A stretch of 64,000 nt of DNA from positions 3,498,990 to 3,562,989 of the forward strand of contig NC_087387.1 of assembly GCF_963675165.1 (NCBI RefSeq). The letters are read 5' to 3'. Positions 1 to 64,000 of the stretch are shown piece after piece. Position 1 is the first letter of the stretch. Every line of letters begins with the position of its first letter. A program made the position numbers and the translations under genes. The stretch comes from Halichondria panicea (taxonomy: Eukaryota > Porifera > Demospongiae > Suberitida > Halichondriidae). The notes below the pieces were generated by a model. It saw nothing but the letters and a program-made list of their open reading frames with translations, had not been told where the DNA came from and did no database searches.

Positions 1-936
1 ACATAATTATTCCATCACATATTCCATCCATAGGTTCGTAGATCCCCAAACACAGCAGGACCTACAGTAAAAAGAATTACAATAAATAATTTTTTTTACA
101 GCAAAAGATAATTATAACTGACACATGGGACAATAAATTCTCAAACACATGAACACACAACCCCACTGCCAAAGTCGACTTGCACATAACTTGACACATA
201 GGACTTGACACATAGGACAATACACATAGGACAATAAATGCACTTTTAAAACAATTGCTGAGAGAATCTTGTTATCGATTGACATGTGACCGAAATTTTT
301 GTAGGTCTCTATACAAGAATTGACCCAATAGATAGCCCAGGATCGCAGCGAAGAACAGTCTGTCCAGCAAACATCGTGCAGACATACATACAGACATACA
401 TACGTACGAGGGAGGATTATTTTATAATTATGCAGTGAATACGATGACCAGGAGAGGTTGTTCCAAGTTACGTGGTATGTGGATGGCGTGGTATGTGGAT
501 GGAGACGTTACAGGTTGGTTATTTAGCACACCACACGCACACACACCAACGATGATTACAAATGTGACTCTACAACGAGGATCTAATGTCTTCCTTAGAT
601 GATACATTCGCAGCACAAGATAATTTCCATCTTGTGGTGAGTCCATCGTACTAAACGCATCACTATTAAAAAAAATAGGGCAGTGGGGTCATGAGTAGTT
701 TGCATCACTTTAGTTTGCCAACCCACCAAATTAGCTTGATGTTATCTCCGCCCCCAAGCTCGCCCCCAAGCTTGTAGAGATGGGCGTGGGTCAATGGCTG
801 TGCACAAACTAACCATCGATTTTATGCCTTGCTGCTGCCTCGATGGAAGTATGTGTGGCCTTTAAAAGGCTGCACTCTGGCTGCTTAGCAAGCATGTAGA
901 CTACTTGTGAAGTGCCTGTGTACACAAAATTAATAG
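1..936. other. No gene seen; short tandem motif
   Basis: I see no supportable coding region here. A short imperfect tandem motif based on gacacataggac lies at about 176-240. The rest is ordinary AT-rich sequence with some G/C-rich patches near 750-790. Confidence 0.5.
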
Positions 937-1836
937 CTTGCTGCTTCCTCTTCGAAAATATTCTTTGGCTACCAAGATGAGGCCAAGATAAAGCTCTGCC
1001 CCGGAACCAAGCTAATCCTATATGCTGATGACATCCTCCTTTACAGGCCAGTAATTTCAGATAACGATCTCACTCAGCTCCAGCAGGATATTAATGCAGT
1101 TCACAACTGGACTATACAACATGGTCTCCTTCTAAACAACAAAAAAACCAATGTTCTACCCATCACAAGATCTATGAATGCGATCCCACTCACCCTCTCT
1201 ATTTCAAACCAGCAAATCCCCATTGTGGAATGTTTCAAGTACCTCGGCGTCACCATCTCTAAGAATCTGTCCTGGTCTGAGCACATTACCAACACTGTGA
1301 GGACATCCAAACAACAACTGGGATTGCTCCACAGGAAGTTAAAAGATGCATCACAGCAATCAAAGCATACAATTTACAGGAGCACTGTACTACCCAAACT
1401 TGAATACTGCGCCGCAGTATGGGACCCCCATCAATCAACACTCACCAAGAAACTGGAGAACACCCAATCATTTGCCTGCAAAATCATAACCAAAGAATGG
1501 AAATCTGACTATACTTCTCTACTTAACAAACTCCAACTCAAATCTCTTAAAGACCGCAGGAATATCCAAAAACTTAAAGTATGCTTCAAAATCATCAACA
1601 ACAAATCCTGTATTCCTCCCTCTGTCTTCTCACCCCACCCATCCCCTTCCCCCCGTCATCCGCACAGCCAAATACTCTTTATACCACATGTGGGCACCTC
1701 ATCCCACAAACATTCCTTTTTTCTGGATGTAATACCAAAATGGAATTCTTTACCACCAGAAGTTATCAACAGCTCCTCTGATTCATCATTTAAATCGAAC
1801 CTCAGTAGCTTTTTGTGTAATAATTATTATAATTAG
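937..1836 (+). pseudogene. Reverse transcriptase C-terminal fragment (LINE ORF2)
   Basis: The frame is open from 937 (after a stop at 934-936) to the stop before 1837. It contains LILYADDILLYRP, with the catalytic YADD of RT motif C at about 1021-1032, then KYLGVTISKNLSW (about 1219-1257), then a C-terminal thumb-like region ending KWNSLPPEV. The internal ATG at 1174 lies after the catalytic box and is not a real start. RT fingers, motifs A and B, and the endonuclease are missing. In known families this protein copies the element RNA at a nicked target. The family (CR1/jockey-like) is inferred from the motif style and was not tested. It is a dead-on-arrival copy with an intact reading frame over the part that remains. 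Confidence 0.85.
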
Positions 1837-1985
1837 CCGTAGCTCCTGTTTTATTTCTCTGTTTTTGTGTTGTCCAGGGGAAGTCTTCACACTAGCCATC
1901 TGAGCTACCTGATCTACCCTTATGCACACCTTGGTTTTGCATAAAAATTTCTTAAATAAAAAAAAAAATAAAAAAAAAAAAAAAT
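937..1985 (+). mobile_element. 5'-truncated non-LTR (LINE) retrotransposon with A-rich tail
   Basis: This is the 3' part of a non-LTR retrotransposon. It starts abruptly within the reverse transcriptase, just upstream of a YADD box, runs through the C-terminal end of the protein and ends in an A-rich tail at about 1956-1984. 5' truncation plus a 3' A-tail is the usual signature of target-primed reverse transcription. No clear target-site duplication was found by eye. The endonuclease domain and the first half of the RT are absent, so this copy cannot be autonomous. Confidence 0.85.
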
Positions 1986-3190
1986 GAGGGTCTACCAATT
2001 GATACTACTCAAGTCCTACATGTAACTTTTTTTTTTTTTTTTTTTAAGTATCCTAGCTCAGCAGAACTTCAATCGCATTCATGATACTATCCAATCTGCC
2101 ACAGATCATGCAACATTCACAAGTTGCTCCCTCCCACCCTCCCAGATTGACAATATTATGTTAACTTTGTGTAATGTGTCATTTTTGTGGTTATGACTAA
2201 GAGATCACGGAGACCATAGGAGAGCGATTTCCTGTACATAATGGCCCATGCGGTGTACCCACGCAATAGTTTGGTGCCCAGAAGAGCACATTTTCATTGT
2301 GTGTTGCAGCTTGGTAAGTAGTATTACATTGGTAAGTAGCTCATAACATAATCTAGCTCATAACATAATCTAGAACATTCCATACAAGTGTCCATACAAG
2401 TGTCCATACATGTATCCTTCTCGCTTGCGTTGGGATGTTCAATAGTCCTTCGGCACTTTCCACACAGGCATTTTCCACACAACGAAAGTTAATTACCTTT
2501 TCCAGATCTCTGGGGGACGAAAGTGCTTGCGCATACTATCAACTGTGCATGAAAATGGTCACTTTAGTTGCAACTGCATTTTAAGATGCCATGTGCTTGA
2601 GCAATACTGAATGAAAATTTGAACTTCAAAGACTTACAACAAAGTAGTTCTTCAGTCTATAGGTCTAAACATAATGAGAAAGGAGAAATGCTAGGCAAGT
2701 ACACAGTATTGAGGCTGTACTGTAGTCGAACAGAGGCGACAGTCAAGTGAAGAGATTCCAAGTGAGAGATCACGAGGAAAAGGTGGTTGGAGGTTTATAG
2801 ATAAGTCCAAATAGCCGTCTTTGTAGCAAGCATTTTCGTCATTTGTACAGTTGTATAGCACCAGCTCTACCTCATGATGCAGCTTATTATGGCAGTCATA
2901 TATAAACTGTGAAATGTTGTTATTAATAAAATGTCGTACAGAACATGTTACAGAGAATATTGATAATGGCTACAGTACTATCAGTCTATCTATGTTATCT
3001 AGTTCTTGTGCATACAAGCCCAGAGCTTGTATCAAATGTGAGAATGGACATGAACACAAGCAGTATTGTCTAAGTAGTGTTGTTTCTCTTTCTTGTTGAC
3101 TTTGAGAATCCCTCTCAGTATTTAACTTGAGGCAGATTCTTGGGATGTCAACTTGCATTGTCATCAATCAGAGTTTTGTTCTCTGTTATT
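1986..3190. other. No gene seen
   Basis: There is a T-tract at about 2029-2046 and otherwise unique-looking sequence. Short open frames near 2914-3167 on both strands have no recognisable domain and overlap each other, so I do not call them. Confidence 0.4.
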
Positions 3191-3234
3191 TTTATTGCCA
3201 TAGTTTGGAGGCAACAAAAGTAGAGGCAAAGTGA

Positions 3235-3990
3235 TGCATTCCAATGACGTAAGCGTGTCACGGATGGCTTCAAATTTTCTACCGTTGCCAATCCTTCCCT
3301 TCCTATATCTTTGATTGAACGTACCAATGTATACGAAGATGTGATTGACTTGTATCGCGAAGTATCCAATCTTTATTTACGATGGAGGAGTTATTTGAAG
3401 GAATAACTATTTTGATACCTATGCTACATCCTCAATCAGACTTGACTCTACTTCCGATCATACCAAAGTTGGAGGCCCATTCGCATTGCTTGCCTACTCT
3501 TCCACCAAATGTTCTTTTGGATTCTTTTTTGGATTACATCACCCTCAAACGTGCCCTACTTCAATCGAAGTGTGAAGTATTTTCTTCTGAATTACAAGAC
3601 GAGTTAACTTGCCCAATTTGGCTGTGTGCTTTTGGCTGCTGCCAACTCCTTCTAATCTGATGATGATGATGCAACAAGTTGCTCGATATGAGTTCCTGAC
3701 TGATAAATATGGTATACTTCCCGATGACATTAAGTTTCTGCGAATTCTAGTTTTTATCGCGACAGGAATCTAGAGTGTGTGGAGCCATGATGGGCACTAT
3801 GCAGCCAAATGAATTGGGTCTCTTCCTACGATTTGTTACTGGAAGCTGTGTGTGCAATACAATCGATTGCACTTTGGAATAGAAGTTTCTACTTCACTGA
3901 CTTCAGGAATGACTTCGTAAGCTCGTACAAACGAAGAATTTTCATGGAGGATGGAATCAGCGTATGAATCAGCGTTTATTGAACTGAACT
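3235..3990 (+). pseudogene. Decayed HECT-like E3 ligase C-terminal fragment
   Basis: Three forward frames carry pieces of one protein. The first is VYEDVIDLYREVSNLYLRW (about 3331-3388). The second is MQQVARYEFLTDKYGILPDD (about 3669-3728). The third is NELGLFLRFVTGSCVC (about 3808-3855), followed by DCTLE and, in another frame, EEFSWRMESA near 3940. The FLRFVTGS segment and the tail resemble the C-lobe of HECT-type proteins common in transposon-rich invertebrate genomes. Stops and frameshifts separate the pieces, and the stretch where the catalytic Cys would lie appears shortened, so this is not functional. Family assignment is from motif memory only. A second, better HECT gene of transposon origin lies at 32945-34450. 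Confidence 0.4.
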
Positions 3991-4029
3991 TGAATTATAA
4001 CTGAGGCCATTTAGTCTGCATTTTTGTAT

Positions 4030-4940
4030 AATTATATTGTTGTGATGCCATGAGATGTTATACGACATTTTTGTATTGACACTATGATGAGATCCCGTTC
4101 GTAAGAAGTAGCCCACCATCGTAGGTCGGATCGAAAACCCACATTCAACCAAATCAGATGGTGCAGTTCTTTTGCTACCGTGGACAATGCGATCATTCTT
4201 CTCAAAAATGACATGTTGCAGCTGACCTGACCAATCAGGGAGATTAACTCCTACGTTCGGACCAACCTCGGATTTCTCTCTGTAAACGAATGAGTTTTTC
4301 CTGGCATGCCCAAGAAAGTTAACCGCTTAGCAATCGGGACCCCTAAACGAGCACAAGTGACTAGCGTCTGAGCGAGCGCCAGTTGGGTGTTGGGGGCACC
4401 AAATATAAATAGTCGTCCAAGTAGTGAATGGCTCGGGTCCCCTGCTGGCCGGCGTTAAATATCTTGGGAGCCGATCTTAAACCAAATGGCAGGAAGCATC
4501 GGCATAGAGGTTCCCTCTCCACGACATTACCCAACAACAGACGATCCTCGGGGTGAACCCTGTATGCACTCTCAATATTCAACTTTGCAAGCAGCGACCC
4601 TTTTCCCAATTCACTAAACCTTTGAACTGCTTCGTCCACCGAGGTGTACTTTTAATGAACATACTCCCGTTCGATACCATCATTAACACTCGCACCCGCA
4701 GGATGCGACAGGCCTAAAATTAGTCTCCACTTTCCCAGTTTGGGGATAACACAAAACCGGCTGACCTGCATCTGTGCCCCCACTCGTGGGTCAAGAGGAC
4801 GACCCATTGAAAGTTCCTTGCCGTCAATAATCTCACTGCTTAGCTTTTACCGAGGTGCAGACACAATCCTAATAACGGAAGCCAATCCGAAAGCGACCGC
4901 TCTCAATGTAGGCTGCATACATGACTCGTCCATTCCCTGA
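4030..4940 (-). pseudogene. DIRS-type reverse transcriptase / RNase H fragment
   Basis: On the minus strand the order is SRFCVIPK, LGLSHPAGASVNDGI, GKGSLLAKLNIESAYR, then LPFGLRSAPKIFNA, then HYLDDYLYL (the catalytic YLDD box, about 4425-4400). Downstream, in a disturbed frame, are GFRSDLRWW and FLRRMIALS, matching the start of the RNase H part of the second copy. The 92-residue open frame at 4361-4639 covers the RT core only. Frameshifts flank it on both sides. In the family this enzyme copies the element RNA. This copy cannot make a full product. Confidence 0.75.
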
Positions 4941-5289
4941 CCACTAAGGGGGTGGTCACTTCTAGTATCGGTATCTAGTATCGGTATCCTTCCTTCAAAC
5001 AGTCACTGCTATACATTAACATAATATCAAGGGTGTAGTAAGCTAGAGTGCAAGTGCGCTATAGCGTTAGTGGTCAGGCCAAGGTAACCATTTTACTATT
5101 ATGATATTGACGACCATTACATCATATAATGAGGTACTTACCACTAGCACTTGCTAATTAATTTTTTTTTTTGACAACCATAATATATTTGTGCATGCAC
5201 TGTAATAACACTGGAATAAATAAGTCTGCGTAACAATCGGTATATCAAAACAATCAGATCAAAGGTTGTACAGGATCCTCTCTTTTCCT

Positions 5290-5870
5290 GTCATCACACC
5301 ATTTCTTGTGAGGTCCTGCACACCGGGAGCTCAAAGGGGGCAATTCTCAGCCTCGCATCGGCCAGGCCGTCATTCCAGGCTCCCCTCCTTCGCTTCTTAC
5401 GAGGGCTCTTTCGAAGGACCCGGGTGGCTCATTCTGGGAACAGTTCTGCTTGGTTGCAGGGAACATTCCTCTTGACCGTAATCCGACGCCGTGCAGATCG
5501 AACAGAATTTGCCCCTTCCTCTTTGAGCTAAAAAGGTTATCAAAAGACGTCATCTGCTGGCGGAACAGTGAGCCACACCACGTCCTCCACAGTGCTGAGC
5601 TCCTTAGTACCCAACTCAGTATGTCAGGGAACCTCCATATTGTCTTTGAGGGAGCTCCACAAACTCGCCCTTAATGATTCGTTTTACCAGCCTGACTGGG
5701 ACCACGGGCAACGCTTCCCCGAGGCTCTGGTCGGTCCACTACCTAAGTTCAGGTCACCTCCTGTGCAAGGGGGCTCGATCAGTTTGCAACCATATTGTGT
5801 GCAGGGTCTCACTCAAAGACCTAGAGCTGCTGCTAACCTAGTTGGTAATTATACTTAGTTGGTAATTAGA
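5290..5870 (-). pseudogene. DIRS gag-like remnant
   Basis: The minus strand carries LGEALPVVPVRLVKRIIKGE followed by FVELPQ (about 5730-5645). This resembles the conserved core of DIRS-like gag proteins that precedes a cysteine-rich segment. Further on, a region rich in Cys (FCSIC, EECSLQP) may be the remains of the zinc-binding part. Stops interrupt it. It lies upstream of the RT fragment in the correct order. The forward-strand frames over the same bases are shadows. Confidence 0.5.
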
Positions 5871-6305
5871 ACATATTGCAAAGTGGGTGTGGTTTTCTAT
5901 GTGTGGTTTTCTATATGTAAGTATTTATACCCATGGCAACTGCTTATTCATCTAAAAGCAGAGTGACACCTTCTCCTCTACTGCTCGCCCTCTAGCCGCC
6001 ACATTTTCTTCTCTCACTCTTTTCTCACTTCGCTCACGGTACTACTCTTTTCTCACTCTACTCCCACCGCTCACGGTACGTTGTGACTCATCACCCAGAG
6101 GGTCTTCTTGAGTCGGGGTGTGTGTGTGTGTGTGGGTGGGTAGGTGGGTAGGTGAGACTGAGAGCATGTAAACGGGGCCTCTCGGAGTGTGTGTGGGCAT
6201 GTGTGAGTGTGTGGGCGAGGTCACTTCCGGATCTGGTTGTTGATCTGGTTGTTGACTGACTCTGGATCCTATACGTAAGACTCCATGCTTCTTTGCCGTC
6301 CATAG
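5871..6305. repeat. Pyrimidine-rich and (GT)n/GTGGG low-complexity stretch
   Basis: A C/T-rich block with repeated 'ctcacggtac' elements lies at about 5960-6080. A GT-rich microsatellite with GGGTAGGT steps runs from 6116 to about 6225. Open frames across it (repeated Thr-His-Pro) are low-complexity artefacts. Confidence 0.6.
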
Positions 6306-8940
6306 TGCATTTTATTGCATGCTAGTCATACATGCTACATGCCTTATTATCACGACACCGTTTGCTCTAGTTACCGTTACCCGTGGCGCGCGTGGGCGGC
6401 CACGGGTCCGTTGGTCGGTCGTTTTGTCACAGGTATATCTGCTCACCTGGGTACCACAGTGGCAGATTTTGATGTTAAAGCAGCTACACATGGCCTGATA
6501 GTAGAAAGCTAAAACTTACTGGTTGGTTGTTGGCTGACCCATGCAGTCCACAGTACATGTCCTCACATGTACTGCTCCATGCCTCCTGGTTTAACGCTCT
6601 TGAGTTGCTGTGCTAGTCATACATGCTACATGCACTGCATCATCATCACTCTTCTGGTTTCTTTATTATCATGTCACCAGCCGAGGGTTTGTTTGTTTGT
6701 TTGTCTGTTTGTGATGAGTATCTACTCACCTGGATGCCTTCACAGAACAATATCTTGATTTAAATAGTGGCTTCTTTGTCGAGCAAAATCAGGTCTGCTT
6801 ACCTGCGTTTACAGTATGACTTTTGATAGTGGCAGCTTTCGGTGTTAAAGCTTCTTTGTCTAATAAAAAAAGCGAACAAAATGTAGAACTTGCACATGCG
6901 TTACTTATAACTGAAGTGATCCTGTACCAAGAACAATGGAACAGGGTCACTAAAGTAGAAAGCTGTATATACCAGGAACAATGGAACAGGGTCACTAAAG
7001 TAGAAGCTTCACTAAAGTAGAAGCTATAGCTCCCCTACTCCGTGCAGCCTGAGACTCCAGGCTTCTTTACTGTGATCCTAATCCACAGTGCCAGTGCCAC
7101 TACCTGTTCTCAAATGTTTCAGCATGCCTCCAGTATTTTATTGCTCCTGAGTTGCTGTGCAAGTCATACATGATAACAATTATATTTCTGCATTATATTT
7201 CTGGTTTCTTTTTAATCATGTCAAATCATGTCACCAGCCGAAGCCGAGGGTTGTGCTCTAGTTTGTCGTTTGTCATGAGAATCTCTACTCACCAGCCTTC
7301 ACACAACAATATCAGATATATCAGATTTTGATGTTAAAGTTTCTTTGTCGAATAAAAGCAAACAAAAGCAGCTCGGCCATTATTTTCATTGTGAGTTTTC
7401 CACATGGGTTACTTACAGCTGAAGTGATCCTGTACCAGGAACAATGGAACAGGGTCACTAAGTACAATAGCTACCTACCTCTGCTGACTACGTATTTGCA
7501 GCTGAAGTGATCCTGTACCAGGAACAATAAGAGTGAATGGTCCAGGCCTAGCTGTGATCCCAGTCCACAGTGCATGCCAGTCCACAGTGCATGTCTCATG
7601 TGACATGTACCACTCAATGTTTCAGCCTCCAGTGTTTAGCTATTGAGTTGCTACATGCACTGCATTATTAGTTTGTTTGTTTGTTTGTTTGTTTGTAACA
7701 ACTCACCTGGATGCCATAGCACTGCGTTTACAGCATAGATAGTCTTCACACAACAATATCTTGGTGGCAGATTTTGATGTTAAAGCTTTTTTGTCGAGTA
7801 AAAGCGAGCAAAAACTAAGAACTTGCCACATGGCCTTGAGTCCTTGAGTCAAGGTACAGGATCACTTCAGCTAAAAATACGTAGTCAAGGATTGATTATG
7901 TATTTTCAGCTGAAGTGATGAAGTGATGAAGTGATCCCGTACCAGGAACAATTGAATACTGTCAAGAAAGTAGAATTGTGACTGGTTGTATCCGTACTCC
8001 AGAGCAGGCTGCATGTACGTTGTTAGTTTAGTTTTATTGCTTTTGAGTTGCTGTACTGTGCTAGTGCATGCTAGTCATACATGCTACTTCTTTATTATCA
8101 TGTCACCAGCCGAGGGTTTGCACTTTAGTGCTCTAGTTTGTCTGTTTGTTACCCGAGGTGCGTGTGGGCGCGCGTGGGCGGCCACGGGTCGGTTGTTGGT
8201 TTGTTTGTTTGTGTGATTTTTTCTACTCACCTGGATGCCACAGCACTGCCAACAATATCTACATCATTCTGGTTTCATGTCACCGTTTGTGCTCTAGTTA
8301 CCTTACCCGAGGCGCATGGGTTGTTTGTTTGTCTGTTTGTGATGGAATTTTCTACTCACCTGGATGCCACAGCACTGCGTTTACAGCATGACAGTATCTT
8401 GATTTAAATAGTGGCATGTTAAAGCTTACGAAGTAGCTATATAATAGAAGCAGCTATATAATAACAAAATGTATATAATAACAAAATGTAGCTTGAACAG
8501 AACTTGCACATGCGTTACTTATAACTGAAGTGATCCTGTACCAAGAACGATGGAACAGGGTCACTAAAGTAGAATGATTATACCAAGAACAATGGAACAG
8601 GGTCACTAAAACAGGGTCACTAAAACAGAAAGCTTGAATTATAGCTCCTGCTTTTAGCTCTGGGTGGACGTGCATATAGTACCACTAGTCTACCTGTTCT
8701 CAAATGTTTCAGCATGCCTAGTTTATTGTTCGTCATACGTTATATTAATTTCTGGTTTCTTTATAATCATGTGACCAGCCGAGCTCTAGTTTGTTTGTTT
8801 GTTTGTTTGTGATGGGATTTTCTACTCACCACAGCACTGCGTTTACAGCCTTCACACAACAATATCTTGATTTAAATAGTGGCTTCTTTGTCGAGCAAAA
8901 GCTAAGAAGCTTGAACAAGCTTGTGAGACTAGGTCTGCTT
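6306..8940 (+). repeat. CR composite tandem repeat, array 1 (+)
   Basis: Several irregular units share a fixed order of boxes. Box 1 contains cctgtaccaggaacaatgg followed by acagggtcac. Box 2 contains gactccaggcttcttta. Box 3 contains tttcagcatgcc. Box 4 contains tcatgtcaccagccgaggg. Box 5 is (gttt)n followed by actcacctggatgcc, then tttaaatagtggcag and ttaaagcttctttgtcgag. Box 6 is a diverged version of box 5 starting gtctgcttacctggatgtt. Units are truncated or have gained boxes such as the GC-rich gcgtgggcggccacggg. I see no protein. Short open frames here recur only because the repeat recurs. Confidence 0.85.
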
Positions 8941-10300
8941 ACAAAATTACATGTGAGAATAGTGTGAATAGTGTCTCGTTAGTAATAGTGTCTCGTTAGT
9001 ACTAGCTGGGGGCTGGTTTTAAATATCATTATATATTTTTGGTCACCGATGCTTTATCTTTTGCAGGTAAGTCGTTTATTGAACTCGTTGAACTCGTACA
9101 CTATCTATTCAAGATACCAGACGAATACCAGACGTCCAATCCTTCTTAAGCTGTCAAGATCCATTAGAGAATCAACGAGGTGGTGGACAATCCAAATGTT
9201 GAAGAATTTACGAAGAATACCCGAGTCATTAACTAAAAGGACCAGCTCGTGGGAACTGTAGAGGTGGTAGTAAACGAAGTTCTACATGTACAGATGGAGA
9301 GAACATTCAACAGTATGTATAATTGCAATGTCATGGTTACTGTTTTGATTATATGAAAATTGATTATGATGGATGATGATGAGACATAATTATAATTAAC
9401 AATTGAACCCAAGAACCGCCATGAGCTGGCAGCTGTAGATCTGGACTTCTCTTTCGGTTTAGAAATTAACTGCTTTCTTAATCCTTTGGATTTCTGTTTC
9501 TGAACTTTTCAACCCATGCACTTGCCAATGAAAATCCACGAATTTTTACCCAATCTTCGACAATCTGAACTTTTCAACCCATGCACTTGCCAATGAAAAT
9601 CTTACCCAATCTTTGACAATCATTCTTAACAGGGCCCAGTCTGCACTGACAATACACCACCAGAAAATTAACATCCTCATTCTCGAGAATGGCAGCAATG
9701 ATCATTGGTGCTTCGAAGCCCACTTCTGCGATTCATGCTCACCTTCACTGCCCTTCACTGCCCTCGTCCAACAAATCAAAAATACAAAGTAGCACGGGTT
9801 GATTTTGGAAGCTGAGCCTGCAGTAGACCATAGATCTGGTAAGGGCGCTACATGTTGTACTTGGGTCTTGCCGTGGATAGCTTTGAACATTAACCCTTTA
9901 ACCGCCACAGGCCGCCCGCAATAGCAATAGTGACTTTTTTTGCGAAATTCTGCGATACTTAGGAAGTAGCTCGAACTACGCACATCCCTGTATAGAGGAA
10001 GAGCACGTGTCTAGAAATTTCCAAGCCACGTTGCTATGTTAAAATTTCATTAGCATCTTACTGCACAAAGTTTATACTAGGTTGTTTACTTGTACCGATG
10101 TGCTTGAGGACAGCAATGGCGATGTCTCCTCTGGTGATGACAGTGCCTATGAAGGAGTAGGATACCTGGGACTGAGGACATGCATGACATGGACCTAGAC
10201 GCTAGAGCTATGGACCAGGACGGTGAAAGACCAGGATAGGGCTCACTGTGTGACTCTGGCAAGTAGTATAGTATAGCTAGAATATCAGTAGTAAGTATAG
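8941..10300. other. Unrecognised stretch; possible piggyBac end near 9890
   Basis: The forward strand at 9085-9330 carries a weak open region (ELVHYLF, NPNVEEF) that I do not recognise. The minus strand at 9702-9983 has a 93-residue frame, also unrecognised. A near-duplicate of about 45 bp (aacttttcaacccatgcac) occurs at about 9499 and 9566. At 9890-9906 the sequence ttaaccctttaaccgcc looks like a piggyBac-type end after a TTAA, and an acidic stretch EDSNGDVSSGDDSAYEG lies at about 10107-10157, but no right end was found. Confidence 0.3.
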
Positions 10301-11048
10301 TACCGTACCCTCGCGAAAATAAGCCCATCTTGAATAAACGCCCATCCCCTCTTTTGCTTCGAAGTTCTTGCACAAGGGTATTTTCACTCGATTATAAGCC
10401 CACCCAGAATAAGAAGTTGAGCATGCGCAGTAGCTGAATGCCACATGTTTACTATTAATTTTTGTGAAGAAAGGAAGTTTTAGCTAGTAGCTAGTAAGAC
10501 TATACTCCTTGCTGGACCAAGATCAGACATTATAACTTTCTCTGTATGGATCTGTTTGCCCCTGAAGATCAGGGAACAAGTAGTCCTATAATTATGCTGA
10601 GAAAGGGAACAGAAAGTCTAAGAAAGTTATCACACAGGCTAATTTTGCAGGTTACCTTGCCTTGGTTTTCTGAAACAAAGTACCTGATAGCTGGAGTATG
10701 ACCTACCATCCTTCGAGAAGTTTCTGCTACATCTGACATCAACAAGCAACGAATAGAGTCAGAGTCCACTTTTTCATGTTCATTCTCTTGTCATGCTTTA
10801 ATCATACTCGTGCATTAGTTTATAACATTGTTGTTGTCAATAAAATGTTCATACTATCTATTAAAATGAAAATACAATAAATTAATTAATACAGAATTGC
10901 CATAGAGCAAAGTGTAAACCTCGATTCGATTTGAGGCCGCGGGCGGGCGTATATTCGAATGAAAACTCGCCGTTCGCGATTAAACGCCCAGTCCCCTAAT
11001 AAGCCTAGACTTCTTGCAGAAAAGGGTGGGCGTATTTTCGCGACGGTA
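10301..11048. mobile_element. TA-flanked MITE with long imperfect inverted ends
   Basis: The left end reads TA-CCGTACCCTCGCGAAAATA. The right end, reversed, reads TA-CCGTCGCGAAAATACGCC. Both ends carry further matching blocks over roughly 100 bp (gcccatccc, cgattataagccc and related), so this is a foldback element of about 750 bp. The TA at each side fits a TA target duplication of the Tc1/mariner type. There is no coding capacity. Two stretches of the interior (10370-10900) show nothing I can name. Confidence 0.7.
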
Positions 11049-11920
11049 GTAATAAACAGTCTTTATGTGAGCTTGTAAATTTCATAGATCGTTCACCGAT
11101 ATAGTAATACATGTACGTATTGTACTTCAAATTGATATAATTATCTTAGCACTGTTACATTCATATGATGTGAAAATCAAGGGCTGATCCATAAAAAAAT
11201 TTTTGGGGATTTTATCTCACCGCTGGCCGAGCATTTAAATGGGTGAGCGTAATAACCGTGGTTGTTATGGCAACACATGTTGCACCATTTTATTCCTTGT
11301 TGTATTGGTATATGGTTGCTAGGCATTTTATTGCTCTGGAAACCCGATAGAGAATTTACAGACATTTCACTTCACTGTTAAACTTCACTGTTAATCGACA
11401 GTTACGGTGTTAAATTACTAAGATACTGGCATAAAATTGGTGCCGATAGAACACATAATTATTTGCTTTAGCAGGGAAGCCCAGATTTCATGGTAAATCT
11501 TGGATGTTCACGTAGGTTGTCCACATTTTCTCTCTCCTTGCCTTCTGTGTTTTGGCTGTGCACTTTCTGAGAAGCAGTCCCTTTGAAAAACGTCCACTCT
11601 GGTGAGATTGGCAGGAACCCATACAGCCAGCTTCTCAGCAGTGCAGCTTCTCAGCAGTGTAGATATTTTGAAGGAATTTTCTACATTTCAAGAGTAGAGA
11701 ACGTGGAAAAAAAGATTGACACTAAAAGCTTGCACACAAACAGTCACTACTTACTTGAATCACTAGGGCTAGAGCTGGCTGCAACTCTTCCTAGCAACAC
11801 GTAAATCTTAATCTTCCTGCCATGCCATGCTGCTTCCGTCTAACGCGGACAATCGCGGACAATCCCATGAAATTGGATTCACGTGATCTCGTTCACAATC
11901 CCCTTCCCCTTCCTCTACTA
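11049..11920. other. No gene seen
   Basis: A 73-residue forward frame at 11583-11804 and a minus frame at 11177-11365 have no recognisable domain. A direct repeat 'agcttctcagcagtg' occurs twice at about 11630-11660. Confidence 0.4.
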
Positions 11921-11924
11921 TCAA

Positions 11925-12345
11925 TGCTCATACATGCTACATGCATTACTACTCTTCTGGTTTCTTTATTATCATGTCACCAGCCGAGCTCTAGTTACCC
12001 GAGGCGCGCGTGGGCGGCCACGGGTATAGTAGTCTGTTGGTTTGTTACCCGAGGCCGTTTGTTTGTTTGTCTGTTTGTGGCGAGAATCTCTACTCACCTG
12101 GATGCCATAGCGCTGCGTTTGCAGCCTTCACACAACAATATCTTGCTTTAAATAGTGGCAGATTTAAGTTTAAAAGCGAGCAAAAGTTAAACTTTCCCGT
12201 TGGCAGCTGCTAACTACACGCGGCCTTTATTTGAGATACCCTATGATTTTCCACACGGGTTACTTACAGCTGAAGTGATCCTGTACCAGGAACAATGGAA
12301 CAGGGTCACTAAAGTAGAAAGCTAGAATTGTCTACCTCTGCTGAC
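11925..12345 (+). repeat. CR composite repeat, array 2 (+)
   Basis: Boxes 3, 4, 5 and 1 of the CR repeat appear in the usual order: tacatgctacatgc, tcatgtcaccagccgag, the GC-rich cgcgcgtgggcggcc box, (gttt)n with actcacctggatgcc, and finally ctgtaccaggaacaatgg. The block is cut at its right side by a DIRS-like end. Confidence 0.8.
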
Positions 12346-12349
12346 TACG

Positions 12350-12585
12350 AATTCCCCTTAATTAACCCCCCCCCCCGAACGCTGATCACGGCTAGCCGGA
12401 GGAAAACTTAAAGCACACTCAACTAAAGGGGCGGGTGGGTGGGTGGGTGGGCGGGAAATATCAGTTTGCCTTCTTTTCTACTACCACGTGGTCCACCACG
12501 CGCATGCTCAACGCGCATGCTCAACACTCGACTTAACATACTTGGCGTTAACTACGTTTAATTGCATTAAACTACATTAAAATTG
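12350..12585. repeat. Solo DIRS-like terminal segment inside the CR repeat
   Basis: The block from gaattccccttaattaacc to gtttaattgcattaaac matches the segments at 38760-38970 and 45250-45300, which flank the DIRS-like element at 39-43 kb. Shared landmarks are cacggctagccggaggaaaa, aaaggggcgggtgggcggg and accacgtggtccaccacgcg. No coding part accompanies it, so it looks like a solo terminal repeat. It contains poly-C and (gggt)n runs. Confidence 0.55.
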
Positions 12586-12589
12586 TGAC

Positions 12590-12823
12590 TTCCTATATAC
12601 TCCAGCCTGGCAGGACTCTCTAAGCCTAAGACTGATCCCAGTCCACAGTGCATGTCTCGTGTGACATGTACCACTCAATGTACCACTCAATGTTTCAGCA
12701 TGCCATGTCTCCAGTGTTTAGCTATTGTGTTGCTGTGCTGGTCATACATGCTACATGTCACTAGCCGAGGGTTTGCACTCTAGTTTGTTTGTTTGTTTGT
12801 GATTGGCTTTTCTACTCACCTGG
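12590..12823 (+). repeat. CR repeat piece interrupted by an insertion
   Basis: Boxes 2 to 5 of the CR repeat run into actcacctgg at 12814-12823 and resume at 13918 with the same ctcacctgg. The insertion between them duplicated nine bases. Confidence 0.8.
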
Positions 12824-13917
12824 TAGCCTCGATCCCAGGCCGAGTTTTCGCTTTTATAACGGTTAGGCGAACAACTGGGCCTGGTACTAGTTGTCTGCGC
12901 ATGCGTCAGTCGTTCGTCAGATTCTGACGAATGGATATTCTCGTTCACTTTCGTGACATTTATATTCGTGTACTATCGTGTACTAGAAGTCAGTTCCCGT
13001 TTTATCATTATTTGGAATGGCTCTTAGCTGAAGCTTCTCTCTTCTCTGAAGCTTATTCTGAAGACTGAACAACAAGGGAAGAGGTATAAAGCTTTGTCAA
13101 GCTTGTTAAGGTCAGATCTTTTTGTGTGGGCCCTATGGCTATGCTATCAAGTCTTGTTCATGTTTGGCAAGATCTACCAGTATGTAGGTAGACTACAGTT
13201 TCATCACTAATATGGTGGATCAAGTGAAGAGTGTGAGCTAGAAAACTTGGTGCTGCCATTATCAGCTCGTCGACAATGACACTAACCTGTTTAATACGAG
13301 AAATTTAATATGTATAGATCTACACGTATTTAAAATGTCTACTTCTCTGTACAGGAGCAATGGCTAATATCCAGCTATCCCAACAGTGCTCCTCTTGGCT
13401 ATACTAACGGACGAGACTGGACAGTTTGAGGTAAGGGTTTAACCGTCTTTGGTTTCTTTTAATATTGTCCTATACTCACAGGACTGGAGTATGACCTGCT
13501 CATTCGAGTGTTGCTGGGTAGCTCAGAGACATCAAGAGAATCTACGTTTTCTCAAGCAAAATTTAACTGAGTTACGAGTTGGGGCCTAGAATCAGAGAAG
13601 TCCAGCAGCCTGCTAAATCTTTTTGAAACGTAATTTGAAGGCATTCAATCATCCTGAGTTGCCCTGGGTCACTGTAATTGTGCTGCAAGCACAACTGGCA
13701 ACTCCCCAGGCCTTTGTGAAGCAGCTCCCTATGTGCATCTTTTGTGTACTCACTCTGTGCATTTTCTGTCTACAAATTTCCATTATTGATTTATTAAATA
13801 TTTTTGCCGACCACAAATATACAATGAAAATTTGACGCATGCGCAGACAACTAGTACCAGGCCCAGTTGTTCGCCTAACCGTTATAAAAGCGAAAACTCG
13901 GCCTGGGATCGAGGCTA
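12824..13917. mobile_element. 1094-bp TIR element with 9-bp target duplication (TAGCCTCG family)
   Basis: The ends are perfect inverted repeats of 85 bp (12824-12908 and 13833-13917), starting TAGCCTCGATCCCAGGCC. The host bases CTCACCTGG occur on both sides (12815-12823 and 13918-13926). The inserted sequence splits a CR repeat whose uninterrupted form is seen elsewhere in the window, so both boundaries are exact. The interior has no transposase. It has exon-like pieces with splice-like signals at about 13353-13432 and 13482-13595 that I cannot name. Nine-base duplications are typical of Mutator-type transposases, so it was probably moved in trans. Identical TIRs argue for a recent insertion. 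Confidence 0.9.
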
Positions 13918-14110
13918 CTCACCTGGATGCCACAGCACTGCGTTAGCCTTCACACAACAATATCTTGATTTAAATAGTGACAGATTTTGATGTTAAAGCT
14001 TCTTTGTCGAGCAAAAGCTAAGAAGCTTGTGACTAGGTCTGCTTACCTGGATGTTCTAGCACTGCATGAGTAGCCTCCACACAATAAGTGGATAGTGGCA
14101 GCTTTCAGAG
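13918..14110 (+). repeat. CR repeat continuation
   Basis: Boxes 5 and 6 resume immediately after the inserted element: actcacctggatgcc, then tttaaatagtgacag, then gtctgcttacctggatgtt, ending with gatagtggcagctttc at about 14108, where another insertion begins. Confidence 0.8.
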
Positions 14111-15222
14111 CATGTTGGCTTTAATTACCGGATTAGCAACTCGGAGCAAGTTTTGAGTATAAAAAGAGCTGCCGTGGGCGCGACCTTTGACCCCTAAATT
14201 TCATTCAAGCCTTAGTAACGAGCTGTTGCGCAAAAGCGCTCAGAACCCATTCATACACACTGTGAACACTAAAAAAAATACACAAAGGAAGGGAAATACA
14301 TTCTTGGTAGTTTTCCAGAAGCAGAAACAAAAAAAATAAATGGCTGACAAATACTTTATGTATAGATACAGCAAAAGGCAATGCATAATAAAGGAATCTT
14401 AAATTTCATTCAAGCCTTAGTAACAAGCTGTTGCGCAAAAGCGCTCAGAACCCATTCATACACACTGTGAACACTAAAAAAAATACACAAAGGAAGGGAA
14501 ATACATTCTTGGTAGTTTTCCAGAAGCAGAAACAAAAAAAATAAATGGCTGACAAATACTTTATGTATAGATACAGCAAAAGGCAATGCATAATAAAGGA
14601 ATCTTTTCAGCTGCCATTGTGGAAATTCACCGAAAGTTCGATTCTGAAAAGGATTTATATGTACATCTATATCAAACAAATTCTTTACTATTAATAGGGC
14701 AAGTGGAGTGCATGCCACCAGACAGCGAGGCTCTCCTAATAATTATTGCTTGATACAGACCCAGGGAGACTGTCAACAGCAGTCGCAGTCCTTCAAAGCG
14801 TCCTCTTCGTCCATGAAAAATGAACAACAAAATTAATGTTAAAAAGCGAAAAAGCGTTCGCAGGTACCTATGGACTACTTACTTGATGGACTACTTACTT
14901 TATGTCCACATCTTCAACAACAACAGCATCAGTTTGTCACATCCTTATGTTGGGCAAATGCATCTCTGCAGCAAGATACAAATTAAGACTTGCACCCCCA
15001 GTTGGCTTCTTTTGAGGTTGAGAACAAAATAAAAACTTTTGACAGCCATTTTTTGTTTTTAGTTTGTGTCTACTATCTCGTGAGAGAGCGGAAGAAGGCG
15101 TATCAAAAGAAGAATGTAAAAATGTAAAGAATGTGCATTATAACTGTCAAGGGCGTCTTTTTGCAAGACTCAAGAATATTCATTGTTCATTTTTTGTTGC
15201 GCACGTCTTTTTATAGTCAGCA
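14111..15222. other. Unclassified insertion in the CR repeat with a 205-bp tandem duplication
   Basis: The CR repeat breaks after gtggcagctttc and resumes at about 15223 with tttaaagcttcgttgtc. The inserted DNA has short possible inverted ends (agcatgttggct versus agcatgctgact). Within it, 14193-14397 and 14398-14602 are near-identical tandem copies (from aaatttcattcaagcc to aaaggaatctt). A 102-residue minus frame at 14410-14718 and a plus frame at 14820-15032 are unrecognised. Confidence 0.5.
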
Positions 15223-16516
15223 TGCTCGTTTAAAGCTTCGTTGTCTAATAAAACCGAGCAAATTTGCGTCAACCAAGTAGAAAGCTGTATATACCAAGAA
15301 CAATGGAACAGGGTCACTAAAGCAGAAAGCTTGAATTATAGCTCCTGCTTTTAGCTGACTGGGATCTAGGACCATACTTCATTTGCTGTGATTTGCTGTG
15401 ATCCTAATCCACAGTGCATATAGCCTGTTTTCAAATGTTTCAGCATGCCTCCAGTCTGGTTTAGTTTTATTGTTCCTTAGTTGCGTCATACGTGATAACA
15501 ACAGCACTGCATTATATTTCTGGTTTCATGTCACCAGCCCAGGGTTTGCACTTTAGTGCTCTAATAGTAGTCTGTTGGTTTGTTACCCCCGCGGCCAGCG
15601 GGGTCTGTTGGTTTATTTGTCTGTTTGTCACGACTCACCTGGATGCAGCCTTCACATAACAATATCTTGTTAGCAGATTTTGATGTTAAAGTCTCTTTGT
15701 CGAACAAACTTGCCCGTTGGCAGCTGCTAACTACACGCGGCCTTTATTCGAGATACCCTATTTACATTGTGATTTTTCCACATGGGTTACTTACAGCTGA
15801 AGTGATCCTGTACCAGGAACAATGGAACAGGGTCACTAAGTAGAAAGCTAGAATTATCTAACTCTGCTGACTATGTATTTGCAGCTGAAGTGATCCTGTA
15901 CCAGGAACTAAAATTGTGCTGGATTCCAGCCTCTATAGTCCACAGTGCATGTCTCATGAATAAAAGCTAAAATTGTGACTGGTTGCTGGATCTCCAGCCT
16001 GGCAGGACTCTCTCTAAGCCTAAGACTCCAGCTGTGATCCCAGTCCACAGTGCATGTCTCATGTGACATGTACCACTCATGTACCCTTTCAGCATGCCAT
16101 GCCTCCAGTGTTTAGCTATTGAGTTGCTGTGCTGGTCATACATGCTACATGCATACATGCTACATGCACTGCATTTATCTCATGTCACCAGCCGAGGGTT
16201 TGCACTTTAGTGCTCTAGTTTGTTACCCGAGGCGTGTGGGCGGCCACGGGTATAGTAGTCTGTTGGTTTGTTTGTTTGTTTGTCTGCTTGTGACCTGGAT
16301 GCCATACTCACCTGGATGCCATAGCGCAGCGCTGCGTTTGCAGCATTCACAGAATAATATCTTGATTTAAATAGTGGCAGATTTTGATGTTAAAGCTTCT
16401 TTGTCAAGCAAAGCTAGGTCTGCTTACCTGGATGTTCTAGCACTGCGTTTACAGCATGAGTAGCCCCCACACAACAAGTTAGTACTTTTGATAGTGGCAG
16501 CTTTCGAAAGGCGATT
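15223..16516 (+). repeat. CR composite repeat, array 3 (+)
   Basis: Two full sets of boxes are seen: ccaagaacaatggaacaggg, tttcagcatgcc, catgtcaccagcc, (gttt)n with actcacctggatgc, ctgtaccaggaacaatgg, and again. At the right, boxes 5 and 6 lie side by side (16305-16420 and 16421-16505) and show that the two are diverged copies of one half-unit of about 100 bp. The array ends next to the 10.8-kb Mutator-like element. Confidence 0.85.
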
Positions 16517-16567
16517 AATAACAGGGCGAATTTTTATTTTGGGCTCAGTATTTTACGGAATCACGTA
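16517..16567 (+). repeat. Left 9-bp duplication and TIR of the Mutator-like element
   Basis: AATAACAGG at 16517-16525 is followed by the terminal inverted repeat starting GCGAATTTTTATTTTGGGCT and running to cggaatcacgta. It pairs with 27283-27324. Confidence 0.9.
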
Positions 16568-16800
16568 AAACAGCCAAAAACGGACAACATAATTATAATG
16601 ATAGTACAAAGGACCGCAGAAAACAGAAAGTAGTGATGGATATCATATGGATATGAATGAAGAGTTAACAGTTTAAAGTAAGTATTAGTCCTATCAAGTA
16701 GGCCATTGTTTACAGGCTTTAACTTTTAGGTTCAAATTGTGGACATTTTTTGGTCTTTTGGCTCTTCCTAAAAGTTGTGTTAAGTCTGTTTCAGGAAGCC

Positions 16801-19800
16801 TGTCACTGGAAAAATGGTCCTGAAAAAAATTGTCCGGGGACGAATTTTTTCAATGAAAATTTCGGTCCGGGGACTGAAATTTTCAGAAAAAATTGGTCCC
16901 CCCCCTGAAATAATCAGTCCGGCTAGACAAAAAGACGTCTCTGGACCAGGAGTGTATGTAGGGCAACCTAGGGTCCTCTCCACATCATATTACGACATAC
17001 AGATACGACATACAGATACGCACATACCCATGTACAGGGATGCAGTCACATAATATTCAGGAACTATAGCAGCCTTGCTTGTCAGCCAGGTGTACTAGAT
17101 AGAGCTGCATGCAGCATGTGAGGCCTCCACATTCTTAAGACTCAGTTTTCAACTGTTTCAAAAGAAAGATCTATTAACGATTGACAGTTTTACAGCTTGA
17201 TAAAATAATGTTACTAGACTATACTACTACATATAATTATAATGCCGAAGTTCTGTCCGGGAATAGATACAGATGGTAGTTTATGGACGGTTAACAGTTA
17301 CGTCTTAGTTCAAGACTAGTTTAGCACTGCACTGCATACAGTGCCAAACAGCTGATTTTTTGGCGGCAGGAACATTCACACAGGTGTCGTAATGATACCA
17401 CTCCTTGCATGTGCTGCATTCCACCCAGTTTTCCATAGTTGCCATCTCTGGCATTCTGCATAGGCAGTACACGGGGTATGTATCGATTGACACAATTGAG
17501 TCAGGAGCACGACGATACTTCTTAATTGGAAAAGGTAGTATTTGTTGCTTTTGAAAGCAAGAAAACAAGTGCTGCCTCATTTTATGTTGATTGTACTGGA
17601 AGCTTCCAGGTGAGTGGCCAAGAGCAAGAGCTGTTGCATTGGCTATAGCAAACAAGCCACAGTCACATCCTCCTCCCTGAATGTGTACGTTCATGAAGTT
17701 TAGAGTGATTTCTTTCGCCTCCGTATGCAACAAAGTTGCAATCTGAGCTTTGACTCCCGTGCTAACAGAACGATACATACTGTCATACACGTTAACCACT
17801 GGGTGAAGAGTGCCGATAGTAGAGACTGTGAGCCAATGGCCATGGTGATTGTTTACGACCTGTACGAACTCCCCACTTTCAACCTCGTATGAGAAGACAA
17901 TACCTTTGATAACATCCTGCAAGCCAGGAACTGCTGGAAACGCTCTTTTGAGAAGCTGTTGTGCTGCATTTATCAGATTGTCTGTCAACCATCCAAGTGG
18001 ATTTAGTAGAACTTCCCTGTCATAGACAGTTAGACGAAGCTCAGGTATCCAATACAGGATTTTAGTGGCTTTTGGTGTACACGTATCCACATCAATGACG
18101 TTCTTCTTTGATCGCTCAATGACTGCTTGAGGTATTTTGGCCTGCCTACGATGAAACATCCTCTTCTGATGAGTCGGCTTGAAGGAGGGTGTGATGCGAG
18201 GGGTCTTAATCAATTTCAGGGGTGCGCCACGAGGGGTTTGAATCGATTTCACACAAGGGGCCTCACTTGATTTCAAAGGAGGGGTCTTAATCAATTTCAC
18301 ACGAGGGGTCTGAATCGATTTCAGGGGTGTGACACGAGGGGTCTTCAGGGGTGCGACACGGGGGGTCTCACTTGATTTCAAGGAAGGGGTCTGAATCGAT
18401 TTCAGGGGTGTGACACGAGAGGACAGACGAGAAGTTGCCAGAGAGAGAATACGTCTCTTCTTGATTTCACCCTGAACTGTTGGAGTTTGAGATTTGGGTT
18501 GTTTTGGTGTGCTGCAAAACTGAGGTTGCGGTGTTTTGGATATCATTTGGCTAAGAGATAGCGGTGGTGCCGGTAGCAATTTTTCATCCTGATCAATAAA
18601 TGAGAATGATGGTTCATCTGACTGAAACAAGCCACTTGTACCATTGTGTGCTATTGGTGACAAACAATCTTGGGACTGATTAGTGGGACGGATAGAGTCA
18701 TCATGGGGGTGTAATTGAGCAATGTTCAAATGAGCGAAATCATGATGAGAGTCCAGACAAGTATTGTCCAATTGAGCGAAGTCCACCTTAGGGGAGTCCT
18801 CATCATGAGGGGGGAGTAATTCAGCAAAGTCCAAACGAGCAGATTCCAGGTGAGCGGAGTCCTCAAGAGGGGATTCCAGGAGAGCAGAGTCCTCAAGAGG
18901 GGATTCCAGGTGAGCGGAGTCTTCAAGAGGGGATTCCAGGTGAGCAGAGGTCATGTGAGCAGAGTCCTCAGGAGGAGAGTGAGCAGAGTCCATTGATCCA
19001 GAATCGCAAGTAGGTGGATCATTGTACGGCTTGAGATGGGGTCCTGACACTAGTACTGTCTTTGATCTATCGCTTATCTCATATGCACCTCGTGGTTTAA
19101 CAGAGATGATTTTGTAAGGGCCAGTGTACCTCTTCAGCTTCCCACCTTTTGTCTTTTTGCGAGTATGATTTAGTTTCAGGACTAATTGACCAACCATATA
19201 TCTCTCAGGCTGTGCATGTTTCTTATCATACAGTTCCTTCTGTTTCTTTTGGGCGGCAAGAATATTGGTTTTTGCTTGGCTCAGTCGTACATGATTGTGT
19301 TCACGAGTACGTGTAACATCTAGATTGGGCATTTGCTGCTGATACTCGCGAGCAGCTTGGTCAGGAGAAATGCTTGAGACTTCTACATCAATGGGAAGAG
19401 TAGCTTGACGATTGAACATGAGTTCAAAAGGAGTAAACTTCGTTGAATTATGACGAGAGGTATTGTATGCGAAAACACATGTGTCCAGGTAGCTACTCCA
19501 GGTTTCACGCTTGTTGGACACAAACTTCACTAGCATGTTTTGCAACGTCTGATTGAAACGCTCGTCCAAGCCGTTAGTCTAGAAAATAATATTATAGTTG
19601 AAAATACATTTTAAGTATAGGATATACCAGGAAGATATGCACCTATATATATCCTCCGCTATACCGTGATTACTTCGAGGCATAGCCAAGGGGTATATAA
19701 CCATGATATAGCGGAGAATATGATTATGTGCATATCCTCCGAGTACAAGTGCGATATAATTATAGTTTTAAAACTGTAGTGCATACCTGAGGGTGGTAAG

Positions 19801-21114
19801 GAGTTGTAAGGCGACGCTGGATCCCCAGGAGAGAACAGAGACTAGTGTCTAAATCATTGTTGAATTCACGTCCTTGATCTACCCGAGGCAGACCCATTCT
19901 CATAAATACCTGAGAAGGAAAAGTGTGTGATCATTATTTATTGCCCATGTGTGCGTGCATGCAGTGGGTGCATTGTGTATGTGTATGGCATTCATGGCAT
20001 TCATACATAATTTATACCTTGAACAATGATGTTGCTACTGATGATGCACTCTTGTCAGGTGTAGGAATAGCTTCTACCCACTTGGTAAAGTAATCGCTCA
20101 TGGTTAAGATGTAGCGGGAACCATCGTTAGCAGTTGGAGAGAGAGGACCAACAAAATCAATTAAACTGCACACGGATGGGGTGAAGTTCGGGCCTGCCAG
20201 TAGTTAGCTTTCGATTAACTCGCTGGCAAATGTCACAAGTAGACACCTATAAAATAAACACATAAATATTGAGGGAAGGTGTTCCTGTTTGAGACTTTGT
20301 ATACATGTAGGTGTAACAATAATACAGAACCAAGTTGACATCCCAATAATTAAAGGTATTGAATTTGACTATTATGTGCACTAAAATACAAGGACAGATA
20401 TAAGCAAATCTACTAACCATTTCTTTCACGTCCTTTACCATGCCATGCCACATGTAACGCTCCTTAATTCGGGCAAGTGTGCGAGTCACCCCCATATGTC
20501 CAGATGTTTCATCAACATGGCAAGCGAACAGTATTTTCTTTCTCTCTCTTCGGTTGATAATGTATCGGATCAACACATCATCCTAAAATATCGAGAAGGC
20601 AATAATAATTATATATAGGAGCTATAATACCAGACTGAGAATCGAACATAGATGACGCGTTATATATACCTAGAGATGGCCACTCCTGTAATGATTGTAA
20701 TTTCAACTACATTACAGATACACCAACTCACTCTGTCCTTTCTCTTGTGTTTGTACATCAAGTCACCATTGTTCACTACAAACTGCTTGGCCTTTCTTCT
20801 GATGACCCTTTTTCTTCCCTCTTTACAGTCATCAGGGTACTCCTTGGTGGTGACATAGTGGAATACCTCTTCTATCAGCTCTTCCTCCCCTGTGTGTAGC
20901 TCAAGCTCCATAAGAACAAACTTTTCAGCTGCATCAAAAGCTGTGCATGCATGCATTGATTTTATTATAGCCACATGGAACAGGCAACTCATTGCGCAGC
21001 TCAGGACTACTTTTTTCGAGGGCGGACCAACATTATCAGCTAAAAATTGGTCCGGGGGACCGAAAATTTCAGTCCCCGGACTGAAATTATCGGCAGACCA
21101 AAATTTTCGTGACA
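16801..21114 (-). mobile_element. Ginger1-like DNA transposon nested in the Mutator-like element
   Basis: The left end reads TGTCACTGGAAAAATGGTCC from 16801. The right end, reversed from 21114, reads TGTCACGAAAATTTTGGTC. AGCC flanks both sides (16797-16800 and 21115-21118), a 4-bp target duplication. TGT..ACA ends, 4-bp duplications and an integrase-type transposase with a GPY/F module define Ginger1 elements. Subterminal blocks built on ggtccggggactgaaatttt occur at both ends (about 16830-16930 and 21000-21100). The single gene runs on the minus strand with about five exons. The region 16945-17300 between the gene end and the left TIR is non-coding. Confidence 0.88.
17305..20911 (-). pseudogene. 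Ginger1-like transposase: integrase + GPY/F + Ulp1 + PHD, frameshifted
   Basis: Model exons on the minus strand are 20911-20732 (60 residues, ends KHKRKDR), 20582-20418 (55 residues, with HVDETSGHMG of the H2C2 zinc domain), 20246-20018, 19909-19787 (41 residues) and 19578-17305 (last 754-residue frame). All junctions have GT and AG. The catalytic triad is visible: D in LIDFVGPL, D in DQGREF, E in LDERFNQTL. GPYKII is the GPY/F module. Low-complexity SPLEDSAH and TPRVTPLKSI repeats follow. Then comes a C48 peptidase (GHWLTV, VYDSM, GCDCGLFA: His, Asp, Cys all present) and a C4HC3 PHD finger at the C-terminus. Exon 3 is 229 bp and needs a frame change between HPIRV and LIDFVGPL, with several residues missing there, so this copy is probably broken. 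The role is DNA cut-and-paste by an integrase fold; the protease probably acts on SUMO-like substrates. Confidence 0.85.
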
Positions 21115-21533
21115 AGCCTTTTCACTGGTCTTCCTTGGGGGGCCAGTTTTGTCCCTCTGAGTATCCCCTTTCTGTAGTCCGCCTGAGTTTACTTTGATAT
21201 ATTTCCCTGCCCTTCCATTTGACCATACAGTCCCTGTGGTACGTACATACATGTATAGATGGCATCCAAATTCTGTATAGTAATTCTGTGTAGTAATACA
21301 TTGTGCGCACTAATGTAGATGTTAAATTTGTGGTTAAAACTTACGATCTGACTTCCCAAAGTTATGTAGGGCATATGAAATAGCAGAATCGGGTGAGTGC
21401 GATGATTTCAGTTTAGTGTATGACTGAATGAATGTTATGATCTCCTACATCCATTTTTTCTGAAAGATCCTCCACAATTTCATTGAGTAATTGTTTGTAA
21501 TGTGTCCTGTCGTGTGTTTGTAAGCTATGGTCG
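21115..21533. other. Mutator-like element, non-coding part
   Basis: This is sequence between the Ginger1-like insertion and the SWIM region. Short frames on both strands have no recognisable domain. Confidence 0.4.
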
Positions 21534-23300
21534 TCATCCTCCTCGGCATGTGTCTTGAGGACCAAGCTCATGTTTTATTGTGTAATCGGTATCGGGGTGT
21601 TCCATCCCAGTATATGTGTCTTCAAGTAGATCTGCATAGAAATCAATTTCTTGTACACGTTGTTTCCCATGTGCAAGGATGGCTAGTATATGTCTAGTTT
21701 GCTTATCGTGTAGGGGGAGCATATTGATAGTCTTGACCTCAAACTTCTTGGCAAGAGCTGCTTGGTGTCTACAGGCAGCGCCTGTGCACCCTGTTGTACA
21801 TGAGCATGTACCAAGTTCCATGTCGGTCACATATTAAAGCAATCCAATATTAGGAATGTTTTCCTCTACTGTGTATGTTGAATCGCGGACTTGCTTCATG
21901 TTTACTATATTTAAGGTTAACTTAGAAAGCTCTCTGTACCTTAAGTTCAATCCTGGTTTGTAGCGACTGTGTGCTATATCTAAGAGCCTGCCTGCCTAAT
22001 AAACCTCCATTGTTGCTGTTATAAAATCAAACATTTGCACAAGGTTGTATGCCTTAACTCTACCGAATATGATCTCTTTAAGGACTCTAATACCAGCCTC
22101 AGCATAGTTGTTTGTGTTATTTCCCCGGGGAGAACAAGCTGAAGGAAGATTGTTACAATGATACCCCACTTGTATTAGCAATATGCCTGATGGCACAAGC
22201 GCACACCTTATTACGGCAATCGGGTGAGCTTGTTTTTTGTGACAGTACAGCAAGCTTGGATCGTTACAACTGCCCGACATTTATTATGAGTACATCAAGT
22301 TCAGCAGGGGGGATACCACTTGGGGTAGTTATCACATCTGGTGAATCAGAGACCACAATAACGGAGGCATTTTCATATCTAAAGACAGTAATGCCCAAAA
22401 AAAGCTTTTATGGGAGGAGTGGAAAAGGACCGGCTATGTTTATAACCGATGACTGTGATGCAGAGAAAAATGCACTTAAATCTACTTGGCTACATTCTAC
22501 TCAGTTGCTATGCATTTTTCACTATTTGCAAAGTTGGTGGAGGTGGCTATGGAATAGTGAACATAGTATTGAAAATGCTGACAGGCAGCCTTTGGTACGA
22601 AAACTGGTTTATACAACTGACGAAGCACATCTTGTAAAACAGTACAGCGACCTACTTTCACCTATGTCTACTGTATTTACACACAAAAGTACCCCCAGCT
22701 CATAAACCGCCTTAAGACATTTTGGAAGAGGAGGTCTGAATGGGAGGTCTGAATTCCTACTGCTGTAGAAATGCATTGCCACCGTCACTGCCATGTTTAG
22801 CATTATAGGTCTTAACCATTTCTTGCAGCTTATGGAACATGTGTTTGCCATTTGTCTCACCAAGGTTATGCACCCTCCACTTTCTGAATAGATAGTAAAC
22901 ATCTGTATATAGTGGGTTTAATGAGCGGACTTTCTCCAATTGTCCATCCTCTTTATCATATTGAATCCCTAAGTTGAGGTTATGAAGATGCAATGCTGAT
23001 GCCGGTGAGTGCCCTTGAGCAAAGTATGATTGAATTTTGTCAATTGTTTCACCACTCATAGGCCTAAAACTTAATGCTTTGGCTGAATGTATTGTATGAT
23101 TGTGATCCCAAAAAAGGGTAACTTCACAAGGGTGTGTTTTATGTTTTTTATTTATGGAATACTGTGTGTTGTGTACTTTAAGTGTCTGTTTTCTTGTCTC
23201 GAAGGTGCAGGTCTTTCTTTCTCGTTTTATTCGAAGGTTTGCGTTTGTGTTGACAGTGTCTTACAGTCTTGTACACAATTCTTTCTTGTACACAATTCTT
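21534..23300 (-). pseudogene. MULE transposase with SWIM zinc finger, internally inverted
   Basis: Minus-strand pieces: an N-terminal zinc-binding region ending LFWDHNHTIHSAKALSF (about 23110-23060), then GHSPASALHLHNL and LNPLYTDVYYLFRKW (to 22757). The catalytic middle lies on the PLUS strand at 22124-22743, with FCDSTASLDRYN (first Asp, about 22241) and MFITDDCDAEKNAL (second Asp, about 22445). The minus strand resumes at 22123 with NNYAEAGIRVLKEI, holding the Glu, then AHSRYKPGLNLRYREL and the SWIM finger CSCTTGCTGAACRH (about 21810-21770). A DDE triad split over two strands shows an inversion of about 620 bp inside the gene. There are further frame breaks near 22700 and 21840. It would cut the 9-bp-duplicating TIRs but cannot be made from this copy. 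Confidence 0.85.
22124..22743 (+). other. Inverted internal segment of the MULE transposase
   Basis: Both edges are visible. The left edge is at the palindrome ccccgggg (about 22121-22128), where the minus-strand frame GNNTNNYAEAG ends and the plus-strand frame PGENKLKEDCYND begins. The right edge is at a short direct repeat, gaggtctgaat, present twice at about 22732-22757. The segment encodes the DD part of the catalytic core. Confidence 0.75.
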
Positions 23301-23439
23301 TTTCCACTCGTCTTTGTTCCCCTACTTATTCTGTACGTAGTTTTTGTGTGATCATAAAACTCTTGTATCCACTGAATCCACTGAGTTGCTTCACTAGTGG
23401 GATGTACATTAATAAGAAAAACACTTGAAACTACAAAGT

Positions 23440-24094
23440 TGTTTGTGTTAAACGTGGCACTTTTGGTTATTGATATTGACTGGAATATGTACGAATGTTG
23501 TGATGGTAGTACCAGGCTTAAGATGTACCAGGCTTAAGAGAGGTGGTAGATTGTCATGATTTATGATAGTATCTGTGGCTGGTGTTTCTGCCTCTATATC
23601 ACAACTACCGCTGTTCAGCGGTAGAGGAGGTGAATTCGGAGGAGTGGTGATTGGACTGGTTGGCGGCGGTAGAGGAGGTGAATTCGGAGGAGTGGTGATT
23701 GGACTGGTTGGCGGTGGAGTAGGTGAATTCGGAGGAGTGGTGATTGGACTGGTTGGCGGTGGATGAGGTGAATTCGGAGGAGTGGTGATTGGACCTGGTT
23801 GGTGGTAGAGGAGGTGAATTCGGAGGAGTGGTGATTGGACTGGTTGGCTGTAAGCTGGTAATCGAAACTGTAGCTGTATGTGCGCTACAATCGGCTAGGT
23901 TGTACGATTGTAGTGACGGTGAAGTGAGGGATGTCCGAAGGATATCAGAGAGTGTACATTGCTTTGATGATGCTTCAATCTTTTTTTTGTCAATGACTTG
24001 CACACCAAAGGATGTTACTTTAGGAAGTGAAGACAACGCTATGCGGTGGAAGCTCTTTGCTCTCTTTGGCTCTAAAAATATATTAGGAGCATAA
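23440..24094 (-). pseudogene. Thr/Pro/Ser-rich linker with 54-bp tandem repeats (MULE polyprotein region)
   Basis: The minus strand reads IFLEPKRAKSFHRIALSSLP at about 24080-24020, then SFGVQVIDKKKIEASSKQ, then a run of SPITTPPNSPPLP repeats (23620-23850, about five copies of a 54-bp unit containing ggtgaattcggaggagtgg). It ends with NHDNLPPLLSLVHLKPGTTI (about 23555-23495). Small indels shift the frame between repeat copies. It lies between the Ulp1 and transposase regions in the same orientation and may be a spacer of one protein or the start of the transposase gene. The glycine-rich plus-strand frames here are shadows. Confidence 0.5.
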
Positions 24095-24439
24095 TACAGA
24101 CAGCAATTGCGGTCTGTTCTCTCACCGGCAGGTCTACATTATTGTGTGAACACAAGGGGTTGGGTAAATCTGTTGATTACATAGTTGATTACATAATAGG
24201 TACATATACTGTATACTTACAATAGCTTCCCGTTTAGAAGTTCCTCATACATTATCTTTCTGATTATGCCGATATCCATCTATACATGATTTAAGTAAAG
24301 ATGCCAGTGTGGTACGTTTGAATGCACACATGTCCTACATTTACTTGTTTGAAGTTAATGGGTTCTTCCCTTGTGATGTGTAGAGCATACTGTTAATAAT
24401 CAAGGGGCTTAGTTTCATTGTTAGCAGATTGATAACGGC

Positions 24440-25416
24440 ATTTACCTGGCATACGAAGACGCCACAATCGATCCCATTTGTCTGGTCTGGTATTTTCTGT
24501 GTGTACAATATCACTATAAAGTAAAGTACCATGAATGACAATCCTACAAACCTTTTTAGCAATAAAGGACCACTCTCTCCAGTCCATACCTCTATCAGAA
24601 AGATCGTTCAAATAGGACCTTACAAATGAAATGAGCAGTAATGTTGAATTCTTCTATACTTACTGTACACTTTACGTCACTTGTCCAACAAAACTTATGT
24701 TCTCGTTCAAAAGAGAGTCGTAGAACTCTATTTCTTTCTTAGGAATGTTGATGCTCTTTAATGTTTACACGTATATGTGCATGTATACATGGATCAACTG
24801 TTTACTGCTATTATGGGTCACTATACTCACCAAAAGTGTCCAGTGATTACGTTAATAATGAAAAACAGTCATTCTTTCTGAAGAATGTTTGCCTATAATT
24901 ATGTACATGAATTTATTAAATGGTCGTAAACATGCCATATGTAGACGCACTTCTCCATACACGGTTGCGGTCTAAGTATACCTTTTTGAATAGACTAGGG
25001 AGACCAGAGAATCCTCTTGTTTGGTACATGTCTAGGAATAGGCTAGTAAACACCTGGATGTGCTTCCCTCTCTGTATTGAGATACTTGTGCAAATTTTCG
25101 CACAAACTACCAATTTCGTATTTTGACGTTGAACCTATTGTGCCGTAGGTACTCTACTGATAAAAATAAGAAAACTTCCACCATACGAAAATTGCGTAGT
25201 ACCACAATGTCCTACTTTTAAATTATTAAATTAATTACATGTACCTCAGTGGCTTCTGTTGATATCAGCTTCAGGTATGTTTCAATTATCTATAGAGTAC
25301 AATCATTATAACTGTGTGTCATCATGTGATGCGTTATACATGTACCTCAGCATTTAGCCATCCAGTTCCTAAAAGTCTTCGACTGGTATTCAATGACAAA
25401 ACTGTTGGGTGGTCAC
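24440..25416 (-). CDS. C48 (Ulp1/SENP-like) cysteine protease, multi-exon
   Basis: This gene sits inside the Mutator-like element. Exons read on the minus strand: 25416-25346 (LLGTGWLNAE), 25289-25245 (IIETYLKLISTEATE, exactly 15 codons), others between, one ending at 24831 with RNHWTLL, one near 24750-24675 with IPKKEIEFYDSLL, 24618-24552 (YLNDLSDRGMDWREWSFIAK) and 24496-24446 (KIPDQTNGIDCGVFVCQ, 17 codons). All have GT/AG edges. The protease triad is complete: His in NHWTL, Asp in FYDSL, Cys in DCGVF. The family cleaves SUMO/Ubl-type conjugates. It is downstream of the USP region and upstream of the linker and transposase in the same orientation, so it may be part of one polyprotein gene. 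The middle exon at 25113-24916 is uncertain. Confidence 0.75.
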
Positions 25417-25507
25417 CTGTATTGTATGGAACAAATTGTATGGAACAAATACAGCTGTTAATGTCTCCCATTGCCTCGGTTTCTAACTGCAGTACATGCG
25501 TACTTAC

Positions 25508-27191
25508 CTTGAACCAATTCATAAAACAACATAAACGGGCTTTGTTGCAATACAGTTGCTAAGCTCACTGGTGTCACCTAGTTTCAAATTGTACAAAATT
25601 AATGTCTATCCGTGTTGTATAATTATGTCATACTTTACTTACATCACTGTCACTTGCACGAAACCATTTAGATTGATCCTTGATTGACCGAAAGAAGGCT
25701 GTGTAATGTTTCAGTGTGACAGTCAACTGATTGTGTGCCATCAATTTGTACACACTTCGTTTGCTTGGAACGTGGAGAGCTATAAGTAAGAAAACAGTAA
25801 ATAAAGAAAACAGTAAATAATACAAGTTATTACTGTGTAGATATAATAAGTACCTGAATTTGGACTTTGAAGTTTGTACGATTTCTGTATGAGAATACAT
25901 CATTACTCTTTTCTGTTTATGTTCATCCCGCTTGAAACTTCGTGTATCTTGGTTGATTTACGTGAATACAGAGGCATTTTGGTAACGTCCCCAGTTCATT
26001 ACTTATCTCCAATTCTACCTTCTTGTCAAGGCATCTGTAGTAATTATAGGACTCTGTAACTACTATACTGTATTGTTTCTATGGCAATTGAATGCATGCG
26101 ATATAATGTACGCAAATATCACACGTGACTTCTAAATTAATACCTGACACACTCTCCCACACTTTCTCCTTCCACCCACTCAGAAAACAAATCTTGGACA
26201 TTAAGCGGTCTGGTGTCCTGAAATGTTTTAGACACAAACAATTTTCTTCAAGTGTTAAACAGGCAAGCAAGCAAGCTAGTACATGAACACTGACCAGTAT
26301 GTGCATGTATAATAGATTGGCGCATAATAGATGGAACAATTTAACTTACACGTGTATGTAGTTCTATGCACGTGGTTGTTGTCGTGTTTGGATGTTGAAT
26401 TTGGTGACCACACCTCACACATTTGACTAATGGTAATAATATTAGTATGTTTATTATTACTGTCATTACAACTTTACTTTGGCTTGTGACAGTTGCTGAT
26501 AAGGTTGAGGCAATGACGTCCTTGGCCCTAGATTATTCATTGACCTTAAGTAATGATAGTTATATGTTCTAGTACTAACCTTGAATCTACTTTCCCCTCG
26601 AAGCTAGCTAAAAGAGCCAAGTAGAATTCGTGAGCATCATATTGTTGCCCCTTCTTTATGTCCAATGATACATCTGTTATACAAACACTTATTTTTGTTA
26701 TAGCAGAAAATGCTGTCATTTACCGGGTAAACAAGAGAGCATAGGATGTACTGTGACAGATGTAGAGCGACTTTGTACGTATGAGTAGTCACTCAGTACC
26801 CTTCCAATTGCACCAATGCTACACAGATGACCTGGATTGAGATGGCACAGTACATCCATGCAAGCACCTTTTATGTCTATCTCCCTATATTAAGAGTCTA
26901 CTCTGTACTTACTAATCCAGCATACTAATCCAGCAACAGTTCTCGCAATCTCCTGAATGTACCCTGGAAAACTCATTGAAAATGCACGAGAAGCTGGGAG
27001 TGTTGAACATGCATTGAAGGACAGCATTCATATAGCAATTTGACGCTGGGTTGGTAAAGCCTGGTGGATAAGCCGTTGTACACCTCTCCTGGTTCTCTGC
27101 TATCATCGGTTAACTGGCTCAGAGGCTTGGGTTTCCTCTTGAGAGGGTCAGGTTTCTTCCTGGAAAGACACAATGGTTTCCTCTTGCTCAT
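25508..27191 (-). CDS. C19 ubiquitin-specific protease (USP) domain, multi-exon
   Basis: It starts with ATG at 27191 (MSKRKPLCLSRKK, basic) and, after a one-base frame change, continues GFTNPASNCYMNAVLQC, the Cys box with the catalytic Cys (about 27060-27010). Later exons carry GACMDVLCHLNPGHL (about 26865), IKKGQQYDAHEFYLALLASF (about 26665-26605), then a Cys-containing stretch around MSKICFLSGWKEKVWES (about 26210-26150), KHYTAFFRSIKDQSKWFRAS (His box, about 25705-25645) and the terminal MLFYELVQ (ends at 25508 before GTAAGT). The order and motifs match a complete USP fold. The family removes ubiquitin from proteins. It is the first gene of the Mutator-like element, so it probably serves the element rather than the host. 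The frame change near 27090 may inactivate this copy. Confidence 0.75.
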
Positions 27192-27282
27192 GTTGGCCAG
27201 CTGATACCTCTTCAATGTTTAAAGTTCGCGTGTAGTTGGAGGTAAACACGTGGGCATGGTATTATGGTATTATTCGGAAGTA

Positions 27283-27333
27283 TACGCGATTCCGTAAAAT
27301 ACTGAGCCCAAAATAAAAATTTGCAATAACAGG
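27283..27333 (-). repeat. Right TIR and 9-bp duplication of the Mutator-like element
   Basis: It ends aaaataaaaatttgc at 27324, the inverted partner of 16526-16567, followed by AATAACAGG (27325-27333). Confidence 0.9.
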
Positions 27334-28190
27334 AAGGTTTCCATATGCTGACTCAACGATATTTGTTGCTGACTCAGCAATTTTAAATCAGCTAGCTAGC
27401 TAGCTAGCTACATGTAGTTCTAGTGAGGCAGAGCTCATGTCAACGATTCTTCCAGAGACTAGACTCATGCATATACACTACTGTGGACTAGACTCATCTA
27501 CTTGTAAGAAAGGTATATAAAAAGGAGGAACCTCATTACACTTTATCAATACCCGCTTCTATACAACTACAGGTAGTACTGTACTGTATGTAGGTGTATG
27601 TAGGTGGCTGTTGATTATGTCAAGAATTGCCAGCATGAACTTGTGAGCATCTTCTTGGTTTATACCTGTTTGGAGCGTGGTATGACTATCCTATAGCCGA
27701 CTATATAGGGCTGGACAGAAGGGAGAAGGGTATTGGCTGCCAGTGATGCATCTCAATAAAAAATGCATCTCAATAAAAAAGTAAGCAGCTTTTTTTTATT
27801 GTAATAACAATTATCACTTTTCAGCTGAGAGTTTCCAGAGGGAAGAAGCCTGGGATACATGCAGCCTCACTATACATGATAACTTTTCACTTCACTTTAC
27901 TTCCCTGAACATAATTTCTGTTAAAAGTTTACATCGAATGTGCATTAATAGTCTCTGTACCATGATCATGTGTTTCAAATGTTTATGCATGCCTCCTCCA
28001 ACATGCAAGATGATCAACACTGAAACCATAATTATAAACCACTAACTCAGCCATGATGTATTTAGGATTGGCTTACATACTTATAAGGCTCTTGATAGCA
28101 CCAGGGACCAGGGAGCACTCTTGTGCTCCTGATAGCACAAGAAAATATATAGAGGGCGATCATAATTCGAAAGTGCCAAGTCAGCATATG
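27334..28190. other. No gene seen; (AGCT)n run
   Basis: A short (agct)n microsatellite lies at about 27389-27412. A duplicated 'atgcatctcaataaaaaa' occurs at about 27745-27780. Nothing else is recognisable. Confidence 0.4.
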
Positions 28191-28194
28191 GTTA

Positions 28195-28919
28195 ATATCA
28201 CCATTCCAGCTTTCGGTGTTAAAGTTCCTTTGTCTAATAAAAGCGAGCAAAATGTAGAACTTGCACATGCGTTACTTATAACTGAAGTGATCCTGTACCA
28301 AGAACGATGGAACAGGGTCACTAAAGTAGAAAGCTGTATATACCAGGAACAATGGAACAGGGTCAGGGTCACTAAAGTAGAAGCTTGAATTATAGCGCCT
28401 GCTGCTGACTGGGATCCTACTCCATGCAGCCAGCCATACTTCTCTGAGACTCCAGGCTTCTTTACTGTGATCCTAATCCACAGTGCATATATCTATAGTA
28501 CCACTACCTGTTCTCAAATGTTTCAGCATGCCTCCAGTCTGGTTTAGTTTTATTGCTCTGAGTTGCTGTGCAAGTCATACATGATGAACATACATGATGA
28601 ACAACATCACTATATTCACTGCATTATATTTCTGGTTTCTTTTTAATCATGTCACCAGCCGAGGGTTTGCACTCTAGTTTGTTTGTTTGTCTGTTTGTGA
28701 CGACTCACCTGGATGCCATAGCGCTGCATTTGCAGCATAGGTAGCCTTCACAGACTTGATTTAAGTAGTGGCAGATTTTGATGTTAAAGCTTCTTGTTAA
28801 AGCTTCTTTGTCGAGCAAAAGCTAAGAACTAGGTCTGCTTACCTGGATATTCTAGCACTGCGTTTACAGCATGAGCAGCCTCCACACAACAAGTTAGTAC
28901 TTTTGATAGTGGCAGCTTT
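28195..28919 (+). repeat. CR composite repeat, array 4 left half (+)
   Basis: This is a full set of boxes: ctgtaccaagaacgatgg, accaggaacaatgg, gactccaggcttcttta, tttcagcatgcctccag, catgtcaccagccgaggg, (gttt)n with gactcacctggatgcc, and gtctgcttacctggatatt. It ends in gatagtggcagcttt at 28919, where the rve/HECT transposon begins. The array resumes at 34780. Confidence 0.85.
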
Positions 28920-29025
28920 ATATGGAACGCCAAATAGGTCAAAAATACATCCCACTTCATAGGGGTGTCTCACACATCTATCGGTTGCTTTGCACACATC
29001 GATCTTTACCCACTTGTACACTTTT

Positions 29026-29258
29026 GACATCTATAGACATCTATAGACTACTTGACATCTATCGACTACTTGACATCTATCGACTACTTGACATCTATCG
29101 ACTACTTGACATCTATCGACTACTTGACATCTATCGACTACTTGACATCTATCGACTACTTGACATCTATCAACTAATTGACATCTATCAACTACTTGAC
29201 ATCTATCGACTAATTGACATTTATCGACTACTTGACATCTATCGACTACTTGACACTA
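29026..29258 (+). repeat. 18-bp tandem array, left end of the rve/HECT transposon
   Basis: About 13 copies of ttgacatctatcgactac occur with few substitutions. It is part of the left subterminal region. It is not a CRISPR: the units are contiguous with no unique spacers. Confidence 0.9.
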
Positions 29259-29713
29259 GTTGGAATCCGCCCAACTATACTTGACACTATCCATGTACAG
29301 TTCATTTAGTCTAGATAGTAGATTACCACAAATGTGTGAGTAGTTGTACTGAAATGTAAATATCTTTTGATTGGAGCATTTCTAAGAAATGGTGTTGATA
29401 CCCGTGTGTAGATGAATGACTAAACTACATCATATCCAAAAATGTTTCCATTAGTAAAACCAGTAGGTTTTACATAGGATTGGCAGTGGGTTTGCCTGTG
29501 TTTAGCAATATTTCAATTATTTTGACTCATGTTCAAACTGTTCTATCTCTGCAGGGAAAGGCCACATCAAGAAACTGGCTGAACAGATAGTTTATTTAGC
29601 CTTTTCTCTCTTTGTATCTCTCATTTCATAATCCATAAACATTTTAATGAATAAATATTTTCATTTTAAAAATTGCACTATTTCGACGTTTCACCGCTCT
29701 TTGTCTGACTGAC

Positions 29714-29746
<33 letters not shown>

Positions 29747-30887
29747 TTCTTGCCCAGCATTTACTCCAAGTACAGCCATCTCCAGGACATTCTGCACAGG
29801 GTTTCCAAACGACTACAACCTGGATTACAAAGCGCTTCTTCAGATTTGCGATTGCTTCCACGAGGCAGATGACCTCTCAGTCTCTATTTCTCTTACCTAG
29901 ACAATTCCGCCATCTTTAATGACTCAGCAATTGCGTTGTGGCCAATAATAATAGATAGGCGTGGCTAATAAACCGTCCGCCTAAAATCAGTGCAGCAGTG
30001 CTTTTCCAGAGCCTGAGGTGTTCCTTTTCTTCACACTGTTCAGCTCTAGCTCCCTTTCTCTGACAGGCATGCTATATGCACTGGCTAGATATCATGCTCT
30101 TAAAATGGCTGTCATTTAATACTGATTCGCAAATTCAACATAATTATCAAGTAATAAATTATTACTCATTATACTATAATTATTAGTCCAGAGATATTCG
30201 AGAAGATATCTGATTAGTCCTGTCTTCTCTTCTTGTACTGCCTCTTGACGTTCCACTTATGCATGTCATGATACGTAAACTGTACTGAAAAAGAAAGGGA
30301 ATCCGACTAGAAAAACATTTGCAATGTGAAAAATTGCTAGGATTGGCCAGGGGAACCACAAAAAAGCGTGGGAACAAGAAATCAGACGAGAGCATAACTC
30401 CAATCCGTTACAACGTCATGAACATGTACAATACATAGTATATTAAATAATAGACTGTGTTCCAGATCCACCTATCAGCTTCCATCCACCACATCATTCC
30501 ATGCAGTCACCAGTACGGTCCGTGCATGTTACTACGCATGGATGGACTGTGTGTACCTGTGCTCAACACTGCATGTATTAGGAACATCAATTCATCACAA
30601 ATCATCATGATTATGTGCCCCACATTCTAAAATGGATGTATAATAAATATATATAGGGATTGGTCATCACTCCACCAGTAAAAATTGCGTGGCATATTGG
30701 CTGGGAAAACATGGGAAAACTACCAGTATACATGTGATTGACGTTGTAACGGATTGGAGTTATGCTCTCGTCTGATTTCTTGTTCCCACGCTTTTTTGTG
30801 GTTCCCCTGGCCAATCCTAGCAATTTTTCACATTGCAAATGTTTTTCTAGTCGGTAGAAACATAAGGTGGTGGGTTTGTGGTGATCG
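29259..30887. other. Foreign sequence inside the left arm of the transposon
   Basis: Both edges carry ttgacactagttggaatccg (29248 and 30995), so a segment was inserted or the arm was duplicated. The segment includes a (taag)n microsatellite at about 29716-29748 and a foldback repeat (see 30303-30854). No gene is seen in 29281-30290. Confidence 0.5.
30303..30854. mobile_element. Foldback MITE with arms of about 120 bp
   Basis: The left arm (30303-30425) reads ccgactagaaaaacatttgc, then gctaggattggccaggggaa, to cgttacaacgtcatg. The right arm (30735-30854) is its inverse. A diverged relative lies at 56460-56825. There is no coding capacity. Confidence 0.75.
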
Positions 30888-30888
30888 A

Positions 30889-31005
30889 CTAATTGACATT
30901 TATCGACTACTTGACATCTATCGACTACTTGACATCTACTGCTACGTATACTTACATCTATCAACTACTTGACATCTATCCGATATGATACTACTTGACA
31001 CTAGT
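30889..31005 (+). repeat. 18-bp array, inner block of the left arm
   Basis: Units of ttgacatctatcgactac are interrupted by gctacgtatacttacatc, a variant found in the right array as well (34560-34590), which proves the two arrays are inverted counterparts. Confidence 0.85.
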
Positions 31006-31176
31006 TGGAATCCGCCCAACTATACTGTACATGATCTAGTTGGGCGTGGCCCCACCCATTCATTGTAGCCCCACCCCACAGGGCATGGTCCAATTTTAGG
31101 TCAGAGTACATGTACCTACGTACCTGTGAGAAGTATAGTATAGTACAGTGCAGTGTAGTAGTAATCTAGTCTAGTC

Positions 31177-32735
31177 ATGGCTCTTCATGTTAGCTCTAAT
31201 GAAATGATCGAGTTTCTAACAATATTGGAAGATGGTAGATCTATAAGGACTATTCAAGTGGAAGATGAACAAGGAACTTCCAATGTGCACAGTCTACTTC
31301 ATCAGTGTGAAGACATTCTCGAAGTTGTTGTTTATGCCTCTGACTCCAGCTGGGTGTGGAGATGCCATTGTTGATGCAGTAACAGAAGTGTATAAGTATA
31401 TTGAAGTAAATTGCCTAAGAGATAGTCACAGAAGAGGGAGACCTTGTGTGAACGTGTCTGAGACTCAGTTGGAGCACCTTTTGTCGTTTGATTTTAGAGT
31501 TAGAGATATTGCACACGTGCTTCATGTATCTGAGAGCACTGTCAAGCGAAGAATAATACAGTTTGGATTTGAAAACAAATTACAGCGCACAGACATCTCC
31601 GAATCTGACTTGGATATTATTACTGCTGATTTTGTTCACCAGTTTCCAAACAGTGGACAAAATACTTATGATGGTTATCTAAGAGGGAAATAAGAATACA
31701 ACGATATCGAGTAAGAGAGAGCCTTTCTCGTATTGATGAAACAGGAGTACAAAGACGTCTGAGACGAGCCTTACACCGCAGGAGATATAGTGTACCTATG
31801 CCTAATAGCTTGTGGCACATAGATGGGGCACCACAAATTAACACGCTGGAGAATAGTAGTACATGGAGGCATTGATGGTTTTTCTCGATTACCAATCTAT
31901 TTAAAAGCGTCTACTAACAACAAATCTGAGACTGTACTACAGTGTTTTTTGCACGCTGTTTCTTGTTATGGTTTACCTTCACGTGTGCGGTGTGATAAAG
32001 GAGGCGAAAACGTTAAAGTCTCAGAATACATGCTTTCAAATCCTGAACGAGGTCCTGGTAGAGGTAGCTGTATTGTAGGGAAAAGTGTCCACAACCAACG
32101 GATAGAAAGATTGTGGAGAGACGTATTTGTTGGTTGTCTGTGTATGTTTTACCGGTTGTTCTATGCTCTCGAAGACAACAGTTTATTAGATCCTACAGAT
32201 GAAGTGGATATAATTATTTGCATTACACTTCGTGTTTCTTCCACGTATTCAACAACAACTAAATGTTTTCCGCGAGAGCTATAGCCATCACAGATTGAGA
32301 ACTGAAGGCAATAGGACGCCATACCAGCTTTGGATAGAGGGAATGACCTCACTAACAACAGATGGAGCAGCATTACAAAGAGTATTGGATGATTCATCAA
32401 TTGTAAGTATTAGTGATGTGTTTAGTGATGTGTTTACCTTCATTAGTTTACGAAGTCTGTGCATGTAGTACGACGTACAAAATGTATTTGAAACTGGTGG
32501 GTCAAAGTATAAGCATTGTGTTTAATTATTTCCTAACTATTATTACAGAGAGATTATGGAATAGATTGGAACGGCCTCCCTTGTATCGAGTCCCAAGATG
32601 GGGTTGCAGTCCCAAGCACTAATTGCCCACTGTCTGATGCAGTTTAGTATGCTTAAAGAAGAGGTGAACCCACTTGCTGTTTGTGATGACTATGGCATAT
32701 CGTTGTTTGGTCGCACCAAAGACTTTAGTAGCTAG
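31177..32735 (+). pseudogene. rve-type (integrase-core) DDE transposase, frameshifted
   Basis: It starts MALHVSSNEMIEFLTILEDG. It continues in another frame through RDSHRRGRPCVNVSETQLEH and VRDIAHVLHVSESTVKRRI (helix-turn-helix, about 31505-31560), then DIITADFVHQFPNSGQNTYD. After a frame break near 31692 it reads [16 protein letters not shown], then [30 protein letters not shown] and [16 protein letters not shown]. The triad is D in WHIDG (about 31820), D in CDKGGE (about 31995) and E in RIERLW (about 32103). An intron is likely at 32403-32548 (GT..AG), followed by RDYGIDWNGLPC and an end at DDYGISLFGRTKDF. At least three frame breaks make this copy inactive. Similar integrase-core proteins are widespread in invertebrate and fish genomes. 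The superfamily name (IS3EU- or Ginger2-like) is uncertain. Confidence 0.8.
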
Positions 32736-32739
32736 ATGT

Positions 32740-32944
32740 CTGTCTATTTAGAATAATGTAAATGTAACATAATGATATTGAAAGAATCATGATAAAGTAT
32801 GAAAGTGATACAGGGTGAATAGAACACAAAAAGAGTATAATGTTCGAAAGAATTATGATAAATTATGATAAAGTATGAAAGTGATACAGGGTTAATAGGT
32901 TTTGTCAAACACAAAAAGAGTATATGTTCATTTTATTGCAGTGC
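32740..32944. repeat. Short direct duplication between the two converging genes
   Basis: A block with gataaagtatgaaagtgata, cagggt and aacacaaaaagagtata occurs twice, at about 32790-32842 and 32873-32925. Confidence 0.6.
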
Positions 32945-34450
32945 TTATAGGCAACCAAATCCTCCATGGTTTTTCATACCATATACCATTTTCTTTTTAA
33001 ACTCCTCTGGATTGTTATAATACTTGGAGGGCAGGGCAGGGTTAGCTCCAACGCACAAGTGGACGACGTGGGAAACACATTGGTATCGTTAAATCTCAGA
33101 CCCAAAGAGTTATCAAATCCCATCGGTGGAACAGACTCTGAACCAGTAGTAAAAGAAAGAAGGTCTTAAGACTGACAGAATCCTCCGAGTCACCTACAGT
33201 ATTAGCCTAATGATAACAGGCACACTGCAATTATAGTTCATACCTTCAACACATTCACAATCGTACAGAAAATCTACAAACAGCATGTAAGTAGCCTCTT
33301 CTTTAGCAAGATCATTTGAGCCCTTAGGTGAAAAGTGGGTGATTTTGAACATGGCCTTCATGGTCTCTGCAATAATTACAACAAAACTAATTATGGTTAC
33401 CAGTTACACACGACACTTACCAGCAGTCAGAACTTGTGTGTTATTGTGCACAAATAGAGGCCTCATTAGTTCAGGGTACTTCACAATTGCTTCTCCCACA
33501 CCGTTCACTTGCAATCCCTCCTTAAGCTGGTTAATCTCTGCTAAAGACTCGAGAAGAGTGTAGTAGAGTTTTAGTGTCTTCACTATCTCAACTTTGTCTG
33601 CTTGCGTCGAGGTAAAAAGTGGCTTGCTGTACCCGGCATTCACAATGGTGTCACATTCATCAAGGATACAATCTTTTAGGTCTTTGTCATCAGCAGCATC
33701 ATTGATCTGCAGGTACAGTGTTGAATTATACACATAATTATATAGATAATATTATATACCTTCTGAATAAGGATCCGGACGTTAGTATTTGGTACTTCTT
33801 CATCAGGTATGTCAATATCACAGATTTTAACACCACACAAGTATGCGTAGAGACTACTTCCAAAAAAGGAGAAACCACTACCACCCTGAGTGATTCCCAT
33901 GGTCATCAATTTTCCTACGGGAAGAAACTTCTCACCCTGTATAAAAAAGTGTATGTCAGCGACTACGCATACACACTTTTACATCATACCTGCAAAGCCA
34001 ATAATCGTGCCGCACAACCTTACTGTTCTCATGGCCCTCAAACATGGACTGAGCTATCTCTTTCCCCAACAGGCACCAAAACTCCCTGGATGGGCCTCCA
34101 CCATCTTCTGCTTCCTCACTTACAAAGTGAACCTTAATTAGAGCATAATGTAGAGTGTTTATACACCATTAATCCTTATTCTAACCGTCAATGTCTTGAT
34201 GCTTGTAAATGCAGGCCGCCTTGCAGCTCTGAGTGCATCTACTAACACATGAGTGCGTCGTATTGGGTATTCCTTGAACCGATACTCAGACAGAAGCTTC
34301 AGCAAGCAAGAAAGAGAGCTGACCATCACACTGCACACAGTACAGGTATAAAAAGTGTTATAGTGAAATTTAAAGCTTACGATTTATGTTGAGTATCAGG
34401 TTGCTTGCTCTCTGTCAAAGCCTGTTTAAGTAAGGCATCCTCGATCTCCT
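32945..34450 (-). pseudogene. HECT-domain E3 ubiquitin ligase carried by the transposon
   Basis: Minus-strand exons, with approximate ends: 34450-34386 (EIEDALLKQALTESKQ), 34338-34187 (LLKLLSEYRFKEYPIRRTHV), 34135-33990 (HFVSEEAEDGGGPSREFWCL, LLGKEIAQSMFEG), 33938-33760 (GITQGGSGFSFFGSSLYAYL), 33712-33420 (YYTLLESLAEINQLKEGL, YPELMRPLFVHNN), 33366-33243 (FSPKGSNDLAKEEATYMLF) and 33172-32945 (FTTGSESVPPMGFDN, FPTSSTCALELTLP). The catalytic Cys is in SSTCALE. One frameshift in a gccct repeat near 33040 precedes the tail NPEEFKKKM and the stop at 32945. HECT enzymes pass ubiquitin through this Cys to substrates. The 5' part runs into the 18-bp array at 34505, so an upstream substrate-binding region is absent or very short. 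Confidence 0.8.
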
Positions 34451-34504
34451 ATAACATTAAATCAATATTGTAACACTAACTTCACTAAAAGGATACTAAC
34501 CTCA

Positions 34505-34690
34505 AGTAGTCGATAGATGCTGTCAAGTAGCTGATAGATGTCAAGTAGTTGATGGATGTCAACTAGCTGATAGATGTAAGTATACGTAGCAGTAGATGTC
34601 AAGTAGTCGATAGATGTCAATTAGTCGATAAATGTCAAGTAGTCGATAAATGTCAAGTAGTCAATAGATGTCAAAAGTGTACAAGTGGGT
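34505..34690 (-). repeat. 18-bp tandem array, right end of the rve/HECT transposon
   Basis: Inverted counterpart of 29026-29258 and 30889-31005: units of gtagtcgatagatgtcaa with the same gctacgtatac variant unit in reverse. Confidence 0.9.
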
Positions 34691-34779
34691 ATAAAGATCG
34701 ATGTGTGCAAAGCAACCGATAGATGTGTGAGACACACCCTTGAAGTGGGATGTATTTTTTACCTATTTGGCGTTCCATA

Positions 34780-36045
34780 GCTTTCGGTGTTAAAGCTCCT
34801 TTGTCTAATAAAAGCGAGCAAAATGTAGCTTGAACAGAACTTGCACATGCGTTACTTATAACTGAAGTGATCCTGTACCAAGAACGATGGAACAGGGTCA
34901 CTAAAGTAGAAAGCTGTATATACGAGGAACAATGGTCACTAAAGTAGAAGCTTGAATTATAGCTCCTGCTGCTGACTGGGATCCTACTCCATGCTGAAAA
35001 CCATACTTCTCTGAGATTGCAGGCTTCTTTACTGTGATCCTAATCCACAGCCACTATACCTGTTCTCAAATGTTTCAGCATGCCTCCAGTCTGGTTTAGT
35101 TTTATTGCTCCTGAGTTGCTGTGCAAGTCATACATGACAACAACATCACTATATGCACTGCATTATATCTTTTTAATCATGTCATTAGCCGACCTAGTTT
35201 GTCTGTTTGTTTGTCACAGGTATATCTACTCACCTTGGTACCACAGCACTGTATGGATAGCCTTCACACAACAATATCTTGGTTTAAATAGTGGCAGTTT
35301 TTGATGTTAAAGCTGCTAAGAAGCTTGAACAAGCTTTGTGACTGGGTCTGCTTACTTGGATGTTCTAGCACTGCATTTACAGCATGGGTAGCCTCCATAC
35401 AACAAGTTAGTACTTTTGATAGTGGCACCTAAAAGCTTCGTTGTCTAACTGGAGCCATACTTCTCTGAGACTCCAGGCTTCTTTGCTGTGATATATCTAT
35501 AGTACCACTACCTGTTCTCAGCATGCCTGGTTTAGTTTTATTGCTCGTCATACATGATAACAACATCACTATAAGCAATGCACTGCATTATATTTCTGGT
35601 TTCTTTATACCGTAAATTGATGTAATTACAGCGCCAGAAAAAATTAATTCCACTTCTGAGTGGCGCATCTTTAGAACACAAAAAATTGCAAGCTGGCGCC
35701 TAAATTATGGTGGCGCTTATGTTCTACAGCTAGTATAGAATTTGTAGAGAAAATGGGCGTGGTCTAGCTCAGTTTCATTTGCTAGCTGCATCGTTGAGAG
35801 CCGAGTGACTCGTGAACAACATTCAGTGACTGTAGCTATGGGTTAGACAACTGTTTAGAAGTCAAAGATGCAGGATGATTGTCTTGATGTCTCAAAACAA
35901 GCCTTTTTATAAGCGCCAGACGGTTGGACCTAAAAAATTATGCTGATGCTGCTTAAATTATGGTGGCGCTGTAATTACATCAATTACGGTAATCATGTCA
36001 CCAGCCACCAGCCGAGGGTTTGCACTTTAGTGCTCTAGTTAGGTC
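34780..36045 (+). repeat. CR composite repeat, array 4 right half (+), with MITE
   Basis: It resumes with gctttcggtgttaaagctcc and follows the usual order of boxes twice. It is interrupted by a TA-flanked MITE at 35608-35991, after which aatcatgtcaccagcc completes box 4. Confidence 0.85.
35608..35991. mobile_element. TA-flanked MITE inside the CR repeat
   Basis: Left TA-CCGTAAATTGATGTAATTA and right, reversed, TA-CCGTAATTGATGTAATTA, with the inverted similarity extending into cagcgcca. The host box is tttctttttaatcatgtcac elsewhere, which supports insertion at TA. It is non-coding. Confidence 0.85.
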
Positions 36046-36124
36046 ATGTATTATGTGTTACACTGCTTATACATTAATTACCGACTATGTTTGTATTGTG
36101 TTCATGCTCATGTGCCAGTGCATT

Positions 36125-36554
36125 CAGTGGCGGATCCAGAGGAGGGTCCATGGGGTCCCTTGACCCCCCCTTTTGAAGTTTGAAGTTAACTTTAGAAGGC
36201 TGAATGACACCAGCTAGCTAATTATCAGTTTTTGTAGCTTTGATTCAATGATTGTACCTGTTGTTTTGATGTATCAATATTTTTATTGTTAATATCAATA
36301 TTTGTTTTGATGTATCAATATATATGCGTTCAGGTTAGCTAGCCTAGGCTAGCTAGTTGACTGTTTGTGATCGTGGCAGCTAGCCAGCTCTATGCAAGTC
36401 TATTATGGGACTTCCCCTGGTGGGATTTTCCCTAGTCACGTGTGACCGGAAGTGGGCGTAAACCCAAAAAATTCACGCTGCGCACGACTTACCAACTCGC
36501 GCTGCGAGCTGGTTAGTTTGGAACCCCCCTTTCATTTTCCTGGATCCGCCACTG
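36125..36554. mobile_element. MITE with CAGTGGCGGATCCAG ends
   Basis: CAGTGGCGGATCCAG at 36125-36139 and its inverse at 36540-36554 bound 430 bp of non-coding sequence. GCATT flanks both sides (36120-36124 and 36555-36559). Such ends are common among cut-and-paste MITEs; I cannot fix the superfamily from a 5-bp duplication alone. Confidence 0.75.
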
Positions 36555-36659
36555 GCATTGGATTAGAGTAGTTTCCGTGGTGACGGCGTAGGCAGAGGGG
36601 GGCTGACGGGGCTAGAGCTCCAAACCAGCTTGAATCTATGGTGGCCCTGAGTGCTACTC

Positions 36660-36780
36660 CAGTTGGTAGTTGGAGTTGGCAGTTGGCAGTTGGCAGTTGG
36701 TAGTTCGCAGCAGTTGGCGGCAGTTGGTAGTTTGTAGTTCGGAGTTGGCAGTTGGGAGTTGGTAGTTGGTAGTTCGCGAC
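36660..36780. repeat. Short minisatellite
   Basis: Tandem variants of gttggcagttggtagttcg. The matching open frame on the minus strand (repeated NCQLPTANS) is an artefact of the repeat. Confidence 0.75.
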
Positions 36781-36834
36781 CTTACTTTGCAGTTAGCAAA
36801 TGTTGTATATAGATCTTTGCACTGCCTTAACCGA

Positions 36835-38001
36835 TTATACGCCATGACGTATTTCCTGCTTCCCCGTATACACATCGAAACGACTGAAGTACCCATTGGT
36901 ACTATCTCCCAGTACCCACACTTTGATCCCACGCTTGATCGGCTTCATAGGCATATACTGCTTGAGAGCGGACCGACCCTGAAATTTGATCATTGCTTCA
37001 TCCACAGCAAGATTCTTGGATGGATTATACAAGGCTGAGAATTGCAAGCTGAAATGATCAATCACAGGGCGGACCTTACCCAGCCGATCAAACGTGGGAC
37101 TTCCTCTCGGAGCAAGATGTTGGTTGTTGACAAAGTGCAGGTACCGAGAGATTTCCCTGAAGCGCCACCGAGGAATCCTTGTCGTGATGGGGGCGTAGTG
37201 TGTAAGAGGGTCTCTACTCCAATAGTCGTCCAGAGATGGTAAGTGGACAATCCCCATAAGAATACAAAAACCCCAATACGCTTCCAATTCTTCAGTGTCA
37301 ATCTTCTTCCATTTATCGTACTTGTCATCTCCCATAACCTCCCTGGCGTATCTATTGCTCTCAGCCACTATTTTCTCCTGTAGTTCTTCGTTGACGAAGA
37401 GGTGAAAAATGTGTAGCGGGCAATCAGAGATCTCTACAGTGGGACCGGTCAGGGATGTGAAGGCGTTTACTGTGACAGTCGTCAGATTCTCAGACCATTG
37501 GGTAACATTTGCACCTGTTTTTATTTAAAAAATAATAATTTGTTATGAGCCTCTTCTGATGTTATTTTACCTGGAGGGGGTGGTGGCGGTGGCGGTGGCT
37601 GGTGGGGTGGTTGAGAGGGGGGTTGGTGGGGTGGTTGAGAGGGTGGTTGGTGGGGTGGTTGAGAGGGTGGCTGGTGGGGTGGTTGAGAGTGGGGTTGGTG
37701 GGGTGGTTGAGAGGGTGGCTGGTGGGGTGGTTGAGAGGGGGGTTGGTGGGGTGGTTGAGAGGGGGGTTGGGGTGGTGGGTCTAGGCCTGAGTCACTCGTA
37801 TCGTCTAAATAATAAGAACAGTGTTCATAATAGTTCTATGATTGTAGCAATTATGTATTTACCATATTCGTCGTCGTCCGACTCAAGGTCGGAAAATTCA
37901 TAGTCGCTACCTTCCTGCATAGGTTCTTCTGGGTCCTCCTCATCATCGGACAAGATATCCCCAAGTACCTCCTCCACAGTGAAGTGCTGTCTCTTGGTCA
38001 T
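36835..38001 (-). CDS. C-terminally truncated piggyBac transposase
   Basis: Three model exons: 38001-37863 (MTKRQHFTVEEVLGDILSDD, acidic), 37804-37571 (QPPSQPPHQP repeats) and 37514-36835, with GT/AG borders and a continuous frame of 350 residues. The last exon holds the start of the DDE domain: DDYWSRDPLTHYAPI, RWRFREISRYLHFVN, NLAVDEAMIKFQGRS (first catalytic Asp), QYMPMKPIKRGIKVWVL, NGYFSRFDVYTGKQE, then a new tail ending in a stop inside the TIR (36835-36837). Known piggyBac transposases are about 550-600 residues, so the second and third catalytic Asp and the cysteine-rich tail are missing. The open frame is clean, so a short protein is possible but cannot transpose. Confidence 0.8.
37572..37790 (-). 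repeat. 30-bp coding minisatellite (Pro/Gln/His/Ser)
   Basis: About six copies of a unit containing ggtggttgagaggg encode QPPHQPPSQP on the minus strand, inside exon 2 of the piggyBac gene. The plus-strand glycine/valine frames are shadows. Confidence 0.8.
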
Positions 38002-38582
38002 TCTTCAAGTTTTAGATAGTTAGAATTAATTTTACATGTATTTTATTTTATTATGTTGTACTATTGTATTTAATAATATCTGTCAGTATTCAAACCGTTT
38101 TTGTGCAAAATTTTTATGTGTTACCCCCATGCAATGCTTAGTCTACAGTTACCTTAGCTAGCGCTCGGCCGTTTGCAGTGCTCCAGCAAGCAGTAGGTCC
38201 TCCTCCTTTTGAGATCTTGCAAAAAGAAGACGTTCAACTGCAGCTGCCGCAAAAATGCGTCTATGGCATCCTAGCGACATGACGCATAAATGCGTCTGCG
38301 GCGTATAATCGGTTAACCATAACTCATCTAAAAGTGCCCCTCCCTGCTGGGATCTGGGAATACTAGATACGGCAATGGCAATATTAATCTTATATGTACA
38401 CATCTAGGGAGATCACTTCAAGTCTAGTCCTCATGTATTCCCAGTGGCTGCAGCTCAGGAAATAGCCGCGGCTTAAAAGCGACCTTACCTCAAATCTAAG
38501 TACTACTTTTGCGGTTCTTGTCTCGAGGATAATGAATCATTCTGTTCTCTATGTGTAATCCAATTTAACGCCTTTGTATTTT

Positions 38583-39170
38583 CTCAACACCAACCACCTA
38601 ATTAACCATTAACAACTTACTAAGCCACAGCAACCAAGTTAAGACATGGCCATTGTGTAGAGATTTGGCGAAGGCGTTGGGAGGGGGGGGTTGACCCCAT
38701 CCCGCGACCCCTAACTAATTAGTCATGGGTCACGAGAGGGATTTTAAGCCCAAATTAAGGGGAATTCCCCTTACCCTGCGGAAGAACGCTGATCACGGCT
38801 AGGAGACCTAGCCGGAGGAAAACTTAAAGCACACTATAAACACTCAACTAAAGGGGCGGGTGGGCGGGAAATATCAGTTTGCTGACACATGCGACCACGT
38901 GGTCCACCACGCGCATGCTCAACACTCGACTTAACCCGCAGCTCATACTTGGTACGTTTAATTGCTACATTTAACGCCTTCGTATTTTCTCAACACCAAC
39001 CACCTAATTAACACTTACTGGAAAATAAGCCACAGCAACCAAGTTAAGACATGGCCATTGTGTAGAGATTCGGCGAACCGAGGGGAGGGGGGGTTGACCC
39101 CATCCCGCGACCCCTAACTAATTAGTCATGGGGCCCAAATTATGGGGAATTCCCCTTAATTAACCCCACA
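38583..39170. repeat. Tandemly duplicated DIRS-like terminal sequence
   Basis: A block of about 190 bp (caccaaccacctaattaac, gccacagcaaccaagttaag, ttgaccccatcccgcgaccc) occurs at about 38588-38780 and again at about 38992-39165, a 404-bp period. Between them is the segment that recurs alone at 12350-12585 and in part at 45250. Because the DIRS-like genes start just to the right, I take this as the element's terminal region. Confidence 0.55.
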
Positions 39171-39319
39171 AGCGGCTGTGAAACTATTCTCCTTTTAGAG
39201 GGGAAAAAGGGAAGGGAAAAAGGGAACAGCCCCCCACCCAAAACCACACCAAAAGCCTAAGCCAAAATACAAATAACAGTAACAATGACCATTGCTAATA
39301 TAAATTAAGTGTTCTGTTT

Positions 39320-40142
39320 ATGATTCAAGGTGCTGCGAGAGACACCTACCAGCTGATCTCAAGACAGACGGACATACTGAAGATATGCTGAACTTTCCCA
39401 CCTTCTAGCGTCTTTATGATGCAGTCCTTCTTAGCTGCCGTCGTTGCTGCTCCAATACGGAAACTGTGGCTGCAATAAGTAGTAGGGGCCTCCCGCAAAC
39501 CTTTTCGCAGCTGATCAACAAATCGAGAACGTGATAACAATTTCCCGTCCGCGAAAACAAATAAGGGACCCTGCGAAGAACCTCTAGCACAACGGTAGTT
39601 CAACAGAGCGGACACAGATCTGTTCCTGTCCAACCCAAGAAGATGTCCACACCCTTACGAAAGGGGTCGACGCCTTAATGCGTACTTTGATGGTGTTGGG
39701 CTTGTCCTGGTGGTCCACCGCCAGATCCCGATATGGCAGATGGCAAGATGGATCATAGCTGTCATCACTGGGCACAGTCATTTCGCCACATCGGAGAAAA
39801 CCGAAGAAACCTAGGCAACGCCCAAATCATTTTTGTGTCGTAGTCCTCAGAAGACACATTCCAAACCTGTTTCAACTTTCGAAGAATGGTTGGGGTCATG
39901 GGCAAGCGAGGTTTGGATTTTATGCCCTTTTCGGCCTGGTCCCTCTTGATCCCTTTGAGCCCGTACTCGAGACGATGCCACGGGGTGGCAAACAGATCCT
40001 TGTAACCTGCTGCGATTTGAGAGTACCTCACTGCAGACAGGTACACCTTAATAGTCCTAGACTCTCCCCTGCTAAAAAGGCAACAAATGAAGAGGCACAT
40101 GATTCTGATATTGGAAATGGTGACCACGAGAACATAGCACAA
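39320..40142 (-). pseudogene. DIRS tyrosine recombinase
   Basis: The N-terminal part reads SRGESRTIKVYLSAVRYSQI, then TPTILRKLKQVW. The middle, in another frame, is FFGFLRCGEMTVPSDDSYDP. The C-terminal part is SALLNYRCARGSSQGPLFVF, then HSFRIGAATTAAKKD with the H-x-x-R pair. After one more frame change it reads WESSAYLQYVRL, containing the nucleophilic Tyr. In this family the enzyme inserts circular cDNA. At least three frame breaks and a stop near the end make it inactive. Confidence 0.8.
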
Positions 40143-40194
40143 AATTTAATATACCGGGCCTGACCCGCTTTGTAAGTGTTTTGTGTCGATTTTG

Positions 40195-40917
40195 CTAAAC
40201 CACCTTTCCTAAAATAGAATGAAACATTCTTTTCCAGCTCACAGACGTCCAGTCCAGTTGCGTGGCAATGAGGGCCTGAAACAGTTCCTGCGGGATTGCT
40301 ACCGGAGTCTGAGGGGCCTTGGGGCAGAAGTGAGATAGTTTGTCTCTGGATAATGCATCTGCAGCAGTGTTCAATCTACCAGGTAAGTGCTCTGCCACTA
40401 TGGTGAAGCCAAACTCTGCCTTGAAAAAGGCTAAGCATCGCACTAAATGCATGGCCAACTTGTCTTTGCTTGTGCCTGAACGCAGAATTGCCACCACCGC
40501 ACACCTGACTTGAATAGAATGACCCTGGGATGACCTTCCCCACAAGGCACACGCGACCACAACTGGTAGTAGTTCTTTCACCGTTATGTGAACTCCGACC
40601 CAGTAGCCTTGCCAAGGAATTTGAAACCAGTCTCCCGTCTGTGAAAAGGCTCCACAGCCCCATGATCCAGACGCATCAGAGGTGACCACTATGCCCGAGG
40701 GAGTGGATTCCCCTTGGATCATGCCAAGGAACAAACTCCACCAATGAAGGTCAGACCGAAAACCTAGACCTAGCCGAATGTGGTGATGGTTCTGAGTCGC
40801 CAGCATTGACGTGTCGATCATCCTTCTCAGGAATGTCCGCCCCGGTGGAACAACCTTGGCAGCATGGTGAAGCATTCCCAGCAGGGAGAGAAGTTCCCTC
40901 TTTATGCACATTCCCAT
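40195..40917 (-). pseudogene. DIRS RNase H region
   Basis: A 240-residue open frame contains GRTFLRRMIDTSML, GLGFRSDLHWWSLFLGMI, IVVTSDASGSWGCGAFS (first RNase H Asp), HITVKELLPVVVAC (Glu) and LNTAADALSRD (last Asp). This is the typical DIRS/Ty3-like RNase H set. It follows the RT in the same orientation and in life would be one protein with it. Confidence 0.85.
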
Positions 40918-40949
40918 GTGTGACCTGTAGCCTTACCAATTTGTCTTTT

Positions 40950-41802
40950 GGCAGCCGGACTTCCATGTTAATTGTGTCAAGGCAGATCCCCAGGAAAGTC
41001 AAAACCGTTGACGGGCTTATGGGGGGCCACTGGGACTCCCAGTGTCTGACATGTCGTCTGAAGGGAGTGGGCACAATCCCCTAATCCAGGCTTCCCCACC
41101 AGCAGGAAGTCGTCCAAGTAGCCCCTCGGAAACCCATTATCCACAGCAAGGCATCAGCGACTGCATTGAATATCTTGGGGGCCGGTCTCAAACCAAACGG
41201 TAATGCAGCGTCCACATAAAGGGCCGAGAAGCCAACGGTCACTAGGGTGAACCGGCACATTACGATACGCACTCTAGTTTCGCAAGAAGGGCGCCCTTGC
41301 CACACTGCAGTGACGTACCGTAGGGAGCACAGGGGCTGGGGAATACCATCGTTGACACTGAAATCAGTGGGGTGTGACAGGTCAACTATGAGCCTCGCTG
41401 GTTTGCTTTCGGGATTACCCCAAACCTATTCACATGAATACCAGGGGTGTCCACGGGCAAGGGGCCAATTACTCTGTTCAATGAGCATTCTGTACCCAAG
41501 TAGCTATCAATAACCTGAGCTCGCCGATTGCATGTTACTGTTTGTACTCCTCTACACCAATGTGAAAACCCGATGTAATGCCACGAACAATGTAGGCCAC
41601 AAAGTCCCTGTCTGGGTGGGATGCTAGTAGCCTCTCCCACTCTGCCACGACAGTCCAGCGGTGGGGCTCCCTTTGATACCACTTGCTCCAGTGCACGAAG
41701 ATCATCCATGTAGATGTAGCCACCTCCTGCCAGTGAGGCTTCAAGAGGGGGAACTGCAAGGAAGGACAATTGTTCTTTTAACAAACCCTCCCATCTGCGC
41801 AT
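40950..41802 (-). pseudogene. DIRS reverse transcriptase
   Basis: Pieces in order: YIVRGITSGFHIGVEEY, VIGPLPVDTPGIHVNRFGVI, DLSHPTDFSVNDGIP, YVDAALPFGLRPAPKIFNAV, WIMGFRGATW with the catalytic YLDD expected just after, and FLGICLDTINMEVRLPKDKL. Frames change at least four times. The same protein, more decayed, is at 4030-4940. Confidence 0.8.
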
Positions 41803-42610
41803 AGTAAACTCCAGGCCTTATTGCAGAGTCTAGTGCTCGCCCTGCGGATGTCCTTCTCCCCAATTGGTCCAACGGCCGTCCAGCCGCTCTCGACGTCCAC
41901 ATCATCTCGCCCTTCACACTGTCAGTAGCTGCGCATCCACGCTCTCCAAGTGGGAGTCCAGCGCAAGCGAACTGCCGCAATGCAGGTCTGACGTGTGTCC
42001 CTCTTGTCGCTGAAACTCTTGGAGGTCTGGCCGAGGATTTCATCTCGACGATTCAAGTCATCGGCAGATCGATTCGTCTCCGATCAGGTGCCGACTGAGA
42101 TACGGACACAACTAAACACCTCTTCGGCAGAGTCAGCTTGGCCTATGCTGATTCACAGAGCCCCCACTCTGCCCCCTGCTCTAAGATGGTGTAACTTAGT
42201 CATTTTTATATCTTAATTTATTTTAATTTAAAAAATTTATTTTAATTTATTCTGCCTCCACTTTGGCCTCACTCACTTTGTCACCTCACTCACTTTGTCA
42301 TCACATGTTTCAATATAAAAAAATTAAAAATTAAAAAAAAAATTATTGAGAACAGCCCCACCTCTTATTCCAAACTCACACCGCGGCAAAGCCGCGAGAG
42401 TCACCCATCACAACAGACGACCAGTACCCTCCCAAGTCCCTCCCAAGTTCTTAATGTCCCTTCAGCCTTAAAAACGACCAGTACCCACCATACCGTCATA
42501 ATATTTCAAGCATGAAATAATGAGTAGCCTGCATGCACCAAGAAACACAACACACCAACACACACAACACACCAACACAATACTCAGCCAGGTTCCGTTT
42601 CTGCTAACAG
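41803..42610. other. DIRS spacer, unrecognised
   Basis: A minus frame at 41741-42043 (rich in Arg, Ala, Gly) may be the end of the gag gene but has no clear motif. 42200-42350 is A/T-rich. Nothing else is seen. Confidence 0.35.
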
Positions 42611-43400
42611 TCACACTTTTGACCGATCCTCGGGCTTAGCCCCTGTACATTTGACCCCACACGTTGCACAAACGTGCTTAAACCGACAGTACGGAGAAGA
42701 ACATTTTCCGTCGTTCCAGTCAAAACACGCCATTTTTACACATGAAGCCGGATCACGCCAGCGTCTGTCCGAGTGGCCCCTATCCGCCGAACGGGAGTCT
42801 CCCAGATTTCTACCCATGGAAGGAGGGGCGAGGGCACAACTCTGAGACGTCTCCATGTAATATACGAAGCTTACCTTGTACATACAGACTAGTAAGCATG
42901 CTAGGTTCCCATTCTTTGTACTGTACATTCAATAGTACACAGTGGTGTTGGCACGTCCTCCCGCGCTGGTTCTGATTAGCCAGGAAGGACGTGGCATACA
43001 AAGAGCTGTTCAGCTGTTCAGTTTTGCTGGAATTGCTGGGAGGCCGGGTCTCGTCCTCCGACGACCCGCCCACAACCGCACTGGTGCCACCCCCACTTGG
43101 GGTGAGAGGTGTGTCTTCTGCCCCGATCAATGGCAGGCTCAGGTCCCGCACATCCAATGGGGGACCACCCAGGCCACTACCTGCAGGTCGCCGGAAATTA
43201 GCAATGAGTGAGGAACATCATGTCCACCACCCCATCCTTGTGAGGACACGGCATCCGCCTCAGTGGAGGCACAGTCACCCGCGCCAGAGGGCACCAGGGG
43301 GGGCCTCGGAGGAGGCTCAGCTTTCCCAACGCCGGAGGGCGACAAGCATCTGCCTCAGAGGAGGCCCAGTCACAGCCATCATTTTCTAGTCTACATGCAC
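42611..43400 (-). pseudogene. DIRS gag-like protein with zinc-binding motif
   Basis: The most telling part is ACFDWNDGKCSSPYCRFKHV followed by CATCG (about 42735-42650). This CCCH/CCHC-like zinc-binding knuckle is typical of DIRS gag proteins. Upstream lies a Pro/Gly/Ser-rich region in shifting frames. Its position upstream of the RT fits. Confidence 0.6.
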
Positions 43401-43588
43401 TAAAGTACATACTATAAATGCCCTATCTTTATAGTACAATATTAATTTTTCGTCTACATCGCCGGAGGGCGACATGCATCTGAGGCCCAGTCACAGCCAT
43501 CATTTTTTAGTCTACCTGCACTAGAGTACATACTATAATTATGCCCTATCTTAGTATGCCAACTACAATATTAATTTCTCGTCTACAT
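43331..43588. repeat. 128-bp tandem duplication
   Basis: From cgccggagggcgacaagcat to cgtctacat, repeated once with indels (43331-43457 and 43458-43588). Confidence 0.75.
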
Positions 43589-43671
43589 TAGAGTATCTAC
43601 TATGCCAATGATTATAACAGTATGTAGGACTATAGCTCCAAGGTTTTGATAGGCTAGGCTGTGACAGCACG

Positions 43672-45126
43672 TACCGGTGTGGGGGGCCAGAAGAGTAATT
43701 AGTCGAGCAATTGCGAGAGTCCTCAGTGACGACATTCAAGCAGCAGCAGGACCACTCCAGCTGTGTGCTGGGCATCAATCTGGTTGCATGAGAACACTGT
43801 TTAATGATCCCGAAACCGAAGCTATCATCATGGTCGACGCGACGAATGCATTTAACTCACTAAATTGACAAAATGCCCTGAGGAATATCCACCATCTCTG
43901 TCCATCACTATCCAAGTCTAGAAGACATCAATCTCTATATCGATGGAGAAACCCTTCTCTCACAAGAAGGCACCACCCAAGGTGACCCGCTGGCAATGGC
44001 AATATATGCGATAGCTGTCAACCCACATCTGAAACGTGACACAATGAAGCAGGTGTGGTTCGCAGATGATGCGTCTGCCGTAGGGAACCTCAGTGACTTA
44101 CGAGGGTGGTGGGATTGCCTTACAAATGTTGGCCCAGACTTTGGCTACTTCCCAAATGCATCCAAAACATGGCAAAGGAAGGGCAGTTGGAAAAAGCTAA
44201 AACCACTTTTCAAGGAACGGATGTAACCACCACCGAGGAAGGCAAAAGATATCTTGGATCTGCGATTGGAAAACGCTCATTCCTTGAAACCTATATATGT
44301 AAAACAAAAGGTAGACACATGGGTGGAGGAATTGAAAAGATTATCATCAATAGCTATTAGTCAGCCACATGCTGCCCTCACACATGGCCTGTCTAGCAGA
44401 TGGACATATTTGGCAAGAACTACTCCGAATATCAAAGATCTAATTAAAACGCTCGAAGAAACAATTAGAACAATCTTTATCCCAACTCTCACAAGCCAAA
44501 ATGCCCCCAACGACAAAGAAAGACAGCTGTTGGCCCGCCTAGGAGGTCTAGGTATCTCAAACCCAAGCGAAAGAAGCACACTACACTACTCCACTTGCGA
44601 GACAATCGCAGGACCGATAGGACCTAAAGTTAAGCGTGATCAAGTAAGAATGAAATCCAATGCCCAGAAGTTTCGCAGACAAATAGATGAGAGAACCGCA
44701 AGTGACCTGAAGGAAACCCTACCAACGAGCTTTTGGGGAAGAGATAGACAGAGTGCATTCTTTGATGTTAGGCACCTTGCTACCGCAACTCCACCCAGAC
44801 CCAATGCTATAGAAAAAATGAGTTAGAGAAGAAGAGATGTTATGAAGAGCGCATTAGAGACGGCTCGTTCACCCCACTGGTTCTCTCTGCTGCTGGAGGA
44901 ATTGGCCCAGCCGCAACCATCGTATACAAGAGGTTGGCATCACTAATTTCAGAGACACAAGGAAGACAATACAGTTCTACCCTCCATTGGGTGAGATGCA
45001 GATTAAACTTCTCTCTACTAAGATCGGCTGTAATGTGCATCCGTGGCTTCCGATCTACCTTCACTTCCGAAGTCAATACAGATTCTATCGACCTGGCCGT
45101 CCACGAAGGCCAGGTGCAATCTTTTT
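43672..45126 (+). pseudogene. Reverse transcriptase (VDATNAF / FADD type)
   Basis: RAIARVLSDDIQAAAGPLQL is followed by AIIMVDATNAFNSLN (motif A, about 43827-43868), GTTQGDPLAMAIYAI (motif B), QVWFADDASAVGNLS (motif C, about 44052-44096), GPDFGYFPNASKTW, then GKRYLGSAIGKRSFLETYI and a long C-terminal region: LTHGLSSRWTYLARTTPNI, LARLGGLGISNPSERS, and GPAATIVYKRLASLISETQG. Frame changes occur near 43868, 44170, 44250 and 44825. Similar RT proteins are common in cnidarian and sponge genomes. I cannot name the clade. It is not the same family as the LINE at 937-1985. Confidence 0.8.
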
Positions 45127-45249
45127 AACTCAACGTTTTTTAACTCAACCATATAAGAATAATTAGATCTAAACATATATATATAACTTTCCTTTCCTGT
45201 ATTGTCCCACGTACACATGATTATTTGATATTAAAAAAAAAAAAAAAAC
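43672..45249 (+). mobile_element. Reverse-transcriptase retroelement with A-tail
   Basis: The 5' end is lost within the RT. The coding region ends at 45126. After about 105 bp of AT-rich 3' sequence there is an A-tract (45233-45248). Immediately after it the DIRS-like terminal sequence resumes (cttaacctgcggctcatact), so this element probably inserted into DIRS-related DNA. Confidence 0.7.
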
Positions 45250-46052
45250 TTAACCTGCGGCTCATACTTGGCGTTAACTACGTTTAATTGCATGTAGCGA
45301 GTGACAGGGTGAGTTTTGTGCAGTAAACATATAGCTAGCATTCCGTGCCAAGCCCAATGGCGTGCCAAGCCAAATGGCCGGTATATCGAGGTGGCCGTAC
45401 TTCAGAGAGCGAGGGTCTACTGTATACGAAAAATGGATGATGATGTGTACTGGTAGTATGGTGCATACAAGTTGCATGGTGCATACAAGTGGCACGTAAG
45501 ATACTGGAAGGTTTGGATCGTATGGTACATACAAGTCGCATGTGTACTAGAACCAAAATAGCACTGTGTGCCCTATGGTAGCAGGATAGATGCACAAACA
45601 CAATTGCTTGCATGTGGCATATGCATAGGGGTGGGTTTCAGGGGTTGCAACCCCTCCAAACACTCAGCTCAACACTTGTGTTGCTTGTGGCTAAATGAGC
45701 AATGTGGTTAACTTACAAGCAGGACACACTAAAGTAGTAAATACAAAATAATTTTCATTCCACACATACCATTCACGTAGACAGTAGATTTGTAAGTATA
45801 CTTGTGCACGTTTACTATGTAGACAGTAGATTTGTAAGTATACTTGTGCACGTTTACTATGATGTCAATTTCAATTAAGGGGGCGTGGTCAAACATTTGC
45901 ACGCTTTTGTTTTATAACCCCCTATAAATTTTTGGCTGGATCCACCCCTGGGAATGAACGCAGTCACATACAAGCAGGCTGTGTGCAAATCATAATGCAG
46001 CCTGATGCAGTCTGCATACATATCACGCACATAATTATTATAGCACACCGTC
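45250..46052. other. No gene seen; fragments of repeats
   Basis: 45250-45300 repeats the DIRS-like terminal segment. A 47-bp direct duplication (gtagacagtagatttgtaag) occurs at 45778 and 45818. The ends ggggtgggtttcagg (about 45627) and ggatccacccctggg (about 45938) suggest an old MITE. Confidence 0.4.
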
Positions 46053-46061
46053 ACGTATTGT

Positions 46062-46793
46062 TAGCCTCCTTCACAAGGCCTCAAAAAGGAGGCCTACTAC
46101 TGACTGCTTGCGCATAATTTTCCAGTAATGTTTCCCATTAAACTGAATTTTTACCCGAATTATATCCTGAATAACATAATTATACAGACAAAGAATACTT
46201 TTCAAAAGTCAGACACAGAGCTATAATTATAGAGGTTGTGCAGATCCGCCCACTTCTGGCCAAAAAGGGGTTTGGTCACATATAAACTCGTGGAAAATGG
46301 GCGTGGTTACAAATGTCCGCCATTTTGAGTGGCAAAAAGTATCTTGATACGTAGGCTAAATGCTAAAAGTTGAGCTACGGTTAGAGCTGCTACACTGTTG
46401 GTAGTGCAATCAGACACTCTAAAGGATCAAGACTATCATTGTATTGCTTTCTTCTATATCTAGAATGCCATAGTTGATGTGTAGCTGCAGTCAAGAGAAA
46501 GAATGGGGAGCACAAAAGTTGGCATAACTACCATTTTGTTATTCACTCTATCACAGGCAGAAGAGTCAAGACCCTCTGAGATACTGAACATAAACATGAT
46601 ATGGAAACAGAAATCAGTGCAATAGACCAACATTTTCATGTGTGTGCAGCTCTATAAATCTACAATTCAGTCAATTGGTTTGCATGGTTTATCCATTGTC
46701 TTGTTGTTTATGCTCCTTTTCTTGACATGATAGCTTTATAGCAGTCGATACCAGACCCTCTCTTCGAGGAAGAGCGGCCTGGGATCGAGGCTA
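46062..46793. mobile_element. 732-bp TIR element with 9-bp duplication (TAGCCTCG family)
   Basis: It starts tagcctccttcacaaggcct and ends gcggcctgggatcgaggcta. ACGTATTGT flanks both sides exactly (46053-46061 and 46794-46802). It is non-coding. A diverged relative is nested at about 55143-55711 (shared 'gtcagacacagagctata' and end blocks). Confidence 0.85.
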
Positions 46794-46802
46794 ACGTATT
46801 GT

Positions 46803-47340
46803 TTGCTCTCATCCTGCACTTGTTTCGCGCATACGCATGTGGTGGCCAAATATCGAGTTGCAGCATCAATATTAACTAACGCTGGATGTGTACAACATTT
46901 ATAAAGCGTTTATGCGCAGCACACATGTAGCGCACTTCACATTTTTGTAAGGGTAGCTATCACTTTAGACTCACTACGAAGAATAATTATAATGAATATG
47001 AAATGCTTATCGTCTAGTAGGTGCAAAGATACAGTAGGTAGCGGTCACTGCAAGTTTACAAGCTTAAAACCACAAGCCAGATGGAGTGACAGGAAGACTG
47101 CGCATGCCCATTGATGTTAGCACATGCGCAGTAAATTGGAGGAGTGGCTCAGAAGTTGCCACTTCCAAACTGCCGCCTCAGTGTGACACTGTGCCATGCA
47201 GTCTCTTCAGAATCTTTCACAGCAGCATCGTTTGTTTGTACAAACTTTCTATTCAACTTATGAGTTAGCCTTGCACTAAAACACTAGCTGTTTATTGGCT
47301 ACAAGAGTAAGAAAAAAGCTGCAAGCTGCATGCACGTACA
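46803..47340. other. No gene seen
   Basis: Two 60-residue frames near 47086 and 47295 have no recognisable domain. Nothing repeated was noticed. Confidence 0.35.
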
Positions 47341-47666
47341 TAAGCCCCGTTTACACCAGGCCTTTGATCCGGGTCGGACTCCAGATTAGCCAACACATTA
47401 ATTTTTTAAGGAGATGGTGCAGTTGTGTCAGACGCGGTTTAGCTGTGAGTAAGCACAGAGGGCTAATTCTAAGGTGTTGTACATGTACATGTTCGTGGGT
47501 GTTTCTAGAGTACGCCCTCTGGAGTAAGCCTGTAGCTTCCTATCAGCCAATGTTTGCGCAAATGCAATTAGTGCATGGTCATTTTACTATGCCCACTACT
47601 CAGAAAAATCTGACCCGGAATTGAATCAGGATTCGACCTGGATTAGGTGTCGTGTAAACGGGGATA
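47341..47666. mobile_element. TA-flanked MITE with CCCCGTTTACAC ends
   Basis: Left TA-AGCCCCGTTTACAC and right, reversed, TA-TCCCCGTTTACAC. The inverted similarity extends to gatccgggtcgga against aatccaggtcgaa. It is non-coding, 326 bp. Confidence 0.75.
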
Positions 47667-47742
47667 TAGCCTCCTTCACTGGTTAGCGCATGCGCAAGCA
47701 GTTGATATCAGTCCCACTCTTTGAGGAAATGCGGCCGGCTAG
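47667..47742. mobile_element. Deleted remnant of the TAGCCTCG family
   Basis: Only the two ends remain: tagcctccttcactgg and gcgcatgcgcaagcagttga to gcggccggcta. No flanking duplication is visible. Confidence 0.55.
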
Positions 47743-47978
47743 CACATACATCGTTATTTTAGAGACAAATCGGCCCTGGCTTCTTATCCCTTCTATCCTT
47801 GAAGATCCATTCATATAGATTTCTGTTTCCTAAGCTCCTTAGTGTCAACAATAATTGCATAAATAACATACAAATTACTTCAACTAGCATAACATGGCGA
47901 AAATAATAAGTTGCTTGGTGTTAAATATTACGTTCACTATAAACAAAGACAAATGTTATACGTGTTTGTAGTCTGCAC

Positions 47979-49039
47979 TTAACTGATAAGGCAATTTTTA
48001 TCATGATGAGTTGGCTGTTCCTTGCTTTCTTTAGTTGGTGATTTTTTGCTACGATTTAAAGCATATTTCTCTCGAATCTTTTGCCTTTCTAACTCTTTTT
48101 CTTTATGATGGAGCTGTTTTTCCTGTTTTCGTTCTTCCTTTCTTTTTGTTCTTTCTTGATCTGCTTTCTCATTTAGTTCTTTAGCACGATTCGTGTCACT
48201 TTCCGAGTCAACTCCCAGAGCTCCTAAATCGATATAATTATTTCATAACAGATCAAGATAGCATGTCACTAAAATAATGGAAAAATTGCCCCAGCATGCG
48301 AAATTTAATGCCCCATAATAATTGGGAGGAGCTTAATGACCAGGGTTCTCATTAAAAGGGCGTGATGCCCAGATTCAATTATTTGGTGCACTCTTTCTGC
48401 TGTCTTTATTATAAGGGCGGATCCACGAATATTGAAAGGGGAGGCAATTTAAAGAAACATCTGTAAAAAAAGGTGGTCAACTGTTTTTTAAGCCCATAGA
48501 TTAAGGAAAAGGAAATTAAGGGATTGAAAATTGCATTTGCTCTACTTGATGCCTGTTGGTTAGAACATAGATTGAGTAGAGAGGGATTGGAAACGAGGTA
48601 CCCTCAATATACCATCCGTGTTTCCCCGCGGTTTTAATCGAGGCTTACTTCCAACGTGGGGTCTAAACATGAATAATTTGTGAGAATTGTTTTTGCTGTC
48701 TGTAAAAAGTCCACGAGCAGTTCTGCTGCTAAACATCAACTTCATTAAATACTTGTGGAGACAGCATACTACTTAGTGACACAACCTTAGCTATATCATA
48801 GTAACACAAGCATGAAAAATCGCTCTGTGTTAGACTAGCTACTTCACGACAATCAAGATTGTATTTTCTTTGTTTCCAAATGATACTCACCGGGGGCATT
48901 TGTGTAAGTGTTAGAGGGGTCTTTGAGACGAATGCATAGACTATGATTAGACTCAATAAGTTTCCCGATAAACTTACCAGGGGTAGAAAGCGAAACACGG
49001 ATTGTTTCTGAGCTTTACATACACTTCATTGTAAAACAT
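47979..49039 (-). CDS. Complexin-like protein with C-terminal CaaX box
   Basis: Three model exons join in frame with GT/AG borders: 49039-48978 (62 bp), 48940-48891 (50 bp) and 48223-47979 (245 bp), giving 118 residues. The last exon is a charged helix with ERTKRKEERKQEKQLHHKEK, then ELERQKIREKYALNRSKK. The R-Q-x-I-R-[DE]-K-Y core is the hallmark of the complexin central helix that binds the SNARE bundle. The protein ends KNCLIS, a CaaX-type motif (C-L-I-S) as found in prenylated complexins. Known complexins are about 120-160 residues, so the length fits. Complexins clamp and trigger SNARE-dependent vesicle fusion. The short first two exons (MFYNEVYVKLRNNPC and DPSNTYTNAPG) are the weakest part and an upstream start is possible. 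It is the only convincing host gene in the window. Confidence 0.6.
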
Positions 49040-49868
49040 CACGTGAACCACACTTCCGTTGCCAATCCCCTTCTACTCTATCTATGGTTAGAAGTCCTTT
49101 TCATCAATTAGCGTTTAAGAGGAAGTATAGAAGAGGAAAAAGTGTATAAAATAATCTGTCTAAAACTGACTTCAATTGTATAATTATGGTATCATTGTTG
49201 TGTTTAGTGGCTGCTTATACCAGGACCGGATCTAGGAAGCAACAAAGAAGAAGATTTTGTTTTCAATTAATTATAATGCATAATTTACTAATTAATTTAA
49301 TTATTTCATAAAGTTAGCATATCTATATAAAGTCACTGAGAAGAAAATACTTATTTACATGCATCTATTGTTGTATTATGTGGCTTTAATACCAGGACCT
49401 CAAGAAAGAAGAAAATTGATTCTTCCAGGATCTGTAGTTCAGTGTATATAATATCTAAGAAGAAAAGACTTGTGTACATGCATATTGTTATCTATAAGTT
49501 ATAGTTGTGACACATGGGATATATTGGCTCAGTAGTGACTTAGCCGCAGGCCTCGAGGGCAAAGGCACTACTGAGCCAATATATCCAATGTGCGCACCAG
49601 TGAGCTGTGTAACAACTGATTTGTTGCATTCCTTGCATCCTTTCAGTGTACACATCACTCCTTTTATAGGACAACAAGTTTCAACTACTTGTGGTGGCTG
49701 TGGAATGCACCCAGACGCATGAAAAACGTTTTTTGCCTACCACTGAATCTGTTGACAGTGTTATACTATAGAAGGGACCGTTTCAGGTTACTGGGTAGAG
49801 GGTGGGCTTTAGGTAACTTCAGCCACACTATGCCAGTATGCCAGTATGCCAGTACAGTATCTAGATAG
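49040..49868. other. Upstream region of the complexin-like gene; hairpin at 49521-49596
   Basis: Any promoter of the minus-strand gene would lie here, but no clear element is seen. At 49521-49596 an inverted repeat (ggatatattggctcagtagt against its inverse) forms a foldback unit. A relative with similar surroundings lies at 61890-62040. Confidence 0.45.
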
Positions 49869-50644
49869 TAGCCTCTACACAGGCTCTCCCTTTTCTGTTC
49901 TTTATCACAATCGTTCAATAAGATAAAATACTGTATTAATTGTTCAATGAGATAAAATACGGTATTAATTGGAGGAATAAAGAAAGAAATAGACGTAGAG
50001 TTAAGAAAAAGGAGAGCCTGTATCGGGAAGTCGCGTGAGGGTAGAAGGGTGGTAGAAGGGTGAAAATGAGCGTGGGCATGCTGAGCTAGATATGTTGGAC
50101 TGCCCACGCAGAAATCTATGACTAATAAAGCAGCAAGCTGGACATGGACTTGGAACTGGAAGTTTGCAAGCACTATAGCTAGCTATACCTTAGGCTTAGC
50201 TAGATGATCTAGTAACTAGTCTAGATTGAATTTGCAATTGTGTGTTCAGATTCTATCAGACTATCATTGTGTCTTTCTACATGCATAGTCTATAGTATAG
50301 ATCAAGAATAGCTTAGTCATCATTATCATATAGCAGGTAGCTACTGCCACCAGAGCTGGCCACGCTGGTTCTCTGATCTGACTTGCAGCACAGCTTGGTG
50401 GTTGTCTCAGTACAGTCTTATTAAAACTCTGAACGCGTGGGAGAATACCTTACGTCACAATTGTGGGCTACATATCGCCCACGTTCATAAAAATCCTTGT
50501 GGATCACGCAATTTCCCAAACCAGGCCTTACTTTTTCTTAACTGTACGCCCATTTCTTTCTTTGCTGCCTCACTATGTCTTTCTTATGATTTATGGATGA
50601 ACAGTGACAACAGCAAGAAAAAGTAAGGCCTGGGAACGAGGCTA
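49869..50644. mobile_element. 776-bp TIR element with 9-bp duplication (TAGCCTCG family)
   Basis: Ends are tagcctctacacaggctctc and taaggcctgggaacgaggcta (reversed: TAGCCTCGTTCCCAGGCC). TCTAGATAG flanks both sides exactly (49860-49868 and 50645-50653). Each end also folds on itself (aggctctccc with ggagagcct at 49878/50008; aggccttactttttctt with its inverse at 50525/50613). A 135-residue minus frame inside has no recognisable domain. Confidence 0.85.
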
Positions 50645-50742
50645 TCTAGATAGTGGCACAGTTCAAGGCTTGACCTGTGCCATATGGCAGATATTGGCAC
50701 AGTGTTTCCTTTGATCTGCCCACTCAAAATGCAACAATGTTA

Positions 50743-50980
50743 TATCGTATAGCACGAAATTTTCGAGGCACTTATATTTCGTAGATTGGCCTCTAAAAAC
50801 CATTTCGTTGCACAATGTTCGCGGAATGACTGCTTACCGGAAGCCACGCCTTTAAATATTTGCACGATAGCAGGTAATTCTAATTAAAGAACAATTTTCG
50901 TGGACTTAATTTTCGTATAGAATTCTAACCCACGAAATCCGCGAAAATTAAGCCCCTCGAACATTTCGCGCTATACGGTA
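50743..50980. mobile_element. TA-flanked foldback MITE (CGTATAGC..)
   Basis: Left tatcgtatagcacgaaat, right reversed taccgtatagcgcgaaat. Inner arms also pair (ttttcgtggacttaatttt against aaaattaagcccctcg-like blocks). It is non-coding. Confidence 0.75.
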
Positions 50981-51359
50981 GTAGTGTTTTGTGGCTTACC
51001 AGGCCCTCAAGAAAAATATGATTCTGCCAGGAGGATCTGGATCTTGGATATCACACATGGGAAATGAGCGCGTTACATCCACAGGAATAATTAAAGGGTG
51101 TGTCCAATTTCACAAATGGCTACTAGCTAGCTAGCTGTTTTAACAAGTATTTTCTGAGTCTTGTAGCTAACAAAAAGCTAGCGCTTTAGTGCACTCATAT
51201 GTGGAATAGAAAGTTTGTGCGGACAGATGATGCTATGAAAGATTCTAAAGAGACTGCAACAGCCTTCAATGTGAGTCAAACTAGCCATAACTCGAGAAAG
51301 AAGCTTTAGTTTGCTAATCCACGAATCGAAATCCAAGAGAACGTGGCTAGAAGCCTATA

Positions 51360-51500
51360 GAAGCTGTTAGTTTTCGTCGCATTGCAACCGTTGAGCAGTT
51401 ACAGCTGGAACAGACACACACACACACAGACAGACACACACACACACACATAGTCAGCTTTACCGTATCCCTCGTGCGGCTACGCCTCGAGGTATAATTA
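51360..51500. repeat. Dispersed repeat with (AC)n core
   Basis: gaagctgttagttttcgtc, then an (ac)n microsatellite, then cctcgtgcggctacgcctcg. The same block recurs at 61156-61265. Confidence 0.75.
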
Positions 51501-51914
51501 TGGGAGAAAACTTCAAGGTAAGGCGCTTTTTTATAGCTTGATTTGATGTAATTTTACGCTGTCATACTGTTCGGGTAAATGCATGGAGAATTTTTATTAG
51601 CATTGAAAATCTTTTGCTACTTATAAGACATGGACTGGAGAAATTTACTTTGGGATTGGCTGGCAGAAACATGCCATTTAAGGTTACGATGCAGTTCACG
51701 AGTTCTTATTTTTTGTTTTTGTGAAAAGAAAGACATTGTTTGTGCATAAGTAACTATTACAGCGTTTGTAGGCTAACTAGACGGCACAACTTCACCGCAA
51801 ATATAATTATTGTGGTCATAAACCGAATTTAGTCGTCAAATATTAAAAAAAGAAAGACTCTGACAAGAACTATTCCTGAGGGCGGCTCAAAGAGTTTTTG
51901 CTCCTACAAACTGA
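51501..51914. other. No gene seen
   Basis: No coding region, repeat or structured RNA was noticed. Confidence 0.35.
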
Positions 51915-53128
51915 AAAACTAGAGCACTAAAGTGCAAACCCTCGGCTGGTACATGGTGACATGAATAAAAGAAACCAGAAATATAATGCAGTGCATATAG
52001 TGATGTTGTTATCATGTATGACTTGCACAGCAACTCAGGAGCAATAAAACTAAACCAGACTGCTGAAACATTTGAGAACAGGTAGTGGTACTATAGATAT
52101 ATGCACTGTGGATTAGGATCACAGTAAAGAAGCCTGGAGTCTCAGAGAAGTATGGCTCCAGGTTCTGCATGGAGTAGGATCCCAGTCAGCAGCAGGAGCT
52201 ATAATTCAAGCTTCTACTTTAGTGACCCTGTTCCATTGTTCCTGGTATATACAGCTTTCTACTTTAGTGACCCTGTTCCATCGTTCTTGGTACAGGATCA
52301 CTTCAGTTATAAGTAACGCATGTGCAAGTTCTGTTCAAGCTATTAGACAAAGGAGCTTTAACACCGAAAGCTGCCACTATCAAAAGTACTAACTTGTTGT
52401 GTGGAGGCTACTCATGCTGTAAACGCAGTGCTAGAGCATCCAGGTAAGCAGACCTAGTCACAAGCTTATTCAAGCTTCTTAGCTTTTGCTCGACAAAGAA
52501 GCTTAACAGCAAAATCTGCCACTATGTAAATCAAGATATTGTTGTGTGAAGGCTATCCATGCTGTAAACGCAGTGCTGTGGCATCCAGGTGAGTAGATAT
52601 ACCTGTGACAAACAAACAGACAAACAAACAAACCTAGAGCACTAAAGTGCAAACCCTCGGCTGGTGACATGATAATAAAGAAACCAGAAGAGTGATAATG
52701 CAGTGCATGTAGCATGTATGACTAGCACAGCAACTCAAGAGCAATAAAACTAAACCAGACTTGGAGGCATGCTGAAACATTGAGTGGTACATGTCACATT
52801 AGACATGCACTGTGGACAGGGATGACAGCAAAGAAGCCTGGAGCTTAGACTTAAAGAGGTATGGCTCCTGCCAGGCTGGAGTATAGGATCCAGAGTTAGC
52901 CAACAACCAGTCACAATTTTAGCTTTCTACTACAATTATATTTGGTAAGGATCACTTCAGCTGCAACTACGTAATCAAGGCCACGTGTAGCTAGCTAGCT
53001 GCCAATGTGCAAGTTCAAGCTTCTTAGCTTTTGCTCGACAATGAAGCTTTAACATCAAAATCTGCCACTATTTAAATCAAGATATTGTTGTGTGAAGGCT
53101 ATCTATGCTGTAAACGCAGCGCTGTGGC
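51915..53128 (-). repeat. CR composite repeat, array 5 (-)
   Basis: All boxes occur in reverse orientation and order: cactaaagtgcaaaccctcg, gcatgctgaaacattt, gaagcctggagtctcag, agtgaccctgttccat, caggtaagcagacctag, and two half-units. It is interrupted at 53128 by a TIR element and continues at 54182. Confidence 0.85.
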
Positions 53129-54181
53129 TAGCCTCGATTCCAAGCCGCTGAGAAAGGCGTGGTATACACTGTTTACGCATGCGCCAGAATTACCAAGAAT
53201 CTTGGTAATCGTAAATTGCAGTATATTTATCAGTATTCTTATTCCGCATTAGTTTGTAAAACATTGATATCCGTTTCATTTATAATGATGTCATTGAAAA
53301 AAGAAATCTAGTACAAGTTGTGTAATGGCTGCTACCTTCTCTTCTGTACGCGTTATCCTGTGTTGGAATACCAGGTCTAGTCTTGAAAGACAAGCAGCTG
53401 GAGGCGCTGAAGTGTCTGTACGCTGGTGTTTATGTGGGTACCGTACTGACCGGCTATGGTAAGTCCCAGAGCAAGTCCATCTGCTTTCCAGACACTCCCT
53501 TTCTTGATTGATGTGAAGCTTGTCAGGACCAGTGCACCTCTCTCTGAAAGAAGTGTTGTGATGGTGATTTCTCCTCTTGTTTCTCTGAGTGAAGCCATCT
53601 TCAAAGTGTTGGTGTGTCTGTTCGACGTTCAGTGCCATTCTCTCTGGAAGGAAGTATTGTTGTGACATTTGCCGAAAATAAGTACGTGGTATCTGATCCG
53701 AGAACTGTGTGGCCTGAATGTGTTTACAATCCGAGGGACTTGTGTGTATCCTATCCGAGGGACTTGTTGCTTGAGTGTGTATTAATGGATAGTGCTTTCA
53801 ATGGTAAATCTATTGTGTAAATCAATAAGTAGTCCTCACATTATGTTACGTCACAGCCACTGTACTTATCCACATTTATTTTTTACCCACAGGTTTAACT
53901 AATTTCTTATGAGATTAACTTGTCGCCTGAGTGTGTATCCGATCCAAGCCTCAAGTTAATGAATAAATCTACAGAGCTGATGTTTTACTTAGCTGTCTCT
54001 GTCTACAGTATATGCAGAGAGGTAGCCTCTTCTTTTTCTTTTTTCTGTTCTTTATCACAATAAGATAAAATACTGTTTTAACGTTCAATGAGATAAATAC
54101 GGTAAATAATAAATTAATTGTCCACCCACGCGCCAACAGTAAATACCAGGCCCACTATTCAAGGGGCTGGAGTCGAGGCTA
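53129..54181. mobile_element. 1053-bp TIR element with 9-bp duplication carrying a RecQ-helicase piece
   Basis: Ends are TAGCCTCGATTCCAAGCC and, reversed, TAGCCTCGACTCCAGCCCC. CGCTGTGGC flanks both sides (53120-53128 and 54182-54190). The intact host box cgctgtggcatccagg is seen at 54277, so the insertion is exact. The interior carries a helicase fragment (53380-53665, +) and a pyrimidine-rich 3' part resembling the start of the 49869 element. Confidence 0.88.
53380..53665 (+). pseudogene. RecQ-like helicase N-terminal fragment, copy 1
   Basis: Forward pieces: LKDKQLEALKCLYAG, LTGYGKSQ (Walker A/motif I), then in other frames PFLIDVKL, APLSERSVVMVISPLVSLSE (motif Ia). The same order appears at 63240-63684. 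Motif II (DEAH) and everything after are absent. Frame changes separate the pieces. This is a captured gene part, not an active helicase. Confidence 0.7.
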
Positions 54182-54490
54182 CGCTGTGGCATCCAGGTGA
54201 GTAGATATACCTGTGACAAACAAACAAACAAATCAAAATATTGTTGTGTGAAGGCTATCTATGCTGTAAACGCAGCGCTGTGGCATCCAGGTGAGTAGAT
54301 ATACCTGTGACAAACAAACAAACAAACAGACCAACATACTACTATACCCGTGGCCGCCCACGCGCACCTCAGGTAACAAACAAACAGACCAACATACTAC
54401 TATACCCGTGGCCGCCCACGCGCACCTCAGGTAACAAACAAACAGACCAACATACTACTATACCCGTGGCCGCCCACGCGCGTCTCGGGT
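54182..54490 (-). repeat. CR repeat continuation with triplicated GC-rich box
   Basis: Two copies of gtggcatccaggtgagtag are followed by three tandem copies of a unit of about 60 bp (aacaaacagaccaacatact, then cgtggccgcccacgcgcacc). Confidence 0.85.
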
Positions 54491-54733
54491 AAAAATGCTA
54501 GAGTTTACTAGCTGGTCGGCAGTTGTTTTCTACTTCTCCATGAGCTAACTTGATGGAAATTGTTTCAAGCCACCGTGCCCCTTTCCTCGTTTAAATAGAT
54601 AATTGCCTTGTTGGCAAAGAGCATGCAATGCCTAACATATAAAATGACGACTAGTGTATACTGTCAAGACAGCTTGATGTACTACTGATAATTACTGCGT
54701 GGGCGAACACTGCATCGTAACCCACTAAAGCAA

Positions 54734-55892
54734 TACCGTAGAAACTGGATTATTAGCGCATGCGCTTTTAGGGTCAATAGCAGAGCTCTATACGCTTATA
54801 TTCGAGAATGCGCCTATAATGCAGTCATTTTGAGCCCCACCCAGCAACCGGATGTCTCTGTGATGAGAGCTGACTCGCAAGCTGGCTAGAAAGTGAGCAA
54901 GCAAGGCAAGCAGGCAACCCTAACTGGATCTATATCATACTATTATGTTACAGTTCATTTTACATATATACATCATTTAAATTCATATTATAAAAACATT
55001 CATAACCAGGAACTTGGAATAAAAGGACCTCATCCATGTCTCACATTCTCTCAGCATGATCAGACATTGTCTGAGACAAGGTAACAACATGCCCAGAGAG
55101 TCCTTACAGATGGATATCACCAGCTACATGTATATAGCTATCACCGGCCTTTGAAAGAAGGCCTGCTATCGACTGCTTGCGCGTGCGCTAAATTATTCGA
55201 TTTTTTTCCCCGTAAATATTCCTATAATACTGGATACATCAGAGAAAATATCTTAAAAGTCATACACAGAGCTATATAGCTAGCTAGCTAGAGACAGAGC
55301 TGTGTAAGTTTGTTGTACTGCTATTTTCTTCTGATAGAATCAGTAGCAGTAGTATAGTAGACTTTCACCGAAGTTAGTGTTAAAAGGGCGTGGCCTGTCC
55401 ATATAGGCTCTTATCAGCCGTCACTCCTTTCAGACAATCGTCATCCACACTGTTGCAGGCTGTGAGTCTTTTGTTAGCATAGCAGGCTAAGGGTAGCTAT
55501 CAGAGAATGCTATCCGATGGGCTAGAAACCTTCAATCAAACTTTCTATCTACTTCCTTCAATCCACTTCCTTTCGTTGTGATGTTATAGTTTTACTGAGC
55601 ATAAACGATGTTATCCAAAGCCCCCAGATACCGGGGGGATATTAGCGCATGCGCAAGCAGTCGATACCAGGCCCACTTCCCTAGTGGGAAGTGCGGCCTG
55701 GGATCGAGGCTAGCACTGTACAAGCTAACTAGCTCATAAATAAACTGAATCAATTCTAAAATTACACTAATAACCTTCGCATAATTGGAAAAGCGCTTCA
55801 ATTCGAGTATAAAAATCCTGCAGTTGAGCATGCGCTTAAAATAAAGATACGCTTATAATCGAGTAAGCGCTAATAATCCAGTTTCTACGGTA
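54734..55892. mobile_element. TA-flanked TIR element (CCGTAGAAACTGG), with nested insertion
   Basis: TACCGTAGAAACTGGATTAT at the left and its exact inverse at 55873-55892. A relative with worn ends is adjacent (55925-56400). At about 55143-55711 a TAGCCTCG-type element is nested (left accggcctttgaaagaaggcc, right gcggcctgggatcgaggcta). The uninterrupted counterpart of that site is at about 56240-56275 (catgcactgtacaagctagt). Confidence 0.8.
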
Positions 55893-55924
55893 CTTCAATG
55901 CTGGTCGTTTTAGAGGTAAGGCTT

Positions 55925-56400
55925 TAGACATAGAAACTGGGTTATTAGCGCATGCGCTCATGGGGGGTCAATAGCAGAGTTCCAAACGCTGAAAAGGTGC
56001 CTATAATGCAGTCATTTTGAGCCCCACCCAGTAACCAGATGTCTCTGTGACAGATAGCTAGCTAGAAAGTGACCGAACTAGGCAAGCAGGCTACACTAAC
56101 TAGGTATATATCGTGCTATATCATTTATATATTATCTACAGTTCTTTGTACAACATTATTTAACATAATATCATCATTGATGGAACAAAAAGAGTGATCT
56201 ATGTCTCCGCATGCCAGAGAGTCCTTCCAGATAGATACCACCAGCTATGGAGCTACCATGCACTGTACAAGCTAGTTAGCTCATAGACAAACAAAGCAAT
56301 TCTAACAAATTCTTTGAGTACAAAAAGCTGCAGTTGAGCATGTGCTAAAAATAAAAATACGCTTATAATCGAGCAAGCGCTATAATTCAGTTCTTGCATA
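55925..56400. mobile_element. Diverged second copy of the CCGTAGAAACTGG element
   Basis: agaaactgggttattagcgc at the left, aatgcagtcattttgagccc inside, and cgcttataatcgagcaagcg at the right match the first copy. The TIRs are partly lost. It lacks the nested insertion. Confidence 0.7.
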
Positions 56401-56459
56401 CCTAAATTCTGTGTATAGACTTGAAACTGCTGCTGACTCGTCGAAAGGACCTGGAAAGA

Positions 56460-56825
56460 ACTTCAAAAAATGCGACCATTAAATGACTCGCACGAGAATA
56501 CAGACACAAGCCCACATCATCATCCATGCGTGTCACTACGCATGGATGGACTCAACACTGTAATACAATATTATACACATAAATTCATCCAAATCATCAT
56601 GATTATTCCCGCACATTCCAAAATTCATGTAACATATTATTTTTTAGGGATCGATCATTACCCTATCAGTGAAAAATTGCTAAGATTGGCCGGGGAAAAC
56701 GACCAGCAAAAAGTACATATGAAAGACGTTGAAGTTATGCTGCTCTCGTTTACCACACGTTTTGGTGTTTCCCCCAGCCAATCCTAGCAATTTTTTATAT
56801 GCAAATGTTTTTCTAGTCGAATACT
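56460..56825. mobile_element. Relative of the foldback MITE at 30303-30854
   Basis: Shared blocks include ctacgcatggatggact, atcatcatgattat, gtgaaaaattgctaagattg and ccaatcctagcaatttttta to gtttttctagtcg. The left arm is mostly lost. Confidence 0.65.
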
Positions 56826-57360
56826 GTTTAGGCTAAGCTGCTTCTGCTAATCAGCAACACATCAACCACGTGGACACTAGTATGCGAGTAGCTATGAAAT
56901 CAATAAATTTGGTCGAATTTTTCATCTGGATAATAAAACTTTCAGAAGATTGGGGTTCGGATAATTAAGGCTCAAGAGTACAGTACACCCTACGTACCTG
57001 CTCAATGAATTTTTGGCTAGGGCCACTCTTTTGAGGAACGCAACGAAGCGAAATACAGCTACATGTATATATACAGCACTATAAAGAGGTTGCTTAGATA
57101 TGGGGTTGGGCATCCATACTTAACTACTACTGGACAGACGTTTACAATACCTACCTCCAATATCTCCTGTTACTTGCTTTAATTTTGCACCAGCAACCAT
57201 TTTTGCTATCTCAGTTGCCATATTCAGGATCCTGCAGATGCAAGTTATACGTGTATAAGTGTATAACCCATCACAGGTTTCATCTAGTGGGGGGGGGGGG
57301 GCTAGGGTGCCCCTTCCCCCCAAACATTTCACATTAGTACTACATGACATCATCAAATGT

Positions 57361-57503
57361 CAGAGGAGGTCCGACAGGCGCGGTACAGCTCAAGTAATTA
57401 GCCTCTGATTACTCTCAGCAAAAACATACGACGTGGGCGGATAATTATTGCTCAATCAAAGGCTAATTACTTGAGCTGCACCACGCCTGTCGTACCTCCT
57501 CTT
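57361..57503. mobile_element. 143-bp foldback element with 9-bp duplication
   Basis: Arms of about 44 bp (cagaggaggtccgacaggcg and, reversed, aagaggaggtacgacaggcg) meet in a short centre. ATCAAATGT flanks both sides (57352-57360 and 57504-57512). Confidence 0.85.
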
Positions 57504-57599
57504 ATCAAATGTACAGTACAACATCTATGACATTATTATTACATGTAGTACAAGGTATTTTCACACAAAATAGTTTCACAGAATAATTCTACGCTGTTT

Positions 57600-57960
57600 C
57601 TGCAATTTCCATAATTACTTTAAGATTGTCATTGCATAACTTAGCAGGATCGACCTTCAATGCATTGCCTGGTCTAAGGTATCTTCGCCAAGTCTATTTC
57701 TTAGTCTTGTCTTTACAAGTTTCATGTCACTGAAGCTTCTTTCCACAGTTCCTGTTGTGACAGGAAGTACTAAAGAGATTGCATTCATGGTTTCTTTGCT
57801 AGTGAGAACCTCAGAGTTACTGAAACTACTTGACATTCGACAAAAGATGTTCCATTCTGCTTTAGTTTCTTCTGGAACTACATCTTGCACACACACTCTA
57901 GTCTCACCACCGTGTGTAATCTGCTGGGGACTGCCGTAAAAGTTGGTTGCTGCTAACTGA
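57600..57960 (-). pseudogene. hAT transposase C-terminal dimerisation fragment
   Basis: Minus strand: VCVQDVVPEETKAEWNIFCR, then ISLVLPVTTGTVERSFSDMK and RLRNRLGEDTLDQAM. The LPVTTGTVERSFS segment is the conserved core of the hAT C-terminal dimerisation domain (hATC). The rest of the transposase is absent and the end is frameshifted. No ends of a hAT element were found, so this is an orphan fragment. Confidence 0.8.
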
Positions 57961-58557
57961 AGTATATAACAACAACAGTGAACAAAGAGATCACTCTAGG
58001 AGAACAATGCCGCATTCATATTTGAAATTCCTATTAGCAAGTATAAGAGACAAGGACAATCTTCTCTGAATCTCTGTTAAAGACTCTGACAGTGACAAGG
58101 AACAACCTTCTGATGCAGAATCTTGACTCTTTATACCTGGCTACTTTACCCATGCATTTACCGTTGTTGTATGTTGATGTATTCAAGAGCTGGCAGCCCT
58201 CAGACGCAAGACAGAGAAGAATAGTTTCTTAATGAGTGGGCTTAATTTCGAGACAAAACTACTGTTTAGCCCATCCCACCTGTACGTAGCTGCTTTGTAG
58301 CATACAATTAGGGTGGGCGTAATCTCGGTAGAGTACGGTAATAACAATAACTCAAGCCTCAAGGATAGATTTTAGTCTTTATTACGCTAGGTAAGCCCTT
58401 GTCTATCATATCTCCATACTTGCAACTTGATTCTGGCTACAGTTTTATAAGCGAGTCTGTAATGCGTATGCCTCCTGTGGCTTTGTTTCCAGTCAGGCTC
58501 CGCCCATCTATTAAAAGCCCACATTCATTTTCACTGTGCCACCGTCATGCGCAAACC
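57961..58557. other. No gene seen; possible MITE end near 58335
   Basis: cggtagagtacggta near 58327-58342 resembles the right end of the TA/CCGT elements, but I found no left partner. Confidence 0.35.
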
Positions 58558-59144
58558 TATCCTTGATTCCAAGCCGATTAAAATACGGTCTGGTACCTAT
58601 TGCAAGGTGATAGTGCGCATGCGTTAGTTTATTCTCCAAAATGTGCCCTTTTTTTCTTCTCTCATATATTTTCTATCTATGTACATCTGCTTAGCTCTCT
58701 ATTGCATTGTTCCAGAAGGCTTTCACACTAGTCTGAAGCCATAAGAGGCTCTCATCTACCTCTATGACAGTTGTATGGTCAGGATGTCTTACCTTAGATC
58801 TGTACAGGCTATGGGGCGTGTATGGTGCCTCAACTGCTACTTGCGAAGACAACACGGCTATACGACCATCCTAGACGTAGACGAGAGCCTCTTCTGTTTT
58901 CAAACTAGTGTTCAATGTTCATACCAACCAACGCAATAGATGGCATAAGCCACAGCTTCACGGAACTCAGGCATGGTATTACGGAATATATTCTTAGTAA
59001 ACAGACTAATTTACAGTACAATTTACTAAGGTTTTACGTTCGTAGTACGATTATCCATATTCTGGGTAATTTGAAGCGCATGCGTACTATCACACATGCA
59101 ATAGGTACAAGGCCATATATTACTGCGGCCTGGAATCGAGGCTA
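58558..59144. mobile_element. 587-bp TIR element with 9-bp duplication (TAGCCTCG family)
   Basis: Left tatccttgattccaagccg, right reversed TAGCCTCGATTCCAGGCCGC; both continue with ctggtacctattgca-like and gcgcatgcg blocks. Flanks GCGCAAACC (58549-58557) and GCGCGAACC (59145-59153) differ at one base. It is non-coding as far as I can see. Confidence 0.8.
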
Positions 59145-59712
59145 GCGCGAACCTTGCCCTCGAGGCTTGACTACATTTACAATACCATTATCACTTGACA
59201 ACGGCACACTACAAAGTCCCATAGTATATACTGCTCTGAGGCACATTCCCATGTACTTCCCTTGTCAATTTATAGTGTCTAATTGATTAAACTTACCACA
59301 ACTAAGAAAACACAAGTTCTCTTGCTTTACTTGGCCCAGGACCGTGGTCGAATTACTCAGCCACTATTTGAATTCTGAAATACTCTGCCAAAGACAGTAT
59401 AGTACAGTACAAAGTAAATCTGCAGTCTTAGAAGCATTATTATATATCTGGAGTCAAAGGTCAATGGTCCATCACGTGCGCAAAAGAGAAACAAGTGATC
59501 TAGTGAGCTGAGCTGAGGCACAAGTATTATATTATAGCCATTGCAGTGCTAGATGATGGGCTTGTAGAAAACCGAGGAATATCGAATTACGTATGCATAA
59601 GAGGAATATGGCCAACACCACACCTTCACCCTTCTCCAAATGTGTTATGGTAGGAGCTGAAGTAAAGAGCTTTATATAAGCGATAATAATATTATGTTCT
59701 ACAGAACTTGTG

Positions 59713-60267
59713 TACCGTAAGACCTCGATTTAAGGCGACACCTAGGAGCTTCAGTAGCCTCGAGACCAGCCGTTCGTTATCTGAAAGAACGCCTGGTCAA
59801 GTTCCGATGTAGCACTCGTTACTAGTGGTCCAGGAATTTCTTGGACCGTTAATTGCCCGCACAAGGTGTATTACCCATGAATATCATTTTATGATGCTGT
59901 AAAAAACGCTGACTCGGCTAGATGTGCAACTTGACCTGGCGTTCTTTCAGATAACGAACGGCTGATCTTGAGGCTAGAGCTGACCTAAAAATAGCGACAG
60001 CTGCATTGACAATTATTTTTTAATGGCGCGTTCTAAATAGAGGTAAATGTATCCACTCCCTAGCCTTGATTGTAGCCCACTGGATAATCAGTGTTTTTAA
60101 GCGGCCTGAAATCGAGGCAAGTAGACTCTTTAAAGTTACCTCTAATTAGATGCAACCCTCTAAATATGCGACACCAGGACTTCGATATGATTTTCAACCT
60201 CCAAAAGAAGCGACCTCTGGCTTCGTAATTATTAAAAAGTGTCGCTTTAAATCGAAGTCTTACGGTA
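59713..60267. mobile_element. TA-flanked MITE (CCGTAAGACCTCGATTTAAG) with nested unit
   Basis: Left TACCGTAAGACCTCGATTTA, right reversed TACCGTAAGACTTCGATTTA. A 222-bp unit with TAGCCTC..GAGGCTA ends (59755-59976) and arms ccgttcgttatctgaaagaa lies within. Its flanks (gagcttcag and gagctgacc) match only in part. A 59-bp mini-unit with similar ends lies at 60061-60119. Confidence 0.7.
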
Positions 60268-60413
60268 CCCTACTTATTCGCAACACCCTCGATCTTTTCC
60301 AATTTTTTGACCCCAGCAACTGCTGCGTTGACAATTATTTTTTTATGTCGTGTCCTAAGTAGAGGTCAAATCATAGCCTCGATTCCTAGATTCACAAGCT
60401 GTCACTGTTGCAG

Positions 60414-60634
60414 GCGAACAGTAGACTGGTCAAACACCGTGTAGGGACTCGTGTTGCACAATTAGCATATCATCTAAGTGGCTGCGGTTTCATGACGTCA
60501 GTATACTGCATGTGATACGTAGTGAAACGTTACTATCAATAATCTTGTGGTAACCACATGCGGTTAGTTGCCACAAATATCGTGGCAAACGTTACATGAG
60601 TCTCTACACAGAGTTTGACCAGTCTACTGTTCGC
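60414..60634. mobile_element. Foldback MITE
   Basis: gcgaacagtagactggtcaa and its inverse bound the unit; pairing continues over about 45 bp with a few mismatches. Confidence 0.7.
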
Positions 60635-61155
60635 CCTCCTGCATGCAATTAGAGAAACTTCAGGACCAGAAACCAGAGTATCACTTGGAGTGGCCTAGCT
60701 AACTATTTAAAATTTTCGCCTTAAATCAAATAAGTACAATACTTATTCGATTCATTATGGTAATTTCGCCGGGTTCAACCAAGCCGCAACATTTTGCAAT
60801 AACAAGATACCGTCTTCTATTTACAGCGCCACTAAAAATTAATTATGATTTTCCAGTTGTGGATAAATAGTATAATTCCACTTAGGCACTAATTGCAATA
60901 GAACATAGAGTACTAGTAGCTGCGGCTATCATAGATTCGATTTAAGGCCGTATTACCAGTCCATACTAATTACCTTTCTAACGAGTGCTACAAGCTGCGC
61001 TGTGCTAATGCCTCTTGCCTTGTTATGCTTTCGCTAGAGTGTTATAGTAGAAGGAATAAGCTAGACCGGCTGAATTTTGTTGCAAATGGCGTGCCGTAGG
61101 GAACATTGATTCTGTCAGGATCTGGATTGTCTCACACATGGGGATGAGCTATATA
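60635..61155. other. No gene seen; worn MITE pieces
   Basis: Short matches to the 59713 and 35608 MITEs occur (gattcgatttaaggcc; atttacagcgcca). Confidence 0.35.
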
Positions 61156-61265
61156 GAAGCTGTTAGTTTTCGTCACATTGCAACCCTTTCAGGTGGAATA
61201 GACACACACACACACACAGTCAGCTTTACCGCATCCCTCGTGCGGCTACGCCTCAAGCCATAATT
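61156..61265. repeat. Dispersed repeat with (AC)n core, second copy
   Basis: Same arrangement as 51360-51500, shorter by about 30 bases. Confidence 0.75.
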
Positions 61266-61557
61266 ACCTAAGCGCCAATCCAAAATTTACTGCACGTAAT
61301 TGGACGAACTTGGCGCTTCTGCAGGCCCTCCCTTTAATTAATTGTCACAACAGTTAAATAAGAGATGAAGTGAAGGAACAAAGAAAGAAAGAGTGGCTGC
61401 CCACGTTCATTTTCACTTGTCTACCACTCGTCTATCGCCACGCAACTTAACAACGCAGTCTCTCCTTTTCATTGTATCTTCCTTATTATTACTGTAGGAT
61501 TGATACTGCATGTAATCTCGTTACCTATCCGTTTCTTCTTGTATCTATATAATAGTT

Positions 61558-61690
61558 AAGACACTGTTTTGGAGGTGTCAATGGGATTTAGAAGCCCAAA
61601 GGCACTGATTTAGTATCCCGAGCGTAGCGAGGGTACTGAAATGGCTGAGGGCTTCTAAATCACATGGACATCGACAAAACAGTGTCTAGC
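61558..61690. mobile_element. Foldback MITE
   Basis: Arms agacactgttttggaggtgt and its inverse, with gatttagaagcc pairing further in and a centre cccgagcgtagcgaggg. Confidence 0.7.
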
Positions 61691-61889
61691 TCATTTAGAT
61701 ACTAGTGCGCATGCGCAAACCGCTTGACTACAATACAATTACTTAACAACGGAATACTAGGTATACCTTAATGTTACTATTGTAGACAGGTAGTAATTTT
61801 AGCTTTTTCTCTGCTTTTAGGGTACTAATTTTGGCGGATTTGTAGCAAATTCATTACCGCAATATATCTCAAGATGTACAAGTATGAGT

Positions 61890-62040
61890 TTTAAGTTATA
61901 GTTATAACACGGGCACAAGGGATGTATGGAATATATTGCACTGAAGCACGAGGGCGCCAGCCCCGAGGGCTGAGTGCAATATATGCCATGCAGCCCGAGT
62001 GCACGTGTTATAACTAGTTTATATCCCGAGGGCATAGCAA
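61890..62040. mobile_element. Foldback MITE (gttataacacg..)
   Basis: Arms agttataacacgggcac and its inverse gtgcacgtgttataact, and inner arms attgcactgaagcacgagg with the opposite near 61960-61985. Confidence 0.65.
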
Positions 62041-62210
62041 CATAACACTGTCCTAGTAACACAATATAAACTGCACAAAAAAAGACAGAGACAACTCTAG
62101 ACACAGCTCCATCTCTTCTCTCTGCTAGACGCCAGTATCTGCAGCGTATAAGATTGGCATGACCGACGAATGGCTTGACACAAAATTGTTGGAGTTCCAA
62201 CGCTGAAATC

Positions 62211-62300
62211 TGCAAAACAGCCCCACCCCACTTCTGGTGCTGCAAAACAGCCCCGCCCCACTTACTGCTGTGCAAAGAAACAGCCCCACCCTACTACTCA
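62211..62300. repeat. Short tandem repeat
   Basis: Three units of about 30 bp containing gcaaaacagccccaccccac. Confidence 0.7.
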
Positions 62301-63018
62301 GTGAATACATGTATACGTATTTATTTAGCTGCTGGTACATGGTCTACGCTCGGCCTCATAACCAAGCCAAGAAAGCTCGCTTCTACACTGCTGCAAAACA
62401 GCTCGTGCCCCCAGCAAAAAGAGCCACTTCTAGTGCTAGGGTGAAGCAGAATTGACATGCATCACGAGGTCGAGGACTAGGTCGATCTAGGAACACAGAA
62501 TCTTCCACAAAATGAATCTTGGACAATTTTAAAACCTGCATGGTTGCATGGTTGCAAGAAGAAACTCCAGCTGTGCTGAACATTCATTCCTGCATGGCTG
62601 GACATACTTTGATACTTGTTATTTCTCATGCGTATTAGTTTAATTTTAATTTAATTGTCTGTCTAATGCCAGAGGGGTGTTTTGTGGTTAGTGCATTATG
62701 ACTTTGTGGTCAGTGCAATATGACTTTCAGCAGTGCATTATGCTGCATATTGCACTTGGCAACAACGTAGCAACGGGATATAAGGTTGAATGGAAAGTTT
62801 GGAGTCAGATACAGATGAAAAAAGGGCTAGCTTGTAGTATACTTCCAAAAGTGAATTAGAAAAAAGAAAAAATTGCGTTTAAAAAAAATTAATTGCGTTT
62901 TATTATTAGTGCGTGCTTAATTTAGCGTTAATTACAAATTCGAAAATTAGTACCCGTTTATAATAGTAACAATAAGGTACTAAGTAAATTTGCAGGTATA
63001 CTAAGTCCCATAGTATAC
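62301..63018. other. No gene seen
   Basis: Only short frames without domains. A local repeat of agtgcattatgactt occurs at about 62690-62745. Confidence 0.35.
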
Positions 63019-63814
63019 TAGCCTCGGTCCAGGCCGATTTTTTTTTAATAGAAGGAAGTTGAAAAAAACGATCTGGTATTGATTGTATCTGGGCGTGGCA
63101 GGAACCGGAAACTAAAGCAGAGATTCTTCACATTTTGTTTCCTGTTTTTTTCTGTAATACTAAAGGTGTACGTAGAGGCATTTTACTCCCGTAAAAGTTA
63201 CAGTAATGTAGCTCCGTGTCATGTTCTCAATTTATAGCTAGCTAGCTATGGCATGCAATGCGTTGTCTTGTTTGAAGCAAGATGGCCTCACTCTCGTGGC
63301 AGAACAGGCCCAGGCTCTCAGGCTCCTGTTTGAGGGAAGGGACGTGTTTATCTGGTTCCCAACGGGGTATGGCAAGTCTCTCTGCTATATCAGTTTTGCT
63401 GCCCTTTTTAATGGACTACAAGCTAGGTAGGACCAAGGCTCCTCCTGTTGACAAAAGTGTTGTTTTTGTTAATTGTCTCTCCCCTTGTATCTCTCATCAT
63501 GAGACTCATGATTGACCAGGTCAGGAGTCTAAACAATAGAGGTGTTTCTGCTGCTATCCTCAGTAGCAATAAAGGAATCGACAAAGATTTGGTTGCCACT
63601 GCCAAAGAAGTGTCTTCTGGGAAGTATTTCCTGCTGTATACTGCCCCAGAGGCTGTTGTTGAAGACCACTGTATAGTGTTGTAGGATTCGTTTTACCACA
63701 GAGTCAATTTGTATTAAAAAACCACGCCCAGATCACGCCCAAATACAATCAATACCAGACCTAGTAGGCGACCTAGCGTTCAATTGGAGACGGATCGGCC
63801 TGGGGTCGAGGCTA
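63019..63814. mobile_element. 796-bp TIR element with 9-bp duplication carrying a RecQ-helicase piece
   Basis: Left TAGCCTCGGTCCAGGCCGAT, right reversed TAGCCTCGACCCCAGGCCGA. ATAGTATAC flanks both sides exactly (63010-63018 and 63815-63823). An empty version of the same host sequence is at about 59217-59258 (cccatagtata, then ctgctctgaggcac). It carries the helicase fragment below. Confidence 0.9.
63248..63684 (+). pseudogene. RecQ-like helicase N-terminal fragment, copy 2
   Basis: It starts MACNALSCLKQDGL, continues EQAQALRLLFEGRDVFIWFP (motif 0 region), TGYGKSLCY (Walker A), then after a frame change PFLMDYKLGRTKAPP, and after another IVSPLVSLIMRLMIDQVRSL (motif Ia), GVSAAILSSN and YTAPEAVV (motif Ib-like). 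Motif II and the second RecA domain are absent; the fragment ends shortly before the right TIR. RecQ helicases unwind DNA 3' to 5' using ATP. Here two frameshifts and the truncation rule that out. Confidence 0.8.
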
Positions 63815-64000
63815 ATAGTATACCTGCTCTGAGGCACTTTTCCCATGTACTTCCCATGTAGATCTTATGCCAGATCACTGGGTGGTGGGTTGTAAGGGCC
63901 GTCCATTGAAGCAGCTCTGGATCTTGTCCTTGTCTATATGATTATTATCAACTAGGTTCAATATACATGTACAGGTCCGCTAAAAACAACTGCTACCGTA

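Follow-up and report, generated by a model that had tools for sequence, protein, structure and literature searches.

A dead Mutator-like element in a sponge genome with USP-type and SENP-type protease sequences beside its transposase

The window analysed here, a stretch of 64,000 nucleotides from Halichondria panicea, holds what we take with high confidence to be a single old copy, now inactive, of a Mutator-like DNA transposon (MULE), with the following anatomy (positions within the window).

16517..16525, no strand: target-site duplication, left copy, AATAACAGG
16526..16567, plus: left terminal inverted repeat (TIR), 42 bp
16801..21114, minus: nested Ginger1-like element, 4,314 bp, ends TGTCAC
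21537..22132, minus: transposase C-terminal part (NNTNNYAEAG...) and SWIM-like CxCxnCxH segment, with two in-frame stops
22133..22752, plus: MULE transposase core, inverted relative to the rest (PF10551, 7.2e-8); borders approximate, set by eye
22757..23430, minus: presumed transposase N-terminal part, placed by order and family resemblance
23608..24133, minus: linker with motif YAPNIFLEPKRAK, then proline-rich repeats
24221..25416, minus: Ulp1/SENP-like protease exons, hand-joined, matching SENP1
25416-25346, 25289-25245, 24848-24831, 24755-24697, minus: SENP exons
24618-24552, 24496-24446, 24389-24345, 24279-24221, minus: SENP exons, continued
about 25062-24920, minus: additional SENP stretch, placed by likeness to locus L009 and family B
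25508..27109, minus: C19 USP stretches, the Cys-box piece above the Pfam cut-off, motifs in the sequence
about 27065-26955, minus: USP Cys box
about 26700-26585, minus: USP QQYDAHEFY stretch
about 26426-26349, minus: USP zinc knuckle
about 26218-26142 and about 26040-25960, minus: further USP stretches
25779-25643, minus: USP His box, tested exon borders both AG/GT
25577-25508, minus: USP FMLFYE stretch, tested exon borders both AG/GT
27283..27324, minus: right terminal inverted repeat
27325..27333, no strand: target-site duplication, right copy, AATAACAGG

MULEs make target-site duplications of about 8-11 bp; TIRs are common among them, as is a SWIM finger, which is not universal. The exact 9-bp duplication and 42-bp TIRs described in a first-pass annotation of this DNA are both present: AATAACAGG flanks the element on both sides, and the 42-nt arms are complementary at 40 of 42 positions (95%). 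A 28-base TIR core, with up to three mismatches allowed, occurs at two places in the 64-kb window, the two ends of the element only, and at none in 100 shuffles. A 101-base query taken from the left end hit nothing in the 131-Mb genome but the two ends of the element, and longer queries found decayed TIRs at three more loci. The duplication length falls inside the 8-11 bp tabulated for MULEs (PMC6446971).

The two proteases proposed by the first-pass annotation are recognizable. For the C19 USP, NCYMNAVLQC, QQYDAHEFY and KHYTAF all occur in the window, and the Cys-box piece scores 32.1 bits against PF00443 (cut-off 23.9). Two other pieces are under their cut-offs, QQYDAHEFY with 14.2 bits and the His box with 14.5, and TMEM70 scored 17.2 on the latter. 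The closest solved chains to the USP pieces are ubiquitin carboxyl-terminal hydrolases 8 (1.6e-8) and 2 (3.2e-8). USP exon borders were tested for the His-box and FMLFYE stretches only. For the C48 Ulp1, NHWTLL, FYDSL and GIDCGVF are present, and the His, Asp, Gln and Cys residues follow the C48 order. A single SENP exon reaches 19.6 bits (cut-off 20.7), and the hand-joined exons match SENP1, the closest solved relative, at 6.7e-17. Both borders are AG/GT in six of the eight SENP exons; at the borders tested, no AG acceptor precedes the NHWTLL exon and no GT donor follows the FYDSL exon. The last USP exons run into the first SENP exons in one spliced frame with AG/GT borders (25779-25643, 25577-25508, 25416-25346, 25289-25245). 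The frame seems broken before the Cys box and at NHWTLL, an unrecognized intron being the alternative.

A SWIM-type MULE transposase had also been claimed, with all coding regions on one strand. The MULE assignment stands, as the core scores 33.2 bits against PF10551 (cut-off 27.6), whereas the SWIM label describes a CxCxnCxH pattern recognized by eye, with a profile score (PF04434, E 0.11) below cut-off. The single strand does not hold: the core has its open frame on the plus strand (22091-22705), but the NTNN segment, the SWIM-like segment and the stretch presumed to be N-terminal lie on the minus strand. At a related locus, L001, the core, NTNN segment and SWIM-like segment follow in one order on one strand. 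The stretch at 22757..23430, which we take to be the transposase N-terminal part from its place in the order and from family resemblance, has no meaningful Pfam match and no match in family B, described below.

Ginger1 elements have 4-bp target duplications and TGT ends, and encode a Gypsy-like integrase with Ulp1 or OTU. The nested element is flanked by the 4-bp duplication AGCC (16797-16800 and 21115-21118) and encodes an integrase zinc finger (PF17921, 1.3e-15); the Pfam search listed no integrase-core match. It has its own, different Ulp1-like stretch (17.4 bits, C48 cut-off 20.7) and a PHD-like stretch (18.6 bits, cut-off 24). Any likeness of this Ginger-type Ulp1 to the family B SENP is weak at best (5e-4 in one run, unreported in a stricter one). 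Because of its in-frame stops, apparent frame breaks and this nested insertion, the window copy is dead and cannot itself edit ubiquitin or SUMO marks.

Relatives of the window element, family A, occur elsewhere in the genome. A TIR followed by a USP part is found at four places, namely the window, L005, L006 and L007, of which L005 and L006 share flanks and are counted as one insertion (duplicates). The copies found keep protease pieces and show no transposase, so that TIR copies devoid of proteases, one way in which the first-pass reading could have failed, did not appear. The other, a host gene that extends past the TIRs, is contradicted by the recurrence of the TIR-USP link at other loci, and we discarded it. 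All examined relics of family A are broken, as is the window copy, and by eye their exons are not clearly better kept than their introns.

The transposase core has six other relatives in the genome, four of which (L001-L004) were compared, those on C10 and C8 lying outside the comparison; the four are 28-31% identical to the core, and in about 10 kb at each of them neither the USP nor the SENP of A or B gave a match. L001 has a match to the Ginger-type Ulp1 (8e-8). Two further loci, L014 and L015, have USP-like repeats; a USP Cys-box piece was the only one of the A and B pieces to match there. L008, with SENP-like exons lacking the K|KIP intron, was set aside as a host SENP gene, and nine short genome matches that all fall within roughly 100 bases (near 25086-25192) as an unrelated repeat. 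Searches of viral and prokaryote collections gave 3, 5 and 14 pattern stretches, none of which was confirmed.

A second, clearly different family, B, is present at two places (L012 and L013) and has the order USP, SENP, linker and MULE transposase between its own TIRs, with an 8-bp duplication. At L013 the element is 6,345 bp long with GTCAAGCA on both sides; the left duplication at L012 has one extra base, and L021 also has an 8-bp duplication. In a 21-exon model of L013, all 20 introns are GT-AG and none of the 1,439 codons is an internal stop; exon borders were chosen by eye, one donor was altered after a first frame failed, and part of the 1,439 codons is a shifted tail, the PHD-like part lying outside that frame. 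Comparison of the two copies points to a single lesion in each, close to the C-terminal end. Joined pieces of B match PF00443 for the USP (1.4e-23, 84.3 bits) and PF02902 for the SENP (2.8e-19, 70.3 bits), and the transposase frame matches PF10551 (1.9e-9), scores that come from hand-joined pieces predating the final exon model. The catalytic motifs are kept, by eye, and a PHD-like finger follows the transposase (PF00628, 21.9 bits, cut-off 24). The larger elements that carry B on C1 and C2 are 99.6-99.7% identical; the two copies moved as their cargo and thus leave recent jumping of B itself unproven. A HECT domain was rejected as part of the MULE, since within the carrier the MULE is bounded by TIRs and a duplication of its own.

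At a third, decayed locus, C (L027), a SENP (1.5e-15) and a transposase (2.7e-28) lie in the same order and share one strand. Remnants of a USP within 1.8 kb are weak (0.003 to 0.012; Pfam 14.6 bits, under 23.9), and the position of the catalytic Cys reads Tyr. The locus has an 8-bp duplication, GATAAAAT, and an outer 9-bp duplication, CCGCACGCA, with ambiguous outer borders.

Between A and B, the USPs are 25% identical (3e-21) and the SENP plus linker 32% (2e-29), in an alignment that crosses the intron after the SENP. Four SENP exons are equal in length in the two families (45, 51, 45 and 59 nt). An EP motif beyond the SENP, read only if that intron is removed, is common to A, B and C. The transposase cores of A and B resemble each other only distantly, at 22% identity (5e-5 in one BLAST run, unreported in a stricter one; HHalign probability 11%). 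In all three, the post-SENP intron has a phase-2 donor that holds an in-frame TAA, and in A and B it starts directly after KLL, where solved SENP1 chains end. Any phase-2 GTAAG donor holds such a stop.

Genome-wide, 3 of the 31 PF10551 matches have a PF00443 match within 10 kb (two being the B copies), against roughly 0.26 expected, and the remaining 28 have none. No PF10551 match has a PF02902 match within 10 kb, a count in which short SENP exons, including those of the window and of B, fall under the threshold.

Good evidence places both proteases in the element, because a TIR linked to a USP is seen again at three other loci (two being duplicates of one insertion) and family B repeats the order. 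The first-pass pairing of USP and Ulp1 in one element is thereby borne out in A and B; C repeats the SENP and transposase firmly and the USP only weakly. The fused USP-SENP gene has probably long belonged to a MULE lineage rather than being captured by chance, because the A and B proteases are only 25-32% identical and yet share exon lengths and the EP motif, and because C repeats the SENP-transposase order. Whether the coding regions form one polyprotein or several genes had been left as conjecture; one gene is likely, since B gives one continuous spliced frame (borders set by eye) and the post-SENP motif is kept at all three of A, B and C. We consider it probable that USP, SENP, linker and MULE transposase are made from one spliced mRNA as one polyprotein. 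Translation as one protein, catalytic activity and a role are inferred.

As for that role, the transposase part would bring both erasers to the element ends and to target chromatin. The USP would keep ubiquitin off the transposition complex, and so keep the complex away from the proteasome, while the SENP would strip SUMO either from that complex or from host factors involved in transposon silencing or in handling the breaks. This protection in place by both proteases is the likeliest of the roles considered but a tentative proposal, for which we claim less than an even chance. Instead of being bound to the transposase, the proteases might act throughout the host, for instance if retention of the post-SENP intron yields a USP-SENP protein of its own. 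The TAA in the donor of A, B and C, directly after KLL in A and B, would suit such a product, but intron phase by itself accounts for the embedded stop, and the EP motif kept beyond it in all three suggests that at least some of the spliced form is probably produced; we regard action on the host at large as unlikely. A further reading, that within the polyprotein the USP and the SENP serve for binding or for its own processing instead of erasing host marks, is improbable: the fused architecture would fit, but B keeps its catalytic motifs, and no ubiquitin-like domain was listed in the scanned B pieces, leaving no obvious self-cleavage site.

MULEs tend to acquire host gene fragments (PMC6446971), and host USP and SENP fragments captured in this way (Pack-MULE, transduplication) could be passengers with no role for the element. 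The broken state of the window copy and examined relics, and the absence of a clear exon-over-intron excess of conservation in family A, agree with passengers. Against them stand the order, exon lengths and post-SENP motif shared by A and B at 25-32% protease identity, the recurrence of SENP, motif and transposase in C, and the catalytic motifs kept, by eye, in B with a transposase following in frame, which together make passengers very improbable. The chance that a MULE merely inserted beside or into an ordinary host gene, its TIRs enclosing the gene by accident, we consider close to negligible: the window transposase DNA was found only once in the genome search, but TIR and USP recur together, as at L007, and family B contradicts such enclosure as well. 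As a whole, a USP-SENP-linker-MULE lineage with a protective role is the explanation we favour, with moderate confidence. Its fullest form, in which a fixed polyprotein erases both marks at its own ends as a built-in counter to silencing and degradation, and splicing of the post-SENP intron switches between a free double protease and a tethered form, is speculative and rather doubtful.

These observations suggest that such elements may live in part by erasing ubiquitin and SUMO marks. They bear on why transposons keep ubiquitin- and SUMO-protease domains: a fused pair kept through long divergence argues that mark removal belongs to the transposition cycle, and family B offers a nearly intact protein that could be tested directly for this activity. 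Single proteases in transposons are already in print; we found no description of both a USP and a SENP in a single MULE in open-licence PMC papers, a scope outside which Repbase reports and most subscription papers fall.

Among known systems, MULEs with Ulp1 are described from hydra, lancelet, Arabidopsis, maize, rice and melon (PMC2836005). They share the MULE transposase and C48 protease with the window element, and the Ulp1 and PHD domains that a figure legend names for Mutator transposases recall the finger of B; the passages concerned name no USP, whereas the gene described here has a USP ahead of its SENP. The MULE group MuDR-6_HM (PMC6446971) is likewise an animal MULE with a ubiquitin-family protease, but of the ovarian-tumour (OTU) class; Ulp1, C48, ubiquitin and peptidase occur nowhere in the main text of that paper. 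Helitrons combine VTD and OTU deubiquitinases (121 VTD Helitrons also hold OTU; PMC9741609) and so, like the present element, pair two protease classes in one transposon; they differ in being rolling-circle elements, with no SUMO protease named in the portion cited. A Trichomonas protein that joins Transposase_11 to Peptidase C19 (PMC2836005) also fuses a USP-type protease to a transposase, although of another family and, in the lines describing it, with no SENP named. Ginger1 elements, one relative of which sits inside the MULE of this window, carry a Ulp1 or OTU domain (PMC2836005) and again unite a transposon with a ubiquitin-family protease, but their transposase is of the integrase type and the protease follows the integrase.

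The element at window positions 16526–27324, a family A Mutator-like element (MULE), is bounded as the first-pass annotation proposed, by an exact duplication (AATAACAGG) on both sides and by 42-bp terminal inverted repeats (TIRs) that match at 40 of 42 positions. Within the 64-kb window a 28-base core of the TIR is present at two places, and none of 100 shuffles contains it. Read from the right end, the minus strand carries stretches of a C19 ubiquitin protease (USP), then exons of a C48 SUMO protease (SENP/Ulp1), a linker and transposase parts. Pfam backs the Cys-box piece of the USP (1.2e-7) and the MULE core (7.2e-8), and Ulp1 exons joined by hand match SENP1, the closest solved relative (6.7e-17). 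Two further USP pieces, like the Ulp1 exon taken singly, fall below their Pfam cut-offs; joined by hand, the USP pieces match USP chains (best, 1.6e-8). A short repeat directly left of the insertion site (16414–16506) is also present at three other fetched loci (L007, L011 and L002).

The claim that all coding parts lie on one strand did not survive, as the open frame of the MULE core lies on the plus strand (22091–22705), flanked by minus-strand parts. At L001, a related locus, the core, an NTNN segment and a SWIM-like segment follow in one order on the same strand. The plus-strand position in the window may be an assembly error; the simplest account is that a segment of about 620 bp has been inverted within the element, with borders placed by eye at about 22133 and 22752. 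In addition, the C-terminal transposase part has two in-frame stops, and apparent frame breaks occur before the USP Cys box and at NHWTLL. The window copy is unable to make a working transposase. It also contains a nested element, the Ulp1 of which differs from that of the MULE:

16801–21114 (4,314 bp): Ginger1-like element that has its own weak matches to Ulp1 and PHD, besides an integrase zinc finger

Two open frames, at window 36835–37524 and 40195–40932, are reminiscent of a piggyBac transposase and of an RNase H stretch of DIRS type.

Whether the coding regions form one polyprotein or several genes had been left as conjecture; the exon structure bears on it where the USP passes into the SENP. 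Starting at the His box of the USP, four successive in-frame exons with AG/GT borders (one ending in SDSD, then VTPVSLATVLQQSPFMLFYELVQ, GDHPTVLSLNTSRRLLGTGWLNAE and IIETYLKLISTEATE) join in frame, and the last part of the USP and the first part of the SENP therefore form one spliced reading frame; the G preceding DHPT is split across an intron. Both borders are canonical in six of the eight SENP exons tested. Where tested, an AG acceptor is missing from the NHWTLL exon and a GT donor from the FYDSL exon.

Genome searches covered 131 Mb, and copy counts are lower bounds. The window transposase core has at least one copy and at least six relatives (25–38% identity), and the DNA running from the transposase into early Ulp1 is present in full at least once. 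Relatives with a USP lie on contigs C1, at 7.31 and 7.71 Mb, and C5; C4 and a further site on C1 (7.92 Mb) hold pieces of Ulp1 or linker. Relatives L005, L006 and L007 start with a partial right TIR followed by a USP part. In L005, L006 and L009 the linker is followed directly by the left subterminal sequence, with no transposase in between; L007 and L010 have no transposase match within the 10 kb fetched. Because L005 and L006 have flanking DNA in common, they represent one insertion, and the flanks of L009 are partly common with theirs. Aligned family A copies show many deletions. At L007 3020–3102, two family A TIRs point away from each other across a gap of about 17 bases.

A profile search of the genome gave 31 matches to PF10551 (MULE transposase core) and 125 to PF00443 (USP). 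PF00443 lies within 10 kb of PF10551 in 3 of the 31 cases, versus about 0.26 expected: the window and two loci, L012 and L013, with copies of a second family, MULE-B. Genome-wide, none of the 31 has a PF02902 (Ulp1) match within 10 kb. Both MULE-B copies sit in larger carrier units that are 99.6–99.7% identical.

Carrier units (13.5–14 kb) holding L012, L013 and their flanks
C1:8641118–8655132
C2:2778152–2791645

The carrier, itself a larger element, has inverted repeats and, as read from the alignment, duplications of 6 bp. It encodes an integrase (PF24764, 3.8e-73), and one frame matches HECT (8.6e-9); three neighbouring frames have no HECT match. We regard the carrier as a putative E3-ligase-like transposon with a protease transposon, MULE-B, as cargo inside.

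Within the carrier, MULE-B of L013 spans 6,345 bp. Its TIRs measure about 60 bp (96% over 57 aligned nt), and the duplication GTCAAGCA lies on both sides; in L012 the left duplication copy has one extra base. The gene runs in the order USP, SENP, linker, C2H2-like fingers (by eye), MULE and SWIM-like segment, followed by a PHD-like finger (21.9 bits; cut-off, 24). Our L013 model has 21 exons, GT–AG borders in 20 of 20 introns, 1,439 codons and no internal stops; exon borders were picked by eye, and one donor was revised after the first choice broke the frame. At the SWIM-like segment L012 has a stop codon, and in L013 the frame shifts before the PHD-like part, so each copy seemingly bears one late lesion and the final codons of L013 are a shifted tail. 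Shorter relatives with the MULE-B TIR occur elsewhere in the genome. Near the start of a family B intron, L013 4251–4266 and L012 4214–4229 match the family A TIR exactly over 16 bases (TTTTGGGCTCAGTATT).

PF00443 matches, many with like scores, cluster at C3:6001207–6079190 and C14:1814209–1887303, and a 1.85-kb repeat with a USP Cys-box piece is 96% identical between L014 (3192–5045) and L015 (3217–5097); an integrase-like frame is recognisable by eye in L014 as well.

A decayed third locus, C (L027, on C11), has a SENP stretch (1.5e-15) and a MULE-B-like transposase stretch (2.7e-28), ordered as in family B on one strand, with stops. In a 1.8-kb search upstream, two weak USP stretches appear in the expected order, one Cys-box-like (0.012), in which Tyr stands in place of the Cys, and another reading GEQQDAHEFY (0.003); the Pfam USP match is below cut-off. 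Two of 20 inverted-repeat pairs are candidate ends, each enclosing the genes:

3111–3140 with 9134–9163: inner candidate ends, with GATAAAAT in the surroundings, at 3095 and 9186
2243–2343 with 9445–9545: outer candidate ends (2234–9554), 101 nt, with an exact 9-bp duplication, CCGCACGCA

A 218-nt inverted repeat (5460–5677 with 5787–6004) lies inside the SENP region.

Between families A and B, the USP aligns at 25% identity (3e-21) and the SENP together with the linker at 32% (2e-29), the latter alignment crossing the post-SENP intron into LEPKRAK/LEPNRAK, where locus C has FHYNPNMFIEP. In both families, four SENP exons agree in length (45, 51, 45 and 59 nt). The post-SENP intron has the same phase in A, B and C, and its removal preserves the frame in A and B and, by reading, in C. 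Judged from sequence, the protease gene of A and B is probably of shared ancestry; their transposase cores resemble each other only remotely (22%; one run gave 5e-5, and the match was absent from a stricter second run). Since the post-SENP donor is a phase-2 GTAAG, it contains an in-frame TAA:

Window 24221: family A
L013 3496: family B
L027 about 6160: locus C

Retention of this intron would release the protease in all three.

As the most likely working model for the A, B and C elements, we infer tethered erasers. The transposase would deliver two erasers, one for ubiquitin and one for SUMO, to the ends of its own element, where the USP would guard the transposition complex against degradation and the SENP would strip SUMO from that complex or from factors involved in silencing and repair. 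No MULE gene holding both a USP and a SENP turned up in full-text searches of open-licence literature, a body outside which Repbase reports and most subscription papers fall. Components of the arrangement are already published: PMC2836005 describes Ulp1 in MULEs and a C19 protease adjoining another kind of transposase, and proposes a part for the ubiquitin pathway in transposition. Two deubiquitinases in Helitrons are published too, and PMC9741609 proposes that Helitron deubiquitinases shield transposition proteins against proteasomal breakdown.
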